NCBI GenBank assembly: GCA_024639975.1
Contig: JAHEFX010000010.1
Span: 1-41,909, forward strand
DNA from: a bacterium
GTDB lineage: Bacteria > Actinomycetota > Acidimicrobiia > Spongiisociales > JAENVV01
Length of the DNA stretch: 41,909 nucleotides
Direction: 5' to 3'
Shown: positions 1 to 41,909 of the stretch, in pieces
Layout of the letters: every line of letters starts with the position of its first letter
How positions within the stretch are numbered: position 1 is the first letter of the stretch
Made by a program: the position numbers and the translations under genes
Notes under the pieces: generated by a model
Seen by the model: only the letters and a program-made list of their open reading frames with translations
Database searches by the model: none
What the model was told of the DNA's origin: nothing

Positions 1-2
1 CG

Positions 3-785
3 GTTCCCAAGGACGAACCACCGGTCGGCCTGGACGAGTTGACCGGTGCGCTCTCGGCCATCGGGGCAGGGGCCGTCGACAACGCGACGCTTGCGGTCAT
101 CTGGCAGGTCCTGGAGGCAGCAGGCCCGGATCCGGACCCGCTGCCCGCAATTGCATGGGAGGCTGCCGAGCAGGCGACGGTCGGTGAGCTCGAAGGAGAG
201 GCAGCCCGCACCCGGTCACGTCTCGAACGAACCGGGCGGCGACAGGCGCTGCTGGGTCGGTTCCACGCCGAGCGGCCCGCCGCCGGGTCGGTCCCTGCTG
301 CCCCGCCCGGGACATGGGACACCGAGACCCCGGTCGGGTCGTCCGCGGTCGAGCACTGGGACGCCGCCGCCGCCGAGCTGGCGGGAGCGATGGAGCATGC
401 CCAGCTCCTCCTCGCCCGGGCGACCGTCCGTAGCAAGCGCTGGTGGGTTTGGGTCCGGTGGGGAATGCTCGTCGGATCCGCGGCCCTGGTCGGCCTCGCG
501 GTCGTGGCGATCGTTCTCCCCGGTCGCCTGCCGATGCCGTGGTGGGTCCCGCTCCCCGTGGCTGCGCTGCTGCTGGCCGGCGGCGGGTATGCCCTCGCCG
601 CCTCGGGTCGTTCGGAGGGCCAAACGGCTGCCGAGACGGCGGTCGGGGACGCCCGACGACTCGTCTCCGGAGCCCGCTCGGGAGGCGCGGTCGCCAACCA
701 GCGGGATCGCTGTTCGGACCTCGGTGAACTCATCGCTGCCAAGCATCGGGTCCTCTCGCAGTCCGGACTCGATCCAATGCCTTGA
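3..785 (+). CDS. C-terminal part of an unrecognised membrane protein (5' end outside window)
   Basis: The frame is open from the first complete codon at position 3 to TGA at 783-785, so the gene starts before the window. A TTG at 39 could start it, but the upstream codons read on without a stop, so I treat it as partial. The visible part has an acidic and Ala-rich N-terminal stretch, an Arg-rich segment with probable coiled-coil character, and two adjacent hydrophobic segments at about residues 140-165 and 170-190 (counted from the TTG). These are separated by a short Pro-Trp-rich turn, which suggests a membrane hairpin. A short soluble tail follows. I do not recognise a family. The stop codon overlaps a perfect TTGACA box that may drive the ncRNA downstream. 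Confidence 0.6.
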   Translation, partial: VPKDEPPVGLDELTGALSAIGAGAVDNATLAVIWQVLEAAGPDPDPLPAIAWEAAEQATVGELEGEAARTRSRLERTGRRQALLGRFHAERPAAGSVPAAPPGTWDTETPVGSSAVEHWDAAAAELAGAMEHAQLLLARATVRSKRWWVWVRWGMLVGSAALVGLAVVAIVLPGRLPMPWWVPLPVAALLLAGGGYALAASGRSEGQTAAETAVGDARRLVSGARSGGAVANQRDRCSDLGELIAAKHRVLSQSGLDPMP

Positions 786-811
786 CACTTGTCGTGGGGA
801 GCGGGCATACT
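782..811 (+). promoter_or_regulatory. Candidate promoter for the ncRNA downstream
   Basis: A perfect TTGACA (782-787) lies 18 nt from CATACT (806-811), which matches the TATAAT consensus at four of six positions. The -35 box overlaps the stop codon of the preceding gene. Transcription would start near 818 and run into the strong hairpin at 886-920, with no plausible protein in between. Confidence 0.45.
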
Positions 812-817
812 CGGCGG

Positions 818-922
818 TGGAACGCTGGCGAGACGAGCTCCCTGGCATCAAATCGCACCCAAACGGCGTTCTTGTCCCGCAACACGAAGAGGCCCGGCTC
901 CCCCCTTGCCGGGCCTCTTCTC
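818..922 (+). ncRNA. Candidate small structured RNA ending in a C6-loop terminator hairpin
   Basis: The roughly 105-nt segment between the TTGACA promoter and the hairpin carries no convincing ORF. Two pairings are visible: an 8-bp stem between 820-827 and 864-871 with one G-U pair, and a perfect 13-bp stem between 886-898 and 908-920. The loop of the second stem contains six consecutive C (900-905). A C6 loop recalls the actinobacterial 6C RNA motif, but that motif has two C-rich hairpins and only one is seen here. The region could instead be only the intergenic terminator of two convergent genes. Confidence 0.4.
886..920. terminator. Perfect 13-bp hairpin between convergent genes
   Basis: GAAGAGGCCCGGC (886-898) pairs perfectly with GCCGGGCCTCTTC (908-920) around a 9-nt loop. 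It begins directly after the diacylglycerol-kinase-like stop (minus strand) and closes the candidate ncRNA on the plus strand, so it could terminate transcription from both sides. There is only a short T-rich stretch after it. Confidence 0.7.
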
Positions 923-1829
923 ATTCCGGATCGGGAACCAACACTTCGAGTGGGGGGCCCATCGAGACACGCAGTCGAACGACCTCGCCCAGTGGTTCGC
1001 CATCGATCTGCAGCCGGACTCCGTGCTCGGTGGCGACCTCCGCCTCGGTCGCTTCGAAGACGTCCACCTCGGGTCGGCCCGCCAGACCGTCGGCGCGTTG
1101 CGTCGCGAGAGCCAGTGGGATGACCGATGGCCCGGAGATCCTCCGCCAGACGGCGAGGGAGAAGCCTGCCTCGGCCGGTGGCCCGATCCGCATGTGGAGC
1201 GGCCCGGCGAATGTATAGGAGTCCTGGACCTGGACCTGGATGGCGGTGGCGAGGTCGTCCTCGACCGGAGGACTGGTGTGCACGACGAGGTCCGGGAGCC
1301 TTCCCACCTCGCGTCGAAGCTGGCGGATCGCCGCCCTCGCGTAGAGGCGGACGCCTCCGCGCGCCTTGCGGTAGGGCTCCGTCTCGGCGGCTGCGACCAC
1401 CTCGGCGTCCCAACCGACGCCGAGGGAGAACAGTGCGGGGCGTTCGACCTGCTCACCGTCCAGTTGCTCGTAGCTCGCGAGCGCGGTCCGAATCGCACGC
1501 GGTACGCCATCGGCGACAAGTGATGCAGCATCAGCCGTGTCGGACGGGACGCCGAGTAGACGGGCGAGGACATTGGTGGTGCCGACCGGGATGATGGCGA
1601 GTCGACCGGGGGTGCCGATCAGCCCCCGGGCGACATGGTGGACCATGCCGTCGCCACCCATCGCCACGACGGTCTCGCCCTCCCGGCCTGCTTCGGCCGC
1701 GGCGAGCGTGCTTCCGGCGGCGTCCTTGGGCCAGACGGCCCGGGCCTCGTCGCCGAGGGTGTTCAGCACGGTCCGAAGGGAACCCCCGGTGAAGCCGGAC
1801 GCCGAGGGGTTGGCGAGCACGACCGTCAC
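921..1829 (-). CDS. Diacylglycerol/lipid kinase family protein
   Basis: This 302-residue protein has the hallmarks of the DAGK/YegS/BmrU lipid kinase family, which phosphorylates diacylglycerol or related lipids with ATP at the membrane. The family's GGDGT motif appears as GGDGMVH at residues 58-64, and the second conserved element, PVGTTN, at 81-86. The C-terminal half fits the beta-sandwich domain of the family. The start is GTG at 1829, chosen because it forms a GTGA overlap with the stop of the upstream transporter and because the protein then begins directly with the family's N-terminal beta strand and NP motif. It is probably translated with that transporter. The lipid substrate is not determined by the sequence. 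Confidence 0.85.
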   Translation of the reverse strand: MTVVLANPSASGFTGGSLRTVLNTLGDEARAVWPKDAAGSTLAAAEAGREGETVVAMGGDGMVHHVARGLIGTPGRLAIIPVGTTNVLARLLGVPSDTADAASLVADGVPRAIRTALASYEQLDGEQVERPALFSLGVGWDAEVVAAAETEPYRKARGGVRLYARAAIRQLRREVGRLPDLVVHTSPPVEDDLATAIQVQVQDSYTFAGPLHMRIGPPAEAGFSLAVWRRISGPSVIPLALATQRADGLAGRPEVDVFEATEAEVATEHGVRLQIDGEPLGEVVRLRVSMGPPLEVLVPDPE

Positions 1830-3103
1830 GTGCCCGCAACCCTGGGAACGCCCCCGAGGACCCATCGGGCGGCGACGAGGGCGATGATCAAAGCGCCCAT
1901 GGCGACGGTTCTTGGAAGGGAGAAGCCGTCCACGATGATCGCCCAGAGCGCCGGCCCCAGGAGCGTGGCGAAGCGTCCGACGGTGCCGTAGAGCCCGTAG
2001 AACTCCCCGTAGAGCTCTGCGGGGGAGAGGGCGGCCATGTAGGGGCGGTCGGCTGCCCAGAGGCCGGCGAGGGCGACACCACCGACGCCGCCGATGATCG
2101 CCGCTTCGAGGGGCATGCAGGCCTCGGTACCGGGAAAGCACACGGGTGCCGTCCACTTGGTGACGGCGATGACGATGCCCGTGGCCATCGCTCCCATCCA
2201 CAGGTAGAGCATGGCGTGGAGGTAGCGACGGGGACCCACCCTGTCGACGAGGCGGGAGGCGATGAGACCGCCGAAGATGGCCGTGACGATCGAGGCCGAG
2301 AGCAGGTTCCGGACATCGCTCGCCGAGTAGCCCAGCTCCCGGGTGGCGAAGATCGCCAGGAAGCCGCCGGTGAGGGTGTTGATGGCGTCGGTGTAGAGGA
2401 ATCGCCCGACGAGGAACCGGGCCACCCCGGGGACCGCACGGGCCCGCTGCCAGGAGTCCCACAGGTGGCGAAGCACGGACCGGAAGGCGGGTGGGGCATC
2501 CTTGCGCCGCGCTTTCGGGCGTTCGACGACCAGGAAGAACGAAGGCAGGGCAAAGAGCAGGAATGCCGCAGCGATCATCGGGAAGATGGACGTTGGTGCC
2601 CATCCGAGGGCATCCACCCCGATGCCCAGGGCTACGGCAATGAACGAACCGATGTATCCGACGCCGACGCCGACGCCCGAGACACGCCCGATGTCGGCGG
2701 GTGCGGCGACGTCCGGGAGGAGGGCGTCGTAGGCGATGCCGGCGATGTTGAAGCCCATCAGGGCGACGGAGAAGAACATCAGGGAAGGCACGAGGCCGAC
2801 GGTGCCCAGCATGGCCGTGGCGGCGATGGTCACCAGCGTGCCCCAGACGAGGACGGGCATCCGTCGGCCGCTGTGGTCGGTGAGGGCACCGATCCACGGG
2901 CCGAGGACGATGACGACGGCCATGGCCACACCGTTGGCGGCGGCGAGGTTCCAGTCCGGTGCGTCTTGCTCGGTGATCCAGACGGCGAAGTACAGGCCGC
3001 TCACGCCGAGCGTGAAGATCGTGTTGGCGAGGTCGTAGAGGATCCAGCCGAAGGTCGAGAACTTCGGCGGGACCCAGGTGTCCGACTGGGCGGACTCGCT
3101 CAG
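1826..3103 (-). CDS. UMF1/Atg22-type major facilitator transporter, probable CTG start
   Basis: This is a 425-residue polytopic membrane protein of about 12 hydrophobic segments. The N-terminal FGWILYDLANTIF block is typical of the UMF1/Atg22-like MFS branch, members of which are efflux or amino-acid transporters; the substrate here is unknown. No ATG, GTG or TTG lies in frame between the first transmembrane segment and the body of the upstream gene. The best start is CTG at 3103-3101, which forms a CTGA overlap with the TGA of the dehydrogenase, the same geometry as the ATGA and GTGA junctions elsewhere in the window. The first standard start downstream (a GTG about 30 codons in) would remove transmembrane segment 1. 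The stop overlaps the kinase start. A second, longer UMF1 protein lies at 8305-9819. Confidence 0.83.
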   Translation of the reverse strand: MSESAQSDTWVPPKFSTFGWILYDLANTIFTLGVSGLYFAVWITEQDAPDWNLAAANGVAMAVVIVLGPWIGALTDHSGRRMPVLVWGTLVTIAATAMLGTVGLVPSLMFFSVALMGFNIAGIAYDALLPDVAAPADIGRVSGVGVGVGYIGSFIAVALGIGVDALGWAPTSIFPMIAAAFLLFALPSFFLVVERPKARRKDAPPAFRSVLRHLWDSWQRARAVPGVARFLVGRFLYTDAINTLTGGFLAIFATRELGYSASDVRNLLSASIVTAIFGGLIASRLVDRVGPRRYLHAMLYLWMGAMATGIVIAVTKWTAPVCFPGTEACMPLEAAIIGGVGGVALAGLWAADRPYMAALSPAELYGEFYGLYGTVGRFATLLGPALWAIIVDGFSLPRTVAMGALIIALVAARWVLGGVPRVAGT

Positions 3104-4182
3104 AGGGTCACCGCCACCGAGAAGAGCTGGTCGCGCCCGAGCATCCCATCTGACGCCTGGATGGCCCGGTCGGCCTCGTCGAGGGGGAACTCGTGGCTCA
3201 CGAGCTCGTCGAGTCGGTCGTCGGTGCCGATCTGGCGGGTGGCCCAGTGGTACGCGGTGGAGGAGGCGCCGAACGCCCCCCGCAGGCAGAGCTCCTTGAG
3301 CACGATGATGTCGGAGAAGAGTTGGTTGATGGCGTTGGTGCCCTTGGTCGAGGCCAGGACGACGACACCGCCCGGACGCACGAGGTCGAGGGCGGAGAGG
3401 ATGACTTCGGAGTCGTTCGAGGTGACGTCCACGATGACGTCGGGTCGGGTGCCGAGTGAGTTGCCGACGGCCGACGCCAGGTCTTCTGTCTCCACATCGA
3501 CGACGAGGTCGGCACCGAGCTCCTTGGCCAGGCCGAGTCGGTCGGCGTCGTGGCTGAGTCCGGTCATGCCGACCCAGCCGGCACCGGCTGCCTGGGCGGC
3601 GATGAGTGAGGCGAGACCCCTTGGTCCGGGACCGAGGATCAGTACGGATTGGCCGGGCCGCAGCTGGGGGGTCTCGACCGCCCAGGTGAAACCGGCGGCC
3701 AGCGCATGGGCGAACGAGCCGACTGCGGCGGGGACGTCGTCGGTCACGGCGTGGAGCCGGGCGCTCGGGTCGAGGAACAGGTACTCGGCGAGACCGCCCC
3801 ACAGGCCGGGAGCCTCGGTGGAGGGGACCTGGCCGTAGGCATTGGTCGGCTTTCGCCCCGCACAGGACGACAACCCGGCCTGACAACGATGGCAGCGGCC
3901 ACATCGGATGGATGACTCGACGACGACCCGAGTGCCGATCGGCAGACCGAACGAGCCGTGTGGGTCGTCGGCGATCCGACCGACCACCTCGTGACCGGGA
4001 ACGAGGGGATAGCGGACGAGTCGGGAGGTTCCCTTCCATGCCTGCACCTCGACCCCCGAGATCCCGGTGGCCTCGATCGCCAGCCACCCGCCGTGGTCGA
4101 GCTCGGGCACGCGCATGCTGGTCCGCGTGAAGTGGCGCGGGCCGACGAGCAACATCGCCGACGCCGTCAGGGGGGGAGCCAT
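3100..4182 (-). CDS. Zinc-binding alcohol dehydrogenase family (MDR) oxidoreductase
   Basis: This 360-residue medium-chain dehydrogenase has an N-terminal GroES-like catalytic domain with GHE, followed by a structural-zinc cysteine lobe of the form CGRCHRCQAGLSSC. A Rossmann domain contains a Gly-rich G-P-G-P-R-G loop. These proteins oxidise alcohols or reduce carbonyl compounds with NAD(P). The usual catalytic Cys near residue 30-40 is not obvious: the segment reads TGISGVEVQAW. Either the catalytic zinc site is altered or the protein belongs to a divergent threonine/sorbitol-dehydrogenase-like branch. ATG at 4182 was chosen; an internal ATG about 9 codons later is possible. It heads a coupled unit with the transporter and lipid kinase. 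Confidence 0.82.
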   Translation of the reverse strand: MAPPLTASAMLLVGPRHFTRTSMRVPELDHGGWLAIEATGISGVEVQAWKGTSRLVRYPLVPGHEVVGRIADDPHGSFGLPIGTRVVVESSIRCGRCHRCQAGLSSCAGRKPTNAYGQVPSTEAPGLWGGLAEYLFLDPSARLHAVTDDVPAAVGSFAHALAAGFTWAVETPQLRPGQSVLILGPGPRGLASLIAAQAAGAGWVGMTGLSHDADRLGLAKELGADLVVDVETEDLASAVGNSLGTRPDVIVDVTSNDSEVILSALDLVRPGGVVVLASTKGTNAINQLFSDIIVLKELCLRGAFGASSTAYHWATRQIGTDDRLDELVSHEFPLDEADRAIQASDGMLGRDQLFSVAVTL

Positions 4183-4216
4183 TCGGCGAGTGTAGGACTC
4201 GCTCTGGGCTGGCAGA

Positions 4217-5410
4217 TCAGCCGCCGAGCGCCTCCGCGATGCGCTCCACGCCCTCGATGAGATCGTCGTCGGCGAGCGCATAGGAGAGCCGGGCGTAGCC
4301 CGGCGCGCCGAAGGCCTCTCCGGGCACGATCGCGACCTGGCACGTGTCGAGGAGGGCATCGGCCAACTCGAGCGTCGTCGTGGGCGTCCTGTCGCCGATC
4401 GGCCTGCCCAGGGCGCCTTCGAGGTGGGGGAAGGCGTAGAAGGCCCCTTCCGGCTCGAGGCAGTCGACGCCGGGGATGGCAGCGAGGTCCGACACCATGC
4501 GTCGGCGTCGTCGATCGAAGGCTTCTCGCATCTCGGCGACGGGTTCCTGGGGTCCGGTGATGGCGGCGAGAGCGGCCCTCTGGGAGACGTTTGCGACGTT
4601 CGATGCCAGGTGGGACTGCAGGTTGATGGCCGCCTTGGCGACGTCACCGGGGGCCACCAACCAGCCGACCCGCCAGCCGGTCATCGCATAGGTCTTGGCC
4701 ACACCATTGAGGATGACCGTGCGGTCCTGTAGGTCGGGGACGGCCGTCACGATCGAGGTGAAGACAGCATCGCCGTAGACCAGGTGGTCGTAGATCTCGT
4801 CCGTGATGACCCAGATACCACGCTCGAGCGCCCACTCACCCACGGCCCGGACCTCCCCGGGCGTGTAGACGGCACCAGTCGGGTTCGAGGGTGAGACGAA
4901 GATCAATGCCTTGGTCCGGTCGGACACGAACTGGTCGAGCATCTCCGGTGTGGCCTTGAAGCCGCTCTCGATGGACGTCGGGACCTCGACGGTCGTGGCC
5001 CCGGTGAGATGGATGGCCTCTGGGTAGGTGACCCAGTACGGCGTCGGCAGCAACACCTCGTCGCCGGGGTCGAAGAGGGTCGCGAACGCCGAGAAGACGG
5101 CCTGCTTGCCGCCGTTGGTGACGAGGATATTGGACGATTCCACCGGCCACCCCAGGTCGCGTGAGACGCGGTCGGCGACGGCGGCGCGGAGGTCCGGGAG
5201 GCCTGCGGCCGGCGAGTACTTGTGCATCGCCGGGTCCTGGGCGGCAGCAATGGCGGCATCCACGACATGTTGAGGAGTCGGGAAGTTCGGCTCGCCGGCT
5301 CCGAAGCCGATCACCGGCTCACCGGCGGCCTTGAGAGCCTTTGCCTTGGTGGTGATGGCGAGGGTTGCGGACGGGGCGATGCTGCCGATGCGGGCGGAGA
5401 CGCGAGCCAT
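4217..5410 (-). CDS. aspC: Pyridoxal-phosphate aspartate aminotransferase (class I/II)
   Basis: This 397-residue protein is a full-length aminotransferase of the Thermus/Bacillus AspC-like (I-gamma) group. It transfers the amino group between aspartate or a similar amino acid and 2-oxoglutarate in the cytoplasm. The PLP-binding Lys is K239 in NGVAKTYAMTGWR, and the phosphate and carboxylate-binding Arg lies in GWRVGW. The GAGEPNFPTP and SPSNPTG motifs of the family are present. ATG at 5410 is preceded by GAGGAA at good spacing. It is separated from its neighbours by 34 and 60 bases and may be monocistronic. Substrate preference cannot be fixed; the symbol is by family only. Confidence 0.88.
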   Translation of the reverse strand: MARVSARIGSIAPSATLAITTKAKALKAAGEPVIGFGAGEPNFPTPQHVVDAAIAAAQDPAMHKYSPAAGLPDLRAAVADRVSRDLGWPVESSNILVTNGGKQAVFSAFATLFDPGDEVLLPTPYWVTYPEAIHLTGATTVEVPTSIESGFKATPEMLDQFVSDRTKALIFVSPSNPTGAVYTPGEVRAVGEWALERGIWVITDEIYDHLVYGDAVFTSIVTAVPDLQDRTVILNGVAKTYAMTGWRVGWLVAPGDVAKAAINLQSHLASNVANVSQRAALAAITGPQEPVAEMREAFDRRRRRMVSDLAAIPGVDCLEPEGAFYAFPHLEGALGRPIGDRTPTTTLELADALLDTCQVAIVPGEAFGAPGYARLSYALADDDLIEGVERIAEALGG

Positions 5411-5453
5411 GTGGGTTCCTCGTGGTCGTTGGTCGCAGCGTACCGACGCCTCG

Positions 5454-5470
5454 GCCCCCCGAACCGGGGC
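5454..5470 (-). terminator. Short hairpin after the 5471-6118 gene
   Basis: GCCCC (5454-5458) pairs with GGGGC (5466-5470) immediately downstream, on the minus strand, of the unknown gene's stop. It is short and has no T tract, so termination is only possible, not shown. Confidence 0.3.
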
Positions 5471-6118
5471 TCAGGGTCGGTCGGGCCGGAAAGGGACGGT
5501 CCAGCGCTCGTCGGCCGCCTCGTCCACCCAGGCCTCGGGCCGGAAGGCAGCCCTCGCACGGTCATCGAGGTGGGCGAGTGGTCGAGCGTGTACGACCACG
5601 GCGGTCGGGTCGAGTCGAGTGGCACGGGCGGCCATCTCGAGGATGGCCGCGGACGACCAAACCCGATGTTCATGGATGGCGACGGCGGGGAGCAGCAGCC
5701 GGTCGGCGGTTGCGGGATCGTCGAGGATCGGGTGGGCGCCGAGTCCCACCAGTCCCCGGGCGACGGATGGGCGGTCGGTCACGAGGGGGAGGAGTTCGTC
5801 GGTCCGTTGGAGGACGGCGGTGAGCACCTCGATGGTCAGGGGCCCGTGGGAGAGGACCCCGATCGAGTCGGCCGACGCCAGGTGGTCGGCCGCCGCCAAC
5901 GGGACGCGGACGTCGTCGTCGAGTGCCAGCAGGTGGCCGAGCCGGTTGACGATCGTTTCATCCTCACCGTGGACCGCCGTGCAGGCGGTCACGAGCTCGG
6001 GGTCGGAGGCGTTGCGCTCGAGGAGATCGTCTGCTTCGGCGCGGATGCCAGCCAGATCACCGGCTCGGACGGCGTCGCGCCACCGTCCGAGGCGATCCGG
6101 GAGTGGCTCGTCGATCAT
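5471..6118 (-). CDS. Unrecognised cytoplasmic protein, weak resemblance to the eIF2B/MtnA fold
   Basis: ATG at 6118 gives a 215-residue protein and forms an ATGA overlap with the nuclease gene, which decides the start over an upstream in-frame extension. The N-terminal 80 residues look helical. The C-terminal half alternates strand and helix: one strand ending in D-R-P, another ending in LPAVAIHEHRVWSSAAILEM, then a strand ending HARPL. This order recalls the C-terminal Rossmann-like domain of eIF2B-alpha/MtnA-related proteins, but the catalytic Cys and Asp motifs of MtnA are not visible. There is no signal peptide or membrane segment. Its position as the last gene of the coupled flavoprotein-nuclease unit suggests co-expression only. 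Function unknown. Confidence 0.6.
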   Translation of the reverse strand: MIDEPLPDRLGRWRDAVRAGDLAGIRAEADDLLERNASDPELVTACTAVHGEDETIVNRLGHLLALDDDVRVPLAAADHLASADSIGVLSHGPLTIEVLTAVLQRTDELLPLVTDRPSVARGLVGLGAHPILDDPATADRLLLPAVAIHEHRVWSSAAILEMAARATRLDPTAVVVHARPLAHLDDRARAAFRPEAWVDEAADERWTVPFRPDRP

Positions 6119-6912
6119 GTCCCGTAGGACAGCATGTCGACCGTCCGACCGGAAGCATCGAGCAGGAAGATGGTGTCCCCGGTGTTGTTCCAGACCGGGT
6201 AGTCGGAGCACCAGTACCGCTCGGAGTTGGTCTTGGCGCCACAGCCGGTGAACACGGTCATCGACGTACCGGGTTCGAGCAGGACCTCGTCGAAGGTGTA
6301 GCGATTGCCGGTCGACTCGTCACGGAGCGTCCAGCCTTCGAGCCTGGCGGTGTCGTCCCCGACATTGGAGATCACGATCCATTCGCCGTTGAGGTCGTCC
6401 TCGTCCGGGCCCGGCGGGTTTGTCTCGTAGTCGGTGATGCGAACCGTCTCGGCCGTCCCGGCGGTGGTACAAGCCGACCAGAGGCCGGCCCCGGAGTCCT
6501 TCGCCTCGACCTCGGCCGCCTCCAGGTCCTCCTGTCTCATCGTGTTGGGCTCATAGGCCCTGGCGAGCGCGTGGCCCCCGGCCACCATCGCCTGGTTCAC
6601 GAACGCTCCCTCGGCCGTCCAGACGTAGGCCAGGAGGCGGCCATAGGGATCTCGTCGCTCCACGTCGAACGTGAGGACCACGGCCTCGCCGAGCATGTCG
6701 GAGAGGACATCCGTCGATTCCTCCCCCCAGCACTCGTCCGACTCGGGTGCGTTGATGCCGATCAGTCTGATCCGGTCGCCTTGGATCTCGAAGGTGTCGC
6801 CGTCGGTCACGGAGCGGACCAAGACCTCCTCACCGACAACGGCTGTCGTGGTCGTGCCGGCCGACGGCGCGCATGCCCCGACGACCAGAGCGATGAGGAG
6901 GAGACGCCTCAA
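6115..6912 (-). CDS. Secreted lipoprotein: thermonuclease (SNase) domain plus lamin-tail domain
   Basis: This 265-residue protein starts with a lipoprotein signal ending at C14 (VVGAC), then a Thr-rich linker. An SNase-like domain at about 30-135 contains DGDTFEI, RLIGINAPE and DPYGRLLAYVW, which hold the calcium-binding Asp and the catalytic Arg and Glu of staphylococcal nuclease. Residues about 155-265 look like an LTD (lamin-tail) beta-sandwich, with a WIVISNVG strand and a GWTLRD strand. Such proteins cleave DNA or RNA outside the membrane, and the LTD is thought to help bind nucleic acid or surface components. It overlaps both neighbours by ATGA junctions, so it is translationally coupled to the flavoprotein upstream. 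Confidence 0.85.
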   Translation of the reverse strand: MRRLLLIALVVGACAPSAGTTTTAVVGEEVLVRSVTDGDTFEIQGDRIRLIGINAPESDECWGEESTDVLSDMLGEAVVLTFDVERRDPYGRLLAYVWTAEGAFVNQAMVAGGHALARAYEPNTMRQEDLEAAEVEAKDSGAGLWSACTTAGTAETVRITDYETNPPGPDEDDLNGEWIVISNVGDDTARLEGWTLRDESTGNRYTFDEVLLEPGTSMTVFTGCGAKTNSERYWCSDYPVWNNTGDTIFLLDASGRTVDMLSYGT

Positions 6913-8264
6913 GCCTTGGCTGCGGTGTCGGCTGCCCGACGAGCGGCGATGGCCACGGGGTCCCAGGTGCCCGAGAAGGGCGGCGCGTACGAGAGGTCGG
7001 CCATGGCGAAATCATGGCCGTTCATCCCGGCCCAAATCGCCGTCGCCAGGGTGTCGATCCGCTTGCCGGCCCCCCTGCCCCCGACGATTTGGCCGCCGAG
7101 GAGGGTGCCATCGGCCGAAACGGTCACGGTGACCGTCATCGACTGCTTCCCGGGCATGTAGCCGGCGGTGGTCGACGAGTCGACGGTTCCCTGGAAGACC
7201 TCGATGCCCGCCTCTTCGGCTTCGGTGCGGATGAGGCCGGTCCGGGCCACCTCCTTGTCGAAGACGCGGGTGATGGCCGTGCCGAGGACCCCCGGGAACG
7301 TTGCGTCGCCACCACCGATGTTGGTGCCGGCCACCCGACCGTGCTTGTTGGCGACGGTCCCCAGTTGGAAGTTGACCGGCCGCCCGGTGAGCCGATGGAT
7401 CGACTCGGCGGCGTCCCCGGCCGCCCACACGCCGGGAACACCCGTGCGCATCCGTTCGTCGACGGCGATGGCGCCGGTCGGACCGAGCGGGATGCCGGCA
7501 TCTGCCGCCAGGTCGACGTTCGGCGATGCGCCACCGCCCATCACGATGAAGTCGGCGTCGAACACCTGGTCACCGGCTCTGGCTCCGACCGCACGGCCGT
7601 CTTTGGTGAGGATCTTCTCGATGGTCGTCCCGACGGCGACTTCGACGCCGTTGGCTTCCAGCTCGGCTTGGGCCAGCGATCCGAGCTCGGGGTCCATGGT
7701 GCGAACCAGGACCGAGTCGAAGATGTCGACGACGGTGACAGCGAGCCCTCGCATGGCGAGGGCCTCGGCGACCTCGACGCCGATGTAGCCGGCGCCGATG
7801 ACCAGTGCCGATGACGAGTTGCCGGCGCGCTGCGAGATGGCAGCCGCGTCGTCGAGGGTGCGCAGGACATGGACGCCGGGGGAGTCCAGGCCCTCGATGG
7901 GCGGCCGGATCGGAGACGCCCCCGTGGCATAGACCAGCTGGTCCCACGGTTCTTCCAACCTGGACCCATCCGGACGCTTCACGGTGACGGTGTGGCCTTC
8001 GGTGTCGATCGCGACGACTTCGTGGTGGATATGGACGTCGATCCCCGATTGGGCGAACTTCTCCGGCGATCGTGCGAGGAGGCTCGTCAGCTCGGGCACC
8101 TCCCCGGAGATGAAGTAGGGCTCGCCGCAGGCGGAGTATGAGATCCAGCCGCTCTTCTCGAAGACGGTGATGGAGAGGTCGTCCTGGGATCGGCGGCGGC
8201 GGGCCTGGGAGGCGGCGGTCATGCCCCCGGCGTCGCCACCGATGACGACGAGTCGTTCGGTCAT
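6909..8264 (-). CDS. CoA-disulfide reductase/NADH-oxidase-like FAD-dependent oxidoreductase
   Basis: This 451-residue flavoprotein has an N-terminal GGDAGGMTAA dinucleotide-binding loop and a redox Cys, C46, in SYSACGEPYF. That is the single-Cys arrangement of CoA-disulfide reductases and NADH oxidases rather than a CxxxxC pair. A second Rossmann motif (VIGAGYIGVEVAEAL) for NAD(P)H follows, then an FAD-binding GVWAAGDAAE block and a dimerisation domain ending in YAPPFSGTWDP. It would reduce CoA or other low-molecular-weight disulfides, or oxygen, in the cytoplasm. It is the first gene of a coupled trio with the nuclease lipoprotein and an unknown protein. The exact substrate is unknown. Confidence 0.87.
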   Translation of the reverse strand: MTERLVVIGGDAGGMTAASQARRRRSQDDLSITVFEKSGWISYSACGEPYFISGEVPELTSLLARSPEKFAQSGIDVHIHHEVVAIDTEGHTVTVKRPDGSRLEEPWDQLVYATGASPIRPPIEGLDSPGVHVLRTLDDAAAISQRAGNSSSALVIGAGYIGVEVAEALAMRGLAVTVVDIFDSVLVRTMDPELGSLAQAELEANGVEVAVGTTIEKILTKDGRAVGARAGDQVFDADFIVMGGGASPNVDLAADAGIPLGPTGAIAVDERMRTGVPGVWAAGDAAESIHRLTGRPVNFQLGTVANKHGRVAGTNIGGGDATFPGVLGTAITRVFDKEVARTGLIRTEAEEAGIEVFQGTVDSSTTAGYMPGKQSMTVTVTVSADGTLLGGQIVGGRGAGKRIDTLATAIWAGMNGHDFAMADLSYAPPFSGTWDPVAIAARRAADTAAKA

Positions 8265-8281
8265 ACCCGCAGGCTATGTCG

Positions 8282-8303
8282 CCCGACGAGGCACATCGTC
8301 GGG
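8282..8303 (-). terminator. Hairpin right after the UMF1 transporter stop
   Basis: CCCGACGA (8282-8289) and TCGTCGGG (8296-8303) form a perfect 8-bp stem with a 6-nt loop. It sits between the UMF1 stop (8305-8307, minus strand) and the flavoprotein start at 8264. There is no T tract, so it may be a weak or Rho-assisted terminator, or an RNA processing or stability element. Confidence 0.45.
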
Positions 8304-8304
8304 G

Positions 8305-9819
8305 TCAGCCCCCGCTCAGCTCCCACTCGTTCTTCGACGCACGCGCTCGGTCGATGTCGACCCTCGAGAAGAGCACGAAGCCGACGATGAAGAAGATGAT
8401 GATCGAGAGGATGCCGAGCCGCCCGTTGCCGTTCGCCGAGACGATGGCGAACACCAGCGGTCCCCAGATGGCCGAGAACTTCGCAAACACCGAGTAGAAG
8501 CCGTAGAACTCGGCCGAGGCCTCCTCGGGGATCATCGAGCCGTAGAGGCTGCGGCTGAGCGCCTGGATCCCCCCGAGGACGATGCCGATCACCACCCCCG
8601 TGCCGAGGAACGGGAGGAACTCGCCCACCGGCAGCAGGTAGGCGGTGATGGCGATGCCCACCCAGACCACGAGGTTCACCTGGATGGCCCGTCGGATGTT
8701 GGTCCGGGCCGAGAACCAGCCGAACAGGAGAGCACCGCCGAAGGCCACGAACTGGACGACCAGGAACGTCAGGGCGATGTCGGTGACACTCAGCTCGAGC
8801 GTGCCCGACGCGTAGGCCGACGAGATGTTGATCGTCGTCTGGACCCCGTCGTTGTAGAACATGTAGGCGACGATGAACAGCAGGAGCTGTGGGAAGTTCC
8901 GCAGCTGGGCAGCTGTCTTGAACATCCGACTGAAGCCGATACCGGCCATCTTCCCGAACGACGAGGTGAGCGAGACGGTGTCGGTCGAGGCGTCCGATGT
9001 CGCCACCCGATAGACAAGCCACGCCAGGGCGACCATCCACAGGGCGAGGCCGACGTTGAACCAGAGGAAAGGAACGGAGGCGACCAGGGCGATGACGAGG
9101 ACGACGAGTCCGACGACGACCACCGACACGAGTGTCCAGACACCCCGGTGCCAATTGTGGGGGAAGGCGAACGTGGCGGGGATGTCCTGCCCTTCGCCGG
9201 TCTCGGGGAGTCGCTTGAGGGCGAACCAGGTGAACCCGGCCCACCAGACGCCGGTGGAGGCGATTCCGATCCTGGTGACCAGTTCGGTCGAGTCCTCCGG
9301 GGCCAGGAAGATCCCCGCCAACACCAGGGCGAGCCAGAGGCCGCCGCCGACGTAGCCGAGTGCGAAGCCGCGGGAGGAGACCTTGTCGATCGTGTCGGGC
9401 GTGGTCAGGTCGGGGAGGAAACCGTCGTAGAAGACGTTGGCACCCACGAATCCGAGCTGGGCGAGCAGGAAGAACCCGAGGGTGAAGAGGACGTCGCCGC
9501 TGCCGGCGAAGATCAGGACGGAGATGAAGAGCGAGCCGCCATACGCGAAGGTGCGCAGGAATCGCTTCTTGGACGCCGAGTAGTCGGCGACGGCGCCCAG
9601 CACCGGCATGGCGATGAAGAGCAGCAGCGTGCCCAGGGCCAGTCCGAGCGCCCAGAGGGAATCGCCCGAGCGTCCCTGCCAGCCGTCCTCGCCCACGACG
9701 CCGCTGACGAAGAAGGCGGGGAGGACCGCGCCTGCGATGACGGTGGAGTAGGCCGAGTTGGCCCAGTCGTACATCGCCCAACCGAAGAGGGCGCGCTTGT
9801 CGTTCTTGATGGCAGTCAC
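8305..9819 (-). CDS. UMF1/Atg22-type major facilitator transporter (second copy)
   Basis: This 504-residue membrane protein has about 12 hydrophobic segments and the UMF1/Atg22 signature near the N-terminus (WAMYDWANSAYS). It is followed by family blocks such as GANVFYDGFLPDL and, near the C-terminus, a GFYSVFAKFSAIWGP segment. Members are MFS permeases, in yeast linked to vacuolar amino-acid efflux; the bacterial substrate is not established. It shares the family with the protein at 1826-3103 but is longer and only distantly similar. The GTG start at 9819 is preceded by TAGCGT and six bases, a leaderless promoter pattern. A hairpin follows the stop, so it is probably expressed alone. Confidence 0.87.
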   Translation of the reverse strand: MTAIKNDKRALFGWAMYDWANSAYSTVIAGAVLPAFFVSGVVGEDGWQGRSGDSLWALGLALGTLLLFIAMPVLGAVADYSASKKRFLRTFAYGGSLFISVLIFAGSGDVLFTLGFFLLAQLGFVGANVFYDGFLPDLTTPDTIDKVSSRGFALGYVGGGLWLALVLAGIFLAPEDSTELVTRIGIASTGVWWAGFTWFALKRLPETGEGQDIPATFAFPHNWHRGVWTLVSVVVVGLVVLVIALVASVPFLWFNVGLALWMVALAWLVYRVATSDASTDTVSLTSSFGKMAGIGFSRMFKTAAQLRNFPQLLLFIVAYMFYNDGVQTTINISSAYASGTLELSVTDIALTFLVVQFVAFGGALLFGWFSARTNIRRAIQVNLVVWVGIAITAYLLPVGEFLPFLGTGVVIGIVLGGIQALSRSLYGSMIPEEASAEFYGFYSVFAKFSAIWGPLVFAIVSANGNGRLGILSIIIFFIVGFVLFSRVDIDRARASKNEWELSGG

Positions 9820-9825
9820 CCGGAC

Positions 9826-9831
9826 ACGCTA
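9826..9831 (-). promoter_or_regulatory. Candidate leaderless -10 box (TAGCGT)
   Basis: TAGCGT on the minus strand lies exactly 6 nt before the GTG start at 9819. TANNNT at this distance is the usual layout of leaderless promoters in actinobacteria. No good -35 is visible at standard spacing. Confidence 0.4.
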
Positions 9832-9899
9832 CGCGAACACCGTTCTGGTAGCGGTTCAACGGTCGATCGATGATGCCGTTTCGATGGGTACCGGTGGGC

Positions 9900-10535
9900 C
9901 TAGACCTGGTCCGGGCCGTGGCGATTCGCCACGAACCACACGGCTTCAACGGGCACGTCACCGGTGTTGAACAGCCGGTGCGGAGTGGTCGAGTCGAAGG
10001 CGATGGAGTCGCCGGGGCCCATCTCGAACTCCTGGAATCCGATCTGGATTCCGAGGGTCCCTTCGAGTACGTAGCCGTACTCGCGCCCCGAGTGGCGCAT
10101 GAGCGACTCGTCCGTGGTGGACGAACCCCCGACCTCGTAGATCGCTCTCACGAAGTCCACCCCAAGTTCGTCGCCGGGAGAGAGCTCCTCCCACATCACA
10201 CCTGTTTCCAGCCGAACCGAACGGCGTTGGTCAGACCGAACGACCGGCCCGTCCGGCTCACTCTGCTCGCTGGACTCGACCTGGGGAGCCGTGGCTTCGC
10301 CGCCACGCATGACGGTGTCCAGCGAGAGATCGAGCTCCGTGACTATCGACCAGAGCGTGGCGACCGAAGGGAGCGTCTGGCCGCTCTCGATCTGGGAGAT
10401 CATGCTCGGCGAGAGTCCCAGCCGCCGAGCCAGCTCGCGCTGGCTGATCGAGGCCTTCGATCGCTCCTCACGGATCCTGTCGCCGATCCCGATCAATGCC
10501 GTGTCGTCGTTCCGGCCGGACCTCGTGGTCGTCAC
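9900..10535 (-). CDS. XRE-family regulator with C-terminal cupin domain
   Basis: With a GTG start at 10535 this is a 211-residue regulator. Residues about 15-70 form a Cro/C1-type helix-turn-helix (QRELARRLGLSPSMISQIE). Residues about 130-205 form a cupin barrel with RHSGREYGYVLEGTLG and TPHRLFNTG, which normally binds a small effector or metal. The GTG makes a GTGA overlap with the upstream SDR-like gene; an ATG four codons upstream (10547) is the alternative. XRE-cupin proteins usually repress adjacent catabolic genes until a ligand binds. Its likely targets are the SDR-like gene and the divergent transport operon from 11366, whose promoter holds an inverted repeat at 11337-11352. The ligand is unknown. 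Confidence 0.88.
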   Translation of the reverse strand: MTTTRSGRNDDTALIGIGDRIREERSKASISQRELARRLGLSPSMISQIESGQTLPSVATLWSIVTELDLSLDTVMRGGEATAPQVESSEQSEPDGPVVRSDQRRSVRLETGVMWEELSPGDELGVDFVRAIYEVGGSSTTDESLMRHSGREYGYVLEGTLGIQIGFQEFEMGPGDSIAFDSTTPHRLFNTGDVPVEAVWFVANRHGPDQV

Positions 10536-11224
10536 AGGAGCATCCAACCGCCGTCCACGTACAGGTTCACGCCGTTGATCGCCGGGTTCTCGAGCAGGAA
10601 CTCGGTCGCTCCGACGACATCGTCCATGGTCGCAAGCTTGCCGGTGGGCGTTCGGTCGATCACGGCGTCGAGGGTCTTTCCCTCCCAGTAGGGGCTGTCA
10701 CCCACGATGCCCGGGTGGATGGCGTTGAACCGAATCGGCGCAAGCTGGATCGCGAGCGTACGGATGAGACTGCTCACGCCGCCATTGACGGTGGTGACCG
10801 TGGTCGATCCCGGGTAGGGGCGATCCTTGGCGCGCCCGCCGAACAGCACGACCGAGCTCTGGTCGGACAGTCGGTCCAACAGGACGTTGATCGTCGCCGT
10901 GTAGCCCACGAGCTTCATCGTCGTCAGGTAGATGGCTCCGTCGATGTCGTAGTTGCGGATCGGGTTGTCGTCCCGGGCGATGGACGAGAGGATCAAACGG
11001 GATACCGGGCCGACGTCGGCAAGGGCGGCTTCGATCGTGTCGGGGTGCGCCAGGTCGAAGCCGAGCCCCCGGACGCCGCGCCCGACATCGGCAGCGATGG
11101 CCGCAGCTCGTTCGGGGTCGCGTCCGGTCAGGACGACGTCGGCACCCTGCTCGTGATAGCGGCGGGCCACTTCGCGCCCGATACCGCCGGTGCCGCCGAC
11201 GACCAGCACTGTTCCCTCACTCAT
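10532..11224 (-). CDS. SDR-fold protein lacking the Tyr-x3-Lys catalytic pair
   Basis: This 230-residue protein has the NAD(P)-binding GGTGGIG loop and a second strand ending VVLTGRD, typical of short-chain dehydrogenases. Where the family has Y-x-x-x-K before the helix ending in L-x-R-x-L-A, this protein has V143-T-T-V-N147, so both catalytic residues are replaced. The C-terminus keeps family features (NAIHPGIV and an NLYVDGGWML ending). It could be a non-catalytic cofactor sensor or an enzyme with altered chemistry. ATG at 11224 has AGGAG upstream. It is coupled to the XRE-cupin regulator by GTGA, suggesting the pair work together. Confidence 0.82.
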   Translation of the reverse strand: MSEGTVLVVGGTGGIGREVARRYHEQGADVVLTGRDPERAAAIAADVGRGVRGLGFDLAHPDTIEAALADVGPVSRLILSSIARDDNPIRNYDIDGAIYLTTMKLVGYTATINVLLDRLSDQSSVVLFGGRAKDRPYPGSTTVTTVNGGVSSLIRTLAIQLAPIRFNAIHPGIVGDSPYWEGKTLDAVIDRTPTGKLATMDDVVGATEFLLENPAINGVNLYVDGGWMLL

Positions 11225-11256
11225 GGTGTAACTCCTACTGGACGACCACTGAACCA

Positions 11257-11285
11257 ACACTAGACAGGGTTGGGCTTGGTGTGAA
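11257..11285 (-). promoter_or_regulatory. Candidate promoter of the SDR-like/XRE-cupin unit
   Basis: On the minus strand, TTCACA (11280-11285) is 17 nt from TAGTGT (11257-11262), followed by AGGAG and the ATG at 11224. The -35 matches five of six consensus positions; the -10 is weaker but fits TANNNT. Confidence 0.45.
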
Positions 11286-11312
11286 CCAGAAATGAACATA
11301 CGCAGGATTTCG

Positions 11313-11341
11313 TGGACAGGGGCAGGTCGAATGTGTACTGT
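11313..11341 (+). promoter_or_regulatory. Candidate promoter of the transport/hydrolase operon
   Basis: TGGACA (11313-11318) is 17 nt from TACTGT (11336-11341), placing the transcript start about 17 nt before ATG 11366. The -10 overlaps an inverted repeat that could be an operator. Confidence 0.45.
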
Positions 11342-11352
11342 CGCTGAACAGT
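11337..11352. promoter_or_regulatory. Candidate operator: inverted repeat over the -10 box
   Basis: ACTGT (11337-11341) and ACAGT (11348-11352) are inverted around six bases and cover the -10 and start site of the plus-strand promoter. The adjacent XRE-cupin protein is the natural candidate to bind it, but this is inference from position. Confidence 0.35.
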
Positions 11353-11365
11353 GGTAAACGAATCG

Positions 11366-12241
11366 ATGTCGATCGCCGTCATAGGGCTGGGCCGGATGGG
11401 GGCTGCGATGGCTCGCCGACTCGCCGGTGCCGGCCACCGTCTGACGGTATGGAACCGGGACGGGAAGAAGGCCGCGACGATCGCCGCAGAGACCGGCGCC
11501 ACCCCGAGTGACTCCGCCGCGTCGGCGGTGGCCGGTGCCGAACTGGTCATCTCGAGCCTCGCCGACGATGCAGCGCTCCGATCCGTCTATCTCGGCGATG
11601 GCGGCGTCGTGGCCGGCCTCGGCACCGACACGGTCGTCGCCGATACCAGCACCGTTGACCCCGAAACGGTCTTCGAAGTCGGCCGAGCGATCGACGCCGC
11701 GGGCGCCGCCTTCCTCGATTGCCCGGTGTCGGGGAGTGTCTCGACCGTGGATACCGGTGCCCTGACCGTGATGGTGGGCGGCGACCCCGCCCAACTTCCC
11801 GTCCTCCGACGGGCATTCGACTCGATCGCCAAGACGGTGCTCCACGTCGGGCCCCGTGGGGCCGGGGCCGCAACCAAGCTCGCGGTCAACGGCCTGGTCC
11901 ATGGCCTCAACGTCGCTCTGGCCGAGGCACTGGTCCTCGCCGAGAGGGCTGGCGTCGAGCGTTCGACTGCGTACGAGGTCTTCGCCAGCGGCGCCGCAGC
12001 GGCACCTTTCGTGCTCTACAAGCGCGAGGCCTATGAGCGGCCGGACGAGGCGTCTGTGGCCTTCACACTCGATCTCGTCGCAAAGGACCTCGAACTGATC
12101 ACCGGCTTGGCCGATCGCGTCGGTGCGCCCATGGCACAGGCGGAGACGGACCTCGGGGTCGTCCGATCGGCGATCGACGCCGGTTTCGGTGCCAGCGACA
12201 TGAGCGCCGTGGCCGTCCATCTTCGTGGAGGAAGACCCTGA
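11366..12241 (+). CDS. Beta-hydroxyacid dehydrogenase (3-hydroxyisobutyrate dehydrogenase family)
   Basis: ATG at 11366 gives 291 residues; an in-frame GTG at 11351 would add five. The N-terminus has the GLGRMGAAMARRL dinucleotide loop. The substrate-binding DCPVSGS block follows, and the catalytic Lys is K171 in GAATKLAVN, as in 3-hydroxyisobutyrate, tartronate semialdehyde and succinic semialdehyde reductases of the GLYR branch. The enzyme interconverts a 3-hydroxy acid and an oxo or semialdehyde acid with NAD(P). It is the first gene of the plus-strand operon, and its TGA overlaps the ATG of the bicupin by one base. Which hydroxy acid it uses is not visible. Confidence 0.87.
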   Translation: MSIAVIGLGRMGAAMARRLAGAGHRLTVWNRDGKKAATIAAETGATPSDSAASAVAGAELVISSLADDAALRSVYLGDGGVVAGLGTDTVVADTSTVDPETVFEVGRAIDAAGAAFLDCPVSGSVSTVDTGALTVMVGGDPAQLPVLRRAFDSIAKTVLHVGPRGAGAATKLAVNGLVHGLNVALAEALVLAERAGVERSTAYEVFASGAAAAPFVLYKREAYERPDEASVAFTLDLVAKDLELITGLADRVGAPMAQAETDLGVVRSAIDAGFGASDMSAVAVHLRGGRP

Positions 12242-13131
12242 TGGCCGAGCACATCGTCAAACACCGGGAGGGGCTTGCCTTCGAGGTGCCCGCCGAATAC
12301 GAGCCCCGAAGCACCGGGTACACCGCCGACCCTGTCGTCTCCGAGATGGGTGGGGCAGTTCAGATGGGCTTCCGCGTGGCGCGAGTTGCCGCCGGGGGCA
12401 GCGTGGACACCCATCTGCATTCGTTCGAGGAATCGATCTACGTGGTCGACGGGGAACTGGTCTTGGACACCCCCGAGGGGAGCTACGAGCTCGTCACGGG
12501 CGACTACGGCCTCATCCCTGTCGGCATGCCGCACGCCTTGAGGAACCGGTCGGGCCGGCCCGTCGAGTTCGCGGAGATGCAGGCACCGCTGCCCAGGGCT
12601 CGTTTCGACCATGACACCAGGTTTCCCGAGCCCATCGTCGCCGCCGAACCGGTCCGGATCGACGTGCGCGATCCCCGCAACCGCTACTTCGGGCACATCG
12701 ACCGCGAGTCGATGGACCCGGCCGGCCAGACCCAGGACCGTCTCGCCGTGTCGGCGAGCATGCGGACGGCGTTGCTCGTCTACTCGGGGATCAGCGTGAA
12801 GATGATGGTCGACTCGGACCTCGGTGCGGACCTGTCCACGATGTTCATGGTCCAGTACGAGCAGGGGGGCTTCGCCGGCGCCCACGACCATCCCCTCGAG
12901 GAGGCCTACCTGATCCTCGACGGCGAGGTCGAGGCCTTCTTCGACGGCAAGCGATACGAGTTGTCGCCCGGCGACGTGGCCTGGGCGGGAGTCGGTTGCG
13001 TGCATGAGTTCCGCAACATCGGCGAGGGCCGCGTCCGGTGGCTCGAGACACAAGCGCCCCAGCCACCGCCACGCCATTCCTATCGCTTCGCCCGTGACTG
13101 GGAGTATCTCGACGGAGTGCTCGAAGGGTGA
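12241..13131 (+). CDS. Bicupin protein, similar in layout to ureidoglycine aminohydrolase
   Basis: This 296-residue cytoplasmic protein has two cupin barrels, at about 45-120 and 190-275. Each carries metal-binding motifs of the H-x-H-x(3-4)-E type: THLHSFEESIYVVDGEL in the first and AHDHPLEEAYLILDGEV in the second. Each also has a downstream His (GMPHALRN and CVHEFRN). Size and layout resemble (S)-ureidoglycine aminohydrolase (AllE/UGHY), a manganese enzyme of purine catabolism, but other bicupins such as dioxygenases and isomerases look alike, so I give no symbol. The gene lies between a hydroxyacid dehydrogenase (1-base overlap) and an amidohydrolase (28-base gap), which supports a catabolic role on the imported compound. 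Confidence 0.78.
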   Translation: MAEHIVKHREGLAFEVPAEYEPRSTGYTADPVVSEMGGAVQMGFRVARVAAGGSVDTHLHSFEESIYVVDGELVLDTPEGSYELVTGDYGLIPVGMPHALRNRSGRPVEFAEMQAPLPRARFDHDTRFPEPIVAAEPVRIDVRDPRNRYFGHIDRESMDPAGQTQDRLAVSASMRTALLVYSGISVKMMVDSDLGADLSTMFMVQYEQGGFAGAHDHPLEEAYLILDGEVEAFFDGKRYELSPGDVAWAGVGCVHEFRNIGEGRVRWLETQAPQPPPRHSYRFARDWEYLDGVLEG

Positions 13132-13159
13132 GAGTGTTCGCCACCAGCGAGCCGGGCCC

Positions 13160-14446
13160 ATGAGCCGCACACTCATAAGGGGCGGGACGGTGTTGACCAT
13201 GGGCGGGTCCAACCACGTCGAGGCCGACGTCCTGATCGAGGACGGCTGGATCAGTGAGATCGCCCCCGGTCTGCGTGATCGCGGCGCCGAGGTGATCGAT
13301 GCTTCCGAGGCAATCGTCATGCCCGGCTTCGTCGATGCCCACCGACACCTGTGGCGGACCATCGCCAAGCACTTCGCCGATCCGTCGGTGGTCGAGGGCC
13401 TGGCCAGCCACCTCGAGCCGGACGACGTCTATGCCTCCACCCTTCTCGGGCTCCTGGCGTCGGCTGCTGCCGGCACCACGACGGTGGTCGATTGGTGCGA
13501 TGTAGCCGTCTCGGACGCCCATCTGGAAGCGGCCCTCCAGGCCCACGCCGACTCCGGTCTCAGAACGGTCTTCGCTCCCGGCTCCCACATTCCCAAGGCT
13601 TCGTGGCGGACCGCCCTGGACCGGGTTGCGGCCATGTCCGCCGAGCCGTTGCAGACCCTCTCGGCCGGGCCGCCCGACCCGGGTGTGAACGGGATCGATG
13701 CCGTCGACGACGGTATCGGGCACGCGCGCGAGCTCGGGATACGGTCCCACGTCCATGTCGGGACATCCGACGAGCAGCGTGGAGTCGTCGCCGAGATGGC
13801 TCGGCGACGATTGCTCGGCGACGACGTCACACTCGTCCACTGCACCAAGCTGGATGGGTCCGACCTTGACGCCCTTGCCCAAGCTGGTTCGCCGGTGGTA
13901 CTGACTCCCTCGACCGAGATGGCAAAGGGTGTGGGCATGCCGCCCGTGCAGGAGTTCTTGGACCGTGAGATAGTCATTGGCCTGGGCGTCGACGATGAGA
14001 GCCTCGCCCCCGGAGATGTCTTCGCACAGATGCGGGCGACGATCTCGCTCCAGCACGCGATGTACTTCGACCTCAAGCTGGTCGGCAAGGCCGGGCTCCC
14101 CAACCTCATGTCGACACGCGAGGTCATTCGTTGCGCCACCATCGACGGGGCACGTGCCGCAGGCTTGGCAGACCGGACTGGGAGCCTCGAGCCCGGCAAG
14201 CGTGCCGATCTCCTCGTGCTGCGCACGGATCGCCCGAACATCCACCCGATCAACGATCCGATCGGGGCCGTGGTGTGGGGAATGGACTCTTCGAACCTCG
14301 ATTGGGTGCTTGTGGCGGGGAGTCCGGTGGTCGAACGCGGCGAATCGGTTGCCGACGTCGCCAAGGTCCGGGACCTGGCCGAAGCCGCACTCCTTCGGGT
14401 CGGCGAACGGGCCGGACTCGTGACGGTTGGGGAGGCGGGAGCATGA
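13160..14446 (+). CDS. Amidohydrolase (ATZ/TRZ, deaminase-like branch), free-standing
   Basis: ATG at 13160 gives a 428-residue metal-dependent hydrolase; the frame is open further upstream, but the protein family begins at this Met. Metal ligands visible are H61 and H63 (DAHRHLW), H199 (HVHVGT), H227 (VHCTKL) and D278 (GVDDES). The C-terminus carries the usual ATIDGARAAGL and LEPGKRADLL blocks, which bring the chain back to the small beta domain. Deaminases of this branch have Glu three residues after the third His; here that position is Thr. The substrate is therefore open. It is paralogous to the amidohydrolase domain at the end of the 18552-21020 fusion. It overlaps the permease by ATGA. 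Confidence 0.85.
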   Translation: MSRTLIRGGTVLTMGGSNHVEADVLIEDGWISEIAPGLRDRGAEVIDASEAIVMPGFVDAHRHLWRTIAKHFADPSVVEGLASHLEPDDVYASTLLGLLASAAAGTTTVVDWCDVAVSDAHLEAALQAHADSGLRTVFAPGSHIPKASWRTALDRVAAMSAEPLQTLSAGPPDPGVNGIDAVDDGIGHARELGIRSHVHVGTSDEQRGVVAEMARRRLLGDDVTLVHCTKLDGSDLDALAQAGSPVVLTPSTEMAKGVGMPPVQEFLDREIVIGLGVDDESLAPGDVFAQMRATISLQHAMYFDLKLVGKAGLPNLMSTREVIRCATIDGARAAGLADRTGSLEPGKRADLLVLRTDRPNIHPINDPIGAVVWGMDSSNLDWVLVAGSPVVERGESVADVAKVRDLAEAALLRVGERAGLVTVGEAGA

Positions 14447-15486
14447 CCGACCGGCCCGCCAGTTCGAGCTTTGTCACGTCCTTCGTGGTGGCGTCACGGT
14501 ACCTGCCGGTGTACGTGGCGATCCTCCTGCTCGTGGCGGTGGCCGCCATCTGGGTGCCCCAGGTCCTCAGCCCAGTCGCCCTTGCGGCCATCGCCCCCTT
14601 CGGGGCCCTGCTCGGGATCACCGCCCTCGGGCAGATGCTCGTTGTGATGACCGGCGGCATCGACCTGAGCACCCCAGGAACACTGACGCTCGCGGCCATG
14701 ATCATGGTGGGGGTCGGGCAGCAATCCGACGATCGGATCTGGCTGGCCGTCGCAGTGGCGGTGGGGGTCGCGGCCCTCATCGGCCTGGTAAACGGCATCC
14801 TCATCGGCGGCATCAAGCTCAATCCCCTCATCGTGACCCTCGCCGTGGGCCAAGTCGTCGTCGGGGTCGTGAACCGGTACGCCAAAACCTTCCCGGTGCA
14901 GAGCGCGGTCCCATCGGCCTGGTCGGACTGGGCCTCCACCAGGATCCTTGGGATCAGCCCCATCTTCTGGGCGGGTCTGGCAGTCACCGGCTTGCTGATC
15001 GTCGGCCTGCGCTACACATCGTTCGGGCGCAGGTTCCAGGTCGTCGGAGCCAACCCCGTGGCGTCCCAGGTCGTGGGTGTCAGAGTCACCTTCAATCAGA
15101 TCATGGTCTACGTCGCTGCCTCCGCCCTCTACGCCGTGGCAGGCGTGGCCCTCGCCGGCCTCCTTCGCAACCCGGGGGTGAACATCGGCAGCCCCTACCT
15201 GCTGGGGCCGATCGCCGCAGTCGTGATCGGCGGCGCCTCCCTGACCGGTGGGCTCGCTTCGCCGCTTTCCACGTTCGCGGCGGCGGTCTTCCTCACGGGT
15301 CTCAACCAGATGATGTTGGCTCTCGGTCTCCCGACCTCTCTCCAGTTCGTGGTGTTCGGCGTCGTGATCATCGGCGGCATGCTCGTGTCGGGGGATCGGA
15401 TCATCAAAGGAGTCGAGCGGGTCCTGCGCGATCGGCGAAGACCTGTCTCGAGTTCATCGGCCGGGACTCCGGCCGGCCCTGGTTGA
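14443..15486 (+). CDS. ABC transporter permease, CUT2/RbsC type
   Basis: This 347-residue inner-membrane protein belongs to the branched-chain amino acid/ribose permease family (BPD_transp_2). It has about 8-10 hydrophobic segments and the conserved block VVMTGGIDLSTPGT near residue 70. It has the cytoplasmic coupling region (GRRFQVVGANPVASQVVGV) and the later GGASLTGGLASP loop. It is one of two permease chains in the operon; the other is the N-terminal half of the 18552-21020 protein. The two probably form the heterodimeric channel fed by the binding protein at 15554 and driven by the ATPase at 16990. The start makes an ATGA overlap with the amidohydrolase. Confidence 0.9.
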   Translation: MTDRPASSSFVTSFVVASRYLPVYVAILLLVAVAAIWVPQVLSPVALAAIAPFGALLGITALGQMLVVMTGGIDLSTPGTLTLAAMIMVGVGQQSDDRIWLAVAVAVGVAALIGLVNGILIGGIKLNPLIVTLAVGQVVVGVVNRYAKTFPVQSAVPSAWSDWASTRILGISPIFWAGLAVTGLLIVGLRYTSFGRRFQVVGANPVASQVVGVRVTFNQIMVYVAASALYAVAGVALAGLLRNPGVNIGSPYLLGPIAAVVIGGASLTGGLASPLSTFAAAVFLTGLNQMMLALGLPTSLQFVVFGVVIIGGMLVSGDRIIKGVERVLRDRRRPVSSSSAGTPAGPG

Positions 15487-15506
15487 GGAGGCGTACGACG
15501 CAGCTG

Positions 15507-15557
15507 ATGACAAAGACACGCATGAGAAGAAAGCTCAAGGAGGAAGCACACACATGA
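15507..15557 (+). CDS. Possible 16-codon basic leader ORF, ATGA-coupled to the binding protein
   Basis: ATG at 15507 opens a 16-codon frame, reading MTKTRMRRKLKEEAHT, whose TGA overlaps the ATG of the binding-protein gene. The perfect AAGGAGG ribosome site for that gene (15537-15543) lies inside it. Translation of the leader could open or mask this site. It may equally be chance, because no clear ribosome site precedes the leader itself. Confidence 0.25.
   Translation: MTKTRMRRKLKEEAHT
15537..15543 (+). promoter_or_regulatory. Perfect Shine-Dalgarno (AAGGAGG) before the binding protein
   Basis: AAGGAGG lies 10 nt before ATG 15554. It is the strongest ribosome site noticed in the window and fits the need for excess binding protein over the other transporter parts. 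Confidence 0.7.
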
Positions 15558-16957
15558 GGAACTATCTGAAACTGATCGGACTGGTGGCCATCTTTGCGAT
15601 GGTGCTCGTCGCCTGCGGTGGCGACGATGACGGGTCGGACTCGACCGAGGCAGCCCCCGATACCACCGAAGCCGCCCCGGATACCACCGAGGCTCCGGAC
15701 GAGACCACCACGACTGCCGTTGACGATGGCGGAGACGACGGCGACGAAATGGGTGACAACCCGCTCGCCGACTACGGGGAGGATCCGAACGCTGCCGACC
15801 CCGCCCTCGTTGCGAAGGCACTGGGTCCGGTGACGCCGTCCGACGACGCGAGCTGGAACATCATCCTGGCCTCGATCGCAAGAGCGGGCCAGGACATCGA
15901 CCAGGCGACCATCGACACGGCGATGGATTGCTGGGCGAACCAGGAGTGCGATACCGGCAGCGGCGGCGAGCTCGTCATGGGCTACGCCGATGGTGGCGGC
16001 GACTCCGTCAACGTCTGGCGTGGGGTGAGCCACATGGAGGCCATCCTCCAGGCGCTCACCTATCCCGAAATCGGCACGATCGTCTCCACGGCGGCCAACT
16101 TCGAACAGGACCCCGCCGTCCATGAGCAGGGCATCCGGTTCCTCGTGCAGCGTGGCGTCGACTTCATCGTCGGCTACCCCGACTTCGGTGTGGCGCTCTC
16201 CGGCGTGATCGCCGAAGCCGAGGCCGCCGGCATTCCCTATCTGTCCTTCTCGGCGGGCTACGTGGGCCTTCCCGGTCAGGACGGTGCCCTCGTCCCGGGA
16301 GAGGACTACACGTCGGTGATCGGTGAGGACCTCTGCGCACTTGGCGAGAGCTTCGCCGACGTCCTGAACACGGGCATCGGCGAGGGCGAAGCCGGCATGC
16401 TCGGCGGGACGCCGGGCAATGCCCTGACCCTCGGTTGGCAGCAGTGTGCCGTGGACGCCCTGTCGGACACGGTCACGCTGGTGAACCCTCCGGCGGACGA
16501 GAACTCGACGACGGGTGACACCTACTGGGTGAACACCTTCGCGCTCGATGCCGTCCGTGGCCTGCTCACCACCAACCCGGAAGTCCGCGGTTGGGCCTAC
16601 GAGTACTCCGACGGGCTCTTCACGGCCCTCCAGGCCTACGACGAGCTCGGCATCCCGGTGGAGAACCTGACCATCGCCCTTCGCACCGACGAGCAGACGC
16701 TCTTCTGCGACTGGGCCGAGCGTGGTGAGCCGACGTACAACATCTTCTACTCGGCCGGAGGGAACTTCCAGTCCCGGACGGCCGTCACTGCGGCGATGTT
16801 GGCCCTCCAGGGCGCCGAGGTACCCGGCCAGGTGGTCGTGCCGCACGTGATGCGGCAGGTGACGGCCGACGACTGTGACCCTGATCGGGTGAACGCGGTT
16901 GTCTCGGGCACGTCGCTCGTACCCAATGCCGTCCTCGAGGTGATGTACGGCGGCTGA
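15554..16957 (+). CDS. ABC transporter substrate-binding lipoprotein (sugar/nucleoside-type periplasmic-binding fold)
   Basis: This 467-residue protein starts with a lipoprotein signal ending at C21 (VLVAC). A low-complexity Asp/Thr/Glu linker follows to about residue 70, built partly of a repeated EAAPDTT unit, then a two-lobed class I binding fold of the Peripla_BP_4 type. The first lobe includes MGYADGGGDSVNVWRG and the stretch ending VDFIVGYPDFG; the hinge and second lobe follow with GMLGGTPGN. It would capture the substrate at the outer face of the membrane and hand it to the two permeases. Four Cys in the mature domain (near DCWANQECD, DLCALG, QQCAV and FCDW) may form disulfides. The ligand is unknown. 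Confidence 0.9.
   Translation: MRNYLKLIGLVAIFAMVLVACGGDDDGSDSTEAAPDTTEAAPDTTEAPDETTTTAVDDGGDDGDEMGDNPLADYGEDPNAADPALVAKALGPVTPSDDASWNIILASIARAGQDIDQATIDTAMDCWANQECDTGSGGELVMGYADGGGDSVNVWRGVSHMEAILQALTYPEIGTIVSTAANFEQDPAVHEQGIRFLVQRGVDFIVGYPDFGVALSGVIAEAEAAGIPYLSFSAGYVGLPGQDGALVPGEDYTSVIGEDLCALGESFADVLNTGIGEGEAGMLGGTPGNALTLGWQQCAVDALSDTVTLVNPPADENSTTGDTYWVNTFALDAVRGLLTTNPEVRGWAYEYSDGLFTALQAYDELGIPVENLTIALRTDEQTLFCDWAERGEPTYNIFYSAGGNFQSRTAVTAAMLALQGAEVPGQVVVPHVMRQVTADDCDPDRVNAVVSGTSLVPNAVLEVMYGG
15647..15709 (+). repeat. 21-nt tandem repeat coding the lipoprotein linker
   Basis: Two near-identical 21-nt units (15647-15667 and 15668-15688) and a degenerate third encode E-A-A-P-D-T-T. Such slippage-prone repeats vary linker length between the lipid anchor and the binding domain. 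Confidence 0.7.
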
Positions 16958-16989
16958 GCCGATCCACGAGTGACCCAGTAGGAGTGTCG

Positions 16990-18555
16990 ATGACCCAAGA
17001 ACTCGTACTCGAGATGGAAGGCGTGTCCCGCCAATTCGGGACGGTACGGGCGCTGACGGATGTCAGCTTCCAGTGCCGTGCCGGAGAGGTGCACGCCCTC
17101 GTCGGAGAGAACGGTTCGGGGAAATCGACACTCCTCGGGGTCGCTTCGGGGTTCGTCGACCCGGACCGTGGCTCGGTGATGATCGGAGGAGTCCCACTCA
17201 GGCGTGATTCACCGGCCCAGGCCCGCAAGCTCGGGCTCTCGATGGCCTATCAGGATGGTTCGTCCGTCGGGGCCGAGCCGGTCAAGAACAACCTCTTCTT
17301 CGCCGCGCCGACCGACCAACGTCCACCGTTCTGGAGGCGCAAGAAGTGGGCCCGACGCCTTCTCGCCGACTTCGACCTCGACCTCGAGCTCTTCCCGGAC
17401 GCCCCGGCCGGCATGCTCACCATGGCCGAGCGGCAGCTCTTCGAGGTGGCCAAGGCCCTGGTCACCAATCCCAAGGTGCTCCTGCTCGACGAGCCGACCA
17501 CGGCTCTCGGCCCCGACGAGGTGGACGCACTGCACCGCACCGTGGCTGCCTGCAAGAAGGCGGGCGTGGGCGTGGTCTACGTCAGCCACCGGCTTCCCGA
17601 GGTGCTCGAGGTTGCCGACCGGGTCACCGTTCTCCGGGACGGTGAGTACCAAGGCACGTTCGAGGCGGCCACGACCTCCGAGTCACAGCTCGTCGAGCAC
17701 ATCGTCGGACGGCCATTCGAGGCGGCGTTTCCACCAGCGGAGCCGCCATCGCCGGAGACGGGGGAAGTGCTCATCGTCGACGGTCTCCAGGGGCAGTCGT
17801 TCGGGCCGGTCAGCTTCACGCTGCAGGCTGGGGAGATCGTCGGCATCGCCGGGGCGGAAGGCAATGGACAGCCCCAGCTGTTCGACACGCTCGCCGGACG
17901 TACCCCCCCGAGGGCCGGAAGGGTCGTTTGCGAGGGGGAGGAGCTCAACCTCGTCTCCACCCACGAAGCCGTGGGCGCCGGGATCATGTTGCTGCCGGGT
18001 GACCGCAAGGGAGAGGCGCTCATGGGAGTCCTCGGCGTTCGGGTCAATGCGACGATCCAGTCGTTGGGGCGCTTCACGTCTGCGGGCTTCCTGAAGCGGG
18101 GCAAGGAGCGTGAGGAGGTCGACAGCCTCGTTGAAGAGCTCGAGATCCGCACCCCCTCGCTCGACCAGCCGGTCGAGTTCCTCTCGGGCGGCAACCAGCA
18201 GAAGGTGGTCGTCGCCCGGACGTTCCTGCGGGAGCCGTCGGTGATCCTTGCCTACGAGCCGACCCAAGGCGTCGACGTCGGCTCCCGATTCGACATCTAC
18301 AAGGCCCTCCGTTCACGCACGTCCGAAGGTGCCGGCATCCTCGTCAAGTCGAGCGACCCGATCGAGCTCTCGGGACTCTGTGATCGGGTGTTCGTCATGT
18401 CCCGTGGGACGATCGTCGAAGAGATCCCCGGCGACGAGCTGGACGAGGTCCGGATCGTGGAGGCGATAGTCAGGGGCCCCGGCCTGTCCAAGGAGGCGCG
18501 GTCGCCTCTTGGGGTGGCGATGCCCAAGGCGGCGTCCGTTGGAGAGTCCGCATGA
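16990..18555 (+). CDS. ABC transporter ATP-binding protein, two fused nucleotide-binding domains (RbsA/MglA type)
   Basis: ATG at 16990, six bases after AGGAG, gives 521 residues; the GTG at 16984 overlaps the ribosome site. The first nucleotide-binding domain has Walker A GENGSGKST with K45, a TMAERQLFEVAKAL signature helix and Walker B VLLLDEPTTAL. The second has a degenerate Walker A (GAEGNGQPQLF), a full LSGGNQQKVVVAR signature and the Walker B variant ILAYEPTQGVDVG, with Tyr (Y422) where Asp is usual. A degenerate second site is common in CUT2 importers; the EGNGQ loop and altered Walker B recall nucleoside importers. It powers the importer formed with the two permeases. It overlaps the fusion gene by ATGA. 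Confidence 0.9.
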   Translation: MTQELVLEMEGVSRQFGTVRALTDVSFQCRAGEVHALVGENGSGKSTLLGVASGFVDPDRGSVMIGGVPLRRDSPAQARKLGLSMAYQDGSSVGAEPVKNNLFFAAPTDQRPPFWRRKKWARRLLADFDLDLELFPDAPAGMLTMAERQLFEVAKALVTNPKVLLLDEPTTALGPDEVDALHRTVAACKKAGVGVVYVSHRLPEVLEVADRVTVLRDGEYQGTFEAATTSESQLVEHIVGRPFEAAFPPAEPPSPETGEVLIVDGLQGQSFGPVSFTLQAGEIVGIAGAEGNGQPQLFDTLAGRTPPRAGRVVCEGEELNLVSTHEAVGAGIMLLPGDRKGEALMGVLGVRVNATIQSLGRFTSAGFLKRGKEREEVDSLVEELEIRTPSLDQPVEFLSGGNQQKVVVARTFLREPSVILAYEPTQGVDVGSRFDIYKALRSRTSEGAGILVKSSDPIELSGLCDRVFVMSRGTIVEEIPGDELDEVRIVEAIVRGPGLSKEARSPLGVAMPKAASVGESA

Positions 18556-21020
18556 GCGAACCCATCTCCACGACACGCACCGACGAGGCGCGTCGGCTCT
18601 TTCGCAATCTCCTTCGGGACGCCCGCGACAAGGAGAAGTGGCGCAAGATCGTTCGCGTCCGGCTCTGGATGCCGGTCGCCCTCCAGGCCCTGTTGATCGT
18701 CGGCCTGCTCTGGTACACCAGCTCTCGGTTCGAGGGCTTCCTCAACGAGTCGAATCTCTACAACATCCTGCTGCTCGCCATGCCGCTGGCCGTGGCCGCC
18801 TACGCCCAGACCCACGCAATCCTCGTCGGCTACCTCGACCTGTCCGTCGGCGCGATGATCAGCTTCGGGGTGGTGGTCGCGTCGTTCCTCATAGGCCCGG
18901 AGGCGTCGACCACGGAGATCTTCCTCGGTCTGGGCGTGATCCTCGTTGCGGGACTCGCGTTGGGGAGCGTCAATGCAGGGTTGATCCGAGGCCTGAAGAT
19001 CCCCTCGATCATCGCCACGCTTGCCACGCTCAGCATCCTCGACGGGATCTCGCTCTCGCTGCGGCCGACGGCCCAAGGCATCATCAGCGGCGACATCGTC
19101 GCCTTTCTGACCGCCGGTGTCGGTCCTGTTCCCTACGCCTTCGTCGTCATCGTCGTGGCGGCGGCACTCATGGATCTCTGGTTGCACGCCTCTGGGTCGG
19201 GACTGCAGGTCCGAGCGGTCGGGTTCGATGACCGGGCCGCCAAGCGAGCCGGTATCTCGACGATATGGATCCGGGTTCGGGCATTGCTCATCGCCGGCAT
19301 GCTCGGGGCCGTCGCGTCGTTCTTCGTGATGGCGCGCTCGCCGATCGGCAACGCCCAGATCGGGTCCTCCTTCGCCCTCAACAGCATCACTGCCGCCGTC
19401 TTGGGTGGCGCATCGCTGGCCGGCGGGCGGGCCACGTTCGTAGGCTCCCTCGTCGCCTCGCTGTTGGTCGCGCTGATCATCTCCGTTCTCCCGTTCCTCG
19501 GGCTGTCGCCGAGCGACGGCACGATGATCGTCGGACTGCTCGTCCTCATCGGCATCGTCCTCTTCCAGGTCGGGGACCTCAAGGAACTCGTGAAGCGCAA
19601 CTTCCGGCGGGCGAGGCGGCTTGTCCAGGGTTCTCGGGTCGATGAGGTCGCCGAGCTTCCGGATGTCTATCCCAGCAGCACCGACTTCAACGTCGTGCCT
19701 TCGGGCCGGATCCTCGTTCAGGGCGGCACGGTGCTGTCGATCGATCCGAACATCGGGGATCTCGCGACCGGCGACGTCCTCATCGAGGGCGATCGGATCG
19801 TGGAGGTCGGCCCCGGCCTCCGGGTGGAGAACGCGGAGGTGATCGACGCCGGCGGCATGATCGTCATGCCCGGCTTCGTCGACACGCACCGACACATCTG
19901 GGAAGGCGTGCTCCGCAACATCGGCACCGACGTGCCGCTCGAGGGCCGCACGAGCTACATCTCCCACGTCCTCCACAAGCTGGCCCCGGCCTTCAGGCCG
20001 CAGGATGTCTACGCCGGAGACCTGGTGTCGGCCCTGGGAGCCCTTGATGCCGGGGTGACGACCCTGCTCGACTGGTCCCACATCCAAGGCTCCCCCGAAC
20101 ACACCGACGCGATCGTCCAGGCGCTGGACGACTCCGGCATGCGAGCGGTCTTTGCGTACGGTTTCCCCTGGTGGGGCAAATGGGAGGAGCGCCAGCCGAG
20201 CTGGTTCGTGCGGGCGGCTACCGAGCACTTCTCGACGAGTGACCAACGCCTCACGCTGGCGCTCGCCGCGCCCGGTCCCGAGTTCACCGACTTCGAGGTG
20301 TCACGGGACCACTGGAAGCTCGCCCGCGAGGCCGGAGCTCGCATCACCGCTCACGTCGGGGTCGGTTCCTACGGCATGGATCGCAAGGTGCAGGAGATGG
20401 GCGAAGCCGGCCTACTCGGTCCCGATACGACGTACATCCACTGCACGACACTGAGCGATACCGAGATCCAGATGATCGTCGACACGGGCGGCACCGTCAG
20501 CCTGGCCTCACCGGTCGAGATGATGATGGGACACGGCATGCCGCCGATCCAGAAGTTCCTGGACAGGGGTCTGGTGCCGAGCCTCAGCGTTGATGTGGAA
20601 ACCAACGTCCCCTCCGACATGTTCAACCAGATGCGCTCCGTGCTCGCTCTCCAGCGGGTGATCGCATTCCGCGACGGCAAGCAGCCCCTGGGGGCACGCG
20701 ACGTGCTCGCGATGGCCACGATCGAGGGAGCGCGTGCCAACGGGTTGGCTGATCGCACGGGCTCGCTGACGCCGGGGAAGCAGGCCGACCTCGTCCTCCT
20801 TCGGACCGATCGGTTGAACGTGATGCCGCTGAACGACCCGGCCACGGCCGTGGTCACCAGCATGGACACCAGCAACGTCGACACCGTCCTCGTTGCCGGT
20901 CACGTGCTGAAGCGGGACGGCGAACTGACCCATGTCGACTGGGAGGCGGTGAAGCGAATGGTGAGCGAGTCGCGGGACTTCGTCATCCAGAAGTCCGGCT
21001 TCCGCCCCCCGAAGATCTGA
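18552..21020 (+). CDS. Fusion protein: ABC permease (CUT2) joined to a C-terminal amidohydrolase
   Basis: This is one uninterrupted 822-residue reading frame. Residues about 40-360 are a RbsC-type permease with many hydrophobic segments, including GYLDLSVGAMISFGV, the coupling region GSGLQVRAVGFDDRAAKRAG and a GGASLAGGRATF loop. After a basic stretch and a linker of about 30 residues, residues about 386-815 are a complete amidohydrolase: metal ligands H446 and H448 (DTHRHIW), H601 (AHVGV), H630 (IHCTTL) and D681 (SVDVET). Its closing blocks are ATIEGARANGL and LTPGKQADLV. Position H601+3 is Val, not the Glu of deaminases. CUT2 permeases end in the cytoplasm, so the hydrolase would sit at the channel exit. 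The domain is paralogous to the free enzyme at 13160-14446. No stop or frameshift separates the halves. Confidence 0.9.
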   Translation: MSEPISTTRTDEARRLFRNLLRDARDKEKWRKIVRVRLWMPVALQALLIVGLLWYTSSRFEGFLNESNLYNILLLAMPLAVAAYAQTHAILVGYLDLSVGAMISFGVVVASFLIGPEASTTEIFLGLGVILVAGLALGSVNAGLIRGLKIPSIIATLATLSILDGISLSLRPTAQGIISGDIVAFLTAGVGPVPYAFVVIVVAAALMDLWLHASGSGLQVRAVGFDDRAAKRAGISTIWIRVRALLIAGMLGAVASFFVMARSPIGNAQIGSSFALNSITAAVLGGASLAGGRATFVGSLVASLLVALIISVLPFLGLSPSDGTMIVGLLVLIGIVLFQVGDLKELVKRNFRRARRLVQGSRVDEVAELPDVYPSSTDFNVVPSGRILVQGGTVLSIDPNIGDLATGDVLIEGDRIVEVGPGLRVENAEVIDAGGMIVMPGFVDTHRHIWEGVLRNIGTDVPLEGRTSYISHVLHKLAPAFRPQDVYAGDLVSALGALDAGVTTLLDWSHIQGSPEHTDAIVQALDDSGMRAVFAYGFPWWGKWEERQPSWFVRAATEHFSTSDQRLTLALAAPGPEFTDFEVSRDHWKLAREAGARITAHVGVGSYGMDRKVQEMGEAGLLGPDTTYIHCTTLSDTEIQMIVDTGGTVSLASPVEMMMGHGMPPIQKFLDRGLVPSLSVDVETNVPSDMFNQMRSVLALQRVIAFRDGKQPLGARDVLAMATIEGARANGLADRTGSLTPGKQADLVLLRTDRLNVMPLNDPATAVVTSMDTSNVDTVLVAGHVLKRDGELTHVDWEAVKRMVSESRDFVIQKSGFRPPKI

Positions 21021-21025
21021 CCGGA

Positions 21026-22204
21026 TCAGGCGAGTACCCGTTGGGCGATGTGGTCGCCGATGGCCAAGCTTGAGGTCGCGGCGGGCGACGGGGCGTTCAG
21101 GACATGCACCGCCCGGCCATGCTCGACGACGGCGAAGTCGTCGAGCAGCTCTCCGTCCCGGGCGACGGCTTGGGCCCGGACCCCGGCCCCTGCCCGTATG
21201 AGGTCTTCGGGGCCGAGATCAGGCACCAGGGCCTGCGCGGTCCTGGCGTACGAAGAGGGCCAGGCCGAGTGCCACAGCTCTTCGGTTCCGGTGCGCCAGT
21301 AGCGGCCCACGATGCGCCAGAAGCCGGGCCACCCGATGGTCGCAGCAAGGTCTCGGGGCGACGGACGGGTGCCGCGGTAGTGCTCGCGTCCCAGCGCCAG
21401 CACGGCGTTCGGGCCAACCTCGACGCTGTCGTCGATCCGTCTCGTGAAGTGGACCCCGAGGAACGGGAAGCGGGGGTCCGGCACCGGGTAGATCATGCCA
21501 GCAACGAGGTGGGTGGCTGCTTCCCTCAGGGCGAAGTACTCGCCGCGGAACGGGATGATCCGCAGGTCCGCCTGAACCCCGGCGAGCGCCGCGACGCGAT
21601 CCGACTGGAGGCCGGCGCAGTTGACGAGTCGGGTCGCTCGAACGGCACGCTCACCGGCGGTGATGGTGAATCCGTCGGTATCGGTGCGGATACTGTCGAC
21701 GAGGAAATCGGTGACCAGCTCCAGGGGCCGCGCCAACTCCCTTGCGACCAGTCCATAGTCGACGACGCTCGTCTCCGGCACCCACAACGCTGCGACGCCC
21801 GTGGCGTGTGGCTCGTGGTCGCGAATCCCGCCCGCTCCGAGGCGTTCTACACCGGTCAGCCCATTGGCTCGTGCGCGTCGGTGCAGTTCCTCGAGGGCCG
21901 GCAGCTGGTCCGCCCGCGTGGCCGTGACGATCTTCCCATGCCGACCGACCGGGACGCCCGCTTGGTCGCAGAAGTCGAGGAGGCGGCGGCGCCCTGCCAC
22001 GCAGAGCCGAGCCTTCAAGGTGCCGGGCCGGTAGTACAGCCCGGAGTGGACGACACCGCTGTTGTGACCGGTCTGGTGGGTACCGACGTCCGATTCCTTG
22101 TCGAGAACGACGACATCGAGATCGGGTCGTCGATCCAAGAGGGCCCGAGCCGCGGCCACGCCCACGATTCCCGCTCCGATGACGGCGACGTCATGGCGGT
22201 CCAT
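21026..22204 (-). CDS. lhgO: L-2-hydroxyglutarate oxidase/dehydrogenase, FAD-dependent
   Basis: This 392-residue flavoprotein of the DAO family has the N-terminal VIGAGIVGVAAARALL loop and a second strand ending VVLDKE. The LhgO-specific stretch TGHNSGVVHSGLYYRPG follows, then GKIVTA and an FRGEYFAL block. The C-terminal NAPSPAATSSLAIG segment binds FAD. The enzyme oxidises L-2-hydroxyglutarate to 2-oxoglutarate and passes electrons to oxygen or quinone. ATG at 22204. It lies 46 bases after the E1beta gene on the same strand, so it is probably the last gene of the LacI-controlled E1alpha-E1beta-lhgO unit. Its stop is 5 bases from that of the convergent permease-hydrolase fusion. Confidence 0.87.
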   Translation of the reverse strand: MDRHDVAVIGAGIVGVAAARALLDRRPDLDVVVLDKESDVGTHQTGHNSGVVHSGLYYRPGTLKARLCVAGRRRLLDFCDQAGVPVGRHGKIVTATRADQLPALEELHRRARANGLTGVERLGAGGIRDHEPHATGVAALWVPETSVVDYGLVARELARPLELVTDFLVDSIRTDTDGFTITAGERAVRATRLVNCAGLQSDRVAALAGVQADLRIIPFRGEYFALREAATHLVAGMIYPVPDPRFPFLGVHFTRRIDDSVEVGPNAVLALGREHYRGTRPSPRDLAATIGWPGFWRIVGRYWRTGTEELWHSAWPSSYARTAQALVPDLGPEDLIRAGAGVRAQAVARDGELLDDFAVVEHGRAVHVLNAPSPAATSSLAIGDHIAQRVLA

Positions 22205-22250
22205 GTGAGTCAGTCCACCTGACCCCTGCGCCGTGGCTCGGGCGGGTGGT

Positions 22251-23225
22251 TCAGACGAGGCCCTTCTTGACTTCGGCGACGATCCGCTCGACCGATGGGA
22301 TGGTCTCATCCTCGAGGCCACCCGATGACGGGAGCGGGACATGCGGGGTGGTGATGCGAACGATTGGTGCGTCGAGGTGCCAGAAGGCTTCGTCGACGGC
22401 GATCGACACGATCTCCGCACCCCACCCGAGGACCCTCGGGTTCTCCTCGACGGTGAAGAGCCGGCTGGTCTTTTCCACCGAGCCGAGGATCGTCGCGGTA
22501 TCGAGTGGGATGAGTGACCTGACGTCGATGACCTCGGCGTCGATGCCCTCGCCGGCCAGGATCTCTGCCGCTTCCAGGGCGCGGGGCACCATGAGCGCCA
22601 GGGCGACGATGGTGAGGTCGGCGCCCGGACGGACGATCTTTGCCGTACCGAGCTCGTCGAGGATCTCCCCGTCTGGGACTTCGGCCTTGCTCGCATAGAG
22701 CGACTTGTGTTCGAAGAAGAGCACCGGGTCGGGATCACGGACCGAGGCCGCCAACAGTCCCACGACGTCGGCCGGCGTGCTCGGAGCGACGACCTTCAGA
22801 CCGGGTACCGCCATGGCCCAGTTCTCGACGCTCTGAGAGTGCTGGGCACCGAAGCGAGCCCCACCCCCGTTTGCCGATCGGATCACGAGCGGGACCTCGA
22901 CCTGACCGTTGGTCATGTAGCGGGCCTTGGCAATCTCGTTGACGACGATGTCCCACGCAACGGCGAAGAAGTCGCTGAACATGATCTCGGCGATGGGCCG
23001 CAGACCGGTCATGGCCGCGCCCATGGCCGCTCCCAGGATCGCCTGCTCGGAGATCGGTGTGTCAACCACGCGCCGGGGACCGAACCTGTCCAACAATCCG
23101 ACGGTCGTCTTGAAGACACCACCGGCGCCCGCCACGTCCTCGCCGATGAGGAAGACCCGCTCGTCGCGGTCCATCTCCTGGGCGATGCCCCGGGCGACCG
23201 CCTCCCGATAGCTCAGTTCCGCCAT
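22251..23225 (-). CDS. Thiamine-diphosphate 2-oxoacid (pyruvate/acetoin) dehydrogenase E1 beta subunit
   Basis: This 324-residue E1 beta chain has family blocks in order: an N-terminal FLIGEDVAG, TPISEQAILGAAMGAAM, a PLVIRSANGGG strand, AQHSQSVENW, then VAPSTPADVVGLL and a transketolase C-terminal domain with IDVRSLIPLD. With the alpha chain upstream it forms the alpha2beta2 decarboxylase of pyruvate, acetoin or branched-chain 2-oxoacid dehydrogenase complexes. The ATG at 23225 lies inside the last codons of the alpha gene (13-base overlap), so the two are coupled. No E2 or E3 gene lies nearby, so it must use partners encoded elsewhere. The substrate within this group is uncertain. Confidence 0.9.
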   Translation of the reverse strand: MAELSYREAVARGIAQEMDRDERVFLIGEDVAGAGGVFKTTVGLLDRFGPRRVVDTPISEQAILGAAMGAAMTGLRPIAEIMFSDFFAVAWDIVVNEIAKARYMTNGQVEVPLVIRSANGGGARFGAQHSQSVENWAMAVPGLKVVAPSTPADVVGLLAASVRDPDPVLFFEHKSLYASKAEVPDGEILDELGTAKIVRPGADLTIVALALMVPRALEAAEILAGEGIDAEVIDVRSLIPLDTATILGSVEKTSRLFTVEENPRVLGWGAEIVSIAVDEAFWHLDAPIVRITTPHVPLPSSGGLEDETIPSVERIVAEVKKGLV

Positions 23226-24367
23226 TGGTACCCCCCGTCCGCGTAGACGTCGGTGAAAATGACCGAGGGATCCGGTTTGGCCGCAGCCTTGGCGTCTTCG
23301 GTCGCTTCGTCGACTCGCTCGGCCACAGAGGTCTGGATCCCGGTCAGGGTCGACTCGTCGACGCCGATACGGAGCAGTCGCTGGTGGTAGAGAGGGATCG
23401 GGTCGCGATCCTTCCACGCTTCGACCTCCGCCGAGGGTCGGTACGTCCCGGGGTCGGCTCGCGAGTGCCCGCCGTGTCGGTAGGTGAGCGTCTCTATCAG
23501 GGACGGGCCACCACCGGAGCGGGCCTTCTCCAAGGCGTCCCGAGCCGTGAGGTATACGGCATCGGCGTCGTTGCCGTCGACCACGATCGACTCCAGACCG
23601 TAGGCCGGGGCCCTGTCGGCTGCTGGGTGCTCCACAGCCGTGATCTGGCCGATCGGGGTGTACTCCATGTAGAGGTTGTTCTCGCACACGAAGACGACGG
23701 GGAGGTCGTACACGGCGGCGAAGTTGAGGGCCTCGTGGAAGGCGCCGATGTTGGTGGTCCCGTCTCCGAAGAAGGCCACGGCGACCTGGTCGGTCCCGCG
23801 ATACCTCGCCGACCACGCGGCGCCGTTGGCGATGCAGAGGTGGGCACCGATGATCGCGTAGCTCCCGAGCATCCCGTGCTCCACACTCGTCAGGTGCATT
23901 GACCCGCCCTTGCCGCCGAGGAGTCCCGACTCGCGCCCCAGCATCTCCCCGATGAGGCCCTTCATCGAGGCGCCACGGGCCAGCGTGTGGCCGTGACCGC
24001 GATAGGTGGCGAACGAGTAGTCGTCCGACCGGAGGAGTGTCCCGAAGGCTGCTGCAGTCGCCTCCATGCCGGTGTATAGGTGGCTGGTCCCCTGGACGAG
24101 GCCCATCACGAACAGTCGATGCAGCTGGGTCTCGACCTGTCGGATCTCTTGTTGGAGCTCGTACATTCGAAGACGATGCTCGAGGGGGATCGGCGCCTGG
24201 TCGAGGGTGCTGTCGACGGGAGGTGGAAGCGTCGGGTCGTGGGCGCCATATGGCTTGTCCATGCGGCCCATCGCGGCCTCGGGGGTGGTCATGCTGGGAT
24301 CCTCTCCGGCGTCCTCGGCCGCACGCCTGGCCCGCAGTCGCTCAAGGGGATTCATGGCGTCGTCCAT
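23213..24367 (-). CDS. Thiamine-diphosphate 2-oxoacid (pyruvate/acetoin) dehydrogenase E1 alpha subunit
   Basis: ATG at 24367 gives 384 residues; ATG at 24355 is also possible, while the TTG at 24394 would sit almost on the predicted transcript start. After an unusual Arg-rich and Pro-rich N-terminal extension of about 75 residues, the catalytic domain follows with QGTSHLYTGMEA, FATYRGHGHTLARG and GGKGGSMHL. The thiamine diphosphate motif runs from GDGTTNIGAFHEAL to VFVCENN. The enzyme decarboxylates a 2-oxoacid or cleaves acetoin. It heads the E1alpha-E1beta-lhgO unit behind a LacI-type operator at 24434-24447. The extended N-terminus is not needed for catalysis. Confidence 0.88.
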   Translation of the reverse strand: MDDAMNPLERLRARRAAEDAGEDPSMTTPEAAMGRMDKPYGAHDPTLPPPVDSTLDQAPIPLEHRLRMYELQQEIRQVETQLHRLFVMGLVQGTSHLYTGMEATAAAFGTLLRSDDYSFATYRGHGHTLARGASMKGLIGEMLGRESGLLGGKGGSMHLTSVEHGMLGSYAIIGAHLCIANGAAWSARYRGTDQVAVAFFGDGTTNIGAFHEALNFAAVYDLPVVFVCENNLYMEYTPIGQITAVEHPAADRAPAYGLESIVVDGNDADAVYLTARDALEKARSGGGPSLIETLTYRHGGHSRADPGTYRPSAEVEAWKDRDPIPLYHQRLLRIGVDESTLTGIQTSVAERVDEATEDAKAAAKPDPSVIFTDVYADGGYQWRN

Positions 24368-24409
24368 CTCCGATTCGGCGTCTCGGCGGGGCAACCGCTC
24401 GGATGGCTG

Positions 24410-24438
24410 ACCCTATCGAACAGACCCCACAAATGCAA
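24410..24438 (-). promoter_or_regulatory. Candidate LacI-controlled promoter of the E1alpha-E1beta-lhgO unit
   Basis: On the minus strand, TTGCAT (24433-24438) is 17 nt from TAGGGT (24410-24415). The promoter at 25574-25602 has the same -10 hexamer, the same 17-nt spacing and a -35 differing in one base. The operator overlaps the -35. The predicted start leaves a leader of about 36 nt before ATG 24367. Confidence 0.65.
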
Positions 24439-24447
24439 GCGATTGAA
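24434..24447. promoter_or_regulatory. LacI-family operator, site 1
   Basis: TGCAAGCGATTGAA reads TTCAATCGCTTGCA on the other strand and differs at one base from site 2 (TGCAATCGCTTGCA). The CG centre with inverted TGCAA/TTGNA arms is typical of LacI-family operators. It lies between the lacI stop and the E1alpha gene. Confidence 0.72.
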
Positions 24448-24462
24448 TCCGGGTTGATCGGT

Positions 24463-25497
24463 CTATTCGCGAGGCGGTGCGGTGCTCCGACGGGGCACGA
24501 ATTCAGGGTCGAGGGCGACATCACCGAAGCGGGGCTCACCAGCCGCGAGGGAGAGGGCGACCGTCGCGGCTTCGTGGCCGACCTGCCAGCCGGGGAAGCG
24601 GACTGTGGTGAGGGCAGGGTCGAGGTGCTCGGTGAGGGGCATGTCGTTGTAGCCGGCAACCGAGACGTCGTCCGGTACCGACTGGGCGCGTCGGCGCAGC
24701 GCGGCCACGGCGCCGACTGCCAGGAGGTCATTGTGGGCGAAGACCGCCGTTGGAAGAGGACCGCGGTCGAGCAGCTCGTCCATGAGCCGAGATCCTTCGT
24801 CGATCGTCGGCCGAGCCGCTACGAGCCGGGGTGTGGCCTCTTCGAGTCCCATCTCAGAGGCCCTGGCAGAGAAGCCCTCGGCGCGGTTGGGGAAGTTGAG
24901 GACTTCCTCGGGTCCTCGTAGTTGGGCCACCCGTCGGTGGCCCAACTCGGCGAAGTGCTCGGCCAAGAGACGCCCGCCCAGACGAGAGCGCTCCCGGACG
25001 ACCGGAACGCCTATGTCCTCGAGGGGGCGGGCGGCGACCACCGTCGGGACGAGCCGGCTGGTCGCCTCGATGATCTCACGGTCGGCGCGCCGGGCTGCCA
25101 GGACCACGATGGCGTCCACGCGGCGAGCCACCATGTGATCGAGCAAGGCGGCGAGGGTCGAGGAGTCATCACCTGTCTCGGCTATCACGGGGACGGAGCC
25201 CGATGAGGTCATGCGGCTCGTGAGCCCATGGATTATCGGCGTCACCCAGGGGTTCCCGAGGTCGGCCGCAATGACGGCGATCGTCGCCGTGCGGCCCTCT
25301 TTGAGGCCCTTGGCGGCCAGGTTGGGTCGGTATCCCAGCCGGTCGGCGGTTTCGACGATGCGTCGCCGCGTCGGGGCCTTGACCATGGCGGCCTTGGCTG
25401 GATCGAGGGCCCGGCTGACGGTCGAGGGATGCAGGTCGAGCTCGGCGGCGATGTCGGCGAGCGTCGCGTTTCTTCGCTGTCCGCCCGTGTCGGTCAT
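24463..25497 (-). CDS. LacI-family transcriptional regulator
   Basis: This 344-residue regulator has an N-terminal LacI helix-turn-helix (TLADIAAELDLHPSTVSRAL) and hinge-region sequence GYRPNLAAKGLKEG. A class I periplasmic-binding-like sensor domain follows, with typical elements such as AVIAADLGNPWV, PTAVFAHNDLLAVGA, DDVSVAGYND and TTVRFP. ATG at 25497. It probably represses its own gene, the divergent M24 gene and the downstream E1alpha-E1beta-lhgO unit, because near-identical palindromes overlap all three promoters (24434-24447 and 25565-25578). The effector is unknown; the target set suggests a metabolite linked to 2-oxo or 2-hydroxy acids, or the M24 substrate. Confidence 0.92.
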   Translation of the reverse strand: MTDTGGQRRNATLADIAAELDLHPSTVSRALDPAKAAMVKAPTRRRIVETADRLGYRPNLAAKGLKEGRTATIAVIAADLGNPWVTPIIHGLTSRMTSSGSVPVIAETGDDSSTLAALLDHMVARRVDAIVVLAARRADREIIEATSRLVPTVVAARPLEDIGVPVVRERSRLGGRLLAEHFAELGHRRVAQLRGPEEVLNFPNRAEGFSARASEMGLEEATPRLVAARPTIDEGSRLMDELLDRGPLPTAVFAHNDLLAVGAVAALRRRAQSVPDDVSVAGYNDMPLTEHLDPALTTVRFPGWQVGHEAATVALSLAAGEPRFGDVALDPEFVPRRSTAPPRE

Positions 25498-25550
25498 GGG
25501 TCCTACTTCCAACGTTCGCGATTGGCGGGACTCCCTTGCGCCCCCCGGGT

Positions 25551-25579
25551 ATTGAAGCCGACGATGCAATCGCTTGCAA
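25551..25579 (-). promoter_or_regulatory. Candidate promoter of lacI, sharing its -35 with the divergent M24 promoter
   Basis: Minus-strand TTGCAA (25574-25579) is 17 nt from TTCAAT (25551-25556), which matches TATAAT at four positions. TTGCAA is its own reverse complement, so the same six bases serve as -35 on both strands. Confidence 0.55.
25565..25578. promoter_or_regulatory. LacI-family operator, site 2 (lacI/M24 divergent promoter)
   Basis: TGCAATCGCTTGCA is a near-perfect palindrome (TGCAA-TCGC-TTGCA) and covers the shared -35 of both divergent promoters. A repressor bound here would block lacI and the M24 gene together. Confidence 0.75.
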
Positions 25580-25602
25580 GGCGATCGGGAGCCGGATAGG
25601 GT
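25574..25602 (+). promoter_or_regulatory. Candidate LacI-controlled promoter of the M24 gene
   Basis: TTGCAA (25574-25579) is 17 nt from TAGGGT (25597-25602). The start site would be near 25609, giving a leader of about 35 nt with AGAGGAGA before ATG 25644. Confidence 0.65.
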
Positions 25603-25643
25603 CGAAGTGCGCCGCCCTCGAGACACGAGCAGAGGAGACACCG

Positions 25644-26897
25644 ATGGACGACTTCCCGGTCGCAACGACCCCGGCACCCGGCACGATGACGGTCGACTGG
25701 GAGGACCGTGTCGACATCAATCGGCTCCGGTCGTACCGGCTCGAGCGTGTCCGCGAGCAGCTCGAGACCCACGGCCTCGGTGCCGTACTGCTCTTCGAGA
25801 CGTCCAACATCCGATATGCGACGAGCACGACGATCGGCTACTGGGCCTTCAACAAGGGCGAGCGATGGGCTCTGGTGACCCGGAACGGCCGACCGAAGGT
25901 GTGGGACTTCGGATCGGCTGCCAAGGCCCATCGCCTCCAACTCCCCAGCCTCTACGACGAGGAGAACTCGATCGGGGGCAACACGGGCCTCCAGGGTGCG
26001 ATCGGCCCCGAGACCGGCCTTCACGAGCGGGCTGCCAAGGAGATCGCCGCCACGCTCCGCGAAGCGGGCCTCGACAGTGAGCCGCTGGGAGTCGACATGG
26101 CCGAGACGGGCGTGTTCCTGGCCCTCCAGAAGGAAGGGTTGGACGTCGTCGACGGCCAGCAGGCCATGATGTTGGCGCGAGAGATCAAGAGCTCCGACGA
26201 GATCATGCTGCTGACCCAGGCCTCGGCGATGGTCGATGGCCTGTACCACGAGATCTTCGAGACGCTGCGCCCGGGGATCAAGGAGTCCGAGGTCGTGGCA
26301 ATGGCGCACTCATACCTCTTCGAGAAGGGATCGGAGTTCGTCGAGGCGATCAACTCCATAGCCGGCGAGCGGTGCTCGCCCCATCCCCACGTCTTCTCCG
26401 ACCGGATCATCCGGCCGGGCGACCAGGCATATTTCGACATCATCCATGCCTACAACGGCTACCGCACCTGCTATTACCGGACGTTCGCCGTGGGACGGGC
26501 GACCCAGGCACACAGGGATGCCTTCAAACAGGCTCGCGAGTGGATGGACGCCGCCATCGACCTCTGTCGGCCGGGGAACACCACCGACATGCTGGCCAGG
26601 GTGTGGCCCGAGGCACATGAGTTCGGATTCCAGGACGAGATGGACGCCTTCGGGCTCCAGTTCGGGCACGGCGTGGGCGTCGGGCTGCACGAGCGCCCGA
26701 TCATCTCGAGGCTGAACTCACTCGACGACCCGATCGAGCTCCAGGCAGGGATGTACCTCGCGTTGGAGACCTATGCGCCAGCCGGTGATGGCCGGTCGGC
26801 GGCGCGGATCGAGGAGATGATGGTGATCACCGACGAGGGTCCCCTCGTCACGACGCTCTTCCCGTGTGAGGAGCTGATGGTGGCCGCCGAGTACTAG
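25644..26897 (+). CDS. M24 (Xaa-Pro peptidase/creatinase/DddP-like) hydrolase with an altered metal site
   Basis: This 417-residue protein has an N-terminal creatinase-like domain (NIRYATSTTIGYW) and a C-terminal pita-bread catalytic domain from about residue 200. Aligned with Xaa-Pro peptidases, the five metal ligands map to D265, C276, H342 (FGHGVGVGLHE), E375 (LETY) and E390 (IEEM). The second Asp, in the stretch D-x(7)-GY-x-x-D, is therefore Cys here. Loss of ligands is known in metal-free creatinase and in relatives with other chemistry. The N-terminal domain also resembles the DMSP lyase DddP. Peptidase activity is thus doubtful, and the substrate may be a small non-peptide. ATG at 25644 follows AGAGGAGA. 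The gene is divergent from lacI and under its operator. Confidence 0.83.
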   Translation: MDDFPVATTPAPGTMTVDWEDRVDINRLRSYRLERVREQLETHGLGAVLLFETSNIRYATSTTIGYWAFNKGERWALVTRNGRPKVWDFGSAAKAHRLQLPSLYDEENSIGGNTGLQGAIGPETGLHERAAKEIAATLREAGLDSEPLGVDMAETGVFLALQKEGLDVVDGQQAMMLAREIKSSDEIMLLTQASAMVDGLYHEIFETLRPGIKESEVVAMAHSYLFEKGSEFVEAINSIAGERCSPHPHVFSDRIIRPGDQAYFDIIHAYNGYRTCYYRTFAVGRATQAHRDAFKQAREWMDAAIDLCRPGNTTDMLARVWPEAHEFGFQDEMDAFGLQFGHGVGVGLHERPIISRLNSLDDPIELQAGMYLALETYAPAGDGRSAARIEEMMVITDEGPLVTTLFPCEELMVAAEY

Positions 26898-26943
26898 GAC
26901 GTCGACCGCGAGCTGGTATCGCCGGTCGCCCGGGTACCGACCT

Positions 26944-27489
26944 TCAACGGTCGATCGAGGGACGACCGGTGACCTGACGCATGTGGTCGAGGGCGTCCTT
27001 GCGGTAGGACCGCTGCATCCAGCGGACCACCGGGAGGCCGAGCCGAGCCCACCAGGCGGTGGGGGTCGACGTGGCGTGGATCCTGAGTCGTACGATTCCG
27101 TTGGGTTGGCGCTCCAACTCGAATCGCTCCGTGCCTGCCAGGGGATGCCCCTCGAGGGTCGTTACCTCGATCGTCAGCGTCGTCTCGGACTCCGTGACCG
27201 AGGTCACCGCCATCGGCCCCACGGTCCAGAGCCCGAGGCGTCGGCCCACGACCATCGTCCGGGCACCCTCTGTCGCCCTGATCTGCGGCGTGATGTGCGT
27301 GCCGGGAACGTTGAACTGCTCCAGACGCTTCAAGGCGTGGGTGGCCCGCTCGAATCGCTTCAGGCCCCAGCCGATCGCCTCATCGATCGAGCCGCGCCTG
27401 CCTCGCTTGCCAGGGGTCAGGGCAAGCTCCCCGAGTGCGGCCATGTTCTGGTCGAGTCGGGCGGGTGTCGGTTTCTTCAGGGCGAGCAT
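26944..27489 (-). CDS. DUF1990 family protein
   Basis: ATG at 27489 gives 181 residues; an ATG at 27510 would overlap the divergent gene. Visible features fit the DUF1990 family: an N-terminal helix, a GWGLKRFERATHALKRLEQF helix, then beta strands (GRRLGLWTVGP, a TTLEGHPLAGTERFEL segment) ending in WWARLGLPVVRWMQRSYRKDALDHM. No biochemical role is established for the family. There is no signal peptide. It is transcribed away from a GSDH-like lipoprotein gene, apparently from the same symmetric -10 box at 27497-27503, with the transcript starting at or next to the start codon. Confidence 0.75.
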   Translation of the reverse strand: MLALKKPTPARLDQNMAALGELALTPGKRGRRGSIDEAIGWGLKRFERATHALKRLEQFNVPGTHITPQIRATEGARTMVVGRRLGLWTVGPMAVTSVTESETTLTIEVTTLEGHPLAGTERFELERQPNGIVRLRIHATSTPTAWWARLGLPVVRWMQRSYRKDALDHMRQVTGRPSIDR

Positions 27490-27496
27490 GCGGGCA

Positions 27497-27503
27497 TAGC
27501 CTA
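27497..27503. promoter_or_regulatory. Symmetric bidirectional -10 element for two leaderless genes
   Basis: TAGCCTA reads TAGCCT on the plus strand, six bases before ATG 27509, and TAGGCT on the minus strand, eight bases before ATG 27489. Both fit TANNNT at leaderless distance. The wider palindrome is CATAGCCTATG (27495-27505). Confidence 0.5.
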
Positions 27504-27508
27504 TGGGC

Positions 27509-28762
27509 ATGCGGCTTCTTCTCGTGCTGGTCTCGTTCGTCATCCTGCTCGTTGCGTGCTCCGAGTCGGCCTCGTCGACGACCGACGCCCAGCCGGCGGC
27601 CGGGCCCACGACGACGACGTTCGCGACGGAAACCTCGACGACCTTCGCCGACACGACGACGACCGAGGCACCACCGCCGGCGACCACGACGACGCTCCCG
27701 GAGCTGACGGGACTGGCATGGGAAGAGGTGGCATCGTTGGGAGGGTTCGTCACCGGTATCGAGCCCATCGGGAACGAGATGCTCGTAGCCACCAAGGACG
27801 GCCTGGTCCGCCGGCTGGGGATGGATGGCAGTACCGCGGTCCTTTTCGATCTCACGGCCCTGGTGCGCAACAGCGGGGAGCAGGGGCTGCTCGACCTGGC
27901 CCTCCACCCGGACGGGTCTCGTTTGTTCGTCCACTTCACCGCAGAAGGCGGCGACACGATCCTCGGGGAGCTGGCGATGCCCGATGGGACGGCGCCGGTG
28001 GAGCTCTTCCGTACCGGGCAACCGGCCGGCAACCACAACGGCGGCTCGATCGAGTTCGGGCCGGACGGCATGCTCTACCTCGCGCTCGGCGATGGCGGCG
28101 GCGCCAATGACCGGTTCGGCAACGGGCAGAGCCTCGACACCCCGCTGGGTGCCATCCACCGGTTCGACGTCTCGACCGAGGGGGCGGCAGTACCGGCTGC
28201 CGGGAACCCGTTCATCGACGGGCCGGTGCCGTCGATGTGGGCCTACGGCGTTCGGAACCCGTGGCGGATCTCCTTCACCACGGGCGAGGAGACCGTTTCC
28301 GGCGAACCGCAGCTCATCGTGGCCGACGTCGGGCAGAACGCCTGGGAGGAGGTCACCGTGCTCCCCGCCTCGGCCGCCGGCCAGAACCTCGGCTGGCCGA
28401 TCCAGGAGGGTCGTCACTGCTTCTCCCGGACACCGTGCGACGACCCGGGGATCCAGATGGCCCAACTGGAGGTGGCCCACGGCGATGGCGGGACCTGCTC
28501 GATCTCGGGTGGGGAGGCCTACGCCGGTGCCCTCATCCCGGAGCTGTGGGGGCACTACGTGTTCACCGACTACTGCGGTGGCTACCTGCGTTCGGTCGAC
28601 GTCCGGGCACCGTTGGGGGCACCGGCGACCGTCGTCGAGTGGGACGTCGAGCGGCTTTCGGGCCCGTCACTCATCGTTGCGGGACCGGACGGAGAGCTGC
28701 TCGCCTCCGGCCAGGACGGGCGGATTCTCCGACTCACGGCGATCCGCGATCGCCAGGGATAA
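27509..28762 (+). CDS. Glucose/sorbosone dehydrogenase-like (GSDH, beta-propeller) lipoprotein
   Basis: ATG at 27509 gives 417 residues with a lipoprotein signal ending at C17 (LLVAC) and a Thr-rich linker to about residue 65. A six-bladed propeller of the PQQ-dependent sugar dehydrogenase family follows: the early SGEQGLLDLALHPD strand, the PQQ and calcium-region motif NHNGGSIEFGPDGMLYLALG, YGVRNPWRISF, then GQNLGWP and HYVFTDYCGGYLRS. These proteins oxidise aldose sugars at the outer membrane face using PQQ, though many relatives have no proven activity. An ATG at 27503 would place the -10 box too close, so 27509 is preferred. A perfect 32-base palindrome ends the transcript. Confidence 0.87.
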   Translation: MRLLLVLVSFVILLVACSESASSTTDAQPAAGPTTTTFATETSTTFADTTTTEAPPPATTTTLPELTGLAWEEVASLGGFVTGIEPIGNEMLVATKDGLVRRLGMDGSTAVLFDLTALVRNSGEQGLLDLALHPDGSRLFVHFTAEGGDTILGELAMPDGTAPVELFRTGQPAGNHNGGSIEFGPDGMLYLALGDGGGANDRFGNGQSLDTPLGAIHRFDVSTEGAAVPAAGNPFIDGPVPSMWAYGVRNPWRISFTTGEETVSGEPQLIVADVGQNAWEEVTVLPASAAGQNLGWPIQEGRHCFSRTPCDDPGIQMAQLEVAHGDGGTCSISGGEAYAGALIPELWGHYVFTDYCGGYLRSVDVRAPLGAPATVVEWDVERLSGPSLIVAGPDGELLASGQDGRILRLTAIRDRQG

Positions 28763-28787
28763 CCCTGAGACCACGTTCGGTGGCAGC

Positions 28788-28827
28788 CCCCATGACCCCG
28801 GGCGGTTGATGCGACATGATCATGGGG
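28788..28827. repeat. Inverted repeat in the 3' untranslated region of the GSDH gene
   Basis: CCCCATGA (28788-28795) and TCATGGGG (28820-28827) are perfect inverted arms around 24 bases. The 28763-28875 stretch is otherwise gene-free. It may be part of the 3' end structure or of a small RNA ending at the terminator. Confidence 0.3.
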
Positions 28828-28875
28828 AGCTTCCGCTGGGCCATGGGAGTTGGCCCGAGGGGGATGCTTCAGGGG

Positions 28876-28907
28876 AAGAGGAGCCGGACGTACGTCCGGC
28901 TCCTCTT
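28876..28907. terminator. Perfect 32-base palindromic terminator between convergent genes
   Basis: Positions 28876-28891 and 28892-28907 are exact reverse complements (arm AAGAGGAGCCGGACGT), giving a stem of up to 16 bp less a minimal loop, with T-rich bases after it on the plus strand and A-rich bases before. It can end both the GSDH and the NarL-type transcripts. Confidence 0.8.
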
Positions 28908-28912
28908 GTTCG

Positions 28913-29560
28913 TCAGGCGCCTCGCAGGAAGGTGAGGACGGCGAGTACCCGGCGATTCCCGTCGACCTGTGAGAGCCCGAGCTTCAGGAAGATGCTGCGG
29001 ACGTGGTGCTCCACGGTCTTCTGGGCCAAGAAGAGTTGGCCACCGATGTCGGCGTTGGACCCACCCTCTGCCATGAGCTTGAGGACGTCCAACTCCCGGG
29101 GGGTGAGGTCCTCGACGGCGTTACTGGCCCGGGTGCGTCCCAGCAGCCGGCTGACCACCTCGGGATCGATGACGGATTCGCCCGATGCCGTCCGGCAGAC
29201 CGCGTCGATGAGGGCCGCTCCATTCGCCACCCGCTCCTTGAGCAGGTAGCCGACGCCGGCGCCCTCACCTTCGAGGAGGCGGACTGCGTACTTCGGCTCG
29301 ACGTACTGGCTGAGCACCAGCACGCCGACCTCTGGATGACGTTCGCGGAGGCGAACCGCGGCGACGAGCCCCTCGTTGGTGTGCGTCGGCGGCATCCGGA
29401 CGTCCGTGACCACGACGTCCGGTCCGTACGCGGCGACGGCGTCGAGGAGGCCGGTCGCGTCCGGGAGCTCGGCGACGACTTCGACGCCGCCCTCGGTCAA
29501 CAACGCCGAGATGCCCGCTCTGAGCAGGGATGAGTCCTCGACGATGAGCACGGTGGTCAC
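28913..29560 (-). CDS. NarL/FixJ-type response regulator (orphan)
   Basis: GTG at 29560 gives 215 residues. The receiver domain has the acidic pocket VEDS near the N-terminus and the phosphoacceptor D53 (VVTDVRMPP), with a later LKERVANG Lys. The C-terminal LuxR helix-turn-helix includes LTPRELDVLKLMAEG and a SNADIGGQLFLAQKTVEHHV recognition region. Such regulators act after phosphorylation by a sensor kinase, but no kinase gene is next to it. TACGAT lies exactly six bases before the GTG, a leaderless promoter pattern. It ends at the palindromic terminator shared with the GSDH gene. Targets are unknown. Confidence 0.9.
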   Translation of the reverse strand: MTTVLIVEDSSLLRAGISALLTEGGVEVVAELPDATGLLDAVAAYGPDVVVTDVRMPPTHTNEGLVAAVRLRERHPEVGVLVLSQYVEPKYAVRLLEGEGAGVGYLLKERVANGAALIDAVCRTASGESVIDPEVVSRLLGRTRASNAVEDLTPRELDVLKLMAEGGSNADIGGQLFLAQKTVEHHVRSIFLKLGLSQVDGNRRVLAVLTFLRGA

Positions 29561-29566
29561 GGGGGC

Positions 29567-29572
29567 ATCGTA
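29567..29572 (-). promoter_or_regulatory. Candidate leaderless -10 box (TACGAT)
   Basis: TACGAT on the minus strand is six bases before the GTG at 29560, the same spacing as the boxes at 9826 and 27497. Confidence 0.45.
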
Positions 29573-29628
29573 CGCAACGTGCCCCAAGGAACGAATCCGT
29601 CACACCCCACCGGTACAGTCGCCGCCAG

Positions 29629-30588
29629 ATGCCCGAATCGTCCCCCCGCGTCCACGTAGAGGGCTGGGATCCCAGCTACGGGAGTCCCGTCGCGCCCGAC
29701 GAGGGCTTGGCGCCGAGCGAGTCGGAGGTCGATACCACCGTCGAGACGGCGGCCTGGGCCCCCATACCCGGAGAGGACGATGGCATCGATGAGGTCTGGT
29801 TCGTCGATGGCATCCGACGGGTCGACGCCCGGCTCACGATCGACGATGGGGAGGGCATGCCCATCTCGGGCATCTGCGGCTCGCATGCCGTCGGGGCCGT
29901 GCGGTGGGACCGCGTCGGGCGATCATCGTCCGTCGAGCACGCCCGGATCGATCGGCTGGCTGTCTCCGGCGGTGGGCACGCCATCGAGATCGTGGCCCCG
30001 CCCATGACCTACCGAGCCGCCTCGGTCGCCGGTATCGACCCGGCGGAGCTGGTCACCCTCTTCCACGGCTCCATGCGCACGGCGGAGGCGCGCCTCACCG
30101 CCGGGCTCGCCGACTCCGGTGCCTTCGTCATTGCCGACGGGCCGGTCAACGACACCCGCCCACGGGATGTGGTCGGGTACATAAAGACCCACCGGGTCGC
30201 CTACCTGACGGGCCCCGAAGCCGGCACCATCCGCGCGCTCACCCCCGGGACCCGCACCCCGCTCTTCCTTCTGGGCGCGTCCGGGTCGTTCGCCCGCTAC
30301 TCCTGGTATCAGCGGCTCGCCGTCGGCCCGGAAGGCCATGGCTGGTACGGCATCGTCCGAGCCGAGGTCGCGGCGGCCGTGGGCCTGGAGCAGGCCCGGC
30401 TGTTGGCGGATCGCAGTGCCGTCCTGCTGCCCGGGGTCGCCGCCCCCGCCCACACCGACGCACGGGCACCGCAGAACCTGGTCCCGATCGGTGCCCTCGA
30501 GCGTGCCCTGCGCCGGGAGTTGGGGGACCAGGCCCTGGTCCTTCGCTCGCTGCGCTCGGCCTCCGTCGCCCTGGGAGCGGTCGCATGA
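29629..30588 (+). CDS. nurA: NurA-family 5'-3' nuclease
   Basis: This 319-residue protein looks like NurA, the RNase H-fold nuclease that works with the HerA translocase in end resection. The strand VWFVDGIRRVDARL near residue 58 carries the expected catalytic Asp. FVIADGPVND and GYIKTHRVAYL later in the chain match the other conserved acidic and Lys/His blocks. The placement directly before herA, with an ATGA overlap, strongly supports the call even though NurA sequences are divergent. ATG 29629 follows a TACAGT box by nine bases, so the transcript leader is very short. It is the first gene of nurA-herA-sbcD-sbcC. Confidence 0.85.
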   Translation: MPESSPRVHVEGWDPSYGSPVAPDEGLAPSESEVDTTVETAAWAPIPGEDDGIDEVWFVDGIRRVDARLTIDDGEGMPISGICGSHAVGAVRWDRVGRSSSVEHARIDRLAVSGGGHAIEIVAPPMTYRAASVAGIDPAELVTLFHGSMRTAEARLTAGLADSGAFVIADGPVNDTRPRDVVGYIKTHRVAYLTGPEAGTIRALTPGTRTPLFLLGASGSFARYSWYQRLAVGPEGHGWYGIVRAEVAAAVGLEQARLLADRSAVLLPGVAAPAHTDARAPQNLVPIGALERALRRELGDQALVLRSLRSASVALGAVA

Positions 30589-32309
30589 CGGATCGGGTCG
30601 GACGGGTCCTCGGCACTCAGCGTTCCTCGACGCGGGAGTTCCAGGTTCTGATCGACGACGACGCCTACCTGCAGCTCGACGACCTGGTCGTCGTCCCGAT
30701 CGAGGTCCCGGGCTTCGGCGAAGTCGACACCTACGGGATCGTCACCGAGGCCGAAGCCGAGTACGAGGGCGCCTCCTTCGCCACCGACACCCGTCGGATC
30801 GCCGAGGAGGGCACGCTCCCCGCCGAGACGGTCCGCACGGCCGAGGTGGCCATCACTCGAGTGGACCCGGAGGTCTGGGTGTCGCCGAACCCCGGCGTCT
30901 CGGTCTCTCGAGCCACGGGCGATGCCCGCGACAAGGCCCTGTACGCCGACGACATGCGTCGCCCGTTGCCGGTGGGAGTGGGTCGGGACGGCGAGCCGGT
31001 CTTCGTCGACCTCGACTTCTTCGACGGGCGAAAGGGCGGCCACATGTCCATCTCGGGCATCTCCGGCGTGGCCACGAAGACCTCGTTCGCCTTGTTCTTC
31101 CTCCGCCTCCTCACCGGCCGTCCCGAGATCGTCGGCGAAGGTGCCAACAACCTGCGGGTCCTCGTGTTCAACGTGAAGGGGGAGGACCTGCTCTGGCTCG
31201 ACAAGCCGAACGCCCTCTTCGACGAGTCCGATCGGGCCGTCTGGGACGCCCTCGGGGTCGAGCCGGGCCCCTTCCCCTCGGTCGGGTTCTGGGCACCCGC
31301 TCGCCAAGGTGGCGGCGGTGTCGTCACCCCGGATGCCTCGGGACGGATGACCGACATCAACCCGTTCCGATGGACGCCACGGGAGTTCGTCGACGAGGGT
31401 CTGCTCCGCTTCCTGTTCACGGACGCCTCGGACACCCGCAACCAGCTCTCGTTCGTCGAGGAGCGGGTCCGGTCACAGCTGCGCCGTTGGGCGGCGGACA
31501 TCGCCGGGGAGCCCGGCGCGGTCGTCCTGCGCCAGCCCGGCCCCGGCGGGCATCGGGAGGCCGTCTCCAACGTCGCTGCCGACGAGCTCATCATCCGGGA
31601 TTTCTCCGACCTCGTCTCCGTCCTCGAACGGCTCCTCGACCCCGGCGACGGCTCGGATCCAGACCTCGCCTGGACCGGTCGGGTGCAGTCGGGGACGGTC
31701 GCGGCGTTCGTCCGACGCCTCTACGCCGCCCAGACCCGCCTCGGGCACCTCATTGCGGCAGGTGAGTCCATTCGCATCGACCGCCAGAGGGCCCAGGTCT
31801 CCGTCGTCGCCATCCAGAACCTCCACGACCTGGCCCAGCGCTTCGTGGTCGGTGCCCTCCTGCAGGAGGTCTTCGACGAGAAGGAGGAGAGCGGCCAGCG
31901 CCTGCCGCTCTCGGTCGTCGTGCTCGACGAGCTCAACAAGTACGCCCCTCGGGAGGGCAGCTCGCCCCTCAAGGAGATGCTGATCGACATCGCCCAGCGG
32001 GGACGCTCGCTCGGCGTGCTCCTGGTTGGTGCCCAGCAGAGCGCCAGCCGGGTGGCCCAGGAGGTCATGGAGAATGCAGCCATCAGGGTTGCCGGCCGAC
32101 TCGACGCAGCAGAGGCGGAGCGGTCCGAGTACGGCTGGATGCTTCCCTCCACGAGGGCTCGGGCCCGACTCCTCAAACCAGGAACCATGGTGGTGAGCCA
32201 GCCGGCCATCCCGGTCCCGCTCGTGGTCAACTTCCCGTTCCCGCCGTGGGCGACGCGGGCCGAGGAAGTCGACCACACCGACGACCCGGATCCTTTCGAC
32301 GTCGTCTAG
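30585..32309 (+). CDS. herA: HerA-family hexameric DNA translocase ATPase
   Basis: This 574-residue protein has an N-terminal HerA barrel domain (about 1-110) followed by a RecA-like FtsK/HerA core. The P-loop reads SGISGVATKTS with K165, an unusual form without the Gly before Lys. Walker B is VVVLDELNKYAP with D448 and E449, and an Arg-rich QRGRSLGVLLVGAQQS segment supplies the sensor and finger residues. HerA rings move along duplex DNA and stimulate NurA, feeding resected ends to Mre11-Rad50. The gene overlaps nurA by ATGA, and its TAG is immediately followed by the ATG of sbcD. Confidence 0.88.
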   Translation: MTDRVGRVLGTQRSSTREFQVLIDDDAYLQLDDLVVVPIEVPGFGEVDTYGIVTEAEAEYEGASFATDTRRIAEEGTLPAETVRTAEVAITRVDPEVWVSPNPGVSVSRATGDARDKALYADDMRRPLPVGVGRDGEPVFVDLDFFDGRKGGHMSISGISGVATKTSFALFFLRLLTGRPEIVGEGANNLRVLVFNVKGEDLLWLDKPNALFDESDRAVWDALGVEPGPFPSVGFWAPARQGGGGVVTPDASGRMTDINPFRWTPREFVDEGLLRFLFTDASDTRNQLSFVEERVRSQLRRWAADIAGEPGAVVLRQPGPGGHREAVSNVAADELIIRDFSDLVSVLERLLDPGDGSDPDLAWTGRVQSGTVAAFVRRLYAAQTRLGHLIAAGESIRIDRQRAQVSVVAIQNLHDLAQRFVVGALLQEVFDEKEESGQRLPLSVVVLDELNKYAPREGSSPLKEMLIDIAQRGRSLGVLLVGAQQSASRVAQEVMENAAIRVAGRLDAAEAERSEYGWMLPSTRARARLLKPGTMVVSQPAIPVPLVVNFPFPPWATRAEEVDHTDDPDPFDVV

Positions 32310-33461
32310 ATGCGGATCCTCCACACCTCGGACTGGCACCTCGCCAAGGCACTCCATCGACGGGACCGGACCCCCGAGTACGAAGCCGTCATCGACGAGA
32401 TCGTCTCGATCGCGGACGATCGCGACGTCGACGTCGTTGTCCACTCCGGCGACGTCTTCGACCGCGCCATGCCGCCGCCGGAGGCGATCCGGCTGGCACT
32501 CTCCGCGCTGGTCCGGCTGACCGGCGGTGGTAGCCGTCCGGTGGTGGTCGTGGCGGGCAACCACGACAGCCCGAAGCTGTTCGCCGCCCTCGCCCCGGTG
32601 CTCGAACCGCTCGGCATCCACCTGGTCGGTGACCTGCTCGCCCCCGGTGATGGCGGCTGTCTCGACCTCGAGACGAAGGGGGGACGCGTCCTCGCCTCGT
32701 GCGTCCCCTGGGTGCGTCCCGGCGCCGTGGTCGACTTCATGGGTCCGGTCGGCGAGGGCTACGGACACCTGGCCGACAAGATGAAGGCCATCGTCGGAGC
32801 GCATGCGACCCACGTGCAGGGGGAGGATGCCGTCAGTGTCCTCGTCTCGCACTTCATGGTCGTCGGGGCGAGCGTCGGGACCGGTCACGGGCCCACCGGC
32901 ATGAAACCGATGGATATCGGAGATGCCTTCATGGTCACCCCCGCTGCCGTGAACTTCGACTTCTCCTACTTCGCGCTCGGGCACATCCACGCACCGCAAC
33001 GCGTCCCGGGTGCCCCGGCAGGGGAGTACGCCGGGTCCTTGCTCCAGTGTGACTTCGGCGAGGCAGGGGAGGAGAAGCGGGTCGTAGTCGTCGAAGCGCA
33101 CCCGAACCGACCTGCCGTGGCCGAGTCGATCCCGCTCGCCGCCGGTCGTCCCCTCGTGCGGGTCTCGGGCACCTGGGACCAGTTGGTGGCCCGGGACGAC
33201 CTCGACGACGTGTGGCTCGACCTGACCGTCGAGACCAACGGCCCGCCCCTCGCTGCCACCGTCGACGAGTGGCAGCGGCGCTTCCCCTTGGCCGTCAAAC
33301 TCGCGGCCGACTACCCGGTCGAAGAAGCCGAGGAGGGCCGCGTCGTCTCCGGTCGACCGCTCCCCGAGCTCTACGAGGACTACCTCCGAGCGGTGCAGGG
33401 TGCCCCTCCGGACGGGGCGGTGGACGTCTTCTCCGAGATCCAGGGCGAGGTCGAGCGGTGA
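32310..33461 (+). CDS. sbcD: SbcD/Mre11-type DNA exonuclease
   Basis: This 383-residue calcineurin-like phosphoesterase starts MRILHTSDWHL, giving motif I with D8 and H10. It continues with HSGDVFDRA (motif II), VAGNHDS (motif III), a VSHFMV His and FALGHIHAPQ (motif V). These bind the two manganese ions that cut DNA ends and hairpins. The C-terminal third fits the capping and Rad50-binding region. The gene begins directly after the herA stop with no gap, and its stop overlaps the sbcC start by GTGA, so the nuclease and its ATPase partner are coupled. Confidence 0.93.
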   Translation: MRILHTSDWHLAKALHRRDRTPEYEAVIDEIVSIADDRDVDVVVHSGDVFDRAMPPPEAIRLALSALVRLTGGGSRPVVVVAGNHDSPKLFAALAPVLEPLGIHLVGDLLAPGDGGCLDLETKGGRVLASCVPWVRPGAVVDFMGPVGEGYGHLADKMKAIVGAHATHVQGEDAVSVLVSHFMVVGASVGTGHGPTGMKPMDIGDAFMVTPAAVNFDFSYFALGHIHAPQRVPGAPAGEYAGSLLQCDFGEAGEEKRVVVVEAHPNRPAVAESIPLAAGRPLVRVSGTWDQLVARDDLDDVWLDLTVETNGPPLAATVDEWQRRFPLAVKLAADYPVEEAEEGRVVSGRPLPELYEDYLRAVQGAPPDGAVDVFSEIQGEVER

Positions 33462-35935
33462 GGCCGCTCCGACTGACGATGGAGGGTTTCCGCTCCCATC
33501 GGGAACGATCCGAGTTCGACTTCTCCGAGCGTGGCTTGGTCGGCGTCGTGGGACCGACCGGCTCGGGCAAGTCCTCGATCCTCGATGCGCTGGCCTTTGC
33601 CCTATACGGTCGGACGCCTTCGGTCGGCAAAGCAGTCTCGAAACTGGTGAACGGTCGCTCCGACGTCGCCCAGGTCGAGCTCTGGTTCACCGTCGGTGAC
33701 GACTGCCTCCGGATCGCCAGGCGACTCGGGAAGACCTCCGCCCAATCGCTCGAGCGATGGAACGAGGTGGACGGTACGAAGCTCGAGACCATCACCGACA
33801 AGGCAGCGGAGATCAACGCTTGGGTGACCGAGGCGACCGGCCTCGGCTACGAGTCATTCAGCCGCTCGATCCTGCTCGCCCAGAACCAGTTCATGGCCAT
33901 GCTCACCGCCACCCCGTCCGATGGGGCGAGGGTGCTCACCGGGCTCTTCGGATTCGGCGTGATCGAGGAGATGCGAAAGAGGACGAAGGAGCTCCTCGAC
34001 GGGGTGAAAGCCGAGTTGGCGGCGGCCAAGGAGGCCGAATCGGCCCATACGGCCAAGGTCGAAGCACTGGCCGTCGCCGAATCGGCGGTTGCCGTCGCCG
34101 AGGAACGCCTCGAACGGCTCGCGTCGCTCGAAGCGCCGCTGAAAGAGCTCGCGGACCAACTCCAGGCGACGATGTCCCGACTCGTCGAGGCGAAGGAACG
34201 AGCCGATCGTCTGGGTCGATCGGCCAGCGCACTTCCCAACGATGCCGTGCTGGGCAAGACCATCCGCGACGCGCTGGACCATGAGCGGCTCCTCGCTGCC
34301 GCGGTCGACGCCGAGCAAGAGGCGACGGCTCAGCTCGAGAGGGCATCGGCGGCCGTGGACGATGCCATGGTCGACGACCTGCCGGGAGCCATCGGGGCCC
34401 TGGAGGCAGCCATCGCCACCGCGACTGGAGCCGAGGGCCAGTTGGCCGCAGCTTCGGAGTCGGAGAGGGCAGCGATCGACCACGCGACGAAGGCTGCTGA
34501 ATCCTTGGCGGCGATCACCCAGCGGGAAGCGGACGCCCGGACTGCCCGGGCCGAGGCGGAGGAGGCGGCCGTGGCTGCGTCCGAGGCCCTCGCCGGGGCC
34601 GAAGCCAGGCACGCAGCCCACGTCCTCTCCGAAGGGCTGGGCGTGGGCGACGCCTGCCCGGTCTGTGACCGTGAGCTCACCGAAGTTCCTTCGGTCCCGG
34701 CCGGGGACGACTTCGAGGCGATCCGGGAGACCGCCCGGCTCACCGCAGAGCGCTCGGATTCGGCGGGGGCTTCGCTTTCGGCAGAAGCCATGGCGATGGC
34801 GGTCGCCGAGTCCGCTGCAGCCCGGGCGACGGCCGACCTCGGCAAGCAGCGGGCCGCGGTTGCTGCAGCCACGTCCGTCGCCGAAGAGGCACGGGCCACG
34901 GTCGACGCTGCCTTGTCTGCGCTCGGATCCGATGGCGACCCGGCCGAGGCACTCGACTCGGCCAAGCAGCGTTGGCGCGAACTCGGCGCAGCCAAGAACA
35001 AGGCCGCCGAGAACCACGCCCGGGCGACCGAGGCTCGGCGCGGACTGGAGTCCACCGACGTGATGGCGGGTTTCCATGAGCTCGTCGCCGAACATGCCCG
35101 GGCAGCCTCGACCGTCGGGATCGAGGCGGCGATCGCCGCTGAACCCTCGAAGGCCGAGGCAGCGCTCATCGCCGTTCGGAAGGAGATCGGCCAGCAGCTC
35201 GACGATACGACGGCGGCCGTGGCTGCGGCCGAGTCCGAGGCCCGGGAGATCGAGACGGATCGGGCGGAGCGGCTGGCGGCGGCCGATGTCGACGACGTCG
35301 CCGCCTTCGAGCTCGCGTTCGCAGCGGCGAAGGATGCCCTCGCCGGGGCGAAGGCCAGAGCCGGCCTGCTCGCCGATCAGGTCGCAGAGGGAGCGAGCGC
35401 CTTGGAGCGAGCCGCCGCCGCCTCCGCCCGCGCGCTCTCGCTCGAGCGACTGCATGCCGACTTGGCTCCGGGGAAGTTCCCTCAGTTCCTGCTGGATGAG
35501 AAACGCCAGGAACTCACCGCAGTGGCCTCGGAGTGGTTCCGGGACCTCTCGCGTGGACGCTATGAGTTCGCCTGGGATTCGGCCAAGAACCAGTTCCGGG
35601 TGCGGCACCTCTCGGCTGCGGGCCTGGTACTCGACATCGACACGCTCTCCGGCGGCGAGACCTTTCTAGCGTCCCTGTCGCTTGCCCTGGGCCTGGCGAC
35701 GATGGTTGGGATGGAGGGCGGCTCGCTGGAGGCGTTCTTCATCGATGAGGGGTTCGGATCCCTGGACGCCGAGTCCCTCGACCTGGCGATGGACGGGATG
35801 GAGCAGTTGGTCGGTGACGATGGCCGACTCGTGGTCGTCGTATCCCACGTGCCCGAGCTACGCGAGCGAATCGAGGACCTGATCGTCCTCGGCAAGGAAG
35901 CCGTCACCGGTGAGACCGTGGTGGTCCGATCGTGA
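33458..35935 (+). CDS. sbcC: SbcC/Rad50-type SMC-like ATPase with zinc hook
   Basis: GTG at 33458 gives 825 residues, rather short for SbcC. The N-terminal half-site has P-loop GPTGSGKS (32-39) and a Q-loop region FSRSILLAQNQF. Two long Ala/Glu-rich coiled-coil arms flank a zinc hook, ACPVCDREL, with C400 and C403. The C-terminal half-site has the signature DTLSGGETFLASLSLALGL (S731), Walker B FFIDEGFGSLD and a VVVVSHVPEL switch His. Together with SbcD it forms the head complex that opens on ATP and processes blocked DNA ends. The start is fixed by the GTGA overlap with sbcD. The shorter coils imply a compact complex. Confidence 0.93.
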   Translation: MRPLRLTMEGFRSHRERSEFDFSERGLVGVVGPTGSGKSSILDALAFALYGRTPSVGKAVSKLVNGRSDVAQVELWFTVGDDCLRIARRLGKTSAQSLERWNEVDGTKLETITDKAAEINAWVTEATGLGYESFSRSILLAQNQFMAMLTATPSDGARVLTGLFGFGVIEEMRKRTKELLDGVKAELAAAKEAESAHTAKVEALAVAESAVAVAEERLERLASLEAPLKELADQLQATMSRLVEAKERADRLGRSASALPNDAVLGKTIRDALDHERLLAAAVDAEQEATAQLERASAAVDDAMVDDLPGAIGALEAAIATATGAEGQLAAASESERAAIDHATKAAESLAAITQREADARTARAEAEEAAVAASEALAGAEARHAAHVLSEGLGVGDACPVCDRELTEVPSVPAGDDFEAIRETARLTAERSDSAGASLSAEAMAMAVAESAAARATADLGKQRAAVAAATSVAEEARATVDAALSALGSDGDPAEALDSAKQRWRELGAAKNKAAENHARATEARRGLESTDVMAGFHELVAEHARAASTVGIEAAIAAEPSKAEAALIAVRKEIGQQLDDTTAAVAAAESEAREIETDRAERLAAADVDDVAAFELAFAAAKDALAGAKARAGLLADQVAEGASALERAAAASARALSLERLHADLAPGKFPQFLLDEKRQELTAVASEWFRDLSRGRYEFAWDSAKNQFRVRHLSAAGLVLDIDTLSGGETFLASLSLALGLATMVGMEGGSLEAFFIDEGFGSLDAESLDLAMDGMEQLVGDDGRLVVVVSHVPELRERIEDLIVLGKEAVTGETVVVRS

Positions 35936-35984
35936 TACCGGTTCCGTAGGGGATTTAGCGATAACCTCCAACCCGGTGCCCGAC

Positions 35985-36770
35985 ATGACTCTCCAAGAAG
36001 CCGCCGACGAGCTCGGCGTCCACTACATGACCGCATACCGGTACGTTCGTCTGGGCCGTTTGGTTGCATCCAAGGAGGGCAACTCGTGGGTGGTCACCGA
36101 GGCCGACCTCGAGGATTTCCGCACCACCGCTTCCGAGCCCCGGGAGCGAGCCGATTGGGCTGGTGAGTTCGAGCGCTTGCTCATCGCGGGAGACCCTGCC
36201 GCAGCCTGGGTGCTGATCGAGGACGCCTTGGCGTCGTCGTTCACGCCGGCGGAAGTGGATCTGGACATCATCCTGCCGTCCATGCGCTCGGTGGGGCAGC
36301 GATGGGCGGCCGGTGAGATCGGCATCGCCGAGGAGCATTTGGCCTCCGCCGTCGCCCGGCGCTGTGTGAGCAGGCTCTCCCCGCGCTTTCATCGCCGTGG
36401 GGTCACCAGGGGGACCGTGGTCGTTGCCATGGGCCCGGGCGAGTGGCACCAGCTCGGCGCCGAGGTCCTCGCAGACTTGCTCAGGGGAGAGAACTTCCAC
36501 GTCCTGTTCCTCGGAGCGAACACACCGCCCGAAGCGGTCGTACTCGCCATCGAGCGAGCGGGACGTCCGATCGCCTGCTGCCTTGCGGCCTTCCAGTCAG
36601 CCGAATCGGTGGCCGCCGTCACCTCAGCAGTCGAGGCTGCCTATCCGGACATGCCGCTGATCCTCGGGGGGCCCGCGGTCGGATCGGCCGAACGTGCCGA
36701 TGAGCTCGGGGGCAGCCACTTCGTGGCCGACCTTCCGTCCACGGTAGAGCTGGTCGCCTCCCTCGCCTAG
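35985..36770 (+). CDS. Cobalamin-binding HTH regulator, CarH/LitR-like photoreceptor candidate
   Basis: ATG at 35985 gives 261 residues; a GTG at 35976, eight bases after TAACCT, is an alternative. Residues 1-45 are an excisionase-type winged HTH (LQEAADELGVHYMTAYRYVR) rather than a classical MerR domain. Residues about 60-135 form the four-helix cap with W107-x9-E117-H118, the signature that in CarH places Trp over adenosylcobalamin. Residues about 140-260 are the Rossmann B12 domain with E153-x-H155-x-x-G (lower-ligand His) and LGGPAVGS. The family binds DNA in the dark and releases it when light breaks the Co-C bond. The residue after W107 is Ala where TtCarH has His132. The divergent ECF sigma gene lies about 180 bases downstream. 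Confidence 0.87.
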   Translation: MTLQEAADELGVHYMTAYRYVRLGRLVASKEGNSWVVTEADLEDFRTTASEPRERADWAGEFERLLIAGDPAAAWVLIEDALASSFTPAEVDLDIILPSMRSVGQRWAAGEIGIAEEHLASAVARRCVSRLSPRFHRRGVTRGTVVVAMGPGEWHQLGAEVLADLLRGENFHVLFLGANTPPEAVVLAIERAGRPIACCLAAFQSAESVAAVTSAVEAAYPDMPLILGGPAVGSAERADELGGSHFVADLPSTVELVASLA

Positions 36771-36946
36771 GCGGGGATCGAAGGAGCCGACACCCAGTCG
36801 TTTCGGCAGGTAGCCGACTTCGGCAAGCGACCGGCCAGGGGCCTGCGACCGAACCGACGGAACCGACCGAGGGTGCCGAGGAGCAGGGGGCGCCTGGTGG
36901 TCCTCCGACCTCCCGGCGCCTGGTCGAGCCGATCGCTTTCCTCTTC

Positions 36947-37507
36947 CTAGGCCGGGACGACGCCGGCCTCTGAGAGTGCGGCCCTGAGCCGTGAGAGGCC
37001 CGAGCGAATGCGGCTCTTGGCCGTGCCCTCGGGGATGTCGAGCTCGGTCGCCACCTCTCGGTAGGACCGCCCGCCGAAGTAGGCAAGCTGGATGGCGTCG
37101 CGTTCGCCCTCGGGGAGTGACGCAAGGACCTCTCTGAGTCGCTCGGCGGTATCGGAGTCGGCCACGGCGTCGGCGATGTCGACCGAGTCGATGATGGCGG
37201 CTCGGCCCTCGTTGCGCTCCCGGCGGCTGCGGGCCGTCTCGGATCGGAGCACGTCGAGCGTGCGACTCCGGGTCTTCGTGATCAGGTAGCTGCGAAGCGA
37301 GCCTCGAGTCGGGTCGAACCGCTCCGGGTTCTTCCAGAGGTCGGCGAGAACGTCCTGGGTGACGTCGTGGGCGACCTCTGGATTGCGGGACACCGACAGC
37401 GAGACCCGGTAGATGATCCCGCCGTGCTCTTCCTGGATCTGGGTCCAGACCAGCTGGTCGCCCGATTGGATCCGCTCAGTGATTTCGTTGTCGTTCAATG
37501 CCAGCAT
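36947..37507 (-). CDS. ECF-type RNA polymerase sigma factor
   Basis: This 186-residue sigma-70 family protein has region 2 at about residues 20-85 (AHDVTQDVLADLWKNP and GSLRSYLITKTRSRTLDVLR) and region 4 at about 125-180 (LPEGERDAIQLAYFGG and SYREVATELDIPEGTAKSRI). ATG at 37507. No anti-sigma gene follows; the 36771-36946 stretch downstream holds no gene I can support. The control region upstream contains a tandem pair of imperfect 16-base repeats (37525-37564). The neighbouring cobalamin-type regulator suggests light-dependent control, as with LitR and its ECF sigma factor in Streptomyces, but that link is inference. Likely targets include the divergent DUF4397-sortase pair. Confidence 0.92.
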   Translation of the reverse strand: MLALNDNEITERIQSGDQLVWTQIQEEHGGIIYRVSLSVSRNPEVAHDVTQDVLADLWKNPERFDPTRGSLRSYLITKTRSRTLDVLRSETARSRRERNEGRAAIIDSVDIADAVADSDTAERLREVLASLPEGERDAIQLAYFGGRSYREVATELDIPEGTAKSRIRSGLSRLRAALSEAGVVPA

Positions 37508-37524
37508 TTCTTGATCCCGTCGTG

Positions 37525-37564
37525 TTCAGTACTAACTGATGGGAGCACTTTAGCACTAAATCAT
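37525..37564. promoter_or_regulatory. Tandem palindromic repeats between the sigma gene and the DUF4397 gene
   Basis: TTCAGTACTAACTGAT (37525-37540) and TTTAGCACTAAATCAT (37549-37564) match at 12 of 16 positions with a 24-base period. Each contains its own inverted repeat (TCAGT/ACTGA and TTTAG/CTAAA). This AT-rich island in GC-rich DNA looks like a double operator or overlapping promoters. Confidence 0.5.
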
Positions 37565-37618
37565 GATCCGTTGTCAAGTCGGCTCCGTAGAGGCAGTGAA
37601 AGGCGGCGGCGACGGGCC

Positions 37619-37666
37619 CCGCTGGAAGCAGCGGCAAAGGCCGCAACGAGAGCGGCAAAGGCCGCA
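37619..37666 (+). repeat. Three tandem tetraloop hairpins in the DUF4397 mRNA leader
   Basis: CCGCTG-GAAG-CAGCGG (37619-37634) is followed by two copies of GCGGCAAAGGCCGCA (37631-37645 and 37652-37666). Each copy folds as GCGGC-AAAG-GCCGC. The first hairpin and the first repeat share bases and exclude each other. They end 14 bases before ATG 37681, with AAGGA between. Confidence 0.6.
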
Positions 37667-37680
37667 GAAAAGGACAGACA

Positions 37681-38466
37681 ATGCGACTTCGAGTCATTGC
37701 ACTGATGGCCGTCCTGGCCATCGCAGCCCTGCCGGGAATCGCCGGCGCCCAGGAAGCTCCGGCGACCGTGTACGTCGTGCACGGCATCCCCGGTGTTGAG
37801 GTCAACGTCACCGCCGGTGGCGACGTGATCATCCCGGACTTCACCTACCAGACGATCGAGACCCTCGAACTGCCGGCCGGCACCTACCCGGTCGGCGTGC
37901 AGCTGACTGACGGCTCCGAGGTGTACCCCGAGGCCGACGTGACCGTCGAATCCGGCGCCACCTACGTCGCCGTTGCGCACCTCGACGCAGAGGGCAACCC
38001 GGCTCCGGGTCTCTTCGTCGCTGGTGTGGACACCTCCGCCGTGGCAGCCGGTGAGGCTCGCCTGACGGCGTTCCACCTCGCTGCTGCGCCCGAGGTCGAC
38101 ATCCTCACGGGTGAGACGGTCCTCTTCGACGCCGTTCCGAACGGTGCCTCCGGTGGCATCGACGTCCCGGCCGGCAGCTACCCGGTCGTGATCGCAGCCG
38201 ACGCCGACAACTCGATCGTCGCCTTCGACGGTGAGCTCACTCTCGGCGAGGGTGCCAACACCTTGGTGTTCGCCGTCGGCGCACTCGCCGACGACACCTT
38301 CGGCCCGCTCGTCCAGGTCGTCTCCGGCCTCGGTGAGTCCCCCGAAGGGGTTCCCTCGGGTGAAGGCGCCGCCGGTGCCTTCGACGCCACGTTCGCCATC
38401 GCCGCACTCATCACGGGTGCTGCGGCCCTCGGCCTCGGTCGGACCCTCTCCCGTCGCAGGGGCTGA
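37681..38466 (+). CDS. DUF4397 exported surface protein with C-terminal membrane anchor
   Basis: This 261-residue protein has a Sec signal peptide ending near GIAGAQEA (about residue 24). Two DUF4397-type beta modules follow: one with VYVVHGIPGVEVNV and LPAGTYPVGV, a second with LTAFHLAAAPEVDIL and VPAGSYPVVIAA. A short Gly/Ser/Glu linker, a hydrophobic segment (AIAALITGAAALGLG) and a basic tail (SRRRG) end the chain. That tail order is like a sortase sorting signal, but no LPXTG is seen before the segment. It is followed by a sortase gene, so anchoring is likely. ATG 37681 is preceded by AAGGA and by three hairpins. Function of DUF4397 is unknown. Confidence 0.85.
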   Translation: MRLRVIALMAVLAIAALPGIAGAQEAPATVYVVHGIPGVEVNVTAGGDVIIPDFTYQTIETLELPAGTYPVGVQLTDGSEVYPEADVTVESGATYVAVAHLDAEGNPAPGLFVAGVDTSAVAAGEARLTAFHLAAAPEVDILTGETVLFDAVPNGASGGIDVPAGSYPVVIAADADNSIVAFDGELTLGEGANTLVFAVGALADDTFGPLVQVVSGLGESPEGVPSGEGAAGAFDATFAIAALITGAAALGLGRTLSRRRG

Positions 38467-38475
38467 CCGGGCGGT

Positions 38476-38502
38476 GGGGTGATCGGCCTTCGGGCCGGCC
38501 CC
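38476..38502 (+). terminator. UUCG-tetraloop hairpin after the DUF4397 gene
   Basis: GGCC-TTCG-GGCC (38485-38496), closed by C-G and flanked by GGGG/CCCC arms, forms an exceptionally stable C(UUCG)G hairpin. It is the first of two tandem hairpins after the stop codon. Confidence 0.6.
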
Positions 38503-38512
38503 ATCGACTGCG

Positions 38513-38542
38513 GGTGCCCCCGGCCTCAGGGCCGGGGGCACC
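38513..38542 (+). terminator. Perfect 13-bp GC hairpin before the sortase gene
   Basis: GGTGCCCCCGGCC (38513-38525) pairs with GGCCGGGGGCACC (38530-38542) around TCAG. No T tract follows. With the preceding hairpin it probably limits read-through from the abundant DUF4397 mRNA to the sortase gene, or stabilises the 3' end. Confidence 0.65.
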
Positions 38543-38582
38543 ACGCGTCATAGGTCGCCCCGTATAGGAGAATCAGGTCATC

Positions 38583-39290
38583 GTGCTTCCCAAGATCCTC
38601 ACCACCATCGGTGTCGTGCTGCTCCTGGCCTCTGCGGTGTTCTGGCTGAGGAGCCGTCCCGTCGAGAAGGGCGACCTCGACCAGGCCGTCTCGGCGACGA
38701 CGGTGCCCGCGGTCGATATCCCAACGGAATCGACAATGCCTGAGCCCGTGGAGCCTGACGAGCCGTCGATCGCCGACCTCATCCGGGTTGTCGATGCCCC
38801 CGACGAGGTGGTGCCGGAGCCCCCGGTTGCCGTGCGGATCGGCGGCATCGAGGTCGAGGCGCCCGTGGTCCCCGTCGGAGTGGAGCCAGACGGGCAGATG
38901 GAGATCCCCCGGGATGTGGACGAGATCGGCTGGTACAGCTTCGGGCCCAGCCCCGGCCAGCAGGGATCGGCAGTCCTTGCCGGTCACGTGAGCGGCTCAG
39001 GGCAGGGAAGAGGTGCCTTCTACGACATCAAGCGATTGACGGTCGGGGATCCCGTCGAGGTGGATCACGCGGACGGTTCGACCAGTGAGTACGTGGTCGT
39101 GGCCGTCCAGACCATCGACAAGGGCGAGCTGCCCACCGACGAGATCTTCCGGCGAGACGGCGGTCCCATCCTCACCCTCATCACCTGCGGGGGCTCGTTC
39201 TCCCGCTCCCTCAACTCCTACGACTCGAATGTGGTCGCCGTGGCCGTCCCGATCGAAGCCGCTTCGGAGACCGACGCCGACTCCCAGTAG
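38583..39290 (+). CDS. Class F-like sortase
   Basis: GTG at 38583 gives 235 residues with an N-terminal membrane anchor (about 5-25) and an acidic Pro-rich linker to about residue 75. A sortase barrel follows. Catalytic residues visible are H135 (LAGHVSG) and C202 (TLITCGGSF), with R208 the likely Arg. The domain order and the AGHVSG and ITCGG motifs match the class E/F sortases of actinobacteria. The enzyme would cleave a sorting signal of an exported protein and join it to the cell wall. The DUF4397 protein just upstream is the obvious substrate. AGGAG lies about 12 bases before the GTG, a long spacing. Confidence 0.87.
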   Translation: MLPKILTTIGVVLLLASAVFWLRSRPVEKGDLDQAVSATTVPAVDIPTESTMPEPVEPDEPSIADLIRVVDAPDEVVPEPPVAVRIGGIEVEAPVVPVGVEPDGQMEIPRDVDEIGWYSFGPSPGQQGSAVLAGHVSGSGQGRGAFYDIKRLTVGDPVEVDHADGSTSEYVVVAVQTIDKGELPTDEIFRRDGGPILTLITCGGSFSRSLNSYDSNVVAVAVPIEAASETDADSQ

Positions 39291-39314
39291 GGCTTGGTCG
39301 ACCACCACCCCCCT

Positions 39315-39338
39315 CCCACCCGGCCGACGCCGGGCGGG
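39315..39338. terminator. Hairpin between convergent sortase and thiolase genes
   Basis: CCCGGC (39319-39324) and GCCGGG (39329-39334) form a 6-bp stem, extended by CCC/GGG across one mismatch. It lies in the 110-base gap between two convergent stops and could serve both. Confidence 0.5.
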
Positions 39339-39400
39339 TTCCATTCCCCCGTACGGGAGGATTCTTCGTGGGTCGTCCGCTGGTCGTTCGTGTCGGTGGC

Positions 39401-40585
39401 CTAGGCCACCTCGAAGAGGCCGGCGGCGCCCTGTCCACCGCCGACGCACATGGTCACGACCACGTACTTGGCGCCGCGGCGCTTGCCCTCCAGGAGGATG
39501 TGCCCGACCTGGCGGGCCCCGGTCATGCCGTAGGGATGGCCGATCGAGATCGCCCCACCGTTGACGTTGTAGATCTCGTTGTCGATCCCGAGTTGGTCCC
39601 GGCAGTAGAGCGTCTGGACGGCAAACGCCTCGTTCAGCTCCCAGAGGTCGATGTCGTCGACGGTGAGCCCGTTCCGCTCGAGGAGCTTCGGGACGGCCAC
39701 GACCGGCCCGATCCCCATCTCGTCGGGGTCCACGCCGGCCACAGCCATCCCGCGGTAGTAGCCGAGGGGGTCGAGGTCGCGACGCTCGGCCTCGCCGGCT
39801 TCCATCACGACCACGGCTGCAGCGCCATCGGAAAGCTGGGATGCGTTCCCTGCCGTCACGTTCTTCCCCGGTCCGCGGACCGGCATGAGCCCCTGCAGCC
39901 CCTCGAGCGTCGTTCCCGGTCGATTGCCCTCGTCCAGGGAGAGGGTCACCTCTTCGGTCGAGGTCTCGCCGGTCTCGCGGTCCTTCACCACCTTCGTCGC
40001 AGTCACCTCGATGATCTCGTCGTCGAACCTCCCGGCCTCCTGGGCGGCGGCGGTTCGCTGCTGTGACTGGAAGGCGTACTCGTCGCACACGTCACGGTCG
40101 ATCCCGTATCGCTCGGCAACGACCTCGGCCGTGTCGATCATCGGCATGTAGGCAGCCGGGTGCATCCCGACCAGCTCCATGTCCATGGCTCGATGCATGT
40201 TCATGTGCTCGTTCTGGACGAGGGAGATGCTCTCGACGCCACCGGCCACCTGTGGGCCGGCGCCGTCGACGATGACCTGCTTGGCGGCGGTGGCGACGGC
40301 CATGAGCCCCGAGGAACACTGCCGATCCATCGACATACCCGCCACGGACGATGGCAGCCCGGAGCGGAGGGCTGCCATCCTCCCGATGTTGTTCCACTGG
40401 CTTCCCTGCTGGAGGGCGGACCCGAGGAGGACGTCGTCGATCTCGTCTCCCTCCAGGCCGGCGCGCTCGACCGCCGCGGCGATCGCCTTCGAGGCCAATG
40501 TCGGCGACTCGGTGTCGTTGAAGATGCCCCGGTACGCCTTGCCGATCGGCGTGCGGGCCGTCGAAACGATGACGGCTTCTCTCAT
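39401..40585 (-). CDS. Thiolase (acetyl-CoA acyltransferase)
   Basis: This 394-residue thiolase-fold enzyme has the nucleophile C90 in [10 protein letters not shown], the ELNEAFAVQ loop, the catalytic His in [14 protein letters not shown] and the second Cys in [10 protein letters not shown]. It cleaves 3-ketoacyl-CoA with CoA to acetyl-CoA and a shortened acyl-CoA, or runs in reverse. ATG 40585 is two bases after the TGA of the SDR gene, so the pair is co-translated. Together with the SDR and the acyl-CoA synthetase upstream it suggests beta-oxidation or steroid side-chain degradation; which acyl chain is used is open. Confidence 0.92.
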
Positions 40586-40586
40586 G

Positions 40587-41504
40587 TCATTCCTCCTGGC
40601 CGCGGCGTGCCGCGGCCTTCGTCACGAACTTGGTGGTCTGTTCGAACCCGGCTCCGGGCTCGGACAAGCCTTCGAGGCTGAGTAGCTCCTCGGCCCGCAC
40701 CGAGACGGCCTCCGGGGAGAGCTCGTCCGGGAGTAGGGCGAATCCGGGCGTCTCGGCCACGACCGATCGGGCGAACGCGCCGGCCCCGGCGCCGAGGATC
40801 AGGCGACTCGGCGCTTCGTCGGACACCAACCACAGCAATCCGGTGGACACCGACTCGGGGGAGAGGAGCGCGAAGGCGTCCTCGGGAATGAGACCCTCGG
40901 TCATGCGGGTTCCTGCGGCAGGGGCGAGGGCGTTGACCCTGATGTCGTACTTGCGTCCTTCGAGGTGGAGCGTGTGCATCAGGCCGACGACGCCGAGCTT
41001 CGCCGCTCCGTAGTTGGCCTGACCGAAGTTGCCGTAGAGGCCGGACGAGGAGCTGGTGACGACGATCCTGCCGTACGCCTGCTCCTTCATGAGGTCCCAC
41101 ACGGCCTTCGTGGCGATGAATGTCCCACGCAGGTGGACGTCGATGACGGCGTCGAAGTCCGCGAGGGTCATGTTCGAGAACGAGCGATCGCGCAGGATCC
41201 CGGCGTTGTTCACCAGGATGTCGACCCGGCCCCAGCGCTCCACGGCCTTGGCGACCATCGCTGCCATGGCCTCCGGATCGGTGACCGAGGCACCATCGGC
41301 AAGAGCCTCCCCGCCTGCGGCCTCGATCTCGTCCACCACGGCTTGGGCCGGACCGACGCTGCCGCCTTCGCCGGTCACGTCGCCGCCGAGGTCATTCACG
41401 ACCACGCGGCAACCCCGCTCGGCGAGGGCGAGGGCGTGGGTGCGTCCCAGGCCGCCTCCGGCTCCGGTGACGATGGCTACGCGGTCGTCGAACGTGATGG
41501 GCAT
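40587..41504 (-). CDS. SDR-family dehydrogenase, (3R)-hydroxyacyl-CoA dehydrogenase-like
   Basis: This 305-residue short-chain dehydrogenase has the NAD-binding loop [19 protein letters not shown], the VNDLGG strand and the NNAG motif. The catalytic Ser, Tyr and Lys lie in [19 protein letters not shown]. The VVVNDLGG and [14 protein letters not shown] pattern and a C-terminal extension of about 70 residues resemble the dehydrogenase part of multifunctional enzyme 2 (HSD17B4-like) and related bacterial enzymes acting on 3-hydroxyacyl-CoA. ATG 41504 has GGAGGAG just upstream, at short spacing. It is followed after one base by the thiolase gene, which would take its product. Confidence 0.88.
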
Positions 41505-41561
41505 GCTCCTCCGGGCATCTGGCGCGGCGAGCCTACCGCCGACCCGTGAACGTCCAGCGGG

Positions 41562-41578
41562 CCCCCCGAGAAGGGGGG
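41562..41578 (-). terminator. C6/G6 hairpin after the acyl-CoA synthetase gene
   Basis: CCCCCC (41562-41567) and GGGGGG (41573-41578) pair across GAGAA. It lies 30 bases past the synthetase stop (minus strand) and before the SDR gene, so it likely separates the two transcripts. Confidence 0.5.
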
Positions 41579-41607
41579 AAACCTGCTGGTCGGGCGCCGG
41601 TACCGAC

Positions 41608-41909
41608 TCAGCGTCGGAGCCGGCGAACCGGCATGTCCGGGGCGACCGCCGGGGGGCTGAGTCGACAGCGGGCGTCGACGATCGAGATCCCATCCGCCCT
41701 GGCGATGACCGGGTTCATGTCCAGCTCCGCGACCTCGGGCACGAGGTCGGCCAGTGCCGAGATCCGCAACAGCAGCTCCTCGAGAGCCGCCGTGTCGGTC
41801 GGGTCCGAGCCGCGATAGCCGGACAGGAGGTCGGATGACTTCGGCGTGCGGACCATCTCGGCCGCATCGACATCGGTGATCGGCACGATCCGATAGGCCG
41901 TGTCCTTGA
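41608..41909 (-). CDS. C-terminal end of an NDP-forming acyl-CoA synthetase (ATP-grasp), partial
   Basis: The frame is open to the window edge, so only the last 100 residues are present and the start lies outside. The sequence KDTAYRIVPITDVDAAEM followed by a DLLSGYRG block is typical of the ATP-grasp beta part of acetyl/acyl-CoA synthetase (ADP/NDP-forming) and Pat-like fusion proteins. The ELDMNPVIARADGISIVDAR end is the usual C-terminal nucleotide and metal-binding strand pair. These enzymes interconvert acyl-CoA and acyl acid with a nucleotide. It lies upstream of the SDR and thiolase genes on the same strand, separated by a hairpin. Confidence 0.87.
   Translation of the reverse strand, partial: KDTAYRIVPITDVDAAEMVRTPKSSDLLSGYRGSDPTDTAALEELLLRISALADLVPEVAELDMNPVIARADGISIVDARCRLSPPAVAPDMPVRRLRR

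Follow-up and report, generated by a model that had tools for sequence, protein, structure and literature searches.

Proteins that join a transporter to an enzyme are already known as a kind. In some bacteria, a single open reading frame encodes LplT-Aas, a lysophospholipid flippase together with an acyltransferase that acts on its cargo, and the functions of the fused forms are described as uncharacterised (PMC11416262). Another known single protein combines a transporter with an enzyme acting on the transported molecule, and its transporter class and its reaction differ from those of the fusion described here (PMC8115632). LplT-Aas pairs a flippase with an acyltransferase, whereas in our window (the whole stretch of 41,909 nucleotides analysed) an ABC importer is joined with an amidohydrolase. 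Full-text literature searches found no such importer described, which is weak evidence of absence and fits the statement of the initial annotation that no importer of this layout was known.

Fusion gene, operon and predicted topology

The window protein is a real fusion of one CUT2-type permease with an ATZ/TRZ-type amidohydrolase. Its open reading frame (18552-21020, forward strand) starts with an ATG that overlaps the stop codon of the ATPase gene (ATGA) and encodes 822 amino acids without an internal stop. The permease half (residues 39-341; 18666-19574, forward strand) is defined by Pfam BPD_transp_2 (residues 69-333, 67.7 bits versus a cutoff of 26.8), by ten membrane helices assigned from a structure model and by the charge pattern. 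It is followed by a linker modelled with low pLDDT (residues 357-385; 19620-19706, forward strand) and by the amidohydrolase half (residues 386-815; 19707-20996, forward strand), which matches Pfam Amidohydro_1 over residues 437-785 (110.5 bits versus a cutoff of 25) and NCBIfam PRK08204 (NF006056) over residues 386-815 (519 bits, above the curated cutoff of 391). The PRK08204 entry is described only as a hypothetical protein. Reading frame, Pfam and NCBIfam agree with the initial annotation, which had read one unbroken frame from a complete permease through a linker of about 30 residues into a complete amidohydrolase.

Foldseek searches with the enzyme half returned AtzA, TrzN and 3hpa (TMt about 0.8, and 0.87 for 3hpa), revealing the overall fold of ATZ/TRZ-type amidohydrolases. 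Their HxH, H, H, D residues are present as H446, H448, H601, H630 and D681, and these five metal ligands, previously reported for the window alone, are intact in all 44 distinct fused enzymes. The HxxE glutamate of ATZ/TRZ-type amidohydrolases has a catalytic role. This residue of the solved relative 3hpa corresponds to V604 in the fusion, where the HxxE motif is missing; it is valine in 37 of 37 aligned and 44 of 44 fused rows, and none of 46 free rows has a glutamate there either. Therefore, the chemistry may differ from that of known deaminases.

The surrounding genes, all on the forward strand, keep a conserved order of free amidohydrolase, free permease, binding protein, double ATPase and fusion. 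The free amidohydrolase paralogue (13160-14446) is 44% identical to the fused domain, and the free permease (14443-15486; BPD_transp_2, 98 bits), which is conserved beside the fusion, is the likely partner of the fused permease; both genes had been placed in this operon before, and both were found. The substrate-binding protein (15554-16957; Peripla_BP_4, 57.9 bits versus a cutoff of 35.1) weakly matches the CUT2 binding proteins 4rs3 and 5hko. The CUT2-type ATPase (16984-18555), with ABC_tran in two stretches of its 523 amino acids, resembles AraG/XylG/RbsA at scores below their NCBIfam cutoffs. With two BPD_transp_2 permeases above cutoff, a two-ABC-domain ATPase and a Peripla_BP_4 protein, the locus has the components of a CUT2-type importer. 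A 3-hydroxyisobutyrate/tartronate-semialdehyde-type dehydrogenase (11351-12241) and a two-domain cupin (12241-13131) were identified by profile matches; both are recurrent neighbours, the cupin in related loci. Among the best 25 matches per protein, no substrate-specific NCBIfam model reached its cutoff and the scores were far below, which gives no grounds for assuming a sugar substrate. Searches for substrate hints among relatives of the binding protein, the cupin and an M24 protein gave weak or general relatives only, and resemblances to DddP and ureidoglycine aminohydrolase were set aside as far below family cutoffs.

The N-terminus, the coupling loop and the C-terminal tail of the permease are all positively charged. 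Of the six loops assigned to the inside, two lack a clear positive charge (residues 91-98, -1.1; residues 286-296, +0.9), and a loop assigned to the outside carries +1.1. Profile searches found no solved homologue of the permease, and its topology thus rests on charges, model helices and general knowledge of such permeases. Loop charges and the model favour a topology with both permease ends inside the cell and a cytoplasmic enzyme. The single-chain model (pTM 0.56, weak in the linker) does not determine where the enzyme lies with respect to the channel. The initial annotation had set the enzyme at the channel exit: the cytoplasmic side of this proposal is favoured, and the structure prediction it had recommended gave no placement at the channel.

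Distribution, conservation and origin

A search for the same domain order in other genomes, as previously suggested, found the fusion unbroken in 40 of 54 loci from named genomes and frame-broken in one more. As the records name them, the fusion loci come mostly from Acidimicrobiia and Anaerolineae, and one is from Desertimonas flava. Among the 395 genomes sampled from the class, 21 carry it in one frame; the fusion was also found in 6 of 396 phylum genomes (five of the six outside the class) and in 2 of 396 genomes of the class containing the Anaerolineales genome G396. Four of six other genomes of the window organism's family keep it, contrary to the absence from all close relatives that had been named as evidence against it. 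In G001, of the same family, the free amidohydrolase, free permease, binding protein and ATPase were found and the fusion was not found by search; a run of Ns starts 19 bases past the ATGA start at the ATPase end, an assembly gap just where the gene would begin, so this genome gives no evidence of absence. G003, also of this family, yielded no fusion and no close free copy. Contigs stop before the place of the fusion in G284, G342 and G340, and only other, more distant free enzymes are present in G351 and G094. None of the 996 plasmid records with a match covered 80% of the fusion protein.

The frame is open in all 37 rows of the fusion alignment, which includes one duplicate pair (L031/L009), and the sequencing error near 19600-19740 that had been considered as the alternative finds no support. 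The 4-nt ATGA overlap between ATPase stop and fusion start is present in 25 of the 33 aligned rows with the ATPase end in view. Start codons occur near the junction in 37 of 37 rows; Shine-Dalgarno-like motifs, found in only 14, sit at differing places, and separate translation of the enzyme half from an internal start is not supported. Mean pairwise identity among fusions is 75% in the enzyme half, the most conserved part, 58% in the permease and 31% in the linker. Linker conservation, which the initial annotation had proposed to check, is poor in sequence and mostly good in length: the stretch R356-L387 spans 30-37 residues in 34 of the 37 aligned fusions, the remaining three having 54-59.

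A tree of 90 enzyme domains needs a single change of the fused state when L064 is scored as fused. L063 and L064 are labelled unfused or free in the trees yet are cut by contig ends (L063 matched fusion residues 2-467, up to the contig end, and L064 begins within the linker), and neither is among the 44 fused rows. The fused permeases form one group (support 92/97). These trees suggest that the fusion arose once; it is kept in two phyla, and these samples show no certain reversal. Close enzyme relatives are unfused in other Anaerolineae, where two adjoin genes resembling another ABC importer, indicating that tethering is not needed for the enzyme.

The free amidohydrolase paralogue

A free amidohydrolase is present in 26 of 28 distinct loci (30 less two duplicates) with fusion and free permease in view, and the contig ends at its place in the other two. 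This gene, as the initial annotation did not remark, is in many cases a rapidly evolving paralogue, with ligands lost in several lineages. In the window, the free copy has the full set of five ligand residues and scores 350 against PRK08204, below the cutoff of 391. Distances among divergent free amidohydrolases are 3.8 times those of their fused partners (13 loci). At least one metal-site residue is missing in 12 of 25 rows of the divergent group, one of these losses being merely Asp to Glu, and the tree requires at least six changes; the other 13 copies, including that of the window, keep all five. Eight positions conserved elsewhere also differ in this group. Where ligands are gone, the free gene is open and in place, and a fold is still predicted for the D. 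flava copy, which lacks three ligands. dN was lower than dS in the tested free-copy pairs with usable dS, among them four Anaerolineales pairs and L029/L113, in which both copies miss one ligand; the ligand-poor pairs in this comparison are those missing one residue. By these patterns, the free amidohydrolases look like partners drifting towards pseudoenzymes.

Proposed working and alternative explanations

Taken together, the best explanation, to which we assign a probability of about 55%, is a fused importer of single origin with conversion coupled to entry and the free amidohydrolase as hetero-oligomer partner. The fused and free permeases would pair up as the channel, and one double ATPase and one binding protein would complete the importer. 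On the cytoplasmic C-terminus of the permease, the flexible linker would hold the metal-dependent enzyme at the inner membrane face, where it may convert the compound as it comes in, or something closely derived from it; position and stoichiometry would thereby couple uptake to the first step of catabolism. A hetero-oligomer of the free amidohydrolase with the fused enzyme is probable, and the free copy may be losing its own catalytic role in several lineages. Most likely, an imported small compound is converted on arrival by the tethered enzyme, and the conserved tethering probably lets the cell process a nutrient right at entry. Hydrolysis of the substrate as it enters, as originally proposed, is only plausible, since the HxxE glutamate is missing and the model leaves the enzyme unfixed relative to the channel. 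More tentatively, and rather doubtfully, the importer could be one transport-hydrolysis machine with its own catalytic domain that releases product only inside, with an active fused enzyme and a dedicated partner that becomes a pseudoenzyme in part of the lineages, and with one fused and one free copy forming a heterodimer both among the enzymes and among the permeases.

Several alternatives were weighed against this explanation. The source of the window is a fragmented draft genome of 179 contigs, and an artefact might have erased a stop between two genes. No sign of this was found, and we reject this extremely improbable reading because the same junction is shared by independent assemblies from two phyla, D. 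flava among them. It is somewhat unlikely that the free and fused amidohydrolases serve two successive intermediates, with ligand loss marking lineages that dropped one step. The five ligands retained by 13 divergent free copies, that of the window among them, together with the eight differing positions, are consistent with two steps, but the persistence of an open free gene in place after ligand loss, the dN below dS in pairs missing one ligand and the predicted fold of the D. flava copy argue against them.

The fusion might also do no more than set equal amounts and co-localisation of two proteins that work separately, leaving transport and catalysis functionally uncoupled. The poorly conserved sequence and few long variants of the linker fit such an arrangement, as do the unfused relatives, two of them beside an apparent other importer, but the mostly constant linker length, the one origin and the retention across two phyla without sure reversal make this unlikely. 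Some ABC importers have regulatory C-terminal domains. By analogy, the enzyme half could be mainly a regulator, gating the transporter on binding of the imported compound or its product, in keeping with its likely position next to the ATPases and the missing HxxE glutamate. We consider this quite improbable, given that the conservation peak in the enzyme half and the five ligands in 44 of 44 rows are what catalysis predicts, whereas a pure sensor could lose ligands, as has happened in part of the free paralogues.

If the incoming compound is what the enzyme acts on, the locus would encode a naturally occurring ABC importer that has a catalytic step built in, and the physical coupling of ATP-driven import and metabolism would become directly askable. 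Repeated ligand loss in the free paralogue, next to a fused enzyme whose metal site does not vary, offers a natural series from enzyme to partner protein. Compared with the CUT2-type ABC importers of the arabinose, ribose and AI-2 families, the system is alike in its BPD_transp_2 permeases, double ATPase and Peripla_BP_4 protein, but differs in that one permease carries an enzyme. Likewise, the enzyme shares its fold and HxH, H, H, D residues with ATZ/TRZ-type amidohydrolases, including AtzA, TrzN and the SAH/8-oxoguanine deaminases, but differs from them by its fusion to a permease and by V604 in place of the HxxE glutamate of 3hpa.

Gene, operon and predicted topology

The window is the entire contig C161 of a 2.35-Mb draft genome (179 contigs, 84% complete). 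The unbroken permease-to-amidohydrolase frame described in the initial annotation, at 18552-21020 on the forward strand, was confirmed: it comprises 822 codons without a stop, its start codon lies within the stop of the ATPase gene (ATGA), and Pfam/NCBIfam searches found BPD_transp_2 at residues 69-333 and the amidohydrolase domain at residues 386-815, the latter exceeding the PRK08204 cutoff; the entry for this family reads just "hypothetical protein". Genes for a 3-hydroxyisobutyrate-type dehydrogenase, a two-domain cupin, a free amidohydrolase, a free permease, a binding protein and a double ATPase precede the fusion in this order, so the two separate operon partners that had been proposed are both present upstream. 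An M24-type hydrolase (related to DddP, ectoine hydrolase and creatinase), a LacI regulator, two dehydrogenase E1-like subunits and a FAD-oxidase-like protein are encoded at 25536-26897 and 21026-25677; related loci carry these neighbours too, and they may act in one pathway with the fusion. The metallophosphoesterase and SbcC/Rad50-type ATPase pair (SbcD/SbcC-like) at 32310-35935 bears no relation to it.

Using helix limits from the structural model, we summed loop charges over 37 aligned fusion rows (36 distinct). Mean net charge was +7.7 at the N-terminus (window, +6), +3.5 in the coupling loop 214-240 (+2), +3.9 in the stretch past the last helix with the linker (window, only +1) and +1.9 in loop 144-152, and from -0.9 to +1.1 in loops assigned outside. 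With ten modelled helices and an N-terminus placed inside by charge, a cytoplasmic position of both ends of the permease half is favoured. The proposed cytoplasmic side of the enzyme thus agrees with the N-terminus, coupling loop and C-terminal stretch, but two inside-assigned loops, 91-98 (-1.1) and 286-296 (+0.9), do not stand out. The linker is mostly constant in length (34 of the 37 rows have 30-37 residues, the other three 54-59) but not in sequence, with a mean pairwise identity of just 31%; the values for permease and enzyme are 58% and 75%. The AlphaFold2 model of the fusion (pLDDT 78, pTM 0.56) leaves the relative placement of the halves undefined. AtzA, TrzN, SAH-deaminase-like and 3hpa structures are among the Foldseek matches listed for the enzyme half, and no permease structure is among the best 50 listed for the fusion model.

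Distribution and origin of the fusion

The same domain order recurs in other genomes. Scanning named genomes yielded 54 loci, 41 of which match both halves over at least 700 residues, and 40 of these 41 carry permease and enzyme in a single frame. The exception, L068, is split over two frames in the UBA6912 assembly (L068/L113, 6245-8546). Among the other 13 loci, three are cut by contig ends (L063, L064 and L069), one starts near a contig end with broken frames (L070), one is a truncated remnant (L076), three are standalone enzymes (L066, L067 and L074) and five are distant. Most of the loci with the fusion are labelled Acidimicrobiia, other actinomycetotal bins or Anaerolineae, and one is Desertimonas flava. 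In whole-genome samples, 21 of the 395 genomes from the window's class carry the one-frame fusion, always in the window's order (in two, it starts inside the permease, at residue 61 and residue 122), as do 6 of 396 from the phylum, of which five lie outside the class. The class sample (396) and phylum sample (400) of the Anaerolineales genome G396 yielded the same two fusion-bearing genomes. Given these counts, the fusion is a widespread yet minority trait. Its recurrence across named and sampled genomes rules out chance or an assembly artefact as its source.

Several loci deserve separate mention. L032, on a 3.5-kb contig binned as Fimbriimonadaceae, is possibly misbinned. L027 and L063, from one bin (Ww501), hold differing copies of the fusion start, from a second operon or a strain mixture. 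The L076 remnant (7965-8669), in a bin named Acidobacteria, keeps the last permease helices and the enzyme start immediately after a cupin gene, through deletion or misassembly. L100 (1697-4237) and L101 (2691-5198) show a different sort of importer fusion: in each, a double ATPase and a permease of this class share one frame, of 846 and 835 residues respectively.

Of the 90 distinct amidohydrolase domains placed in the enzyme tree, 44 were labelled fused and 46 free; the fused ones cluster together with L064, which is cut within the linker, at 100/99 support, and the fused state requires one change when L064 is counted as fused. In the permease tree, one group (92/97, not starred) unites the 44 fused permeases with L063, which is cut by a contig end. 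The unfused row closest to this group is a permease from D. flava; both trees had long branches flagged, and this row is one of them. It is the last permease of an unfused sister system in L096 (D. flava, C23:275000-294000), where 4419-11188 encodes two binding proteins, two permeases and a double ATPase, with no fused enzyme. The fusion therefore appears to have arisen once. Actinomycetota rows are nested within Anaerolineae rows in the enzyme tree (one fork not starred, root not inferred), a nesting that the permease tree does not resolve; transfer of the fusion between phyla would fit.

Metal sites of the fused and free enzymes

The five predicted metal ligands (H446, H448, H601, H630 and D681) were borne out: all are present in 44/44 fused rows, as in the 21 free rows outside a divergent free group. 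3hpa has a glutamate after the third histidine (HLAE), whereas the fusion rows have valine there, and this HxxE glutamate was found in none of the 46 free rows. The residue has a role in proton transfer; a TrzN E241Q mutant is among the titles of the Foldseek structure matches. Because valine replaces this glutamate, deamination should not be assumed as the reaction of the fused enzyme.

Fusion and free permease are both visible in 30 fetched loci, or 28 without the duplicates L097 and L099. The free amidohydrolase is present in 26 of these; in the other two the contig begins at the permease (L056) or inside an enzyme gene (L065). The divergent free group comprises 25 rows, from Acidimicrobiia-type loci and five Anaerolineales; in some other Anaerolineae the free copy is instead near the fused type, with all ligands present. 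At least one ligand is missing in 12 of the 25 divergent rows, namely 7/20 actinomycetotal rows (three residues gone in L036, L037 and L060; Asp to Glu the sole change in L025) and 5/5 Anaerolineales rows (His601 to Gln); 13, the window's copy included, keep all five. To account for these losses, the tree needs six or more changes. Of 43 positions that reach 99% conservation or more among the remaining rows, the divergent group keeps 70% on average, but eight are kept in less than 10% of it.

Free-copy distances are 3.8 times those of the fused partners (13 of the 14 listed loci, those for which the tree has both rows) and exceed them in 78/78 pairs, which are non-independent. Additionally, dN was higher in the free copy than in the fused enzyme in 10 of 11 hand-picked genome pairs, the exception being L048/L058, whose free copy is of the fused-like type. 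In every pair with usable dS, dN was below dS, with several dS values above 1 and near saturation; L047/L048 gave no usable dS for most genes. The pairs with a ligand missing in both free copies were four Anaerolineales pairs and L029/L113, and none of the pairs included free copies missing three ligands. The D. flava free copy, with 3/5 ligands gone, is predicted to form the same barrel (pLDDT 87, pTM 0.89) from an alignment that contained intact relatives.

Proposed working and comparison with known systems

In CUT2 importers with two permeases, both form the channel. Here, the free and fused permeases would form it, and the fused enzyme would stand at the inner membrane face, acting on the compound as it enters. 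By analogy, the free amidohydrolase may pair with the fused enzyme; since its metal site has been lost in places while the gene is retained, a role as structural or regulatory partner fits. Standalone near relatives of the fused enzyme occur in Anaerolineales at L066 (the place of L111) and L074 (the place of L110), both near cupins and short ABC ATPases. In L066, a Pfam scan assigned these genes to a transporter of the branched-chain-amino-acid type, next to an HpaB-type monooxygenase and a flavin reductase; an SDR was identified there as well. From these neighbourhoods, a heterocyclic or aromatic nitrogen compound might be guessed as the substrate.

Full-text literature searches for this kind of fusion or for PRK08204, outside subscription journals and domain-architecture databases, listed no publication describing a permease-amidohydrolase fusion; the initial view that no importer of this layout has been described is in line with this result. 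Transporter-enzyme fusions are known as a class, and what is new here is the permease-amidohydrolase form with its unusual free paralogue.
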